Source of the DNA: Allacma fusca
Taxonomy: Eukaryota > Arthropoda > Collembola > Symphypleona > Sminthuridae
DNA length: 64,000 bases
Direction of reading: 5' to 3'
Assembly (NCBI GenBank): GCA_947179485.1
Contig: OX359249.1
Coordinates: 44,653,415 to 44,717,414 of the forward strand
Shown: positions 1 to 64,000 of the stretch, one piece after another
Layout of the letters: each line of letters starts with the position of its first letter
Position numbering within the stretch: the first letter of the stretch is position 1
Position numbers and translations under genes: made by a program
Notes under the pieces: generated by a model
Databases searched by the model: none
The model's input: only the letters and a program-made list of their open reading frames with translations
What the model was told of the DNA's origin: nothing

Positions 1-587
1 TGAAAGAATATATTCTTTAAAAAAAATCGAATTTTCTAGAAAAAGCTTTCAATGAATCAAAAACTTAACGGATTATTACGATGATTTTACTAGCTATTTA
101 CCAGCACCGGCAGTGCAGCTCCATCGAACTATACATACAGCTGCACCACAAGTATTAAAATGTTAATATTGATACCTTTTTAAGAAAAATACGGGATTAG
201 CTTTAGATAATAGTTTTTTAATATTAAGTCACATAGTGTGATATTGATTTTAGTATAAATAAGGTATGTATTTATGAGGACAGAAGCAATAAAAACTTCT
301 TCTAAAAAAACGGGGAAAATATCCTAAAAATAATTTGGCCGATTTTCAGAAAAATGAACAGGAGATGAGAAAAAGGCTCATAATGTTGGCTAGTTAATGG
401 CGTAACTCAAGCTAATTATTATAGTCAACCAAATCCTTAGTTTTAGCCGTATCCTCTCAAATGAATTTGTAATCGCAGCCCCTAACAAAATTTTACTACA
501 AGTTACATATAATCATTGATCGTTAAATTTACGGATTACAACGTTGAAAACAAACGAAGCATTAAAGCGCCACAATCAGAACAAAAA
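1..587. other. 5' flank, no gene seen
   Basis: AT-rich sequence upstream of the first gene. I see no convincing exon, RNA gene or repeat. It should contain the promoter and 5' UTR of the RIIa-domain gene, but no core promoter element stands out. Confidence 0.4.
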
Positions 588-3500
588 ATGGCTACCACTG
601 AGGAAGAAAGCTGCCAGGGTAAACGCTTTGTGGTACCCACGGGATTAAAATGTTTACTGGAAGAAATGTCTAGAGAAGTGAGTACTTACCTACGCTACAC
701 ATCAAACACTACTGTATATGTTTGATTAGGAAGAGTGTCAGAATTTTTAGATGCAAAGCAAATTCTTACTGTCAAATAGGTACTGAGAAACCAGCCAGAG
801 AATATATACTTGTTCCTTGCAAACTACCTTGAAGAAAAATGTCGCAAGCAGTGCGGGCCGGTTAGTTCGTAGCATACACTTTTGTTAATAGAAATAGAAA
901 CTTGTACATTCACCAGAGCTCGCTTCAATAGATAATCATTTCATCGTTTGAAGGAATGTAGTAAAGATGAAGGTAGCGGCACAGGTGTCATGCCAAGAAC
1001 GACTAATGCAGATATCAATCCCAGTCTCAAAGGAGAAGCTCTCACCGGTACTACTCAAGGGTATGCTCCTAAAATTGACGAGGTCGCTCCATTTGGATAT
1101 GGTGTGGATGGACAGCCTATACCTGGTCCGAATCGAGACGCCCCGTTTGGTTATGGTCCAGATGGTAAACCTCTAACATCTCTTGACCCTAGAGCTCCAA
1201 ATGGGTACGGCCCAGATGGAAAACCGTTAGCCGGGGCAGCCTGTGTGGCTCCTTACGGATATGACAAAGACGGGAAGCCTTTAAAGAAGCCAGATCCTTA
1301 CGCACCATTTGGCTACCACCTTTTGGATGGTCTACCAGTAGCTACAAATGATCCCACAGCGCCATTTGGTTTTGGTCTTGATGGTAACCCACTTGAAACT
1401 CGTGACCCAGATGCGCCACTTGGTTACGATGTGGTTGGTCGACCAAATACCTATCCTGAGACAGTGTCCTTTTGTGGTGAGAAAGACTACCCTGGTGGGC
1501 TTGAAGCTGCTCAAGCACGAAATATGCCAGGTATCGGGCAGGCAGAGCAAAAAAATCAGCAGCAGGATGCATACAGTGGAGATTTCAGCGCAACATCCCA
1601 AGATGCGCAAATACAAACAGGTCCTGCTGGAGCTCTCAACAATTTTAATGGTCAACCCTTCGCAGGGGATGCTAACGCGAATTCCATACAGGGACTATAT
1701 GATGCAAGTTCAGCTGGTCATCCAGTCCCGCAGGATGCATACAGTCGTCTAGATCAATCAATTACACAGGGTCTTGATCAACAGGAAAGTCAGGTTGGTC
1801 GGGCACAAGTGCCGGGGCAATGCGACGGAGGAAGTGTGGTTTTCATTGGAGGCCCTGGGACTAATTTGCTACTGTCGTACAATCCTTGTTGTGCGGACAC
1901 ACAAGCACCAATAAATCATATGGCTAATGCTGTTTCATGTGGTGTTCAATTTGGAGGACAAGCAGGTATGGTCGACTGTGCTGGAATCATGCGATCCGCA
2001 ATGGAATGTATGCTATCCCGTGTGACCACCCTTCTCTCAGGCTTAGTGCTTCAAGGTATCAACAATAACGCACCACCTGCAGCTGGGAACCGGATTGGAC
2101 TTACGGATTACGTTACCAACCCCTGCTTTGGACCAAGGCAGCAGCAGAGTGGCCAATCTCAGTCACAACCTCAGGCAAGTAGAACAGGAACGACGGGAGA
2201 CGGTGCCGAGACGACTGTTTCAGAAACCAATGTTTTGGCAGGAGGACCAGACACAGAGGCCGATTCCGAGGCTTTGGTGATGGATGAGGAAGACACTGCT
2301 GACATACTTGAAGTTATCGAAGATCCAGCAGGTACTGCTGACATACCTGAAGATACCGAAGATCAAGCAGGCACTGTTGGGATAGCAGACTCAAGAGACC
2401 AAGCCTTTTCAGAAGAAGGAGCTCAGGAAGCCAGTTCCTCAGTAGCAACCGCAGCTCCCTCTGCGGGTGGTATACCCATCACCAATGATGACAATGTTTC
2501 AATTGAAGGTGCAGGAGGAGAAGAAGTAGTACCGATTGCCGGACAAGATAGTGCAGTAATACAGGCGTCAAAGGCCGGAATTTCAGTAACCGCCACGCCA
2601 AAACAGTCACAACCGATTGGTCTGGAGGACGAAGCAACTTCCAATCTGGAGGCTCTGAGCGTCAGCACCACAACAGCAATAGTTTCCAAACGTACAATAT
2701 CAATGAAAGCCTCTCCAAAACAGTCGCAAACGATTGGACAAGAGGGAGAAACAGCAGCAAATATGGGAGCACTTACTGCAAGCACCACAACAGCAGCTGC
2801 ATCCAAACCATCAATGTCAGTATCGGCTACGCCAAAACAGTCCCAACCGATTGGACAAGACGGAGGACCAGCAACAGATATTGGAGCTATTAGCGCTAGC
2901 TCCACGGCAGCAAATCCCTCTGAACCTACAATTCCTCCACCTGCCTCACCAAAAAAGTCACAACCTGTTTCTCAGGCTTTATCAGTCGCATCCACCATCA
3001 AAGGCCCTGCGACAAAACCTCGGCAACGCTGTATCCCGAAAGAATTATGGCAATACGTGCCAATTACAGGAGGTGGCGTATGTCCACGTGAAGCAGAAAG
3101 GTACGAAATGTCTAATATATTTTTGAAAATTAAAGATGTAAACAGAATAACAAGTCCAGAAAATTGTTGTACAATCGGATAACAAACTATATCTTTGATT
3201 TCCAAATCTGAAGCGCTGCTGGTGCACCGAAGATTCCGCCACGCCAAGCAGGATTAGCAAAATTGCAAGTGAGCAAAGGTTGCACACAAGGTAGCATGAG
3301 TGAATATGTGGAAGATATTCTTAACAGAGCGAAAGATATAATACTATCGACTAGAAAATACTGCGGAGGGGCAGCACCATCTGGAATACTACCTAATGGT
3401 CTCGGTGGCCAATCTGCGTACAGTACAGGCCAAGGAAATGAGCAACCCGCAATATGTGGAAATGGTGGTTTGGCCGAGCCAGTGGGTCCAGGAATCATGG

Positions 3501-5120
3501 GAAAGTACTTAAAGGAAATGGCCCCACAGTACCAGAAAATGTTTGCCCGTGTTTTAAGCCCCGAGGATCAAACAACGTTAACTTTACTCACTACGGTTGG
3601 AACCCTTCTGGATACAATTGAAGACACAGGACTCACTAGGATGGACCCTGTTCAACTCTGCAGTGATAAAACTCTCAGGGAGTTAGCCGACGTCGGTGAG
3701 AAAATGCTTCTAGGCTTGAAAGAGCACCTAATCAAAGTAAGGGCGACCCCTCCTGAGAATCTCACCAGCAGTGATCCATTCATGGCACAAATTACTAGGG
3801 AAGCCTATGAAGCTTTGGAGATTGGAGCAGAATCCCTAGAGGTTGCTGTGGGACTTTTACGCGACGTAACTAATCTCTGTGGAGAGCTCTCAGAACATCC
3901 CGAATTGCTGCAACAATGTGCGGTAGATTTGGAAGCTGCACGAAAGAAAAATGAAAGTCAATACAGAGAAATCGCTATCAAGCAGGAGGAAGCCTGCAAA
4001 CAAGCTGCGGCTCAGCAAAGCATAGAGTCCAGCAATCAGGGTAGTGATACCGCCGATGTGAACACATTGAAAGCTGAAGCATCTAGTCTTGATGGAGATA
4101 GTACCGATCAAGACATGGTAGTTGCTGAGGGTGACAATCTCGGTATAGGTGATACGACTGGAACCCCTGGTGAAGGTGAAGATGAAGATGAAGATTCAGT
4201 AAAAGGTGTCACACAGGATGAAGCAATAGGAAATGCCTCCCCCTCAACACAGGACGAAGCTTTATCCGCAGCTGGTCAAGAGGCAGATGATTATGGGAAC
4301 CAGGGTGTTACCTCAGAAGGTGAGACTGCTAATAGGGATCAAAATGATTCTGAAAATAAGGACGGACCCCCAGAAGGACTGGCTGCAAAAAGTGGTGGTG
4401 TTGAGAACGGTTTAAGAAATCAAGATGGTAGTGATCGAACATCATCAGGAAATAACGGTCCAAGCGCAGATGGCCTGGCTACCAATAATAGTCAGAAAGC
4501 TTCAGGAAATAACGTTCCACAGGTGGATGCCGGCTCTGCAAATAACAGCCAGAAAGATTCAGGAAATAAAGTCCCAGGGGCAGATGCCGGCCTCAGCCAG
4601 AAAGAAGCATCGGCTGCAAAAGATGGAGCTGGTGCAGCTACAACAAGCAAAGGCGCAGCAGCAGATACCTCAAGTAACAACAAGGACGCCTCGGGTCGTG
4701 GTCTCTTCCCTAGCGATGCCGGTACGAAGGAAAAGGCTCTAACCGATTCTTCCGGGAGATCATTAGCGATTTCCAGTCCCGGAAATAATGTACGTCTATT
4801 TTTTTAAAACATTTCTTGACATCCTAAAAATATTGACTTTCAATGTATATTATGAACTTCGCTCTCCACAGGTGCTGTCAGTACGGTCATCTGGCGGTCG
4901 AATCATGTTCATAACCGTTTCATTCGTGGTTGGCATGGTCGTTGGATATGCCATTGCCAGGTCGTTCGGCTTGTGGGGTATTAATGGACGCTCCCTGAGT
5001 AGCTTCTTCTCCAATTTTAGAGTTCCCGGATACTCGGCTTCCACAGAATCCTGTGGCATTTCCTTTCCAATAACTGTTCCAGAAACATGTCCAGAGACTT
5101 CTTGCAGCTATCCAAATTAG
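588..5120 (+). CDS. RIIa-domain, repeat-rich protein with C-terminal membrane helix
   Basis: Five exons keep one frame: 588-677, 780-860, 954-3100, 3214-4789 and 4872-5120, giving 1380 residues. Residues about 12-48, split between exons 1 and 2, match the RIIa dimerisation/docking fold (VPTGLKCLLEEM, then REVLRNQPENIYLFLANYLEE). This fold is known from PKA-RII, SPA17, ropporin and CABYR, and binds amphipathic helices of AKAP-type proteins, often in sperm tails. From about residue 102 come seven 18-residue repeats (APFGYGPDGKPL type). A Cys-rich patch follows, then acidic Ser/Thr-rich stretches, a 39-residue tandem repeat and Asn/Gly/Ser-rich low complexity. The last exon has one hydrophobic helix (MFITVSFVVGMVVGYAIA). 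The exon 3/4 join is the weakest: a second in-frame pair (donor after 3078, acceptor near 3231) also fits, and exon 4 onward could be a separate gene. I recognise the RIIa domain only; a CABYR-like role is inference. Confidence 0.7.
1086..1466 (+). repeat. Seven-copy 54-bp coding repeat (18 residues)
   Basis: Inside exon 3 of the RIIa-domain gene, seven units follow the pattern A-P-x-G-Y/F-G-x-D-G-x-P-x plus about six variable residues. One unit has an extra residue. The units differ from each other at the DNA level, so the array is old or under selection for protein sequence rather than freshly expanded. Confidence 0.85.
2575..2980 (+). repeat. 117-bp coding tandem repeat (39 residues, about 3.5 copies)
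   Basis: The core T/S-P-K-Q-S-Q-P-I-G recurs at a constant 117-bp spacing (cores near 2598, 2715, 2832, 2949), each followed by an acidic stretch and a Ser/Thr/Ala-rich stretch. The last copy is partial and diverged. An older acidic duplication (TADILE/TADIPE) lies just upstream at about 2295-2375. Confidence 0.85.
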
Positions 5121-5430
5121 CACACTGTCTATACATACATCTTACTACTAACCTTAAAATTTACTATATACAAAATTAGGCTTTATGATTACTTGAAATA
5201 ATTTTAAATTGAAGGCATGTCCATCATGTAGAAACGTACAGAAGTACACAAAGTAAATAATAAAACATTACCAATTCCCCGAGCATCAAATGCTCAAAAA
5301 TCATTTCCTGTAGCATCCATGTGTTGATTAGAAGAACTTTAAAAAACTGAGGACAAAAATCCACAATTACTTCATGATAATTGTAAGAACTGTGGAGATA
5401 TATAGTATAGTCTCGTTACTCATCCCACAT

Positions 5431-5711
5431 TTTAGGGGCGAAGTGAAACTAAATATTTTGTTATTATTTTGATGTCCGGTTGTCCGACTGTTTGCTTGCC
5501 CGTCCTCACAATAACTGCCGAACTAATATTACCACATAATTCCATGTATGTATGGTCTATTTTAATTTCCTGAGGCCAAACAAATGACTCGATCTTCTTC
5601 AAAATCAATACGGTTCTGACACATTGGGAAGTTATCGTGAGGACAAACAAGAAGACACACAGACAGACAACCAGACATCAAAACGAAGCTTCGTTTCACT
5701 TTGCCCCTAAA
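5431..5711. mobile_element. Foldback MITE with about 85-bp inverted repeats
   Basis: The left arm (TTTAGGGGCGAAGTGAAAC, then TTTTGATGTCCGGTTGTC, to CCTCACAATAACT) is mirrored by the right arm (AGTTATCGTGAGGACAAAC, to GACATCAAAACGAAG and GTTTCACTTTGCCCCTAAA). Arms are about 85 bp and roughly three-quarters identical by eye. The interior codes for nothing. I see no clear target duplication, so the superfamily is not assigned. Confidence 0.8.
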
Positions 5712-6254
5712 AAGAGAGACCCGAAAAAGTCCGCTAACGCTAACTTCGTCCACACATACCAGTCAACTATCGGATTGCTCAAGTCTCTCAACCTTTTTTA
5801 CTCGTGTTAGTGTCCACAAATTGTGGACTTGTTGTTCTTAAACTCAGGTTTATTTTAATTCTGAGGCTGAAGAACAAAAACTGGTGTATTATTCAGTAGC
5901 AGGCGGTAAAAATTCGATAATCAAGAATATGAGCACAACACAACATTAAGGCCCGAACATTTTTGCTCAAAAACAGAATTGAGTGTGAAGTAATTAGTTG
6001 GTGTTGATATTTTGAGAGGTACTTTCAATCGTAGACTTTATTATAACTGGAATCGTAAGTGAAAATTTTTGTCATTTATTGTGATGTGGTAATCGATTAA
6101 TTGCAGTTTGAAAGGATGATGGATTTTGAGGATATATTTGAATATGATACAATGATAATAAATTGTTGTTAAGTGAGTATTGTTGGGCTTTGCTTAATGA
6201 AGATGTTTTGTTTGTTATTTGTGAAGAGCCAGCCACCAGGGGTCTTAGGAGCCA
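5712..6254. other. Intergenic, no feature seen
   Basis: Sequence between the foldback element and the GTF2H1 copy. Short ORFs on the minus strand have no recognisable content. If the GTF2H1 copy was duplicated with its promoter, that relic would lie here. Confidence 0.3.
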
Positions 6255-8479
6255 ATGGCGTCTTCGGAGGATGTCCTCCTTCAAGTGCCATTTGTGAAGC
6301 ATAAAAAAGATGATGGGAATCTGTACTTGATGACAGAGAGATTGGCATGGATTCAGGGACTGTGACACTGTCCCACAGGTATTCGGACATCAAAAGTCTC
6401 AGAAGATCTCATCAGAGGGTAAACCGAAGATTCAGTTGCAGATCGTCCTTCACAATAATACAACTTATACGTTCTCTTCGTACATCCAGAAGGACCCCGT
6501 ATTCAGTTTGAATGGAGGAATCAAGTTAAAGAATTGTTGTTGCAGTTACTTCCCAAATTCCGGAGGTAAATTGATAGGGAATTAGAAGTCAAAAGTCGAA
6601 TTTTGAGTGAGAACCCGGCACTACTGTAACTGTACAAGGTGGAGGGAGTATTTTACTAAAATGCTTTGCTTTTATGGAATTTAAAGACAAACTGGATGGT
6701 GTGGAATGATTGTTTAGAATTGATTGTGCTGAATTTGTAAAAGTAAATAGTAGTTGGCATAATGAAATTTTAAATCTTCAGGACTTAGTAACTGAGGGGA
6801 TTGTGACATCGGAGGGATTTTGGACCGTTCATGCTCCACAGTATATGAACAAGAAGCCTGTACAAAATCAAGATGTTGGAGTTGAATCTGGATGTTTAGT
6901 ATGAATTTAATTGGGATATTATTGTGAATTTGCGGGAAGGTGTAATAATTGTACTAGATTGTGGTAATTTAATAGTTTATGTGTTGAATTTTCAGTCGGG
7001 TATAAAGCCACAAACTGATGGGAATGGATTGCGGTATAACATCACTACAGACATCATAGAATCTATTTTTAAAACATACCCAGCTGTACGACGGAAATAT
7101 ATGGAGTGCGTTCCTGCACAAATGTCTGAATCACAGTTTTGGACGAAATTCTTTCAGTCGCATTATTTCCATCGGGATCGAATGACTGACTACAGATATG
7201 TTTTCGGCTTGTGCCAAGGCTGATGATAAAAAAATGCGGAAAGAGTTGGAAAAGGTAAAAGAGCTAAACAGTAACGTACTAGCTGTTCTAGATGATCAGG
7301 AGGCCGTAAACCTCGACAGTGAACCTACTCCCGTACCCAGTAAATCTCAGCCAATCGCCACAGATGTTCTTAAGACAATGATAAAAAGGTAATAACCTAC
7401 TAGTAACTGCATAAATTGCAAATTAAATGCGTTCACCCAGTCTTGATCCACGATTTCTGTGAACTCTAGCTAATGTAATTTTAATGACAAGAATTGTCAA
7501 AAGATTTTTCTAAATGTTCCGTATATCTCTCCTTACTTTTATTTTCTGATTAGGTTCAATCAACATTCCATTATGGTTTTAAAAGCTTGTGAAAGGAATA
7601 GCGCTGAAAATGCTGCGGAGTCTAACGGGCAAACCAACGGTACCGATAGTTCTGGTGCACCTTTGACAGAAACACCTGCTAAAAAGGTAAATGAACATTC
7701 TAAACCTTCCGGGGAACGTGTATCGTGTAGAGTTTACATTAACATATCGGCCGCATTGTTCCGCAGGCTAACAATAAGTTAGACACTGAACAGACGGAGT
7801 TTGTAGAATATGAAGACTTAGGAAAGATCACTATCGAGAGCTTTAAGAATCTGAATTTGACTGAAGTGAACCGGTATTTAAATGGACCTGCGGGTGATTA
7901 TCAAACGGATCCAGTAACTCAAGATGCTCTTCTGTAAATTGTGCATCATTTAAAAGCCTTCTCGGAGCGTTGGACGATGAATCCACAGTTGATGGATGCT
8001 AAGACGGCTCAACAAATTCTAAATGATTTAAGTCCCAGTGGAGCTCTAATGAGAGCACATCATCGAGAAGGAATCACCCGTACTCCTACAGATTGCACTT
8101 TAGTGGTCAAAATGATCTAAATAACAAACTATTAATTACTACTATTCCCTCCATTTTAGAGTTGCTTCCACCAGAAGTGGAGACGGAAATGCGTAATTTG
8201 TACATTTCTCTGGGAGAGCTCCTGCGACATTTTTGGTCATGCTTCCCTCCCACCACCCCAGCTCTGCAAGAAAAACTCAAAAAAACTCACGAAACGTTGA
8301 AAAAGTTTGAGCAAGTCAAAATTCAGCAATTTAGAGAAAGTCATGCTCACCTATTGTCCATGAATCTGGAAGGTTGTTCAGAAATGTTTTCTTTCCAGAA
8401 GTCTTTACATTACAAAAATTACAGTGATTTTAATGATTGCAATTGGACACAAGAACCTACAAATAATATAAACAATTGA
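6255..8479 (+). pseudogene. GTF2H1: Broken intron-bearing copy of TFIIH subunit p62
   Basis: GTF2H1/Tfb1 is the TFIIH core subunit p62, with an N-terminal PH domain, two BSD domains and a C-terminal anchor. Homologous exons lie at 6255-6638, 6782-6898, 6996-7388, 7554-7686, 7767-8079 and 8160-8479, each with usable GT-AG signals. Clear matches are SEDVLLQV at the start, [51 protein letters not shown] and LGELLRHFWSCFPP. The frame is lost near 6345-6356, near 6385, near 6500 and near 7195. Three in-frame TAA codons (6567-6569, 6627-6629, 7935-7937) sit where relatives have sense codons, two of them Gln. The end after 8380 no longer resembles the family. Kept introns argue for a DNA-level duplicate, not a retrocopy. 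The gene is essential in eukaryotes, so an intact copy should exist elsewhere. Confidence 0.85.
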
Positions 8480-8565
8480 ACCATGCCATAGCTGTTAGTA
8501 TTTCATTGAGAACTAGCATACCACGCTTTTTAGATTCTTCCTTGGGTTTCATCCAGCCTCCGAAC

Positions 8566-10076
8566 CAGAGGTGGCCACACGACTCTAATTTTTAGTAGTG
8601 GTAGTGGAATAGCGGCAAAAAGTAGTGTAGTTATTGAAGATGAAATAAAATAATATTTATTGGTAGAGTAGAACGACGGAGACATCAGCAGATAAGTAAA
8701 TAGTAGCTACTAGTGCCCGTTCACCATTGCTCCTAAAATGTAGTATAGAATAGTGGATCCGACTTTAGTTTGGATGTAGTGTAGAAGTAGTTTACATGCA
8801 TACTCAAAGTCCAATAAAAAGTAGTGCTACCTGCTACCCGACTACCCGAGTAAGCACTATACTTAAAAATGGAATGTGTGACTGTTTTGTCATTACTTTC
8901 TATAGCTTACACCGTTACACCGCGTTTCAATATTCGAAATAATATTGTGCGTTTGCGTGGATGGATATAGTAACGTCTTGTATTTGCATTGGAGCATTGC
9001 GAATTCTACTTTGTGTTGGGATCCTTTTTAGCAGTAGTTGAATCTGCAAAAGCAAAATCATAGTATTGATCTCTATTTATTTAAGTGCTTTAATCCTCCG
9101 TTAATTAACAGTTCTAAAATTCAAGCCAAATCCAGATTATCGCAGATTCCATAAAATGGCAACGGACAGTCCATTGTCAATTGTAATTATTCCTTGTGTC
9201 AACTTGTAACACGTTTTTATAAGGTATAGTCAGTGGTTCTCATGTATGTACTTGAGTTATACACGCATGTGAATGTTGTCTAAAACAATAAACTAGTTTT
9301 TCAAAATGCCTAACCTACAATTGATTCTTGTAAAGAGCGGTCCTGCACACCTTTAATTTAGCATAAACGTCTAGCTTCATTGACCCAGGATAAACTGTAT
9401 TTACATACGATGAAACGGGATTTTTCCCCTAGGAATCATATTTATAGCATATATTTAGAATTTACGAGCCTTTTTATGCTTACATTAAAATTATATGATT
9501 TTAGGCTGAGATTAAATTGCACGGCTGTTCAGTGAACTAGTAGTATATTGCATTGTGTGGCTTTTTACTGCGTAGAGTAGTGTGATAGTTGCATTGTAGA
9601 GTAACGCTAATTTTTAGCTTTCAAGTAGTGGTAGTGGCAGAGTAGAGTAAAGGTGCTCTCTGAAAGCAAAACTGTACTGAAAAGTAGTGTAATGGTAGTC
9701 TTGATTAATAACAAAATAGTATTAGTAGAGTAGTTGTCAAAAACCATTTTTGTGTATAGTGTATTGGTAAGTAGTGGCATTTACCCTAAGTTTTTAGAGT
9801 AGTGTAGTGTAAAGGCGTGGCCCGCAGGTCATATCCCAACCCAACCCAAGTCTTTCCAGCAAATAGGCAGCCCGAACCCGCCTGACCCGAAAATCAATTT
9901 CTGAAACATCAGCCCGCCCCTTCCTGACAATATTTTTTTAGGCCCACACCAGACCGCAGCCCGACAGGTTTCAGTTAAGACGGCCCAACCGAGCTTGCGG
10001 GCCCATTTTACTTTGCACTGATCCATGGCGGAACTGATATTGGATGGAGCAGTGAAATTTTTAGAGTGGTATTCTG
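8566..10076. mobile_element. hAT-like element with GTAGTG-rich ends (nested insertion)
   Basis: The left end CAGAGGTGGCCACACGACTC leads into about 300 bp of degenerate GTAGTG/GTAGAG motif. A unique middle (about 8880-9520) follows, then a second motif block (about 9530-9804). After the nested element, the sequence ending TTTAGAGTGGTATTCTG is a rough inverse of the left end. The CAGAGGTGGCCA start is typical of hAT termini. I could not find matching 8-bp duplications at the outer ends, so the limits are approximate. No transposase is present. Confidence 0.55.
9805..10046. mobile_element. Small CCCG-motif element nested in the GTAGTG element
   Basis: A 200-bp block of CCCAACCC / CCCGAACCC motif interrupts the right end of the surrounding element. 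TAGTGTAAAGGCGTGGCCCG at its left is a rough inverse of CGGGCCCATTTTACTTTGCA near 10000-10017. A possible 8-bp target duplication, gagtagtg (9797-9804) and gagcagtg (10047-10054), would place the right end about 25 bp beyond that inverted repeat. The right limit is therefore uncertain. Confidence 0.5.
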
Positions 10077-10985
10077 ATGACTGCTTTTAAATTTTTCGGC
10101 CGACGGGATGAAATTGTCTAGTTAAAGTGAAATACTGGAGGACCAAAAATACTATCTCATTTATAATAATGCTATTACAGTAAGTTTCACGGCTAAAAGA
10201 ATCTAAATTGTGATATTAAAATTAATATGATTTTTTTTATTCATAAATGATATTACAATAAAAGTAACAGCTGTACGTTTACTATTAACTGAGGTGAGGA
10301 AATCATGAGGAAACATTTTGCTAATTACGCATCAAAAAAGTAAAAGACATGTGAAATATAGTCATTGGAATATTCGGTGACAAATGTGGTTTGCCTAGAT
10401 TAGATGACGAACAAGAACTTCCTTGTATGATTTATGCAAATCGGTGAAACTGCAGAAAGTAAAATGAAAAATCAAATGGAGTATTATGTACTAACAAAAA
10501 GAAGGCGACCACATAACTGTAAGACAACACACACATTATTTATGTTTCGATCTTTTATCACGAAACTGAGGAATTGAAAAGCGGAAATCATGAGAGGTCA
10601 ATACATGTATAGAGGGGTTTCAGACATTTGAAGGCGAAGTGGAATCCTTGCACATGTAAGTACATATGCCCATCTTGTTTTTGAAGTCGTGTATAAATAA
10701 ATAGTACACCTATAGATTCCCTATTCGCCCCAGGATTATAGTCAAGCTAATGTTATAGTCGTAATATATATATTAATCCTGATTAACCCAAAGATATGTC
10801 TAAACATACCCTGATTTTTTCCAATTCAAATAGAACTAATAAAATAGTACTACCCTTCACAGAATAAGTATAATTACAGATATTTGATAGACAGATATCT
10901 ACATAGTACATCAGTACTTTACACAGTACTTGTACTGTAATGAACTCCGCTGAAATGGAAATAGTGCTCGTACTAAACTATGGGC
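10077..10985. other. Intergenic, no feature seen
   Basis: AT-rich spacer between two repeat elements. I see no coding or structural signal. Confidence 0.3.
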
Positions 10986-11567
10986 CATACCTTGGCGAAC
11001 TCAAGAGTTCTGAGTTCCGAACTCGAACTCAGCTCACATTCGAGTTCCATAGAATCTGGTTTTGAGTGCGAGTTCGGAGCTGTTTTAAAAACAGCCGCGA
11101 CTTGAGACTGAGAGCCAATCATTTATGGCAGAACTCAAATGAATGAGTGCGAGTTCGAAATGTGGACCTCACCAACACCAACATCCTAATTCCATCTATG
11201 CGTAAATATTGATATTGTGGAATAACGATTGTTGTGCATGCCTGCGTATTTCTTCTTATCGAATTCGGTCAATGAATCTTTTGCAAAATAATGGTTGCGA
11301 AGAGCTGAAATAAAAAAATATGTGGCAAAAAAATGTTCTAAATGGAATTGACGTATTTAAATGGCAGTATACTTTGATTCACGAAACGTAAATTGAGGCT
11401 TAGGTGAGTTCGAGGCTGAGTTCCAAAGGGTAATAAACGAGCCTCAGAGTTCGGGTTCGAGGTAAAGAATTACGTAGAGCTGAATTACTCTATGAGTTCG
11501 AGGCTTAGAGATCTTGCGCATGTTAAACTGAGTTCGAGTTCGAGCTCTAAATTTTTGCCGGGGTATG
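10986..11567. mobile_element. hAT-like MITE with GAGTTCGAGTTC interior
   Basis: An exact 8-bp duplication, ctatgggc, flanks the element (10978-10985 and 11568-11575). The ends CATACCTTGGCGAA and (reversed) CATACCCCGGCAAA form short inverted repeats. Beneath each end lies a block of degenerate GAGTTCGAG motif in both orientations, with a plain AT-rich middle. There is no coding capacity. The 8-bp duplication and short ends fit a non-autonomous hAT-superfamily element. Confidence 0.85.
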
Positions 11568-11726
11568 CTATGGGCATCCATATTTACGAGTCCGTAAAAA
11601 TATTGAAAAGAGATTGAAACTAAATCTGGGTTCTGTTTTTTGTGACGATTATCTGTAACCTATGACATTAAACTAGTACATACGTTTATACTTATCTATT
11701 AATTATTTTTCGACTACAAGCATCAT

Positions 11727-12055
11727 CTCCAGGGTGTCCCAGAGTTATTGTCCAAATTGAGACCCACCCTGTCTTTCCTGATGGTCTGCCCAATCGCTCC
11801 TTATAAGGTCCCTGAAAAATGTTCCTCCTTGAGCGGTGCTGTTATTTTGTAACGTTACATATTAGCAATGTTTGTATCAATTCTTTTTAAATTTTAAATT
11901 TTTATTATAATTTTCAATTTTGAACTCCGACCTCTAAAATTTCAAGGTCAGTCTGAGTTGGCAGTTGATAGTCACAGATGGGATTACGACGTGGGCTGAA
12001 GATCATCAAGAAAACTGTGGGCCACAATTTTAGACACTCACTCTGGGGCACGTTG
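11727..12055. mobile_element. Small inverted-repeat element (CAGGGTGTCCCAGAG ends)
   Basis: CAGGGTGTCCCAGAG with AAATTGAGACCC at the left is mirrored, imperfectly over about 35 bp, by the right end (GGGCCACAATTT ... CTCTGGGGCACG). Possible 8-bp flanking copies are agcatcat (11719-11726) and agcataat (12056-12063), one mismatch. It is non-coding and its superfamily is uncertain. Confidence 0.6.
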
Positions 12056-13173
12056 AGCATAATATATAAGCACTTATGTATGTTGCTTACGTATTTACTA
12101 GTATTTTATTAGTAAATACAAATATTTTATTCAAAGCAGAAATTACCAGGGCTAGCATGAATTTTGAAACCATATATAGGATCCAATTGAATACTGTTAG
12201 GTATGTTGTGAATCAACCCACGACTGCAGAATCATTAGTGCTGGATGTTTAGATACTGTCCACCCACAATTTTGTAGGAATAACGATAAGACTGAAGGTA
12301 TCTAGTATTTTCTGAACAGCAGTCACAAAAAATGGAGACAGTAACAAAAAAATAATACAAACTAGGATTAAAAACAGAGTATGAAGCTGAATGTTACACT
12401 TAAAATAAGTTAGCAAGCAGATCTGTACTCTGAGTGCTCTGATTATGTGCATTTGCATATTGAAAATGCATCAATACGAAAGGATAATGTCAGTATTGTA
12501 AGACGACAGTTCCGGGGCAACCGATTCCTAGAGTTTACAAACTTGTGCAAACCAACATTGTAGCAATCATATGTATCCACAAGCTGCATAATTAGTAGTT
12601 GCATTAAAGCATTAGTATTTTATTCCATTAGGTAAAAGCTTCATTCATTCGAGAGACAAATGTGTATGTAGATACATATATTTTTTGTATCTGTGCAGTA
12701 TGTTCTTTGGAACTTCTTATGGATTTTCTAGCTTCAATAATAATTCCCTCCCCACTATTCCCATTACTGAACTTCCGTAGATTGTTATACAAGTCTTACG
12801 TTGCGGCTCTTTTCAGCATTAAGAGTCAGTGACTTCCTAAAGGATACCGGGGCTAAGAAAAATCCCTGGCATAGATTGATTGACCTGCTTTAGAAAAGAT
12901 CCACAGGTACATTCCCCCTATCCTCAGGAGCTGCTAAATTTCTCCCAGCTAAGCAATTGGTCAGACCGAGTTCCCAGCTGAGGCTACTCAACAATTTCTT
13001 AGTGTTAGAGAGTACAAGAAGGGATTATAGTTATCAGTAATTTTGAAATAATGCATTTTTTTTTAAATCCAACACATTTTACATATTGATATTGAGGGTA
13101 AATCTTCTCGTACTATTTTTGCTTGCATCGTGCAACTGGATCTTCTTGTTTGTTTCGTTGTTCATCACTAACA
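12056..13173. other. Intergenic, no feature seen
   Basis: Spacer between transposon relics. It holds only short AT-rich ORFs with no family resemblance. Confidence 0.3.
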
Positions 13174-13812
13174 AAGTAACCCTCGACAAATGTCTCATCT
13201 AGATCGGAATGAAATTGTGTGGGAGCTTAGGTACCTGGTCCAATGTCCCAACGCGCACAAAAGGTCGGACATCTTGCCAAGTTTTGCTCCCAAGTTTTAA
13301 ATTATAAATCCTCGGTAAAATCTCTTTGGAAACTTGAATTTTCCCATTTTAAATCTTATAAGAAATCGTTTTCGAAAGTCGGTGAATGAAGATAGTTTAG
13401 AAAATTTTTATTTGGCAAGAATTCAAAGTGGTTTCATGGCAAATATATATTACCTATTTTTGGTCACAACTGGTTTCTTGGTCTCAGATTGGCTAATCTT
13501 GGTCACATGGGTATGTTTACTTGTTTGCTTAAAAATGTGAGTTCTAACTAAGTTTGGAATTGTCCTTTATGTATCTGGAACGCCCCGCATAGTTACAATT
13601 TTAAGGAAAATACACCAACCGGCGGAAAAACGGTTTAACGATTTTCGTAAATATTTTTACGGGGCAAGTTAAGTTTTAATTGAAGAAATTTGTACTATTT
13701 CCCGTTTTGAGGAACTTGAAACATTGGGAGTCGATACCACGTTAAGGATTATGTGGTAATATGAAATTAAAAGTTAGAAAAATATTACAAAAACGTTGAA
13801 ATTATACGCAAC

Positions 13813-14316
13813 TAGTGTTTCTGAACGGTACCAAAACATGGACTCGACCCGACTCGTTTTCCCGAACCGAAAAAATCCCAATTCTGTTCCCAAAACCGGA
13901 ACCGGTATTTTCGAGTCCGGGACATTTTTGGCTTCCCGGAACCGATCCGGAAAATAAAAGCGGTTCCCGAACCGGTTCCGGTTCCTTTCCAAACAGTCAT
14001 GTTCAGAAAAAAAATGTATATGATTCATTTTTATGGAAGCCAAAATTGTATCGCATTTTCAAATGATAGTTGACAAATGCTGGCCAAATGCAAGTTTCGC
14101 GTTTTCATACAAAACGGCAGCTTTAACAAACCATTCCCGAAAACTTTCGGTTTTGATTTTTGTACCCGAAACCGGACCGAAATTTGACGGTTCATAAACC
14201 GATGACCCGAAACCGGACCGAAATGTAACGGTTCTTTAAAACGTTGACCCGAAACCGTACCGGAACCGAAACCGAACCGGAACCTCGGGAATTCCCGATA
14301 CCGAACAGAAACACTA
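13813..14316. mobile_element. hAT-like MITE with CCGAACCGG interior
   Basis: An exact 8-bp duplication, tacgcaac, flanks the element (13805-13812 and 14317-14324). The ends TAGTGTTTCTGAACGGTACC and (reversed) TAGTGTTTCTGTTCGGTATC are inverted repeats with three mismatches. Two blocks of degenerate CCCGAACCGGAACC motif flank a short AT-rich middle. ORFs across it in several frames are products of the motif, not genes. It is a non-autonomous hAT-superfamily element sitting inside the larger inverted-repeat element. Confidence 0.9.
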
Positions 14317-15029
14317 TACGCAACCAATACTAATTATAAATTTTTACAAGGATAATTATTTTTGAATCCAAGAATCGTGATTGACTAGACGTAAACACAC
14401 GATTTTGAACAACTTTTCGGAATCTTGCCAGCAAAGCCTCATCTCTTGAAATAAATGTATGAACTTACTAGCGTGAAAAGCAACCTGGGCTTCATTCAAC
14501 TTTTTAAATAAATAAATTTAAAAATGTATGCATTAAAATCAATAAATCGTTTTAACAAAGCAAAAATATGATTTTTAAAAGTACACTAGAACTATAGGTT
14601 GGAAAGGTATTCCAACTTTCATTACGCTTAAGTAAGTAATTGCAGGGGTAGAAAAAATGAACTGAGGATATAAATTCGAAATGTCCCATGGGCATTAATA
14701 ATGCTAATATTTTCTTCCTACAAAAGCAAGTAAGCTTAATTAAAGCTGGGATACATTTCATACCCAGTTTTGTACTTCTTAGGGCTCGATGTACAACAAC
14801 TTCAATTTTGTTTCTTTAAAACTAGTTTATTTCTCTCAGCTAGTTATTAGGGGCTCTTGTATGAATACTGCTGAGTCCAACCAAGGTACGCATTTGCTTC
14901 TCATTTAATTGTAAGTACCTTGTTGCGTTTTCCGTTCCTATTTAATGAAATCTCCGGAATTCAAACCGAATTCTGAATTGTCTGTATGAAATCTTGTTAA
15001 CAGTCTTGCTCTGCTTTAGTTTAAAACTT

Positions 15030-15315
15030 CATTCAAATCTACTAGACGAATTAACATTTTGTTTTAATGAAGTAACCAAAATAGGCAACATAATAGACCC
15101 AGCTGTCAGATGGGAAAAAGATAGAAATCAACCGATTGAAGTGGATCATGAAAAGAAGTAGATTTATCAACTTTGTGTTCCTTTCTTTAAGCAGAAATAC
15201 GATTTGAAAAATATTGAAGTTATTGGGCTATTAATCGGAGCTCGTGGAACTATTTTTGAACATTTTGAACAATTTAGAAAACGATTTAATTTATCTAAGC
15301 AGCTTATAAAATGAT
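15030..15315 (+). mobile_element. LINE fragment, C-terminal end of reverse-transcriptase ORF
   Basis: The plus-strand frame reads IGNIIDPAVRWEKD, QPIEVDHEKK, one TAG stop, then IYQLCVPFFKQKYDLK, IEVIGLLIGARGTIF, FEQFRKRFNLS. The IDPxxRxE, EVxxEKKxIY and EVIGLLxGARGTI pattern is one I associate with the region downstream of the reverse transcriptase in arthropod non-LTR elements. No reverse transcriptase core is present. Identification is from memory of the motif only. Confidence 0.6.
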
Positions 15316-15697
15316 GTTGTTTGCCAAAATTCGTGGATCTTATAGGATAGCACTTTATCAGTTGTACAATTAATATATTTATATCCAAGTTTAAAACAAA
15401 TATTTTTCTGCAACAAAAAATGTTTGAAATCATTATGTACTGCGTCGTAAGGCAAATACCATTGTGATGTGATATCAGTGAAATAAATTATTTCTTCCTC
15501 TCTTGTAATAAATTTATTTCTAGTTAATTACAAAAAATTATTTCATGTTTTAATTTTTAAACTTCAGATTTTACCTTTCAGTAACTTTTCCCATTTTTTG
15601 TCCGAAACTTTTGTTCGCACTGGGACATCGGGCCAGGTACCTAAGCGCTCATAAAATTTCTTTCCGGTTCGAAGGGGGCATTGGGCGGGGGTTACTT

Positions 15698-16561
15698 GTG
15701 GATAAGATTCACTAGAACTATGTCTTACCTGAAGATATTCCTTTTATTTACCATTACGAAGCAACACTAGCTCTTGCATCACATTAAAAATAAATTAACG
15801 GGACGCTAATGCCTTCAATTAGTCAAGGTTTTGAAGCACCATAAATCAACTCATGCAAGGAGTTCTTTTCATAGTTAGTAACACAACCTCACAGTTAAAG
15901 TTGACCTTAGTTCAATCGCATATCTAAATTGCAACTGGAAATATGACGAATGGCATTAATTCTGTGATTGACAGATTGATCAAATGATACTGTACATGTA
16001 TATTACTTGCATCGTATCAAAAACCATTCATTTATGAAAAAGCTGATAACGTGTGACTGAATTCAAAAGGGCAAATGCACATTAACGTAGAATACAACAA
16101 ACATCGTATCATACTCGGATTTTACTTCTCACTTAATATTACAGGTTTATAAAATCATCGACAAAACAGGATAGCCGTGAGAACATATTTATATAATTAT
16201 ACTTATTTTTCTATAATTTAAAATTTCATGTACTCTCCAGTTTTTAGGGCACAATTGTACTAGATAGGTATGGATGCGATATGGGTGGCAGTGTGATTGA
16301 GGACAATTAAATCCGAGACTGACTCAACTGAATTTAAATTAAGAGTTCTGGTTTCTTGTTGTAATAAAATAATAAAAATAAATAAATAATAAAAAATACG
16401 ATCAAAAGTTCACTCATATACTTGGTTCAATTGAGGTGTGTTGTCTTGATTTAGCTGTTAGTTTGATTTCTCAGAAATTAAAGTAAAATGACTTTGAAAA
16501 AACAAAACCGCAATCTGAAAAAAGAAGGATATTTTTGTGTACTTAAGTATGTGTTATTACC
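15698..16561. other. Intergenic, no feature seen
   Basis: AT-rich spacer between the 2.5-kb element and the next hAT-like element. Nothing supportable. Confidence 0.3.
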
Positions 16562-17236
16562 CAGTGCTCTCAATTTTACTCATTACTCGAATTTTTCATA
16601 AAGTGAGTAAGTGAGTATTGTACTTACTCGTACTTACATCTGCGAGTATGAGTAAGTAATGAGTAAGTAATTTTAAAAAGGTTGATGTTTAAGTAAGTAA
16701 AGAGTAAGTACGAACACTCATTCCCCAGTGTAATGTAAGTAATGAGTAAGTAAGACGAAATGCAAAGTATTAAAAAGTAAGTATTGAGTAAGTAAACTCT
16801 TCTTTACTGGAGTAACTACCATAGAAAAAATGTTCTCCGACAATGTCCATGACTTATATATGGTTTATGGAGGCAGATAACACAGGCCATAGGCAAACAA
16901 TGCCTTTAAATACTTGCGACGATGCAACTCGTTAAACTTGAGTCGTTGACTACACTACCAAAGATGGGAGTGATGTGAATTATATTTGAAAATGAGTAAG
17001 TATTACTTGAGTACTATGCAGGCAAAAGTAAGTAAAGAGTAAGTAATATCAGCTTATTTTTGCGAATAAGTAAGTAAAGAGTAAGTATTACACTGCGACC
17101 TGAAATTTTGAGGGAGTAATGAGTAAGTAAGATAGCCACCATGAAGCCCCTGAGTAAGTAAAAAGTAAGTACTGGACATCATGAGAGACAAAATTATGAG
17201 TTAAGAGTAAGTAAGGGTGTCTAACTGAGAGCACTG
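16562..17236. mobile_element. hAT-like MITE with GAGTAAGTA interior
   Basis: The ends CAGTGCTCTCA and (reversed) CAGTGCTCTCA are identical inverted repeats. The flanks ttattacc (16554-16561) and ttattact (17237-17244) are an 8-bp duplication with one mismatch. The interior holds about 18 copies of GTAAGT, mostly as GAGTAAGTA, plus two in reverse near the left end, around a unique middle at about 16800-16990. It is non-coding. Confidence 0.9.
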
Positions 17237-17499
17237 TTATTACTTACCTCCCAAAATGTCTGACTTTACCCCAAATCAGCTACAAACCTTTAAATACCCG
17301 TGTGGTAATGATACCCGGTAATGGTACACAAGTGGCGTCCAAAACTACCCTTTTACAGTCGGCACGACTGTTAACAGGTAATGATGACCAGCCCCTTTTC
17401 CTCAAAATATGTTACTCTTGTTTCACACGTTATTTGAGGAAACCGTGGATGGGAAGCTGAATAACGATTCCATTCCATGCATGATAACTAAATCTACAA

Positions 17500-18227
17500 T
17501 AGCATCACCCCGTGGGATATTTTAGGCCCGTACCCGCCCGCGGCCCGTAAATGTTTACCCGTGCCCGCCCGGCCCGAAATTAAAGTTCAACAATAAAGCC
17601 CGGCCCGGCCCGTAAAATTTAAAAAAGCCCGTAGCCCGCCCGCTAATACCAGTCCAGCTTGTAAATTCATAGATATAGACCCAGAACAATTTTTTAATTC
17701 AATTTTTCATTTTCGCCTTTTTTTGAATGAAATTGGTAAGAGCTGGTGTTGCTTTCACTGCAGAATTCTTACAATTATGTTTGGCCAGAGTTGACGTACC
17801 TCCTTAGCGCGATTGCCTGCTAAAATGTCCCTGCACTCATTGCATTCACATAATTTATGGAAACCTATATTCAACTAGTACGTGTTTAAATGATTTCCAA
17901 ACTTGCAATCTTCCGACTGTTTCCTGCAATTTCATCCGTTGACATTGGATGTCAAGTCTTTTTTAAAGATAAAATTACAAACGTTCGAAAATCGTGTTAT
18001 GTATTCAAGCAAATGTACTTTTACAACCCCTGATCCAGCATGCACCACACATGAATTTTTCCACGGGCTTTTACGGGCTTTCACGGTCTTTTTCAACCGC
18101 ATTGAAAAGACCGTACCCGCCCGTAGCCCGTCAAGTGTAATAAATTTTACCCGTACCCGCCCAAAGCCCGGGCGGGCCGGGCTTTTTACGGTCTTACCCG
18201 CAAATTTCAACCGCCCGAGATGCTCTA
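17500..18227. mobile_element. hAT-like MITE with GCCCGTACCCGCCCG interior
   Basis: An exact 8-bp duplication, atctacaa, flanks the element (17492-17499 and 18228-18235). The ends TAGCATCACCCCG and (reversed) TAGAGCATCTCGGG are short inverted repeats. Two GC-rich blocks of degenerate GCCCGTACCCGCCCG motif (about 17525-17645 and 18058-18220) surround an AT-rich unique middle. The long ORFs on both strands over the right block reflect the motif and are not genes. Confidence 0.85.
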
Positions 18228-21200
18228 ATCTACAATATGTAGTAAATGAATATTAATAGTTGCAAACATTTTCAATGGTACTCAAAAAAGCAGTACCACA
18301 TCCGCGGGAAATCCCAATGGTATATAGTTTCTTACTTTTAGGTTCTCAAACCTTGCTTTAACCAAAGATATCCACATACCCTACTATTACTTCTTCCTCT
18401 CACTTATTGTACCGCAACTGTACCCTCCTCCGCATGTATTAAACATGACGTCAGAAATAACGTAAAAAAACTTGAGAATTCTGGTAACTTTTGTTTTTAA
18501 TTATCCATGAAATCCCTAGGGAATTTTCAAATTCATTGTGGTGCATAGTCATTAATTGTAAGCAGAGTTTTTATTTCCTACATCAATTCCCTAAAAACCG
18601 GATATTAATTCCTTTAAAAATTTTAGTGCACATAGTGCTTATAGTGGTAAAATTGAGAGTTCAAAGCCTGAGAAAGATGGCTCACTATACGCCCTTGAGT
18701 TTTTTAAACCTTCACTTTTAATCCTTAGCTTATAGGGATAAAGCAGAACTTTGAGAGTTTATAGGCAGATAAAGACGTTTCATTATGCCCCAAGGGTTTT
18801 TTAATCCTTGTCTTTATGGAATTTGTCTATAAATATTAGAATGATTAAAATTAGAAAACAAAATGTATGCCTTAGAATTAGAAACACAAAATTACATTTA
18901 CAAAAAATAGTATTCTAGTAAAAATATTATTAGAGAAGAGCTTTGAGGGTGAATGAAATGGCTGGGAATAGGGAAGGCAAATGAGGATGCACATAACCGA
19001 CCCTCGCAATTGAACATTAACATTTAAATGTTGTGCCGTTGTGCGTTTAAAGACTCGTACCAACGTACGATGGTAAAGTGAGAATAGTTTTAACTCAAAG
19101 GAAATTGATTGTGAATCAGAGAGTGATTAGTTGTCTGTACACAAGCTCTAGACTAGAGTAACTCTCCTCAAGTTGATTGTGAGTTGTAGGTTGGAGTATA
19201 GTAGGCTATCATTTTAAAAATTGACCAATTATCACATTTTTTTTAAATCAACCTTCAATCGTGGAATATATCATAAAATAACGAGCAAAGTCAAGGCAAA
19301 ATAATGCTTAGAAATTGAAGCATTGAGTCTTAACTGGGAACACTTTTAAAGGTTGCTCGGAAGTAACTGCAGTAAAGGTAAGCCCTTGTTTTTTGACGTC
19401 ATTTGTATTACCTTGATGTAATCGCCTAGATTTAAATTGCACTTGGCCGTGAGGTAGATCATTGTGAATTCTTTTAAAAACTGGTGGTTCTTCGAGTTTT
19501 AATGTAATCCTTTGTAGTAACCTATTTAAAAATAGATGGGAAACTGGGATTTATAAGTGGAAGTGGAAATTATTAGGCTGTTTTTGATTTATGTGTTTAT
19601 TCCTTATTTGCTAATTGTAAGTATATTGCTACAAAGTCCCGCCGCGGACTCGATTGTTTACTCCGAGTAGGAATCGTGTTGTCAGTTAAATTACTGATCA
19701 GGTCAGCCTCAACTAGAATAATATAAATAATTGAATGGTGTGTTTTTTGCGTCGTCCCAACTGCTCAGATCATATTCCACAATATTGTATTCAAATTATT
19801 ACAGATTGCGGAAACTGTCAGTCCGGAGGAGTCTTTGAGTAATTAGTATTCACGTGTCTGTAATGTTGGTGATACAATTGGATCAGTGCTCTTATGCAGT
19901 CAGTAATTGAATTTGGAATTAGCTTGTGGAATTCGGGAGTGCGTCAGTGAGATAATTGTGCATGTCGAGGCAGTCCGCTCGTGTTGTTAATATAATTCGG
20001 ATCGGACACTCGTGGGTTAATTAGTATAAAGAAATCCCTTTCAGAAGACTAACTTCATAGTATTTTTATGGGGGTTCCCAGTAGTTGAAGGTGAACATTT
20101 TATAATTCAGTTATTGTAAGGAGTAATGACATATGTGTGACCCATGTGATGTGCAGGAATGACATGGAAGCCCTCAGGTTGACTGCTTATTCTCTTGAAG
20201 GGTTCGTTAAGAAGGAAGTCTTCATATCATAATCATTCTCTAGATTTTTGATGAAGGAATGAAATGGTATTAGATGGGAAATATTTCTGATTGTTTAATT
20301 CCAGACTTGTTCCAATCAATTTGCTTAAAATTTTGCCTAAGGAGGAACAGCCAGCAAGAGTAACTGGCATGGATCATTTATGGAATAGAATGAGATAGCT
20401 ACAACTCCGATGATTCGATATTAGTTTTATAAAATCGTAAAGAGCCTGCTTTATGGTTATTTTCGTCAGAAGGAAATGTAAATACTGATTAGTTAAGTCT
20501 CGAATGTAAAAGTTGATTTCTTTCTTACCGTTTTTGGGTTTAGAATAGCTAACTCGAAATCATGGCTACGAGTCTACCGTTATTTTGGAAATTCCGTTAG
20601 CTGATATTTTTGGAACAGTAACGTTATTTCGTGGTATTACTCATTACCGTTATCTGTATTTTTATCAACTTCTGTGTAGTTGCATTTTTCAGTGATTTTA
20701 AGTCGAAACAGAAAATTAATGTATAGGTATACATAGCTAGTGCCGATGTAATACTATACGAATTATCAATGTGAATTAAGTCTGAAAATAAACGTCTGGT
20801 TCATGTAAGTCCATACATTAGCATTAGGTCCAATTGTGAAAAATATTTCCTTCATATCGTTCGCTAAATTTTAAAAGGTACTATTTTGTAGATATTTATT
20901 ATTAAAATTATTATTAACACATACACATGTGATTGCAAGTAAAATCGTTTCGAGTTTCTTGAACTTGAGAGTCAATTAAGGTTATAACCATTTGTGAAGA
21001 GCTAAATAATTTGTTGCAGAACGAGTTTTATTGCGAGGATAGTTATTTATGTAACTATCCTTTTTGTACATATAATACAAACAGTAACCATGTATGTAGT
21101 TTTGGAAATCGAATCACCAGTTACAGATCATAGTATTAATGAAATGGTTTTCAGTGAAAGAAACTGCGTGGCTTAGTTTGATCCTTAATTCCTTCTGTTC

Positions 21201-24200
21201 TTAGATACTTAGGGTTATAGAGCTTTTAGTTAACCTTGAGTAAAGATGATCTTCATCTTTTAAGGTGAGTGGAAATCTACTATAAAAGGAAGTCAGGTGA
21301 AATCAATAAAAATGCTTTCTGTGCTGGCTTTTTGCATTACTTTTGTTGCCAGAGAAATGCTAGATCAGATCAAACCCTGTCTATCGAAATTCATTCCGGA
21401 AAGAAATTTCCTTTGAAGTCTGGACTTGTTTGCCTCATTTTGGTTTTGATCATGATGGAATCAGAATCTTACTTCATGTATCAGGACGTCAGTTTCTTTC
21501 ATCGCTTTCATCCACATATGCTCAACGATCGTGTCTCGATAAAAGTATCATGAAGGGCGAAACACCAAATGTACCTATTTTTTAGGGACATTCGCCTCTT
21601 CTGAAATCGTGTTATTTGTCCGGTCCTCTGCTAGTCCTTCAGCATGGTAATAATAATTATTAGAGAGCGGGTTATTAAATGGTGTTACGAATGCCTCGTT
21701 GCAATGCCTGTATCGATGACTTCTTATATGACCGCTGCATCAACATACCCTTTTTCACATTAATATGATGTTATCATTCTGTTTAATTATGTTTTTTTTG
21801 AAGCATACTGTCTCTGTTTTCAACTCAATGATAGGATTTGAGAAAACTGAGTTTATGAAAGACAGATTTCAAAGTCAGCTTTTTTTTTATCGATTTTGAG
21901 TGTCTACTGTTTTTTAACGATAGTTTGACCAATAAATTGATAAAGAAGGAAAATCTTCAAGTGTGCATACTTAATGAGTAGTTTTAGTCAAGCACATAAG
22001 TCAGTTCTCACTAGCCTCTGGTGATACCCCTCTAACCTCACCCGGTGTTATCAGAATAATATTAAGAAGCTCATCATGAAAATACTGACGTTAGTGTTTA
22101 GTTTTCAATTTGTTATTACGCCTAGCAATCATATTATTTTACACTGATATCACGTAAACTACGTGAGTAAAAGTTTAGATTCAAGTCAGTGGTCCCTTGC
22201 AGTTCTTTGTATTTGCGCAAAGCAGGTATGAAATTGACAAAAGTGAAAAGGATATGTTATATGTATATAACATATCCTTTCCACTAGGATTTCCATAACA
22301 TATGTGTTATGGAAATCCTTCAAGTGTACAATAATTTTGTTTGTATGGGCTCAAAGATCAATACGTCGGGTCGGGGAGAGACAGTGGGATATCTAAATTT
22401 TTTACACGCTAAGTCAAGTTCACGTTTTGTAAATAGCCGGAGAGTAGCTGGGGAAATTTATTTTTTGCTGAGAATGGTTCTGGAATGTTACTAGGATGTT
22501 TATGCGCTGTAGGAGCAATGGAAAAATGTTAGTTCATGAGATTGTCTTGCTCACCATCCAGAATATCAACTTCTTCATTTTGTTTTGAGAGGAAGCCGTT
22601 TCCAGACAATGAATAGGTAAAAACTCTCCCTCAAGGTATAAGAGAATGACTTCAGAGCTCGTCCCGACGGAGGGAAAATTACGGTCCTGAATTTCGAACC
22701 TGAACCAATATGAGAGGTGCAGGAGTATTTTTACTTTTTGATTTTTGTGATAGAGAGAACATTCATCTAAGTAAAGTTTTAAATTATTATTGTACTTGAG
22801 AATGACCATTAGACGTTGTGCTAGGATTATATATGATTCACGTTTTCCTTCTTGGAGATGTAGAATCCTAACCTGTCCACATATATGTATTTTCTCACTC
22901 ACTCAGCGTGAACCATGTTTATAAATTCTTAGGAATGGAAGCCGACCATGAATGAATGTAGTGGCTACTATATGCTTGTACTTAAAGCTTTCAAGCTTTG
23001 TTTGAATGTGAAATCAACAAGTTGGCTTATCAGATTACGTACAAAGTAATTTTAAACTTCTCAGTAGGCCATTAAAAGATGAGCATAGGTTACAAAAACT
23101 AGATCTTGGTTTCGCGCTGATTCATTCACAGTTTCTTGGGCGAAGTAAAAAGTTCAACAATCGCTGATTGCATTAGCCATTTGTTAGTCATCACAGTGGA
23201 CTTACTGTGAAGTTGGTAAAGACTGAAGAGTGACCTTTCTTCAGTTACTGGCATATTGGGTCTATGATACTATTTTACTTCAGTTGTGTACATTTTTCAA
23301 CACTATCTGTACATACAGTTCTATTAGATTCCACAAACTTCATTAGTTGATTCCAGCGTTCAATTATTTTGGTTAACAAAATTATTTCCAATAATTTGAT
23401 ACAAACGCAGTTGCTTATTTTAACTTTCATCGTCAATATTGTTTATTCTTCTAATGTTAGCATTTTAAGGTTAATGAACGGCTTTCACGTCCAATCAAGA
23501 GGGAGAGTGAGTAAGTTACCAGTAGTGTCATAGTTTGTCAGCTTAACCCTAATGAACGATTTAAACAATTGTGTCTACACTTAAAATACTGATAGTCCAG
23601 GATATATCTGGTTAATCATTGGAACGCACGGTATTTGTTTCCAATTTTATCTTTGTTTACTTTGATTAATGCTATTGAAATGTGAACTGTCATCACCATG
23701 TAGTTTTGACTCTCATAGATAAACTATTGGGTGTCAAGCAAACATGAATACTTCGCTTCCGCTAGATATTTGTTAGCTGTGCGTGTGCTTATTGCTTATG
23801 GAAATCATCCTTTGGTTTCAAAGGTTGGTCAGAGAAAATATAACAGCTGGGGGAAAGTTGAGCCAAATTTTTCCTATCGGTGATTCAGTTTACCCAATGT
23901 ATGCTGTCGATTGATGAATTCTCTTTCCAATCAACCGTGAGTTAAATTGTATCAATACTTTACGATATCATCATAAGGAGCAATACAGCAATGGGAGTAG
24001 ACTAGGAATCATTGTGTAAAGAGTTGAATTTTGAGCAGTTTTTTAAATGTTTTGGAAACTGATTGAATCTTAAGTTTAGTAGGATTTAGTAGTTAGGATT
24101 TTAAGTAGTAAAAAAGATTGAGAAAGAAACTTTATCCTCCCGAAGTACCTAAACCTATTATTTAAACTCCTGTCGATGATGGTTTTAGTGGATGCCATTA

Positions 24201-27200
24201 TCCACTACCTTTAAAAATTCACATTCATTCTGGTAAATATTATAACAACGTAAGATATTTGCAGTAGGTGTAGCAGATGTCAGTGCAGTGTCTAAAAATG
24301 ATTATCATTTTTGGATTTTCATAGTATGTTAGTGTGTACTTACGTGTTTTACCTTTCACCAGCAGAACTTGTTCCGGATTGTATAATATGGTGTTTTCGT
24401 AGGTTCTTTCTTTTTTCCCAACTGCAGCACATATATGTAAGTACTAAAGCCTCAATAAGTACGCGTGCAGTTATTCAGTATTTCAAGAAGTTTACTGGAG
24501 TATTATTAATCAAGGGGACGAACTGACATTGATCTTGATAGATACAAGGGAAACGTGCTTTCCAGGAATTCGCCATTACACGTGACAGTTTTATTACAGT
24601 TTAGCACTCTCCGGCGCGGTGGAGAATAATTTACCAACCATTCAATTTAATGGAGTCGCAATAGTTACATATGCCTGTACATATGTTTATGACATTAGCA
24701 GTAGGTCAGCATGCTGAAAATGTCCAGTTTAATCAGTGATCAAATCAAATAAAATCAGCAGTACTTGTAGACAGTTTTTACGCGTCATGATCACTTCTGT
24801 CACCAATTATGATTATCTAAAAGCATTTCGAGGTTAGTCCAGTGTCCAGTATATTACCAAAGGAATGCACGCGTCTGTATGTGGATGCAATTATACGATT
24901 TTATTGTCAATGAGGACCATTTTAATATTGAAACCAAAGAGAAATGTTTCAATGAGGCTCCTCGCTGAGCAGTACTTGTCCAGGTCAGAATCGGTACATG
25001 GAATCAACTGGCGTAACTTTTTATGGGAAATTATGCGCTTAGCCTGACCCTGAGTCAAGAGTTAACATTTTATATTTTTCTCACATTTGTTGAATCTGAT
25101 AAAACTGTCAATATGTAGATGTACCTGATGTCCATTGTGTCTTTCAGAATTCCCCTGAATTAGAGAATAGTTGTCGCTTTGACCCTGACTAAGTGCACTC
25201 ACTACATGTATATTGCTTATTGTTAGTTGCATTGGAGTACAGTAACTACACACTACGGCGATATTTACTCGCGTATACAAGTTCGTACACCTGGTTTGGA
25301 TTTATTAAATAAATGTATACATTACTTTCACAATAGGTTTAATGTTCGTGGAGGATTAGACGAAGTATTGTTTAAGCATTTATTGTGTTGCCCTATTTTT
25401 ATCCGGCAGGAATTTGATGAGAAAGGAAATTCAGTATTTTGCTACGGATTGCAATACAGTGCTTCTGTATAAAACCATTTTTATTGTTACACCTATTTAG
25501 GCAATACTTTTATTGTTGTTACTAGACACATGTAGTTTATCTGTACTTCAATGTCTGCATGCGTGATCACGTTGAAACCATGCTCACGTTTTATACTAAC
25601 ATCAACGAATGTACTGAAATAGCGTCATAAATACTGACTGGGGTGGAGCAAGTGGGAAATCTTTAACTGGCTTTCGTTCCACATAACACTATTAAGATGT
25701 ATAAACGCGAAACTGTTGAAAGTGTCTTTGTAATTTTGCAAGTTGTTTGGAAGCCATAAGGTGCTGCACATTCCTAAAGTACACGCGTCAGCAATTCCTG
25801 CAAGTATTTATCGCGGTGGGCTTATTGTTAGTGTGATTGAAAATTGTGGATGTGTGTGCTCTTTAGGGTAAGAACTGTAGGTACGAACAATGATTTGTGG
25901 GCTATACCTGCATAAATGAAAGTTTTTGTTGCATTTTGTAACTGACTAAAGTTTAACCCACCTGAACACATAGTTACAAATGAGCACATACGAATGCAAT
26001 TGTAAATATTGTAGTGATTGCTTTCCTTTCCCATCCTCAATTAGCCACATGCTAATAATATGTTTGAGCCTGACTATGAGTTAGTCTATGTCCGTCTCAC
26101 TCTCATCTCCGTTCACTATTGTGTTGTTCGTTTGATTCGGATAGAATTCGCAAAGCGTGCTGGAATCTATCAAATCTACCATTTATTTATACAAGAATAA
26201 TTTTAGGAGTCTTATTAGGCGTAAAAAGGAGTAGTCTTTAACCTGTTTTGATCGGCTGACGACCCACCTTGGGTTTTGTCAATTTTAAGGACGGTCATAG
26301 GAGTCAGGGAATTCTGACTAGTGCTACTCCAATTGCGTGCGTACTTTGACATGCTGTTATATTTGATAGCTTGCAGTACTTACAGAAGTCGAACGCATGT
26401 CAGCTAGCGTGCTCACTAATTGTAATGTGGGTCTTCTCACGTTTCATCCTCAGGTAATTCTTTAAGTATGAGTTACGGTCTCCCTTTACCAGTCACTGTC
26501 TTTGCAGAGCGGAGCTAGGGAGCATCAATAATTGTTAGATGTGTGAAAATCTTGAGCAATTCTTCAAGATACTCAATTGGGATATATCACGGCAACACAC
26601 ATGATTATTAGGACTAAATTTTCTCTGACAACATTTAGTGCTGTTTGTTCTTCCAGAATTTGGAATTTTAGTGAATAATTTATCGACCCACTCTTGGTTG
26701 TATTAACAAAATTTGTGTGTCAAACGTACAGAATTGTGTTTCCAAAGTATTTACAAAACGTTCGTGTCACTCAACATGGAGGTTTAAAAATTTAACGTTT
26801 GCAGGCTTAGTGCCATCGGCACAAATAAAAGTAAGATTTTTGACACACTGTTTTAGTAGTTATTTAAAAGTATCATAAGAGGTGGGTATGGTTCCATCTT
26901 ATAAAACATTTATATTCCAATCACAGTAAATATTTTTTATTGGAAAAATTACGGATATATTTAGGTTAGAACCTTTGCAAATATTAGCCTGGGAAAATGT
27001 ATCATTTATAAGGCCATTTGATTACATATGCAGAATAAGCTGGGATAAATAAATACATCATTCCAGTGACAAGGATTGTTGTTCGATATGCACTCCCCTT
27101 CAGAGGGTAGTACTGTAATGTGAGCAAAGTATGGTTTGTACTTGTACGGATTGCCAACATTGAAAGAATGGTTTTGATGTGATGACATACTGCCGAGACA

Positions 27201-27511
27201 AAGTAGTTGTAAGAGTGCAGGTTGTCATACTGACAATTAATTTTTTTTGTAGATCTTAGACTTAGTATTCAAGAAAGGTTTCACTATTATACTTACTCTT
27301 GTTAGTAAATTTACACACCTGTGTGTTACTTACCTATATATATATATGGTTAGGTTGTATAATAATTTTGCAGAGATCTCTGCTTTCACAACACATGTTT
27401 TTTTGGCATATGGTCTGTTATATTACACTTGAAGTTGAATAACTGAATATTGCTGATTGATGTAATGGTGGAATTATTACATGTTGTTTTGTTTTGTTTT
27501 ATTTATTTCAG
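18228..27511. other. Long gene-free stretch upstream of the SCARB gene
   Basis: About 9 kb of AT-rich DNA with only short ORFs of no recognisable family. Part of it is likely the first intron of the receptor gene, because a strong acceptor closes it at 27510-27511 and implies an upstream non-coding exon that I could not place. Apart from the paired palindromes at 22243-22319, no repeat is obvious. Confidence 0.4.
22243..22319. repeat. Two adjacent near-perfect palindromes
   Basis: Palindrome 1 has 18-base arms (22243-22260 and 22267-22284, one mismatch) around a 6-base loop. Palindrome 2 has 15-base perfect arms (22286-22300 and 22305-22319) around a 4-base loop. One base separates them. Both contain ATAACATAT-type cores, so they may derive from a common unit or a template-switch event. 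Confidence 0.85.
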
Positions 27512-27690
27512 CTTCGAATTTCAAAATGAGTAATCTTGGGAAGTGACGAGGGTTTTTAACGAATATTTACATTCAAATCTCCATAATACCGTACCTGTAT
27601 TTTTCCGGGTAGGACTCTGATATCAGCTTGCCAGGTGCTTTTGTGGTCTATCAAACCATAAATTTTTGAACTGTGACTTGGATAGACACC
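27512..27690 (+). other. 5' UTR exon part of the SCARB gene, with a short upstream ORF
   Basis: A pyrimidine-rich tract ending in AG at 27510-27511 looks like a strong splice acceptor, so the first coding exon probably starts at 27512. An upstream ATG at 27526 opens a six-codon ORF ending in TGA at 27544-27546, which could reduce translation from the main ATG at 27691. Confidence 0.5.
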
Positions 27691-30600
27691 ATGGGAATTA
27701 CTAGGAATTGTCTTCTTGGCGCCGGAGTAGGTGCCGGTGCTTTGCTGACCTTACTTGGATCTTGCTTTGTTGTCTACTGGCCCGATATTTTCGACGCTGT
27801 TCTGAATAAAGTAAGTGCTTAATTAGTATTGTTTACTCATGTATTTTTACCTATTTAATGACATTTGACGTAAGGTTGCTCCAAGAAGTTGATTCGTTCG
27901 ATTTCATTGTGGTATTAGATGAAATATGGGTTCAAGAAATCTAATGTTAGGCAAACGCAAATAATTTAATCGTTCATTGTAACTTATTTCTTGCAGGAGT
28001 TGGCTCTAAGTGAGGATTCAAGAAGTTTTGGTCTATGGGAAGTTACTCCTATTCCCTTGTACATAGAATTTTATTTTTTTAACTGGACAAACGAACAAGA
28101 CTTGAAGACACCAGGGACTAAACCTATTTTTGAGGAACTAGGACCATATGTTTTTAGGTAGTTGAAATTTCTATGATATTACTCTTCCATTCATGTCAGT
28201 GTAAATGGGCTAAAATATTGCTTTAAGATCTGAAATTTGATCACTATTTATTTGTTTATAGGGAGCACCGTCGCAAAGTCATTCACGCATGGAATCACAA
28301 CAACGAAACAGTGACCTTTCGTCAAAACCGAACATGGGAGTTTGATCCATCGTTAAGTAAAGGGACTTTGGATGATAATGTGACGACAATAAATATTCCA
28401 GCTGTGGTAATTAGATTTATTGGAGACTTTCTTTCGCTATAAACTAAAAGGAATGTTTCAATATATGCAGCAATAATTTGTTAATCGTAGGCAGCTGCAT
28501 TTTCTTGCCGTCATTGTGGTGGCTTTACCAAATTCATGTTAAACGAAGCCATTAATGCACTCGGAACACGTTTGTATGTGACAAAAAAGGTGAGAGAATT
28601 CCTTTTTGAAGGCTACACTGACCCACTCCTTGATTTAGCTCAGTTAATACCAAAGGGGCTGGCGCCTGTATCAATACCGTTTGATAAGTTCGGGTGGTTT
28701 TATACGGTACGTTTACTCAAAAATAACGATTTTGCGGAAATTTAAATCAGGGGATCTGATGCGTACCCGAAATTCAAGTTTTTTATGAGATTTTCGTCAA
28801 TTTGTTTTCCAATCAGTAGATTACTATGCCATGCTCATGTAATGAAATAATTCGAGAATTTAAATTACTCTTTTCTTCAGCTATCATACTTCAGGAAAGT
28901 ATTCAATGTAGAAAAATCGTCATAAAATTTTGATTCAAATTTTCCACCTACAAATATAAACAAAATAAGTTCAAAAATTGCTGTAAGAAAGCTAAGTGAA
29001 GAACTTGCCGGATGATTTTGATGAGAGGTTGAAAAGTAAAAATGAAATGTAAATTTTAGACGTAAGCAGACGTATGAATAACTTAATGTTGATATTTTCT
29101 ATCAAAATCTGCGAAATCAACTGAATTTCTCATGAAGTCATGAAGTAAAAACATCAGATCTCTTTAGTATAAAAAGTGATTTCAACAAATGAAGGTTTAA
29201 TATTAATGATTTAACAGAGGAATGGATCAGCTGATTACGACGGAATTTTTAACATGAGAACAGGAGTTCGCGATATACAAAATTTGGGTGTATTAGCAAA
29301 TTGGGATTACAGAAGCCAAACACCGTTTTATGAGTCTTACTGTGGACGAGTAAATGGCTCAGCTGGTGAATTCTTCCCTCCCAATAGAGATAAAACAAAA
29401 ATTTCACTCTTTAGTCCAGATATTTGTCGCACTCTTGATTTGAATTACAAAGAAGAAATTCAAGTTAATGGAATAAACGGGTATCGTTATTGGGGAGACG
29501 ATAAAATGTTTGCCAATCAAACACAGTGCCCTGATAATTGGTAATTCCTTCATTAATATTTTCTCTACGTTTTCTTTTGACTGTGAAGGGTGCAAGAGAA
29601 GTTAGATATTTCTTTTTAATGAGATATTTTGGTTTCTTCAATATTTAGGTGCTGGTGCCCTGCAGGAGAATGTCCACCGCATGGAGCCTTGGATGTTTCT
29701 ACTTGCAAGTGAGTTCTTAATTGATTCTAAACCGAAGATTTGTCCTTATTTGCTGTTTATTGCAAATGAAAGTTTGAGATTTTTCGGTTATGTTCGAGGC
29801 TTGAACATTATAAGTTTAATTCGTACACAAGTGCCTTAACGTTGCAATGACAAATGAAAATAACTACTTTTTATTATTAAATTTCTAGATGGGGAGCTCC
29901 TGCTTTTATTTCTTTTCCACACTTTTACCATGCTGATCAGTCGTATCGGGATGCAGTTGTAGGAATGCATCCCGTAGAAGAGAAGCATCAAATGTTTATT
30001 GACCTAGAACCTGTAAGTTTATGATTTTAATGGTGACCGTGATGAATTATTCATACATATTCAATATTGTTGCTTTTATTCCGTTTGTTTTTTTTGTTGA
30101 TGCAGAGATCGGGCATTCCTTTACAAGTTGCCGCTTCTTTTCAAATTAATATTTTATTGCAACCAACGAAGGAGTACACGTAAGTCTACTTTTCGTATGG
30201 ATGCTGCAATCTCTAATTTGCAAGAAGGTCGTATGTAATGTAGCTAATCTGTATTATTGTAGGCTGCTACATGATGTGCCAAAAATATATTTTCCTACCG
30301 TGTGGTTTAAGCAGACAGCCCGAATCGATGATAAGATTGGACCGGAACTTGCAATTCTTACAGCTCTACCCGGAGCTGGAACAATTATCTCTTTCGTCGT
30401 GTTAAGTTTGGGAGTTACATGTTTACTTGTGATTGCAATTTTTTACCTCACCAGGAGATGTTTTAAAGATGACGAAACATTCCACGGCCTGGTAAATTAA
30501 CAACATAAAATATGTCCATTTTATGAGTAATAAGCGCAAGATATTTTTCACAATGTTAGAAAGGCGTAGAGCCACAGATGCAGCGCATATTTTTGCATAC

Positions 30601-33363
30601 CGTATGCCTTGACGATGAATTTCTTGAGAGATTTTTTTCTATAATAATTTTGTTGGAGTAGTTTTTAACTTCAATTTTCGTGTCATATCAAAGGGACAAT
30701 TACTAGAGTTTCTTATTTCTGAACTGTCTAAGCAGTAAAAGGAAGGGATAGCATTGGTGTAGTGATACTCATTTTCTGATTTTAATTAGATATTTTTACA
30801 ACAATCCACTGGCCTGTACTTCGTATACGTATGCTATCACTGAGTCATTAACCCACGTTCGCATACACACTTCACAATACGTAGGGTTGTAGATAGTATC
30901 TGTGGTGAAAGTTTTTTAAACCGAACATAATATTAGCCATTTTGTAAATATGATGAATTTCTTTCTGTTGGTTTCCAACGATTACAGTATTTAGTTGTCA
31001 CGAGCTTCCCGACTTTTAATTAGTATTCGTTTTTATTACCCATATAATCCACTGCAATACTTGCAGTAATGACTTGATTATTTTAGAGTTTCAAATTTCA
31101 ACTCCTGTTTTCTTCACTCTTTTGTAGTTTAATAAACATTCTCGTAATAAGATGTAAAAAAGATGAAGCTCCGTGTGTGCGGTGACTTCCTGTATAAAGT
31201 CTTGCCATAGCAAAGCTCAAACAATAAATTAGAAGGTTTATTTTAATAGTGTAAATAATTTAGGCAGCATATCCCATGAAACTTACTGCACGAAAAGTAG
31301 TTTTTAGAGACCCGCGTTGGTATGTTTTTACATTGCGCCAGTACCCACAACGGTAACATTCTATCAAGTAAAATTTTCCACCTTATTTGATCCCACTTAT
31401 TAATATATTGTGTAACATTTCGCTTTCTAAGGTATTTTACTTGTTAGTTTTTTTAAAAGCATGTACAATTACATTGGGGGGTTCTGTAATTCTTACAGTA
31501 AATTATTTAGGATAGTGTAAGATAAGAAGTAATGTTTGTATTACCGCCGCGCTGACTGCTGAAAAATAAAATATATACTAATTTTAACCTGTGGATAACC
31601 ATGTAGCTAAAATTTCGTCGCGAATATATTCTAGATTTGTAAATTGCTTGCTGCTATTATTATGTTGTATGTATAAAGTATACTGTTGTAAATTGGGTAG
31701 TGTCCAAGTCGTAACTCTCACAAACATCTAGGGTAAAGTTCATTTGAGTTCCAATAATAATTATCATACTCCAGTCCTTTCATATCTGTTATCGGACCTG
31801 CTTTTGTATTTTTGGGCTATTTTATCATTTGTGTGGGGCAATGTATGGTTCACTGCGTCTTAACGCTAATTGTTAGCATTGCACTTTGTTTAGTATTTCA
31901 AACTTACATACATTATTATTTTTATTTGTTATAAAAATACAATTCCTACCAATATTGTTTTTGTAGCAAGGAAAGAAATATTGATTCCATTGGGATACCT
32001 GCAATCGGAACCGGACTTGTCCCGTCGCCCATTTGTGATAAACTAACTTTTGTGCTTGCGTTGCATTTTGATCCTGTCCTGTATTTTACCCAGAATTATT
32101 TTCAACCTTTTTATTGTGTTCTGTGACTGTGATTGCAAGAAAGAATGGAAACCTATTTGATTTGTTCACTTCATCCAAGTACGCTGTGGATGTATTTCCA
32201 AGGGGTATTGATAATTTGAATGACGGAGTTGCTGAAGCTGAAGGTGTTCCTACGGGGTGGAAAAAGTTCTGTACGCTGTAAACCCGGTTAGTCGGGGAAT
32301 AAAGTAGGGCATGTGTGTATTTCTGCGGGCAAGTAGTGGGACAAAAGGACCAGCTGGATGGCGGGGTATGCGGGAAAAGTGACCAATAGAGACAAATTGA
32401 AATCTGCCGGCGGTATAGCTCCAAGTTAGCGCAGCAAAATTCTGATAAACGAATAAAAGCTATAATTGCCCTGGCAGCATGTTTGGATACCCCGAAAACT
32501 TCAATATGGAACTATCATTCATGGAACTATGACTGGGAAGCTAGTTGGAGCAAAATTAATTACATAATGACGTAGTCCCGCTAGATTTGGTGACTGACAG
32601 GGTAGTAGGGCAAAGGAGCAGCCAGGTGGGAGTGGGAAGCTAGAAGGTAATCGGGTAAAATAAACTGCACATAGTGAGGCAGTAGGTCAATATTTCGGCA
32701 TTGGGAACTTTTTCTACCCCTAACACTGACCAATTTTAATCGATTGAGTCTTCATCGGGCGTAGCTTTTGCACGTGGGGATCATTCGTCCCTATATATGA
32801 TTTTTATAGTTAACCCTGGGGGACTGATTTACTATACAGCCTGTAACCTATCCTTTCACTGTAAGTACTTACTCGAATTTTATACACCCTTATTACGCAA
32901 AGTTTAGTTTTGATAAAACGTTTACAGATTAATAAGTTCATGTAACCACAGTCTGTTTACCCAATATATAGTTTATATTTATTGTTTTTAAACCTTTTAT
33001 TGATTTAATATATCTACGACTTTTGTGGTTTTTAAACATTTTTACAACGATACTGAATTTTTACTCGATAATTATATGGATCTGTTGAAATTATTACCGA
33101 TTACTAATACTAGATTTTTCCCACAGAAAAATCTCGGATATCGTCATAAGGATGTGTGCTGCGCTATTCGTAACAAACTATCTGGTCGTGTTCAACCATC
33201 TTCCATTGTAACTATCTCCAATGGGTCCCGCATCCCTCACTTTGCCATTCCCATCAATAACAATCTCCCGGAAATCATTTCCAATGCTACACGACGTGGG
33301 GTGTCTCCTGTTCGTTTCCAGTGTGACAATGATGATGAAGAGCGATCACCATTGTACTCCTAA
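27691..33363 (+). CDS. Scavenger receptor class B (CD36/LIMP-2-like)
   Basis: CDS exons: 27691-27810, 27997-28157, 28262-28406, 28491-28706, 29218-29540, 29649-29708, 29889-30012, 30106-30179, 30263-30491 and 33127-33363, in frame throughout (562 residues). The family are two-pass membrane receptors with a large glycosylated lumenal or extracellular loop that handle lipids, lipoproteins or apoptotic cells. Residues 7-30 are the N-terminal helix and about 446-470 the C-terminal helix. Between them lie family landmarks: [31 protein letters not shown] and a Cys cluster ([10 protein letters not shown]). The last exon gives a tail ending [12 protein letters not shown], resembling the lysosomal sorting tail of LIMP-2 (DERAPLIRT). 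Without the 2.6-kb last intron, reading on from exon 9 stops at 30498-30500 (486 residues), so two isoforms are possible. The exon 10 link is inferred from phase, splice signals and the motif. Confidence 0.85.
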
Positions 33364-33802
33364 TCTTGATCCCCTACTCAAATACTATTTATTACTTTTC
33401 AGTTTCTTTCACATCCAACGCTTTGATATTCTTTTACTATAAAACTAACATTTTAGCTTTAGTGAACGCAGGCCACAGGCTTTAGCTATAATAATGTAAT
33501 AATACTTAAAATATAAGCAAAGAGGGATGATGCTGATAAGAATTGGCTCCCAACGAGACTATTTTTTTGCTGTTTTGAGCTTATTAAATTCAGCTGTGTT
33601 CTTCAGCGCAAGCTATTATTTTTAGTCCTTAAATAAATCCCGATAGAAAATCAGCCCCGAAACCCATGAATTTAAAAAAAAAACGAGGTCATTTTGATTT
33701 TAAGGTTGAAAGTTATTTGGATAAATCAGTACAATTTCCAATCATGCGGGCAATTTAGATATAAAAATGTCCCTTTTTCCGCTCCTTCAGGGAAGTCCAA
33801 CC
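33364..33802. other. Tail-to-tail 3' region of SCARB and poly(A) polymerase genes
   Basis: The 3' UTRs of the plus-strand receptor gene and the minus-strand polymerase gene meet here within about 440 bp. AT-rich sequence offers several possible polyadenylation signals, none of which I can assign. Confidence 0.5.
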
Positions 33803-36029
33803 CTAGAAAAATGTAGTCATGTCATTGATAGCCCCTATAAGAATGAAATCTTGGAACGGATGTGCATTTTGCAAGGAAAGAATGAATACCTTTACTCCGT
33901 GACTGATCTCCGGATGTAAATGGGTTTTAACATCTGTGGCCGATACTACTCTTCCGCTGACTGTTCTTCCAATTAATATTACCTCGTGATCCTCTGCATA
34001 GCGAATAACTGGAAAGACAAATCGATTTCACTTTAATCTTCACAACCTCGAAGACAACTCATTGTTTTTTATTACTGTTTGTAAGGTATACAATCATTCA
34101 GCGCAGCATAAAAGTAGAAATATTAGTAAATTGACTATGACGTTTTTTATTTACTGCCATTTGTCTTGTAAAAATGCTTAATACTGTTAATTCATCCACA
34201 AACCATTCTCAGAGAAAGTATCCACTTGAGGGCCTAACCAGGTCTCCGCATCCTCTTTGACACACGTCTCAATAAAAGCAACGCCTACAAACCAAAGCGA
34301 GTGAAATTCGGACTTCACGCGTGAGTCCGGATGAGGATACGAATTAGGACACACATGTACGGTCCTAATAGGATCCAGTAATTCAATGTCGCGTAACATT
34401 CGCCTAATCTGAGACCTCACTATTGCACACCAATCCCAATGAGACAATGTATCCGTTGCTTCCAGATCGGATTTAGCGCTTAGCACAATGTAACATCTTA
34501 AGAAAAATATTTTGCATTATTAACCATGTAAATGTATCTGATTCGACTAACTTAAACAAACAACAAGAGTTATGTTCGTTCTATTATTGCAATAATAGTC
34601 GAGTGTGCACATATCTGTAAGATGGAGACAAAATTGATTACGAGAAATCTGCCCGAAAGAAAAAGTCTTGTGGAGCAAAAATCTCCTTCCAGGCTTCTTC
34701 CTTTATTCCATGAAAATTTATGATTTCGTTCGCTGAAAATTCCAGTACAATCTGATGCATTTCAAATACTAAAAATATCGCAATGAAGTCACTCGTTGTT
34801 GCGGAAACAACAATTATATATATTTGAAACATACCCCGTTTAAATTCCTGAACCATGACTCGGCGTGTTGAAATTGTGGCAGTATGGGCCGAGTTTCGTT
34901 GAGGATAAGACGGAGTAAGTATTGGCATCCGGTCAGCTTTGTCGAAGGAATATTCCTGTAAATATTATTAAAATATTTTGAAAAGTATCATTTGTGCATC
35001 CAATTTCCTTATGTAAAATCCAAAGACTATCATACGTGAGGATTCCAAACTTGAAGAACCGGAGCGTCAGCATTATTGGCTTCTAGGTGATTCAGTTTCA
35101 CTGGGTTAGGCCACATCCAGGTCGCATACTTAGCGAAGAAAGTTTGCAAAAGTAGCCAACTAGAAATGTTGACATCAGGTATTTCAGTTATTACTTTCGC
35201 CAGAAGTACAGTGAGGGCCATTCCACTAAAATATCCAACCGAATTATTATAGATGGCTCTTCCTGCAAACACACATCAAGAAGTGAAATTTTATACGATA
35301 GTTTAGAATCTCAGACTTTTAGATGGGCGTAAAAATTATTAAGGAAACTCACTATTAGACCATAGTTTTATAGATCGAAGGACCAACCGAAATATTTCAG
35401 TATGCGGCTGAATTAACTGCTGGATATTTAAGCAGTCCCTGAAACCATTTAAACTCCTCACAGAATGAATGTCCATGCCTTTCAAACAGATATCATCTAG
35501 CAGTTGCTGAGTTGTGGGTAGTACCTGGCCATTAAAGCAGGCTAACGCTATATCCAAATCTATTCCAAGAAATCGAAATTTCATAACTGGGACGTATGTT
35601 TTTTCAATTTTCCTTAAACAGGAAATCTGATGCTCATGTTTGGATTTTATTAGGTTGTAAAAATCGGAAAAAAAATCCTGTCGGCTAATTTGTGAAGGAA
35701 CAAGTAATAAAATGTCCACGTCAGCGCCTGGACCATGTATCCCTAATTCGTAAGATCCAAGAGTCAGAAACATGCCTGTGATTACTGGCTGCAAAAATTA
35801 ATTTTAAAAGAAGTAGCTGTTCATTAGTTCCACTTGGACAAGTTGCAAAATAAAAATAATAGTTTATACATACCCCATCGCCATTACTTGGCTTGCCAAG
35901 TTGTGATCTGACCCATGCATTAAAAATTGCCTCAAAATCTTGCAAGATTCGCTTGCGGTGCAAGCAGTCATCTAGTGGTTCGAAACAATTATTCGACTTT
36001 AGAAACGATTCCATCACAGGAGTCGACAT
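33803..36029 (-). CDS. Canonical-type poly(A) polymerase, short form
   Basis: Seven exons in transcript order: 36029-35874, 35788-35353, 35262-35036, 34955-34835, 34768-34642, 34496-34204 and 34008-33803 (521 residues). It should add poly(A) tails to pre-mRNA 3' ends. The nucleotidyltransferase signature LGSYELGIHGPGADVD carries Asp75 and Asp77, and GIDLDIALA gives the third catalytic Asp131. RSLNG, KLW, WMWPNPV and TPSYPQRNSAHTATIST follow in family order, then the RNA-binding domain. Length stops near the end of the conserved core (vertebrate PAPOLA is about 745), so the nuclear-localisation/Ser-Thr tail is missing. Skipping the last intron would end the protein at 34187 (458 residues). The ATG at 36029 has an in-frame stop upstream; the usual extra N-terminal residues are absent, so an upstream exon is possible. 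A testis-type or cytoplasmic paralogue is possible. Confidence 0.85.
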
Positions 36030-36979
36030 TGCAGAGCCAAAAACTTGCCTACATCGAATTACTTCAGATTTTCACAATGAACGCAGGCAAACTTAATCAA
36101 GAATACCTTCTGCAGAAGGTATTCAGCACTGCGTTAACACTCCTGCCGCATTGAACTTAACAGGGAAAGAAAACGCATAGAATCAAAACCAGAATGCGGA
36201 AATACCACAAATAGCTTAAATTTTTATTTCTTGGTTGTCTGAATTCACATACATATGGATGAAGGTACGCATAATAAAGATTTACATATTTGAGGAAAGG
36301 CATGTAATAATGCAAATACAATCCCCGGATTGATATTTCATAAGCTTCATTCTTAAATTACAACACCCAAAAAATGTTATTTTATTCCCCCTTCCCATCT
36401 AACTCATAAAACCCTCACGAATATTATTCCCAGCCTTTGGTACGACTTTTGTAATTTGAAAAATATTTTGAACAAGATCACAAAGCACGTTCCACAAGAT
36501 CCTTGGAACAAGTATAGCGTGACCTGAACCATAATTACGATATCGCTTAAAATACGGCGGTAGCAGTATAGTGAGGAAAGGGAATCGCCAATAGCATTTT
36601 GAGTTAAGCCCACATTGTGGGCGAGGTAATTATAGAATTAAGCCTTGCCAAATTTCTGTTGGAAATCAGTACTGTAATACACATTAAATAGTTACGAGTG
36701 AGCAAACAGTATTAGATATACATACACACACAACCATTGCACTACGGACTAATTTAACAAACCAATTATACTTGCATAATTAAATCCATATCTAGTATAG
36801 TGATGTGTCACCAAATCAATGCTAGTACATACAAGTACATATGCTAGTGTCATAACTAGGAAAAGTAGCACTCGGGATTACAATATGGTGGATGCTTGTA
36901 CTTAAAATCTAGGCTGTTCAAAAATTGGCCCTTTTTGGTACAGTTGGTACTGGTACGGGGTTTGCAATACGGAAAAATC
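36030..36979. other. Spacer between poly(A) polymerase and IBTK genes
   Basis: This holds the upstream region of the polymerase gene and the 3' UTR of IBTK, both read on the minus strand. Short ORFs here have no family match. Confidence 0.4.
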
Positions 36980-39900
36980 TCAGTCGATAGGGTTATCCGT
37001 AACTTTACGCCAGACAGGGATGGCATATTCATTCTTCGCAGAGACAAGTTCAACCGTTAAAGTCTCATAACCATCAAGGACATCCTGTGATGTGTAACGT
37101 TTTAACAGCTGATTAATGGCTTCATCTTCAATCTGTACAAAAATATGCAAGATAATGAAGAATATTTATACGAATTTACGAATATCTCCGCTAGGCTTAC
37201 ATGTTTGGATATTTTCATTTTACTGTATTATATAGAGGTATGTTGTATTTGACTCTACCTGAGATAACTGCAAAGGCTTCTCTAAAGCCTTTTGTAGATT
37301 TTCTTTCTTCCGCTCTTCCTGTTGCAAGATTTCATCAAAATTCATATTGCCATTAGTAGATTCTCCTTTTGAATTTTTCTTTGTAGCGGACAATCGTTCC
37401 CAAGGATTTTTTGGATCTCGACTCCAGGAGTTTGGACTAGTTGAAGGTACAGTTGAGGCAACTGTAGTTTTCGGAGACTTCGCTACTGCATCTAAACTAA
37501 CCCATTTCGTCTTTCTTCGACTTGATCCAGAACTAGCAATGCCATTAGAACTAACTGCTTCCCTTGTATTAGGCTGGACTAATTTAGTATTAGATGGAGT
37601 AGATTTCCCCCGATCCGGGGGACTGTTTTCAACGTTACCTAGAGTTTCTACGTTTGACTGCTGATTTTTAAATGTATCTGAAAAGCTTGGAAAATCACTC
37701 ATTTTTAAGGGAATTGAATATTTATGTGCTCCGCCGGTCTGTCTGGGAGTCAAAGGAGTAGGTTTTTCCTCTGGTGTATCCGGAAGTTTAAAATTTTTTG
37801 AAGGAATCGGAATTTTAATTCTAATGGGGGTGGCCGCAGCAGGCAATTGTTTTGAAGGCGGAGGAGTTTGTGTTGAATTTTTGTGCTTAGTAACTACAGT
37901 AAAACTCTTGTCATACGAATTTCTTGCTGCGTGCAACGATCCCGTCAGGTCGTCCACATCCACCTCGTCATCATCTAAGCTTATGGAATTGTTGCCCTCA
38001 ATTTCTTGATTACTACAGCTGGATAAATTCCTGTTTCTGCTTGGTAACTTGATTTTTGCTTTACTTTGCTGGGATTTGCGAGGAGTAACATAATCTGAAG
38101 TGGCGATATTATCAAGGTCTTCAAAATATTCTCCATACTTTTCTTCAGCATGTTTGTAAGCCGAACCCACAGGAGCAGTAGTATCTTTAATTTTCCGGAT
38201 TTGAATACTAGTAAACGTACCTCTATAGTAATTACTAACCTCTTGCATCATTTCCTCTGGAAGAGAATCCAAGTACCTGGGAATCAAATAATATGTTAAA
38301 TTTGTTCCTACTGTGTCCTCCGGAATAATTATTCATGTGTTAGCGCAATTCGAAAAAAAGCTTGCCTACCTATTCTCTAGTAACGGTGCCATGTTAAGGA
38401 CAATAAATTCCATGCACGATTCCTTGATTTGAGGTGCATTACAAACATCCGCTAATTGGATAATCTCACTGACAGTCTCCAAATTTATACAGTCAGCAAG
38501 TAAAAATTCAATCTCGCTCCGATATTGTTGCGATAACAGTAAGTCAGTCGCAATCAAGGCTTGTGATAGCACCTCTAAGTCTTTCCTAGTACCAGTATTT
38601 TCGTAGAATACTTTCCCTTCGTACAACAGTTTCATAAAAATGTTCATGACGACTTCTGAACTAGGAAATTTCAACTGTTTTTCAGCTTTTGTTCCCTGAA
38701 AAATACCAAACAAACTTGCACTTAACAACACAATCCCGTAAATACATCTACTCATAAATTGTAGTAGTTTAGCTTCAAAATTTGGAATGATTATTGCCTG
38801 AAACTAAAGTTATGAACTATACACTCATATCAATGAGACCAAACATCATATAAATTATATTCTTACTTCTAGCCAGAAATTTGACAGCAACATGCTCTTG
38901 AAGTATTCAAGGCGAGCGACCAATACACAAAGGTGAGCTTTAATTTGAATTCCATTATCGCTAATCAAGTCCACGTCATATAATTCAGGACGCACATCCC
39001 AAGAAAACTGTACATCCTTAGCTCGACTGCATGTACTGCGATTTTCTCCATTTTCCAAATGAACCATTTTGAGCCTCTTGTTTAGATCATTTAAACCTAA
39101 TTTTCTAGAATACACTTTCAGCAGTTCAAGCCAATCTGGATCATCAGGAGAGTACATAAACTTGCCAGAAGTAGTCATATCACAGTCATTAGTGTATAAA
39201 TACTGCAGTATTTGTTCAAACACTCGAGGCTCCACGTCTTTGATTACGATTCTTGGAGCCCTATCTGTTAGCCCATTCAAATCCTTGAAAATCTGATCGT
39301 ATAGATTCTTACACCTGGATGCTACAATAAATCGATGAGCAGGAAACAAGGACTTGCGAACCTATATAACAATAAAGGTGAGGTATTAAAATATATATGC
39401 AGATTTAATAAAACCAATAGGTTCCTACGTGTACATATTACCTGAAAAACTACATCATGGACACCGTCTTCGCAGCTTGCTTCTTTAAGTAAATCTCCAA
39501 AGTCTCTGCTTATTTCGCTAGGCATAGTCATCGGCAGAATAACTTGATCCGCCTTTTGATGCCTCTGAGTAATGGCAAAGTTGTTTCCTCTTGGGTCACA
39601 AAAGGCTGCAATACCAGTATAAATATTGGGAATTCGTTTCACCTTGATCTGCTCCAGCATCATGTTTGAGAAAGGATCTTTTCCTGTATCTATTTAATTG
39701 AAGAAACATATTATTTATATTTCATTTGTACTTAACCATTCTGAACATTGAAATTTTCGGCGGCTTACTGTGCCGTGCGGATTGTTGGATAACATAACTC
39801 CACTGATTTACAGCCTTAGACGATTTCGAAGCTGAACTATTTCTGCTGGAGTAACAAGTGGGTGTCAAGCTTGCATTCCATAGTGCTTTGAAGCCTTCTC

Positions 39901-42506
39901 CAGTTTGGTTTATCAAAATTATTGAATTAAGACTGGCTGAAAAATCTTGAATTGTTACAGCCCTTCCTACATTAAATACAGCCAGGTTGAAATGGGACGC
40001 AGAACTGTTTTTGTTTTGCCCTTTATTTGGCGTCGAACTTTGATCCACGCCTTCTCTCCAAATAAGCAACCTCCCGGTTTGAATAAGCACAAACATGGAG
40101 AGTTTAACCGGAGCTTGACTTGCTCCCTCACTGTCCGCCTGAGAATTCTTATCTCGGTTCCAGCTTGTGTTGGAATGTCCGCCAACAAGTTGAATCTTTT
40201 GAATGTCCATGTGTCTTTGTAAAAACCGGAACATAAAAGTTGATACTTTATGAGAATAATAAAGTTAAATTTAAAGAGGTAAAAAGTTTTACCTGGTGTT
40301 TAGAGTGATGCAGTCATAATTTTTAAGAATGAATATATTTCCTCCAGTATGAGCAACTGCTGTTGCAGATTCAGTGCATGCCACATGGCTGAACTTTAAT
40401 TTATGGCCAGATCTATTAGATCTAGGATCTAAGTCAAACGGAAATACTACCTGCAAAACAAAGATACCTACGATAAACGGCATTCTACGAGTAAGGATTT
40501 ATATAAATAAAATCAGAGGCTGCATTTATCCTAAAATTAAAAATACCTTTGTCGGTTTCACCACTTTATCAATATTTTCAGGTTTCAGCATCTGACCGAT
40601 ATTAACACCACAAACATAAACATCATCTTCTGTCAAAAAAACCGAGTGCAAACGACTTGCTGCTATATCTATAATTTTTGTTGAAATATCCACATGTTTG
40701 GGCTGGAAAACCTTATTCATTGCGTGGCTCTGGCCCAAGACAAAATTTTCGTTTAGCCCACAACTCTTAACCTGCAATAAAAAAAGCACAATGGAGCCTT
40801 AAAATGTTAGTATAATTTCGACATACATCATAGTTCACTATTTAGACTAATGGCGTACATTCATGAGTAAAATGTAAATTTTACTTACCACTCCTGAATT
40901 AAGTAAAAACAACGAATGATCAGGACCAACCGCTACCTTCATGCACAGAGAATCCTTCCCTAATTCTATCTTTGCAGGCATAAAACCGGTAAACTCATTT
41001 CCAAGACCGAGTCTACCACCAACCCCGTATCCACAAGAATACACATGATTGGACCAATGCAAAAATAGTGTGTGATACCGCTCCAGTGCAACCTGCGAGA
41101 ACGGTAAAATATAACAGGTAAAACCCAATAATAATTCACATATAATGAAAACTTACGTATTCAGACCAAAGTTTGTCCTACCTGGATAAAGCAACTGCCG
41201 AGGTGGCCCCAAGGCATTTTTCTAGATTTATCCAATAATTCTGGCGTTATTTTTGGCTGCTCGGAACCAGTGCCTAAATTGTAATTTTCGTTGCTTCCCC
41301 AGACGTAAACTTCGTTTGGACCTCGGCTTACTTCATCTGACTTTAGACTAAGTGGACTGTCCACACGGCATAAGTCCAATGGAAAGTATCCTTCATTGTC
41401 TCCAATATTCAAAGAAGCGTCCAACTGGCAAAAGAAACTTTAGTTATATAATAACGAGCAGCATCCATAATTATTGTATACCTACAAATACTGAGTCAAA
41501 CTTACGCGGATTAGCGTCCGAGCACAATCCAAGTGTCCGAAATATATACTTCTATGTAGAGGTGTATATCCGGACAGGTCCTTCACGTTGACATCACAGC
41601 CTTCTCTCTTAACAAGCCATTCCACAACCTAACCAAATAATAAGGACTACATTACAAACCATAATATTGTAAAAATAGGGTTAGGAAATCATTTTTGCGG
41701 CTTTTCTTCCAAACTTCTAAGAGTTATTTAGTTGACCTAGGTTAATAATTTAGGCTTTAGAGACCAAGAGAATTATAAAAATCCGAATTTTATCAGGGGA
41801 AACTTTTTATTTCGAAACCCATCTTGCCATAAAAAAAAGTCCGAAGATGATTTTTCGACCAGTTAAAATTGAGATTTTATGCTGAGTATTTCGGCAGGCA
41901 CACCAGTAAAATATAAGCGACAATGTCGTTCAATTCGGCTAAAACGTTAGAATGGACAGATTATTGAAAAACAATTGTGACTTGGGATATTAGATGTTAT
42001 TGTTGCTCTGATGTGTGATCACAGGGAAAAATGGACAGATTTCGAAGATTTTGCTGATGTTGGGAATCTCCTAAAAAAATTATTTATCATTGTGGACGCA
42101 TGGTGTGACATTGGCTCCGAATCCACATTTCAAGAAAAATGTTTATGACTTATTCTTTACTCGGCCTATATCGCCTCAGCCTTGGTCTCTTAACGCGGGT
42201 CAATTAAGTCATTATTAGAAAATCCGGTCGAAAATATACAACAAGACAAACTTTTCATGACAGTTATGGAAGACTTTTACTTTAAAAATCACAGACCTTC
42301 GGCCTGCCGGTAGAGGAAGCAATATGGAGAGCAGTGCGTCCGAATTCATCTTTGATCTTATGGTATTTCATGCAAGTACTTTTCCATAAGCTGAGTACTC
42401 CTAGGTCTGTTCCTTTCGTTCCAATAGCACATATCTCTTGACCATGTTGGAAGGACCTGCACCTCTCTGTGCACTCCATGTCCTCCAGAAGCGGTCCAGA
42501 TGCCAT
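36980..42506 (-). CDS. IBTK: Inhibitor of Bruton tyrosine kinase homologue (ankyrin-RCC1-BTB)
   Basis: Twelve exons in transcript order: 42506-42297, 41628-41506, 41424-41182, 41092-40889, 40771-40547, 40450-40293, 40214-39769, 39683-39442, 39361-38867, 38695-38370, 38276-37259 and 37132-36980 (about 1280 residues; human IBTK about 1353). Ankyrin repeats occupy about residues 50-140 (DEFGRTALHIASS, LSGYTPLHRSIYFGHLDC). RCC1 repeats follow to about 450 (YSCGYGVGGRLGLGNE, HSVFLTEDDVYVCG). The first BTB lies about 595-690 (GVHDVVFQVRKSLFPAHRF) and the second about 738-870 (VARLEYFKSMLLSNFW). A Ser/Pro-rich linker ends in the family's C-terminal block (IEDEAINQLL, AIPVW). Known IBTK acts as a CUL3 substrate adaptor; here that is family knowledge. 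The exon 8 start could be 39689 (two extra codons), and the exon 7 acceptor at 40214 is weak but fixes the phase. Confidence 0.9.
41722..42217. mobile_element. Degenerate inverted-repeat element in IBTK intron 1
   Basis: TTAGTTGACCTAGGTTA and, further in, AGAGACCAAG near the left are mirrored at 42184-42217 by CTTGGTCTCT, TAACGCGGGTCAATTAA. The arms are imperfect and offset by about 13 bases. The interior is non-coding. This fits an old MITE that makes up most of the unusually large first intron; the exact ends are not determined. Confidence 0.45.
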
Positions 42507-45092
42507 TTTTCCCAGAGTCAATGACTATTGTCAGGCATTTTAGTTTACACGACAGTCGTGCAAAATCCCCCCTAACCGCCTCCGCTAAAATCCGTTCCAA
42601 CGGAATTTTCAGTGAAAGCCTTTGAAATCCCAATCACATACGGTATCTTATCCTTCAAGCCCCTGGCCTCCAAAACGAAAAATAACAGTGAGCTCTACTT
42701 CTACTTTAGCTCGCCATGATTGCGAATTAGGTGTAGGTTCCTATTTATGCCATAATTGTTTAACATGAACACACACAGACTTTAAAACTTTCCAAAACTT
42801 CCAAATTGTTAATTTGTTGAGTGACATCCACTTGATACTGCACAGTCATGTCTGGAGATTTAAGTGGTTTGAGATTCATTCAAAACAAAAGTAATTGTGC
42901 AACAGTAATAATTATTATAGTAACTTGAATCTATTATTTCTTTCACTTGTCTACAAGTTCCGGAATCTCTTCTCTGAATTCCCTTCAGTCCTTTACTTTA
43001 CTTCAACACCGATGATTTCCCTCCCGGACCGGTCAACCGCCGATTTCTAGTTATCCAGCGGCATAGACTCTGACTCTACTCTTAAAAACAAATAATCGCG
43101 GTTCCAGTGAGATTGGCTGAAATCAAAAGACAACTCAATCAGATCAAGTTCCAGCTCACCACACTTCATTGATTTAATCATTATGCACTATTATAAATAA
43201 TTACTAACTACCACAACCCATAACAGACGATTTTACATATCATTATTATGCAACTCTAATTTATTCTATCACCCTCCCCTTCTCATTCCAACACATCAAA
43301 TTGACAAACAAAATCTCTAGTACTTCATGATAATCATTTACAATGTCATCAGTGGGGTCCTACCGGTTAAAGCTGTCTGAGCTGATCTGGGATCACAAAT
43401 CACAAGTACTATTTATTCCCGGATCTCTTGCTCACAGGTCCAATCAAATGCAGGCAAATGTCCAAGTTGAAGTCTTGAATCCCGCTAATTTGGATGAGAA
43501 ATTAATTTGGAGAAATATGTTTTGGAGTTGACAGATGTAATTCCGTTTTGAACATGAATAATTCGTTGAATCCAATAATTGCAATTTTTATATTGAGGCT
43601 GGATCCGTAGCTTGTGCTGTAGTTATTCCTGATGTTTGTTATTTCGTAGGATTTTAAAAACATTAAACTTGAGGCACCTTAAGAAATCTGGATTTGAAAT
43701 CCACCTGTATCTCAGAGATAAATTCCAGACAACTACTTTTACTGTATGTTCTTATTTGACGCGTTGCACGTTGCACTTCGAATTGCAGATGAGTCAAGGC
43801 TAGTTTCAAAATATGAAGCTGCATATATGTACAGAGTAGGACTGGGGTTGTTGTTATGCAAGTGTATGCACTTTATTGTTACAGAAGTAGTGAATGTGAA
43901 TGGTGCTCTGGAGCTTGTGAAGGTTCGCACATGACTTACACATGAGCATTGAGATGTGGCAACTTTGAGCTTTCCCTCTATATGTCTCTGTAGGGGCTTT
44001 AAAGTTCCATTTAGCTTCTTATTTACTTACTGCCTGCATATCGTTCATTTAAAATTTAAAGTACAAAAAGGCAATTATAACTCCTATGTAATAATTATTG
44101 CTCTTTAAAAGCTCTCCTGACTTAATACAGTAACAGTGTAGGCTGGTTGGTTCTTCTGGTGTCGGAGTTGGCACTGGGACACAACCAGTAATTGGACATT
44201 GGGCCGCTTCTTAAGGATTTAATCTCACAGTGCCCCATACCCGCTATGCATGACGCCGTTTTTCCTTTCCACTATTTCGTCCTTTAATTAATGGGGAAAG
44301 GTGGGACGTCCTTCATCAGCTACGTATAATTACTGTTTTTACTGCAGAATAATGCAAATGTGACATGAATTTAATTCTATACATGGAATAACCTTACCTT
44401 GCGGCTTACTTTATAGTGTATAATCATACTCCTCGTAGGTTTGTGATGATTGGGTGGCTAACAGGAAAAGTTTCAATTTCAATAGGAACGGCACCAATTC
44501 AGTAGGACTATATGAGATAAATAATAATTTCAAATCCGACTCCGTTGGGGAAATAAGACAAAGATTTGATAGAAGATGTACAAAATGTTTCGGACTTTCT
44601 GTCCTAACACTAGGCTTGCGGGGCAAGTGGCAAAAGGGGCAGTCAGTTTGTGTCAGACACATGGCAGAATTGATAATGGGGGTAATGTGGGACACCCAAA
44701 ATTGTGGGGATTTTTTCCGGCAATTTTTTCACAAATTTTTGCTCCAAGAGAGAAAAGCATATGCTTCAGGCGAAACAGGGAGAGTATGTGGGATTCATCA
44801 TTCCTGGTTTAATAATTTTGCAGGTGTCATCCCGTCTTGTAGGTGACCATGAGAAATAGTAAAAACAGGGTTAAGTACATGCTTTACTTATAAAGACGCA
44901 AAGACAATTCTCGAGTTGCTTTTTTCCTGTTGTTCAATTAATAAAGTAAAATGAGTATCCCATGAAGATCAATGAAGAGCAGACAAATAAATAAGGAAAG
45001 GATAATATTGTCCTAAGGGGTTTTTATATTTTTTACAAGCAGAAAAATTGTATTTTCCTAAAAGCAAATATAGTATTTTCATTCTAGGTGTC
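42507..45092. other. Spacer between IBTK and DRC1 genes; one possible small ORF
   Basis: Upstream region of IBTK and downstream region of DRC1. A plus-strand ATG-initiated ORF at 43343-43531 (62 residues, ending IWRNMFWS) has codon use that looks more coding-like than its surroundings, but I recognise no family and no splice partner. Overlapping ORFs on both strands at 44411-44846 look spurious. Confidence 0.3.
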
Positions 45093-48000
45093 TTATTCTT
45101 CTACAGGGAACTGAGGTTCAACAGGGTTTTGTTTCACTTGAATTGGAACCGGGCATGGTGGGAACATCGGAACATTTCTTCTTACTTTAGGGGTGGAACA
45201 AGGAATGTCGCAGAATGGTTGTTGCAATGGATTGAACGTACCGACGACATTCTTCACCCCACAGTTTTGAATTCCTTTCGTTACATGCTTCTTTAACAAA
45301 TGACTTAATTCGTAATTTTGCCGATATAATTGAACAATATCCTCCACGTATTGGTTACGAACTAGAAAAACAATGAAATTTTAGCTTAAGTAAGGAAATC
45401 ATTGCATATGAATACCATTGGAACGAAACTGATCGAGTTGTACTTTTTAAATTTTCGTCGTATTCAATAAAAACTTCTTGAATTCCTTCCCATAGAATCT
45501 TGGATTTAGGATCTATTAGGGCTGTAAATTTGTTCCAATACTCTTTAATTGACTGCTTGCTGGGAAAGCATATTTTCGCAATGCGTGCGTCGCATAACTC
45601 CGATTTTGTGGGCACATCACTGAAAAAAGTCAGGAATGTAATATTCTCTGTGTCAATTTAGATTCATGGAAATGATTGATGGACAAACTCACACTTTAAT
45701 TTTGGCATTGTGATCCCTGCAGAATGCAGCCAAAGCTCTAAGTACATCGTTAGGCTCGATGTAAAAAAATTCTGAGCTGTCGAGCTGAGTACTTGGACAT
45801 GAAATCGGAGACTCAAATCCAGATTTGATGGAATTGGTACAGGATTTCTCCGGAGTTACCTGCTTCTTTCTGAATTCCTGCTCTTCTGAAGATTCAACTG
45901 AGGTGTCGGAGGAGTCCGTTATATGTCGGTGAATTTTGTTCGTTGAGGTTGGAAATCTGACAGAAGATCTTTCAGCAAACTGTTCGTCTTCCTGGGCTTC
46001 CTCAATATAAATTTCGCTTCCATCCTCACCGTAGTATTCTTGAATAGGTCGTGCTTGTCCACAATCTGATGTAAGTCCTGCAGCTACTTCCGTTACCCAA
46101 CTCAGAACTGTGGCTTTATTTGAGTCGCTGTTGGAGGGAGATGTTTACCATTTTAATTTGTATTACATACATACATGCACAAAAACAGAATCAAAAACTA
46201 TAGATAAAAACTCACAAAGGATCCTCATTGGTTGTTTCATCAGAAGCAGATTCACTTTCAACGATAGTCTCACAGGAACAACTGGACGAGGATTGTTCTA
46301 TTATCTCCCTAGGTTTTTCTGCATGCCTCTCTACTTGCACCAAGACTTTCGCCAGAGATTCATCCGACGAAAATTCTTCGATAATATGGAGCAGTGACGG
46401 ATTTGAATCGGTGTCCTTAGTACCGGCTCTCTCGTCAGCAAGATCTCGTGTGGACTGAGCCTCCGATGCTTTCTGTGTAATCGGAATTCCATAAACTTCT
46501 TGGATACCCTCAACATGAGCAAATGCTAATTCAGATAATATATCCGCAGCTGATTCAGTAATAGCCTCCGGAGGAAGGACAGTTGATTCACTATCTGTTG
46601 TCGACAACCTCGATGCTTCCGCTAACATATCTAATTGTTCTTGAAGTGAATCCTTCTGAATTAATTGGGTTTCTTCAATCTCCTGCTTTGAACTTTCTTC
46701 GTGAACTCCTTCTGCACTTACCATCATCTCTTGTGGGTGTACGGACTCCAAATCGGGCTACATAACAGTTAGCTGTATTTAACTCGAACATTCTTGGAAA
46801 CAAAGGGATACTAATGATCTGTACCTTAGAAATAATCCCTTTCATGATTCGACTGTGTCTTAAAATGTATTTAGCCAATTCCTGCATCTCATCAACATGG
46901 GTGATGCCTAAGACCTGGAAGAATCAAAATGGATGGACTTGATAATTATTATCAAGAATAATTAAGACTATAAACATAACTTCAAGGATAGGCATTAAAG
47001 GTAGGTTACATTAAAGGTATTTTATACTAAGTACAAAGCATTCTAATTTGTTTCCTAATGCCCAACCTGCATAACGGTATCAATATGAACAAGCTCTTTC
47101 TCAGCATCAATATACGGACTCATGATTTTTCGTAGTTTCTCTTCAACAAGGAATCCGGTCTGGTCGCAGATAACATTTGTAATATGTTTCATCAATTTTC
47201 TCTGTATTTCAGGATCTGGATCAGGACCAGGGCAGAACTCCTTCAGAAATATATCAAGGTACACAATATTTAATATTCTGAACATTAAATTCAATCACTG
47301 CTAGTTAAACTAATAAATGCGAATACCTATGCATTGTTATTATATATTTAATAAAATATTATTCAAAATAAATGTAAACATACAAATTCACTATTTGGTT
47401 CAACGAAGAGACTTGCGCGAGATTTCTTGACATCATATTCATTGACGTCTGGCTTGTCTTTTGTTCCCATAAAGGTGACAGACATGGCGGTAGGAATGTG
47501 ACTGGTTTCGGACTGACTCTCTAATTTCTCGGATGAATCTAGATGAAGGGAAAAAAATTGTACTATTTCCTCTTCAAATCCACTGTCAATTTTTATACAT
47601 TATTATGGGGGATGAGTACATTAGATTAGATCTTCTCAGCTGAATACTTTACCATTAGTCTCAGCACCGTCTTTGTTGTCAGAGTTAGTAGGAGGAATTT
47701 GATCAGTGTCATCACCACGGGGAGCAGTTGTAGTTCCGCAGCATGAAACTTTCCGCACGAAACACTGCACTTCTTCCGGCCGAACATCCAATGGTTCTAA
47801 ACTTGGTTCTAAAAAATCCTGTCCTAGCTGCTCTTGAATAATATAACGCTCACTTCCAAGTATTCTACATAACTTCTCCCGACATTCTTCCTCATTTAAA
47901 TTCCACATATCCATGAATTTATGATAGTCCGAGGCGTATATATGAAGCGTCTTCCGCTTTGCATCTTGACATAAGGCTTCAAGCCTGCGAATTTCCTTGA

Positions 48001-49761
48001 TCAGTTGGTTACTGTCACGCTTTCCCTTCGTTACAGTAGAGCGCAAAGACTGGGCTTTGTCGTTGAAACGATCCTGGAGCTTCAGTAGAAGGCGCTTCAT
48101 ACTGTTCTTCATTTTCATATTTTCTTCCTCACGCTTCCGAAGAACAGCTAAATTGTAGTCTAATTTCTCCAAGTTTAATTGAATGGCACACTTTACTTGC
48201 TCCCGTTCCACAAATAAAGTCTGAAATAAAAAGATTGAAATGTTAGGAGAAAGTGTTATTAACACCAGAGCCAGCTAGAGGTTGGTTAAATTCTTATGGA
48301 CAGATAAGTGTTATTGATGTTAAGACATACGCGCATATCATGTTGCATTTGATTTTTTAAAAGTCTGGCTTCCTGTTTCACACTTCCGTACAAGTCCGTG
48401 AGTTGTTCGAATTTTCCAAGGGCATCGTTTTTCCTCTGGTCCAAAGTTTTCTTCTCCATCTCTTCATACTCCTTCAAGAGATTCATCCATTCTCGCTGAT
48501 TCTCTTCCAGAAGAGCCTCCCGGTCTTGAACCGTGTATTGCTAAAATTGTTGGAAATTCAACATGAATATCTAAAATGGAATAATTTCTTTTAAAAAGAC
48601 CCTAAAACCTGTGATAATTGACCTCATGCAATTAATGTACCTCAATGTAGGACACCATGTTTTTACATATGTTGCTAGTTTGTACGAAAGATTTTACAGG
48701 AATTATTGTCGGTCAGTTACCTCAATGAGTTCTAACTCTTCCATGAATGCACTTCTCAAAGTGTCGACGGTGTCATCAATACGATCACCCATAAGCATCA
48801 TATCCTTTTGGTACATCTCCAAATTATCCTCGTATTCAATGTCCTGATCTTCAAGTTCTTTACGCAAATTATATACTTCTTCGTCTTGCTTCTCTAGTAA
48901 CTCGTCGCAAGACTTTTGCTGCTCTTGAATCTATTTTTGGGTTCAAAATTACTATCCAGGATTCATTCACCATGAAATTTTCATTTCATTTTACTTGTAC
49001 TAAACATAAGAATAAATCTTACCTTTTCATACAATTCCATTGGAAGCATTTTCTCAGCACTGGCAAGCCAGTTTTTATTTATGTTTTCGTACATTTCCTG
49101 AGCTTCTTTTGCCTCATTGTGTAGTCGCTCCAGGCGCTGTTTCTTTGATTCATCCAAGCGTTGATGGCGAGTTTTTTCCCGGTATTCTGCCGCAACTTTC
49201 ACATTTGTTATCTGTCAGAGAATGAGTACAAGTGAATATTATTGTGTGAACGAATGTAATTTATATGTAACTATTTCCATGTTCCCTTTTATAAACCTAC
49301 TAAGGTTTCTCCATCTAAAATAATTTGCTCAAGCTGTTTCCGGCTGTCGCTCAGTTGCATTTCCAGCTGCGGATCAGCAAAATCAACACCCTGAGATGAC
49401 ACATTTGAGGCTCCTTTCCCTTTCACTTTACTTTTATCCTTAATAGCAGCAGGGCTGGTACTGGGTCCTCCAAGACCGGCTAGAAATTCCAACGAGGACA
49501 CAGCTGATGCTTGCTCCTGCTCACCTTTTCTGCAAGACAAAGTTCAATAATTCTCTGTAGAGAGTACATAAAATATTTATTGCTACACAAATTCTGTCAC
49601 AAATGGAATTACTCTTTAGCAATCTTAGCAGCAATTCTAGATCTTCTCCTCTCAATTCTTTCAGCTTTCTTTTCCGGAGTATCCGTTTCTTTACGATTCC
49701 AGATGTTTTCTGCATCAGCTTGCTCTACTGGATTCCCAAACAAGTCCTTTTGTGCGGCCAT
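45093..49761 (-). CDS. DRC1: Dynein regulatory complex subunit 1
   Basis: Thirteen exons in transcript order: 49761-49613, 49529-49301, 49211-49023, 48930-48721, 48540-48331, 48220-47653, 47538-47384, 47240-47067, 46914-46825, 46757-46216, 46127-45693, 45619-45444 and 45361-45093 (1131 residues; human DRC1 is 740). DRC1 is the coiled-coil scaffold of the nexin-dynein regulatory complex in motile axonemes. Landmarks match in order: RIERRRSRIAAKIAKE, long heptad-rich coiled coils, EKLDYNLAVLRKREEENMK, WNLNEEECREKL, ICDQTGFLVEEKL, FYIEPNDVLRALAAF, EYWNKFTALI and ILWEGIQEVF. The extra length is mostly an acidic Ser/Glu-rich insert in exons 10 and 11. The exon 12 donor was set at 45444 because it restores phase and gives the human spacing; the GT further on does not keep the frame. 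Presence of DRC1 implies motile cilia or flagellated sperm in the organism. Confidence 0.92.
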
Positions 49762-52700
49762 GTTTTCTCAGTGGAATCGGAGATCGAAGTATTTCAAACT
49801 AACAGTGCAACTATCAAGTCCAAGTCTAGGTATTAGCTATGTTTAAGTATTTCTGTTCAATTTGAAACTTTCTGCAGTTTATTTGGCTCTGACTGGTTAG
49901 GAACACATCTTGACAAGGAAAAGTGTGTGCACAGCATGAAGGGGAAGACCCGTCCATACCGGATTTATTGATTTAACATGCTTGGGAAAAAAGGAAGAAA
50001 TATGTATAACGAAACAGAACACTGTATAAATTCTGAAGCCATTTCCTGCAAAATTAGGCTCTTCTGTTTTTTCGATTTTTGAAAAGTTATTTAGATAATC
50101 TTCACTCCCAAAAAAAAACAACTATATAATGCTTTCCATCAACTCAAAAGAAGGGTTTCTGGGATACATTTGGAAACGAGCAAGGGTTCTTCAATATCAA
50201 GGGATTAAAGTCTATGCGGAACAAACGCAGATCTTATTGAGTTTTATATATTGAGGAGTTCTGAAATATTCACAGAAGTCAACAACTTTTTTGGGACCTG
50301 AAAAGCAAGTACCTACTTGATTATCATTTAAATAGCTATGTACCATTGCATATTGCATTGCGACTGCATAATCTTGACATTTAGCGAATGAGCGCGTTGC
50401 TTTTAATTGAAAAAAATCTAGCTTGCAATTTCTTGGTGTAGGTGAAAATATTTCTATAATATTTATGTGTTTTACATTTGAGCTAAATCATATTTTTTGA
50501 GAGTTGCTTTTGAATATTAACGGCCGTATCATCTTGACGGCTAGAAAAGCATCTGTTTCACTCCCTCCTCAAAAAATTACTTTTCCCAATGATGACCAAA
50601 CCAATAAACCGATTTCAAACATCAAGGGCTTATGGTCGATGGCATGTTTAGGGTATCTTTGTTGAATTTTTTCATCTATGGATACTTGAGGGTTCAAAAG
50701 ATAATTACAATAATAAACACATTTTCGAACCGGTTGCTGAGTGTAGTCAGGCATTTGTTCAGTTTACTGCCGTTTACAATACACTACAATTTTTTACAAG
50801 GTGTTCCCCCAACAGAATTTCCTGCAATTTTGCAAAATTTGGTCGTGTGGGCACTTGAAGGGTTCTCCTTCAAAATAATATCTCAGAAAGGATTTCATGA
50901 TAGCATCGCCGTGGATAATATTGACATAAACTGGCTGTGAGCGAACTGTAAACAGTTCATTAATAATATGTATGTACATACTATTTACTACTATACGAAA
51001 TGTGTAAAGGATTAAAATGTATCTCATATTCTTTCAAAAGACTTAATTAAAAACATGAACAACGTACGGTTTGAAATTTGTGGTGATTATTACAAGAAAT
51101 CGAACTATTATTGTAATTTCGGCTCGTACCATTTCGTAGAGAATAAAATTCTCTTTCAAATTGAGTATTGGCCAAATGGAATTGATGTATGAATACGAAT
51201 CCAAACATTCTTCAATAAATAATTAAGAATACATTTTCAGAATATTGTAATATTATATTCTTAGGATTCTTGGAAATGCAAAGGGAAGCATTGTTAATTG
51301 TGAGGAAATGGACGTCCTTCAAACGAGAACTAGAAAAGTGAAAGAACTAGTTCGAACAAGTATGCACATCAATGTATCTCGACGATAGTTTCAACTTTGG
51401 GCAAATGTCTCTCTCGAGCATTTCCAAGGATACTGTACCACACAGCAAGCTGATGTTTGTTTTACGGCAATTTACGTAAGTACATGTTTCCTCGTGATTT
51501 CGTCTGCATTTTATTTGCTTCCTTAAACAGGCGGTGGTAGTGGTTAGAGCTTTACACAGCTCAGTTCAGATGTGTTACAAACTGATGTCAAAGTCTGAGG
51601 AATATCGTATGATGGAACCAAATAAATTGTTTGCTGTATTGGTTTTTAATACTTGGATTTAATGTGGTCGGAGAAAACTCCGCCGCAAATTTTAACGCCG
51701 AGATTTTTACGCAGGATAATTTTGATGGCCTATTAACTTGAGCTAATAAAACTTAAAAATGTGAGACAAGATTGAAGTGGAGACAAAATATTAGCGTTTA
51801 TAGCAACTCTATAAAACAATTTGTACACTTTGACTCGTATTTCTGGTTGCTGAGACTGTATTTGTTGACTTAAGAAGATAATGTTAATTCAAATGAATCC
51901 CCATGAAAGAAAAACCGCTTTTCGAAAAAAAATCATTGATGCCGGAGCTTCCACGAAAAAAACAACATCCGGAATTCCTCCTTTTCCGTATCTTTACTCT
52001 TGAAGATGATTTTCTCATACCTTGCTCTGGGTCTTTTCTAATCATGTCCAAAATTCTCAATGTGGAGACAAAACAAATAGCTCCATGGAAAGCCCATAAA
52101 ATTTCCTACAGACAGACGTCAAATTAATTTCTAAAAACCATTTTCTGAGTGAATCAAAAAATGAAGATATCAATTCTCAAAAAACAACCAGCTTCGCTCG
52201 ACGAATATCATCATTCAATATTGAAGTAAATTTTGAAAAATGTGGAGCTCAATTGGCTACAAACTGGGGGAATCCAATATTTTATGAGTCACTCCCTTAT
52301 ACAATTGATTACGCTCATCCTATACGTCTTGTTTATCCAACCTACTAAACTCGATTGCTAAACCTGCCAATACCAAGATGTATTTTTTGGCAAAATCCGT
52401 CATCCCGAACCAGCGGCATCCCGCATTTTAATTTCATCCAGAGGAAATAAACAAAAGGAATCACACATATACTGTGTGTATATAGTATGTATATAGTACC
52501 TGTGTAGATAGATGAGTATATTTTAGTTGATGTCAGCAATGATTGATTCAACTCAATCAAGTACTGATCTCCTGTTTTGTAGGTAAATAGGTACTGTGTG
52601 AATCGACAATCGACTATACCCAGAGCCACTTTGACTGGTATGTAATTGTTAGCAGTATTTCTATGGATTCTGTCTTCGAAATAATTCCTTACACTAAGTA

Positions 52701-55700
52701 GTGTGAACTGGTTCATGGGAACGTGCGTTTCACTTGTTATGTTTCACAACGCCCGAAAAGCACATGGAATTATATCTACCATTGTAAATTGTTTTAATTT
52801 CCATCTATACTTCAAAATGAAAAATGTAACTTCTACCCCTTGAAAGTATACTTTCAGCCTTCCTTTTCAATTATTACATCGACACTTAGCAATCAAAAGC
52901 ATTTCTGAAGTATGTGCATGGTTGCGAGTTATGTCTATGGGAATGAAATGGAAGTGAATTGATGTAATAAATACAGATGCACGGAAATTAAGTATGCAGT
53001 TACTGGGGACTGGTAACTTATTCTTACTAGTTTATTGTTGGCAAATGGTTTGGGTAGAGCAGATTAGATTCTTTACTCTAGAAGACTTTCAATATTTACA
53101 ATAAATGTTGACGAATGTATAGTCTGACAACACACATATTAAAATTAGGATATGGTAACTTTCTTTTTGGTATTTATTCCAGGTTTAAAAATTTTGTACG
53201 TGCGAACTATGATGGTATTTTTAATATTGTTTATTCGAGGGTTCCGAACATCTCACCGTCGGATACAGCCATTGTTGATTCCTCTGGTTTCTAGTTCTCC
53301 GCGATTCCATCTAGTAAACGTGTCCATCCAGGTCAATTCTTGGATTTGCTTGTGGTAACAGCCTATCGAATGAAGCTCAGGATATGGATAGGATTTGGAT
53401 AAGACCTAAAATGTTGGGATGCGTTTAGTGATATCAATAAATAATGTTATCATTATCCACTTATATTTGTACCATCACAAGCAAATAATATTTTATAAAA
53501 ATGATGAAACAATCATCTGGTCTAGAAAATCTATTGACAAAAGCAAATTCAGGAAAACATCAGCGTATAGAAATGGTCACAGGTCACAGCTCTAGAAAGA
53601 ATCCAACTTGGTGCACGAGGTGTGCCTAAAATAAATAATACTACATCTGTATATAAGCTTTTCAGCAAAACAAATTAACTCATCTCTCATAATAATTCAG
53701 GATTATAATACATAGGGCGAACAATTAGAATTGTGGTACAGGGTAGGGTTTCTGATCAGGAAGGACGGTTCCCCTATATTCTGGGGATGGATGGTCTTTC
53801 GGCATAAAGCGCATTTTATCTGAAAATGATAAATGCAACAACATAACTTATTCTGTCGTGTTAACGCATTGTTTGTACTAAATTACACGTATTTATTTCA
53901 AGATTACTTTCGGCATTCAATAGAACTCCAGTCTGAAAGGGATTGTATGTAGACTACATAATGTAGCCAAGTGAGCTTTACCTTGATGGTTCAGCACACT
54001 TGACCACTCATATGTAGTGGTTATAGTTCCAGTGAAACTGTGTGTTGACTGACGTTGGCGTTGGCCAATGGGTACGCGGGGTTTGCCTCCACAAGCAAAC
54101 ATAGATGACATTCTGAACAGATCGCACTAAGATTGGAGAACAAATTTAGTGATGGCTTTGCTTGTTCTTTTTCTCCTGGTGACCGTACAATCAGGCAGTT
54201 TTAAAGAGTACCTTAATTACCATCTATGAAGGAAATGAGAATTTGCTTTCCTATACTATAAAATCTACAATAATCTCTACGCCCATCTGCTGTTACGGCG
54301 GTTGTGGGAAGATTGCATAGCTGGAAATGCACTTAATTATTGGTCCAACCATGACAACATCACAAAGAAGAACAAGCAAAAAACGTGAGCCTTGAAATCG
54401 AAAGATGAATATAAAAAGAATCTAGGCAACATCATTGCCATAGATTTGGAGTTTCACCTTGAATATGTAAATATATGCTGGTACATGCAGTGCAAAATAC
54501 AGATGCGTTAACCTTGGTAGCAACATTGCATTGTACTTTTACAGTTAAACAAAATGTTGAGCAAAGATTATCTATTTTAACCAAATAAAAGATTCTACAG
54601 ATGTCATTGTATGGAGGTGCACACACATAAGTTAGTATATATATATATTTTAATATTTTATTCTGAGTAATATTACGCATATCCATGAACGAGTTAACTG
54701 TGAACAGTTAGGTAATATATTTACAAAACTGTGTTATTTTACTACCTCCCGACGTAAGTATCTATTTAAACAAAACATAATTAGCTTATAACAACTGGCA
54801 ATAACGTTAAAATGAGCAACGAAAAATGTAATCGTTCGCATGACCATGATACACAATAGAAGATTTTTCTGTGGAGATTATCTTACAACTTGCATACAGA
54901 CCTGATCCTATTTGTATTAATGCTTCAATATATTACAGCAAATTTGTTTCCCTTTTATGTGCAAATTGCTTATTACGATGACTAACACAGTATCGTAACA
55001 AAGATACATACTAAATTACAATTCTGAGGAAGGAACACATTGTACTTACAGCTTTACCATTTGTCCAACTTTGCACCCATAGTAGTACAGTAGACAATAC
55101 TTGTTAAGCTTATCTAATCACACTAAATATCAGTAGTTTTACCATTAATATTCTGTATGTTAGCAAAATAGCAAGCTACCTATAAGTTTGACACACTAAT
55201 ACACCACCTATGCTACAAACTTAGTTCTGACGTTAGTTTGAATTGAATATAATCCACCCTTACATTAACGCCTACCTTATTTAATTATGTAATTACTTAC
55301 CTTATAATAATTTAACATTTCTAACTTATTACAAAATGAGGCAGAAAACAATAAAAGAAAATAATTACATTAAAATCAAATTCCATTACTGCTAGTATAG
55401 AACATGTTAAAATACTCGAGAACTCAAAAATGGCATCTAAAACAATGTGATACATGATACATCAAATAAATGTAGATTCGCTAAATAGGGATTACGTCAT
55501 AGAAGCACGGGTAAAAAATACAAGCGTCAACTTTTTTCGATTCTAAATAATATGGAAGATGCTAACAATCAATGGACTTAAGAATGATGCAAAATGAATT
55601 TACTCGCACCAAAAAAGTTTCAATCTCTTGCTTGTAGGAAAAGTATAAAGCTAATCTTCGGGATTTGCATGTGAAAAAGGTAATCCATCTCACGATAAAT

Positions 55701-57127
55701 AGAAACAGCACTCCTTTCCTTGTGGTGCTGAAATATCGTGGAGACGTGGAGAGTACAACGATTGTCAACAAAGTCATGTCTTGTCCATCACCTGAACATG
55801 GTTTTTGAAAGATTCCTATAAGAATTCCTATGTGAAATTCATTTCATTCAGATAATCTGGCGTCTTACTTCTACACATACTAGTATCTCAAGAATAAATA
55901 ACTATCACGTAGTTAGTATGTTTCTAACTAATGAAGTCAACTTTATGTATTACAGTGAACATGTCTGGGATTAATATATTCCATATTTGTCATTTCAGTC
56001 CTGCAAAACTTTACTGGTAGATTCCAGCTTAGCCACTGCTGCTCTATATAGTAAATATTTTTATTTTAAAATTACTTTCAAATACACTGATTCATATTTA
56101 AGGAGTCTATATTCAAGCTGCTATTAGTAGATGATAGTACGAACATGGCTGAATCGGAGGTCCACATAGAAAATACATGAAGTAATTTTGGATCTCCGAC
56201 AGTGATATCTAATTAATCCTTGCTAAACTGGCATGAAAGTTTTACGGATGTTTATGGGCGGGTTTGATCAAATCGTAAGCGCATGTAACTGTGTAAAAAA
56301 TGTACACACTGTAATTTTATTAATTTTAACCTGATTATATATTTACACAGAGGTATTTGTCCCATGTCATTACAATAAAGTATAGGCTCCTTTAAGTTCA
56401 TTTTGTAACATTTCACAGATTCCTTGAGTCTTGTGCAGAGTGAGAGATGCCCTCTAATAGATTCTATCTATTATTAAAACGGCTTACATTACTGAAAATA
56501 GAGCTCCTGTTATGTTATCTAATATTTTGCTTCTTTATCTATAGTTACATTCAGAGTTTGAATTAAGTTCAAGGAAGTATTTCTTATTATTCTTTTTGAT
56601 TTATCGTAAAGCTAATTATATGTATTCAATGAAGCCCTGTTTCAACCGACAAATACCTCAAGCCGTGTAGTTTTCTATTCAGATTCGATACTCGATGATT
56701 TCAGCAAGATTTTTTCCAAAATTTTGAAAACAAGTCTGATATGGGTCGACATATGTAAATCCTCTGGAATATTTCTTAACACAATGATATATGTTTTTTT
56801 GTATTATTCAAGATAAATACAAGGAGGAGGGTTTACTCACGGTGGGTACTCATTGAATAGGTACAGAGGCACAGGTACTTAACATAGGCAAGAAGATTAA
56901 ATACAGTTCCACAATAGACCCTTGCGGATTTATCCTTTCAACACGATGAAACTCAAACAAGTTTATGACGTACCGTTTAAAGCGTGGGTCTTTGCAAATA
57001 ATTTTTGGACAGTATGGAGGATGGCAAAATACCTATTAATATTCAACAAAACATCAAAATAAGTACTCGGTCATACGTAGAAGGAATAAATCAACTTCTT
57101 TCTCCAAAAATGAGTATGCTTACCGAG
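49762..57127. other. Gene-poor stretch between DRC1 and endophilin A
   Basis: About 7.4 kb of AT-rich DNA. It should include the DRC1 promoter and the 3' UTR of endophilin A. Overlapping ORFs near 50.1-51.0 kb on both strands contain short coding-like runs but no recognisable family. The rest shows only short AT-rich ORFs. Confidence 0.4.
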
Positions 57128-58288
57128 CTACTGCGGCAGAGGAACGACAACTTGAACATAGGAAACAGGGAAGTACCCAGTTTTTCCATGCACATTTCCT
57201 TCATACCAGTTTTCGTCGATACGACTTACTAGTTGGATGTGATCACCTTCCCGAAATCCTAATTCACCAGGATTTTCAGGTTCAAAATCATACAAAGCTT
57301 TACACACTGGTGTCTGAATGTTCCTAGATGCTGCGGGTTTGAGAGGAGGTGTGACTGGTGAGGATGACGAAGAATGTGCTCCAGAATTAGGATGATTAAT
57401 GCCACTCGGGAAGTAGGGAGGAGGGGGGCCTCCATTGTTATTCGAGGCAGGGAAAATCAGATCATTTTCCGTATTTCTTTGTAAATCTTGCAAGGTTTTT
57501 GGTTTGTACTCCCGTTTAGGTCGATTCGCTGCCTCTCGTTTCTTCTCATTAAGTGCGACAGTTAAGCCCTTCATAATCTCAGCACATTGCATGTGATACT
57601 CGTACAAGCATTCTGCGAAAGCTGATAACTGTGACACCTGTTCCACATCATTTTCGAGTAAATTATACATACCCATTTGTGCTAAATGCAAACTTTCTGT
57701 GAATTTATCTTCTGCTAATCGAATTTCTTCTTCTGAGATGTTTGCCGTGTTTCCCCTTGTTACCATCTTTCGTTTTTTGCAATCAAAGTCTAAACGCCGA
57801 CCTTGAAGCTTCTTTCGATGATGGATGACTTCTTTCAAATCTTTAGTTTGAAGCTGGTGAAGAGGATCTAGGAAATTCTGCTTCACATTGTCATCTAATG
57901 AGTACTTGACATCCGCCATTTGCTTTAATGTCTCTCCCGCCTCTACAAGTGACTGACCAAACACACTGTCGTCTCCAATTTTCCTCCCATAGGTAATCAT
58001 ACACTCGCCCAGTGTTCCTTCTGGCTGGGGATATGTGGACGCTTTGGCTTGCCCGCTCAATTTCGATATACCCTTAACAGCTGCCATCTTCGCTCGAGCA
58101 GTAGGATTTGGCTGTAAATATTCTTTGGTTTTATTCTGCAACTCTTCCACAAGCTCATTTGTGATATCTGTTTTCTTCTCCATATCAATGAATTCCTCAT
58201 CCAGCTTTGTTCCCTCCACGCCCCCAATTTTCTCATTAACAAATTGGTTAGCCTTGTTTATCTGCTTCTTCAACCCCGCAAATGCCAT
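57128..58288 (-). CDS. EndoA: Endophilin A (N-BAR plus SH3), single exon
   Basis: One uninterrupted frame gives 386 residues, close to the Drosophila protein. Endophilin A senses and bends membranes at clathrin-coated and synaptic vesicle necks and recruits dynamin and synaptojanin. The N-terminal amphipathic helix MAFAGLKKQINKANQFVNEK starts at the ATG at 58286-58288, which I prefer to the in-frame codon at 58309 because it matches the family exactly. The BAR domain runs to about residue 250 (PNPTARAKMAAVKGISKLSG, KDLKEVIHHRKKLQGRRLDF). A Pro/Ser-rich linker follows (GGPPPPYFP), then a C-terminal SH3 at about 327-383 (ALYDFEPENPGELGF, WYEG, GYFPVSYV). The coding sequence is intact and under evident constraint. 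No intron interrupts it, unlike every other intact gene in the window; an intron in the 5' UTR is still possible. Confidence 0.95.
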   Translation of the reverse strand: MAFAGLKKQINKANQFVNEKIGGVEGTKLDEEFIDMEKKTDITNELVEELQNKTKEYLQPNPTARAKMAAVKGISKLSGQAKASTYPQPEGTLGECMITYGRKIGDDSVFGQSLVEAGETLKQMADVKYSLDDNVKQNFLDPLHQLQTKDLKEVIHHRKKLQGRRLDFDCKKRKMVTRGNTANISEEEIRLAEDKFTESLHLAQMGMYNLLENDVEQVSQLSAFAECLYEYHMQCAEIMKGLTVALNEKKREAANRPKREYKPKTLQDLQRNTENDLIFPASNNNGGPPPPYFPSGINHPNSGAHSSSSSPVTPPLKPAASRNIQTPVCKALYDFEPENPGELGFREGDHIQLVSRIDENWYEGNVHGKTGYFPVSYVQVVVPLPQ

Positions 58289-58977
58289 TTTTGCTTCTTC
58301 GGAACACAATCAGTCTTTTCGTAATCAAACTTCCGACTTCAATTCCCTCCCAGTCAATTCTCGGCAAGAACCTCCCCAGTGTCGTGTCAGATTAGATGAA
58401 GCTACAAGCAAAGCAAGAACAAATTCCATCAACAACTCATTTTCCCAATCAATCAAGACAAAACTCAAAAAACTTCAAACACCACAATCCGTCCTCAGTT
58501 GCCCAACACCTACAAGACAACTATCCTCTGGCCACCTCCCAACATCCAAAGTTTAAACTTAGCCTTCTCCCAACCCAAAACAAAAGCACTAAATGTCCCA
58601 CAACCTTCAAATCTCCCTTCCCGGTCGAACCCTATACATGAGAAGTATAACTTCCTTTTTTTCCTCAGCTTCCTCAACCATCAAAATCCTCCAATAAGAT
58701 GAATCATACTAATTGACTTCCCAACATTTACAAGAAAAAAAGCTAAATTCTCACAGCACAACTCAATCCTACAGCCACTTAGTCACCATCGACTGACGAT
58801 GCCGTCCGATATTATTATGTCTACTCCTGATCTTCCAAACATCGAGATAGATCACTGCATCTCTATTTCCTCATCAGAAGTAACTATGCATGCACCATAA
58901 CTTTATCAATCCCATGTAATTTCACTCTGACGACAACTTCATCCTCCCGTAACGTCCCAATAGCTCTTAACTACAGA

Positions 58978-58980
<3 letters not shown>

Positions 58981-59019
<39 letters not shown>
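58981..59019. repeat. (AC)n microsatellite
   Basis: An uninterrupted run of about 19 AC units, about 700 bp upstream of the endophilin A start codon. The lack of interruptions suggests it is still length-variable. Confidence 0.95.
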
Positions 59020-59022
<3 letters not shown>

Positions 59023-59618
59023 CCCCAGCACACAGACGCAATTTCATCAATAAATCTTCGTCGTAAACATTTTGAAATCCTTAAGTTCTAAACCCGGTAT
59101 TAGTAATAAGTCCAACAATAAACAATCAACTCACCAAGTGATATTACGACTGGAGACACTCTCAAAACCTCCACTATGTATTTCTATGATCTCTCCCAGG
59201 ACTAAGTAAACAGAGCAACAAGTTTTTGTTTTTGTATGGAAATCCAACAGCGTAATAATTCCCTTTATTTTGTTCAGACTTGGTAATAGTAATATTATAG
59301 GAGTAGATGTAAATATAGTGATGTAGTAGTAGTATATTCTAAAAAGAGTAAAAAAAATTCTTTATTACTCCAATGTGCAACTTAAATGAAAATAAGGAGG
59401 AACCTACACATTGCATTTAATGCTTATTATACACACTCGACGATGACTATGGTTCTTTAGCCTCCTTTCCACACACTGAGAGCACCAAAGAATATTTAAG
59501 AACAGGATACGAGGGATACGGTCAAAACGGCAAGAATCGTAACACTTCCTATGTATATCAAAAATCCTATATGCTTTTAATATAGATACAGAATAACAGA
59601 TTGCATTTGCTCCTTCGG

Positions 59619-59648
59619 CTCACTCACTCACTCACTCACTCACACTCA
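59619..59648. repeat. (CTCA)n short tandem repeat
   Basis: About six CTCA units followed by a degenerate copy. Non-coding. Confidence 0.9.
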
Positions 59649-59839
59649 CGGCTGGGAAACTGGGAGCGCAAGAACGCAACGTTAAATTCAAAGCAATGTA
59701 TAACCTTCAATGCTAATATGCTGGGGCTAAGAGCTGCTAGGGCAGAAGTAGCGTACACGCCACAACTATCTTTTTCCTATATGGTTTTTCCTCTATGACT
59801 TGATTGAGGAGAGCTTACAATCAGAAAGACAACTCTGCT

Positions 59840-60305
59840 TTAGGGAACGTGTACAAATTATGTCATCCAAATAGTGGGTGGGTGACTTGGTATTTCTATG
59901 ACATGGGATGACAGAGTCCATGGGTCTCTACCGTATTGTATGACATAGGCCCAATGTCATCTATTCTTTACGTTAACTAAACACTTACCTGGAATTTATC
60001 TGGAGCTCAAAAAATAACTTTCCGAATTTTCATTCAGGATTCGGTGGATCAAAATGTGTAGCTTCCAACAACTATTCTTTTAGCGTGTGTGACACGGAAA
60101 AATTTCGAATCGCAGGAATTTCTTTTCATTTTCAGCACTACACGATCAACCATAAAGTATGTACACCGCATTCTTCATTTGACACGATGATGTCATTTTC
60201 AGGGGTGGGTCAGTGCATTATTAACTTATGACACAAAATGACAGAGGAGTGATAGGGTCCTAAAATCACCCTTTTTAAGATGACATAATTTGTACACGTT
60301 CCCTT
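59840..60305. mobile_element. hAT-like MITE with long perfect inverted repeats
   Basis: An exact 8-bp duplication, actctgct, flanks the element (59832-59839 and 60306-60313). The ends carry a perfect inverted repeat of at least 25 bp (AGGGAACGTGTACAAATTAT and the next bases GTCATC). ATGACA/TGTCAT motifs recur through the interior in both orientations. It is non-coding. Perfect ends and target copies make it the youngest-looking mobile element in the window. Confidence 0.93.
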
Positions 60306-63300
60306 ACTCTGCTCCCATATAGTTGAGTGTCTCTGTCTCTGTCTGTACGTAACATGCATCTGCACCGAAACTCTATGAAATGATTGCTTTCATGTTGACT
60401 CTCGTATACTTCGGCTCCTTTGGGGTGACTCAATCTCCCACTGCACTGTAACCACTACTGACGTCAATAAAAAAATAATTTTTTATAGCCACTCATTCAG
60501 ATTAAAAAACTTGCTCCGCTCCTATTACTCCTTAGATAATTCCAATAATTTCAGCTCTTATTTTTAGAGGGCTAGAGAGTGGCTGACCTACGTCAGACCA
60601 GTTAACTTGGAAAGACTAGATGAGATTTAGAAAAGGATTTTTGGGGAGCTTTTCAAGCTAAACTGTAGTTCTCGTGTGAATACAGTATACGATATAGGAA
60701 TCATGATTTGGGGAAAGTCAGAGAGATGAGGTCACTTCCAAAAGGTAAAAAAATATGAGAAAAATAAAAAGTGGAGTCCTTGGGATTTGGGGGGACTATT
60801 ACTATTACTACTACTATTACTATTTTAGTAATTTAAAAGTCCAAGTTGACTGGATTTTAATAAAATTGTGTGACTGTCTGGATTTGAAGGTAATCTTGCA
60901 ATGATATTATCAAAGCATTGGGATTAGGATGTTGAGATGAGAGTCACCCTAGTTGGTGATGTTGTTGACTTGGTGTGTTGACTGAGGGAGCGAAAAATAT
61001 ATTCATATATGCCTATGTATATGGAGACACATATAGAGCCAATTATATGTACAAATGGAAGGATTACATATGGTGCAAGGCACATATTCACACCATTCAT
61101 CTCCAAGGAAAGCTCCTGCGGAGGCATGCACACATCATGTAATTTTGATGGGATGATAAAATTCCAGAGTCCTAAAAAACCAGTGGGGTTCCCCAAGACA
61201 CGTATATTCCTGAGGGGCCTCTTCCCATTCAGGAGTGTCACAGTGCCCCTAAAAACCCAGTGGGAATTGATATGAGAACGTTATTTCTTCTCCCCTTGAG
61301 GGTGACTGATGCGTTGAGTGTAAAGTAAACGTGAAAAAAAAAATTGAGGTGCACGTGAAACGTAGGCTTTGAGCCATAGCCGCAGAAATGGATTATCCGC
61401 ACATTACGTGTTCTGATTGACCTCCTATAACTTACTCTTGAAAAATGGTGTGTTCACCCCGTCTTTCAATCGGCACCTCGCCGACGTCTGCATATTGATC
61501 TTCTGAAATATTAATTTGACTTTAATAAATTATGAAACTGGACTCCTTCCAATTTTTTATGGGAATTTGTGATGGTTCTATGCCCTTTAATTGTGCCCCA
61601 AACAATCCTCGTATGTTTTAAGATGTTGCATGAGTCTTTCCCAAGACTTGGTCTCGTCTCAACCCATAAGATTTGTGAGCGTCGTAAGACTCAACAACTA
61701 CATTGTTATTAAGGGAACAAAATATTTCACAAGGCAATTTTTCGTGTTTAGGGCAATTACGGCTCAAGAACTGATAAGGTTAAGTTGAGACTTGGCAGTG
61801 TACAGTTGATAGCCAGGCATATGTACTTATGGCACTGTGTTCTACTGGTTGTACACGGACAGTGAGTCATTGTTACGTGTTTTTCCCAATTTAAGGCAAC
61901 AGGAGGATTTTGAGTAGGCAAAAATGTAGGAGGTGGAAGGCGGTTTATAGATTGTGTTGGGAGATGTGGCAGGGAAATGGAACGATCTCATGTTAAGTTC
62001 CTTTGAGGGCATCCCATGGAATTTACTAAATATCCATTTTATTGAAATCCGACTTCTCCATTTAAATCAAGAGGCTAACTTTGAGGAGGTGTTCATTCTC
62101 TTATTTTTCTTCATTAATGCAACTCGTTCCTGTGACGTGGGACGAGAGGGCAGACATGAGACTCTTAAGCGTGTCTGTCGAGTCTGCTGTACTGTATAGA
62201 AGTGCTTCACCCATGGAATGTTGTCATAATAATAGTAAGAGGGTATAGGATCTTGCATATCTCAGTGAATAATTTGCTATCTTATTTCTGTTGTTGTATG
62301 TATGTACCCCTGCCTTGATTAATTCACCGTAGGATTTGAACAACCCAAGCTCCGCTAATTGAAGCCTTTTTTTTTCGTCATGGGCTGAGAGAGACTTATT
62401 GTTACTTTGGAATTTAAAGAGCCCGTCTTAATTTGTGGGGGTCCATGTTAGACCACCACAGGCTCTACTCTCGTTGACAATGAATGAAGGGCTCTTTCTG
62501 GACCCAGGCGTTCCAGAGTTTAGAACTGACTATTTTGCAGGCTCTGTAAGAGGAAGGATTTCCCTACATTGATTGCACTAGGGGAAAGGGTAAGAATTGA
62601 GAATGAACGGACCATAAAATATTCCATATTGCCTTCTACCATGATTAAAAATTCTATTTTGAGTAAACAGGGAACTCCTGTTTATGCAACAAAGTTGTGG
62701 ATGGTTGGAGTCGAAACTGAAGTTTCTTCCACTCCTGCCAGAATCCTGTCAGCCTTGTGAAAGATCATCTTGAGACCAGATGTTGAAACCCACTTTTATT
62801 ATCTGTACCATCAAGTTGTTCTACTCAACTTACATACTTTTGCTGAAATAAATATCTTAATACTTGAGCAATGTCCCTCGTAAATTTCCAATTTCTTAAA
62901 ATCATTTAACACCATGGGAAATAAAATATCCTACGTTCGAGGGATTCCGGAATGCTGAGAATGTTAAATGTAAATACCGAACCATCCTTATGTGTGGATA
63001 CAGCACAGGGATTTCCTCTGTATTTCCACTGCCACCTGTTAGAGGCCTTGTGGTTCAAGAATTTGGGAAATACTCTGTGGGAACTGGATATAGGGAAGTG
63101 CCAAAAAGGAAAATAAAATAATTTTAAAATGTAAATAAATAAACAACAGGGTTTCCAGCTATGATAAAGGAAAGGAAATATAAACTAAAAGACGGACGTT
63201 GGGTGGTGCCTGGTTCGCAAATTGTCAACAAACAATTTGCAGGAGACTTGTTTATAAATAAAGAGAGGACCCTCTATTTATATCCATTCTCAAATCATGC

Positions 63301-64000
63301 AGGGATGCAATTAGCGATTAAGAGCTACTTGGATCATTTGTTCCTTGCCTACTGAATAATAATACAGTACTTATGTATAATATTGCGCATGAATATAGAT
63401 ATAGAGCTACAGGTCCTGCATAATTTCCCCGGAAATGCGTTCCTTTGGGGAACAAGCAAATAAACATAATGTAGGGATGACTACGATAGTAATAATTGAA
63501 TAATAATAATATTTACCAGTGAAGAACTTGTTTCCTCAGCTCATTCAAACACCTTCAATAGTCGAGCCTTTACTAATTTTGAAATATACATAGATACTGT
63601 TGACTTCTAAAAGGAAGGAAAATTCTGACCTTCAGAAATTTCACGGCCGTAAACGGAAATATATATGCACACGTATGTATTCTATACGCAACTACGCATC
63701 CGCAGGTTTCTTGGAATATCAATTATTCGGAAAGATTCCAAATCCCAAGTACTTAAATTCCGAAGTCTGAGACGATGAAAGGTAAATATTTGAAGACTAC
63801 CAAGGAAGTTGGAGAGTGAGCTCGTTCACGATATTCCGTCAATGGAAGGAACCTTTACTCAGGTTTATTTCCAACAAGACGCTCTACCAGTAATGTCCAG
63901 AAAAGTAAACATAAGCGTTCATTAAAATTAAGATGTGTTGAGTGAGCAGTGGTCTTTATTTTTCTTTTTAGTTTGGGTAGCCTAGCTATTTATGCTCCCA
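60306..64000. other. Gene-free 3' flank of the window
   Basis: AT-rich sequence with a short (ATTACT)-like run at about 60788-60825 and scattered ORFs under 100 residues. None has a recognisable domain or splice context. An exon of a gene outside the window cannot be excluded. Confidence 0.35.

What the first reader, a model, noticed from the sequence alone, without database searches (positions are those of the whole stretch)
8566..18227. A repeat nest where unrelated hAT-like elements share one architecture
Within 10 kb, five small elements have different end sequences but one design: short inverted ends, a block of a short degenerate motif under each end, and a unique AT-rich middle. The motif differs per element (GTAGTG, CCCGAACCC, GAGTTCGAG, CCGAACCGG, GAGTAAGTA or GCCCG). 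Three of them carry near-perfect 8-bp duplications. In hAT elements such as Ac/Ds, subterminal motif arrays are transposase binding sites. Here the arrays make up most of each element, which suggests families that evolve by expanding the binding motif of their own transposase. The binding role is inference.
Basis: partly seen in the sequence, partly recalled or inferred. Interest (0 to 1): 0.75.

Follow-up and report, generated by a model that had tools for sequence, protein, structure and literature searches.

The report
Springtail mini-transposons with evenly spaced arrays
This stretch of what is probably a springtail genome is a nest of small jumping-DNA elements of the hAT kind, each with its own repeated word near its ends; about half of the families examined keep those words on the same roughly 42-letter spacing, which suggests that the spacing fits the shape of the enzyme that moves them.

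Summary
The interval holds six hAT-type elements, not five: E3, E4 and E6 have perfect 8-bp duplications, E5 has 7 of 8; E1 is cut at 9810 by E2 and both lack right ends here. E1, E3, E4, E5 and E6 have many copies in this genome (Allacma fusca, inferred from size and scaffolds); E4 has perfect duplications in 28 of 30 loci, E5 in 26 of 30 (window copies included).

Transposase-bearing partners were found for two: E5 is an internal-deletion derivative of a 4,552-bp element with its own perfect duplication; E3 has a 4,644-bp partner. Both partners already carry the arrays, so the small elements inherited them.

New point: array words recur mostly at 41-42 bp, about four helical turns. With one row per related group, this lag leads in 18 rows (0 of 10,000 rotations; top 5% of lags in 9-11 of 18). 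About half the families lack it, and blind control windows give mixed results. In E5, nine 21-bp cores are 83% identical, their spacers 26%; cores changed about three times less than spacers between E5 and its partner. Best reading: sites for an oligomeric hAT transposase with a conserved ruler. Binding is untested.

The parts
8566..9809 (+). E1: hAT miniature element, GTAGTG/TAGAGTAGTG array, 5' end CAGAGGTGGCCAC; 3' end missing, interrupted by E2
   Evidence: 39 further places at 85-88% identity, not all full length; 3 of 3 sampled copies have both ends CAGAGATGGCCAC/CAGAGGTGACCATTC and a perfect 8-bp duplication
9810..10004 (+). E2: left part of another hAT-like element, end TAAAGGCGTGGCC, CCCGAACCC/GCCCG words; right end absent
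   Evidence: 82% identity over 193 bp to an element in L013 (205-1028) that has both ends and a 7/8 duplication; no right end found in the window
10986..11567 (+). E3: hAT element, ends CATACC, GAGTTCGAG array, duplication CTATGGGC at 10978-10985 and 11568-11575
   Evidence: partner A3 at G000:C1:51805918-51810561
13813..14316 (+). E4: hAT miniature element, ends TAGTGTTTCTGAACGG/TAGTGTTTCTGTTCGG, CCGAAACCGG array, duplication TACGCAAC
   Evidence: 28 of 30 perfect duplications; 375 exact 3' ends
14163..14287 (+). E4 3' array: units starting 14163, 14204, 14246 (spacing 41, 42)
16562..17236 (+). E5: hAT miniature element, ends CAGTGCTCTCA, GAGTAAGTA arrays, duplication TTATTACC/TTATTACT
   Evidence: internal-deletion derivative of A5 at G000:C5:51454296-51458847
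16649..16794 (+). E5 left phased array: 21-bp double-word cores at 16649, 16690, 16732, 16774 (spacing 41, 42, 42)
17025..17213 (+). E5 right phased array: cores at 17025, 17067, 17109, 17151, 17193 (spacing 42); the last core is degenerate
17500..18227 (+). E6: hAT miniature element, ends TAG(AG)CATC, GCCCG array, duplication ATCTACAA; 41-42 bp is not among its leading spacings

Best explanation
The nest consists of non-autonomous hAT transposons that kept the ends of larger hAT elements and lost the gene (shown for E5 and E3, inferred for the rest). Each family has its own short word, repeated under both ends. I think the words are sites for the N-terminal DNA-binding domain of that family's transposase, and that they are laid out on a ruler: in the clearest case (E5) two words 11 bp apart form a doublet, and doublets repeat every 41-42 bp, about one and four turns of the helix. 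One face of the DNA could then meet several binding domains of an oligomeric (Hermes-like) transposase at once. The word changes between families with the protein's specificity; the spacing stays because the oligomer's shape stays. Shown: hAT ends, duplications, two partners with the same arrays, shared 41-42 bp spacing in about half the families, word conservation in E5. Inferred: binding, oligomer geometry, purpose of the ruler.
For: Duplications and ends in copies. Partners with PF05699: A3, E = 4.6e-16; A5, E = 2.7e-14. A5 is 4,552 bp with TCCAAAAC on both sides; E5 1-418 and 423-675 align to its two ends. Ruler: with one row per related group and rows of unsure array ownership left out (18 rows), lag 41/42 leads at word lengths 5, 6 and 7; 0 of 10,000 rotations reach it at any lag. 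Without E4 and E5, which suggested it (16 rows), P over lags = 0, 0.0001 and 0.0030; for rows from transposase loci only (12 rows) 0.0015, 0.0019 and 0.0088; for every earlier row plus L118 and L119, nothing dropped (25 rows), 0 of 10,000. The rows with a high 41/42 rank have no detectable blastn similarity in their arrays except within the L081/L115/L116/L117 group and between L008 and L082. Two unrelated flanks fetched after the idea was formed ranked 41/42 at 9 (L118) and 2 (L119) of 114. E5: cores 83% and spacers 26% identical between units; against A5 cores differ at 13 of 189, spacers at 37 of 166, Fisher 3e-5. Literature, passages only: Herves transposase binds a repeated 8-bp word, with mutated sites at L-end bp 32-36 and 43-45, which I read as about 11 bp apart (PMC3143072); Hermes octamer BED domains bind repeated sites whose exact phasing is called crucial for the left end (PMC10368747).
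Against: About half the families lack the ruler: E6, E2, L002, L003, L005, L071, L077, L078 and the nested element in L070 rank low (word length 6); L007 has a 29-bp tandem unit. A general 10.5-bp periodicity was weak: P 0.066, 0.071 and 0.31 in three sets, 0.038 combined; a 41.5-bp cosine test gave 0.032, 0.018, 0.68 and 0.084. In 38 array windows picked without regard to transposase, 41/42 ranked 5 of 115 (P 0.018 at that lag, 0.95 over lags), and 200 windows without arrays also ranked it 3 of 115 (P 0.001 at that lag, 0.11 over lags); a second background gave z 1.1 and 0.5. E3 words versus rest: 7 of 118 versus 51 of 436, P = 0.09. No DNA-binding family was recognised at the N-terminus of the A3 transposase; A5 had only a sub-threshold DBD_Tnp_Hermes match, E = 0.048. 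In Hermes, binding sites beyond the first 50 bp are reported as not needed (PMC10368747, passage), which speaks against long arrays being essential. Array limits were trimmed by eye.
Confidence: 0.68

Rival explanations
1. The arrays grew by tandem duplication of a ~42-bp unit during replication or repair, and the spacing is a leftover of how they grow, not a constraint.
For: E4's units keep similar spacers (period 41, 87% matches); L080 gives a strong 41-bp peak; L007 has a plain 29-bp tandem array; windows without arrays also showed a raised 41-bp lag in one control.
Against: It does not explain why families without detectable similarity share 41-42 bp, nor why E5 spacers are at chance identity while cores and spacing are kept.
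Confidence: 0.17
2. The words bind a host factor or act on chromatin or transcription (for example a silencing signal), and transposase binding is elsewhere, at the inverted ends.
For: The words lie on one strand at both ends in E1 and mostly so in E5, unlike the inverted tips; no DNA-binding domain was recognised in the A3 transposase N-terminus.
Against: Words differ family by family as transposases do; in Ac, Herves and Hermes the analogous repeats bind the transposase (PMC3260210, PMC3143072, PMC10368747; passages).
Confidence: 0.1
3. The blocks are ordinary simple-sequence expansions, and the ends and duplications are coincidence.
For: None beyond the low complexity of some words.
Against: Duplications in 28 of 30 and 26 of 30 loci, 375 exact 3' ends against 0 in the control, and transposase partners.
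Confidence: 0.01

Closest known systems
Maize Ac/Ds (hAT)
   Same: Deletion derivatives of a full element; repeated AAACGG words in the terminal 200 bp bind the transposase cooperatively (PMC3260210, passages). E5 stands to A5 as a Ds-del element stands to Ac.
   Different: Other words and ends; no 41-42 bp ruler came up in the passages read.
Herves of Anopheles (hAT)
   Same: Repeated 8-bp binding word near both ends, two mutated sites in the left end about 11 bp apart by my reading (PMC3143072, passages).
   [quoted passage not shown] different word.
Hermes of Musca (hAT)
   Same: 8-bp duplication; BED domains of an octamer bind repeated subterminal sites, and their phasing in the left end is called crucial (PMC10368747, passages).
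   Different: 4-bp sites AAG(T/C) in an asymmetric layout; sites beyond the first 50 bp reported as not needed.
hAT-derived CGG-binding proteins
   Same: hAT N-terminal domains have diverse measured specificities, and the motifs of the four hAT proteins match subterminal regions of their own element (PMC8097297, passages), so word diversity has a precedent.
   Different: That work measured binding preference; the word spacing does not occur in its text, and no springtail is named in the passages read.

Membership tests
hAT superfamily (E1, E3, E4, E5, E6) | 8-bp target-site duplication | tested here: met
   E4 28/30, E5 26/30 perfect, window copies included; E6 3/4, E1 3/3, E3 1/3 perfect in other copies (by eye); E3 and E6 perfect in the window
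hAT superfamily (E1, E3, E4, E5, E6) | Short inverted ends, usually CAG or TAG at the tip (recalled) | tested here: met
   CAGAGATGGCCAC (E1), TAGTGTTTCTG (E4), CAGTGCTCTCA (E5), TAGAGCATC (E6); E3 begins CATACC, an atypical tip
hAT superfamily (E3, E5) | Mobilising element encodes a transposase with the hAT C-terminal dimerisation region | tested here: met
   PF05699 in A3 and A5, E 4.6e-16 and 2.7e-14, with matching ends; intactness of the gene not established
hAT superfamily (E1, E2, E4, E6) | Mobilising element encodes a hAT transposase | tested here: inconclusive
   No partner with these ends at 35 loci examined of 150 scored matches
hAT superfamily (E2) | 8-bp target-site duplication | tested here: inconclusive
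   The window copy lacks its right end; the one relative checked, in L013, has ATTTGAAC/ATTTGAAA, 7 of 8
hAT transposase with BED finger | N-terminal zf-BED domain | tested here: inconclusive
   No Pfam match for the spliced A3 N-terminus at E <= 1; a C-x2-C and H-x4-H pattern is visible by eye only
Miniature non-autonomous element (MITE) | Short, no transposase, many copies, ends shared with a larger element | tested here: met
   E5 and E3 against A5 and A3; many copies also for E1, E4 and E6, but no larger element found for these

The most novel reading that the evidence does not exclude
hAT transposases across many families share a quaternary ruler: their subterminal sites are spaced at four helical turns (41-42 bp), with doublets one turn apart, so that the word evolves freely while the spacing is fixed by the oligomer. 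One springtail genome would then hold dozens of natural pairs of transposase domain and target word on a common scaffold, enough to read out the recognition code and to predict oligomer geometry from DNA alone.
Probability: 0.4. Interest if true: 0.75.

Novelty: new variant of a known kind. Interest (0 to 1): 0.6.

Why it matters
[quoted passage not shown] PMC10368747, passage). A spacing shared by families with different words separates what the protein reads from how it is assembled and gives a directly testable geometry. The genome also offers many word and transposase pairs side by side.

Tried and rejected
Simple-sequence expansion was rejected from the copies. The motif-expansion story was rejected for E5 and E3 because the partners already carry the arrays. 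A search for E4's partner through its 3' end was limited by the listing: 100 of 375 places shown, all on one scaffold; none was noticed next to the listed transposase places when read by eye. A strict count of arrays at transposase loci (7-mers seen three times in 400 bp, against the window outside the nest) flags 14 of 35 flanks, against about 2 expected. The 14 hold repeats of a family (L003, L004, L006; L081, L115, L116, L117), and L074 is flagged by a word of the neighbouring element, not its own. More degenerate arrays are visible by eye in L008, L071, L073, L075, L080, L082, L083 and L085; L001, L069, L072, L076, L087, L088 and L089 show none that I could see. The arrays of L077, L083 and L085 may belong to neighbouring elements. 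The purine bias of the word strand was looked at and not pursued: no control was made. A first scan for arrays in flanking DNA was replaced. One Pfam scan for a BED finger gave nothing.

Dropped rows. One search has 23 rows with nothing dropped: P over lags 0 of 20,000; 0.0005 without E4 and E5 (21 rows); 0.0044 for the 17 rows from loci; 0.064 for 14 of these, with L008, L074 and L082 left out. (23 rows) left out L007, L082 and the 5' end of the nested element in L070 and added L116, L118 and L119: 0 of 10,000 for word lengths 5, 6 and 7; 12-14 of 23 rows have 41/42 in their top 5%. On checking, L116 proved related to L081, so I rely: there the 18-row set leaves out L008, L082, L071 and the L070 5' end as related and L077, L083 and L085 as unsure owners, and does not add L115-L117; the 25-row set drops nothing. 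In one search, 21 of 80 windows were dropped as tandem and 3 as known, and the remaining 56 were reduced to 38 unrelated ones. Of the five flanks fetched later (ranks of 41/42: L115 5, L116 1, L117 7, L118 9, L119 2 of 114) only L118 and L119 are unrelated to earlier rows.

Literature: searches listed no title or abstract start that mentions a 41-42 bp spacing in hAT ends; this covers only that open library and those terms, and no paper was read whole. One search, with 'helical turn', found 0 papers.
Full report
What was checked. The window is part of a 392.7-Mb genome in 91 contigs. Its size and scaffold lengths fit the springtail Allacma fusca (392.8 Mb, six chromosomes; PMC10427803, abstract and passages); this name is an inference. 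I read 8000-18800, mapped repeats and words, and searched the genome with each element.

The elements. E3, E4 and E6 have perfect 8-bp duplications in the window and E5 has 7 of 8. E4 and E5 each gave 40 scored places, the limit of the listing, at 96-100% and 97-100% identity. Of 30 loci fetched for each, the window copy included, 28 and 26 have perfect duplications with different target sequences. Ends of further copies were sampled and read by eye: E6 3 of 4 perfect and 1 at 7/8, E1 3 of 3 perfect, E3 1 of 3 perfect, 1 at 7/8 and 1 none. E1 in the window is 85-88% identical to the 39 other places listed and ends abruptly at 9809, where E2 begins. E2's end sequence TAAAGGCGTGGCC is seen on both sides of a related element in L013, 205-1028, with a 7 of 8 duplication, and E2's right end was not found in the window. 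So the interval is six elements, two of them incomplete.

Partners. I examined 35 of the 150 scored places with the hAT dimerisation region. L075 carries E3's right end beside a transposase, and L090 carries E5's. With their upstream parts they give A3 (C1:51805918-51810561, 4,644 bp) and A5 (C5:51454296-51458847, 4,552 bp). A5 is flanked by TCCAAAAC on both sides; A3 has no matching duplication. PF05699 matches are E = 4.6e-16 and 2.7e-14. E5 1-418 and 423-675 align with A5's two ends at 86% and 89%, so E5 is A5 without about 3.9 kb. E3 aligns to A3 in the same way, in three pieces. Whether these transposases are intact was not established. No partner was found for E1, E2, E4 or E6. L070 holds an E1-family copy with another hAT, array word TAACG, inserted in it.

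Arrays are widespread. Downstream of hAT transposases I saw words such as TAGAGGTAG, GTAGTGG, GAAGGAAGG, CGGATAGG, AACTGAAC, GAGCGTGAGGG, CAGGGA and TTCGGTT. In several cases the array runs up to a hAT-like end where related copies diverge (L003/L004/L006, L073/L084, L081/L115). For L077, L083 and L085 the array may belong to a neighbouring element. A strict count flags 14 of 35 flanks where about 2 would be expected, with some families counted more than once and L074 flagged by a neighbour's word.

The ruler. In E5, cores of two GAGTAAGTA words 11 bp apart start at 16649, 16690, 16732, 16774 and at 17025, 17067, 17109, 17151, 17193. The nine cores are 83% identical pairwise and the spacers 26%. 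E4 has units at 14163, 14204 and 14246, also with an 11-bp step inside. I then asked in all families which distance between identical short words is commonest, using as null a random rotation of each family's lag profile. The first test (23 rows, nothing dropped) put lag 41/42 first: 0 of 20,000 over all lags; 0.0005 without E4 and E5; 0.0044 for 17 rows from transposase loci; 0.064 for 14 of these. A later test contained two related rows, so I repeated it with one row per related group and without rows of unsure ownership: 18 rows, 0 of 10,000 at word lengths 5, 6 and 7, with 41/42 in the top 5% of lags in 11, 9 and 9 of 18 rows; without E4 and E5, 0, 0.0001 and 0.0030; loci only, 12 rows, 0.0015, 0.0019 and 0.0088; every earlier row plus L118 and L119, 25 rows, 0 of 10,000. 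Rows with a high rank are not alike by blastn outside the groups named. Two unrelated flanks fetched afterwards ranked it 9 and 2 of 114. A lag of 11 bp was the commonest lag between 8 and 30 bp in the rows from loci and about twice the mean in E1-E6, where 10, 17 and 27 bp were as high or higher.

Results against. About half the families lack the spacing. In 38 array windows chosen blind to transposases the lag ranked 5 of 115 (P 0.018 at that lag, 0.95 over lags), and 200 windows without arrays also ranked it 3 of 115; another background did not show it (z 1.1 and 0.5). A general 10.5-bp rhythm is weak, and a 41.5-bp cosine test is not significant in the blind windows (P 0.68). Array limits were set by eye for several rows.

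Conservation. Between E5 and A5, cores defined by position alone differ at 13 of 189 sites, the spacers between them at 37 of 166 and the rest at 37 of 320; no gap falls in a core. For E3 and A3 the trend is the same but not significant (7 of 118 against 51 of 436, P = 0.09); there the words were defined by sequence, which favours the trend.

Reading. The published biology of Ac, Herves and Hermes (passages) makes binding of the transposase the natural role of the words, and diverse specificity of hAT domains is documented (passages). What I did not see in the listings of the eight paper searches is a spacing of four helical turns shared by families with different words. The simplest account is that the oligomer sets the spacing and the binding domain sets the word. 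The main rival is growth by 42-bp duplication. The E5 spacers speak against it as a sufficient cause, but E4 shows that such duplication does occur. The Hermes result that sites beyond 50 bp are dispensable warns against taking every site as needed.

Noticed in passing
window 13174-13263 and 15608-15697: Two 90-bp arms, 77% complementary, 2.3 kb apart, enclosing E4: possibly an older inverted-repeat element into which E4 inserted.
   Followed up: no
L070 (G000:C1:41973300-41978300): An E1-family element interrupted by a second hAT with ends CAGGCCTGG/CAGACCTGG, a TAACG array, an 8-bp duplication GCTAGTAG (read by eye) and a 632-aa open frame with PF05699.
   Followed up: partly
L007 (3' flank of a hAT transposase): Subterminal array made of a 29-bp tandem unit with GAAGGAAGG, a different layout from the 42-bp one.
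   Followed up: no
window 936-4807: Two long open frames, the first rich in APFGYGPDGKPL-type repeats and with 39-bp and 117-bp coding tandem repeats; not identified.
   Followed up: no
window 57128-58309 (- strand): 393-aa open frame that looks like an endophilin-type protein with a C-terminal SH3-like end (by eye, no family search).
   Followed up: no
E1, E5 and 3' flanks of transposase loci: Array words lie on the same strand at both ends of E1 and mostly so in E5, and are often purine-rich on the transposase's coding strand (no control), so the two ends are not mirror images.
   Followed up: partly
L022, L030, L031, L016 flanks: Further unassigned arrays with words CGGGTAC, ATCGGAT, CCGAACC and TGGGTAC, also with 41-42 bp lags among others; probably more hAT families.
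   Followed up: no
E3 family: Many E3 matches come as two pieces with a different stretch between the halves, which suggests at least two subfamilies with different middles.
   Followed up: no
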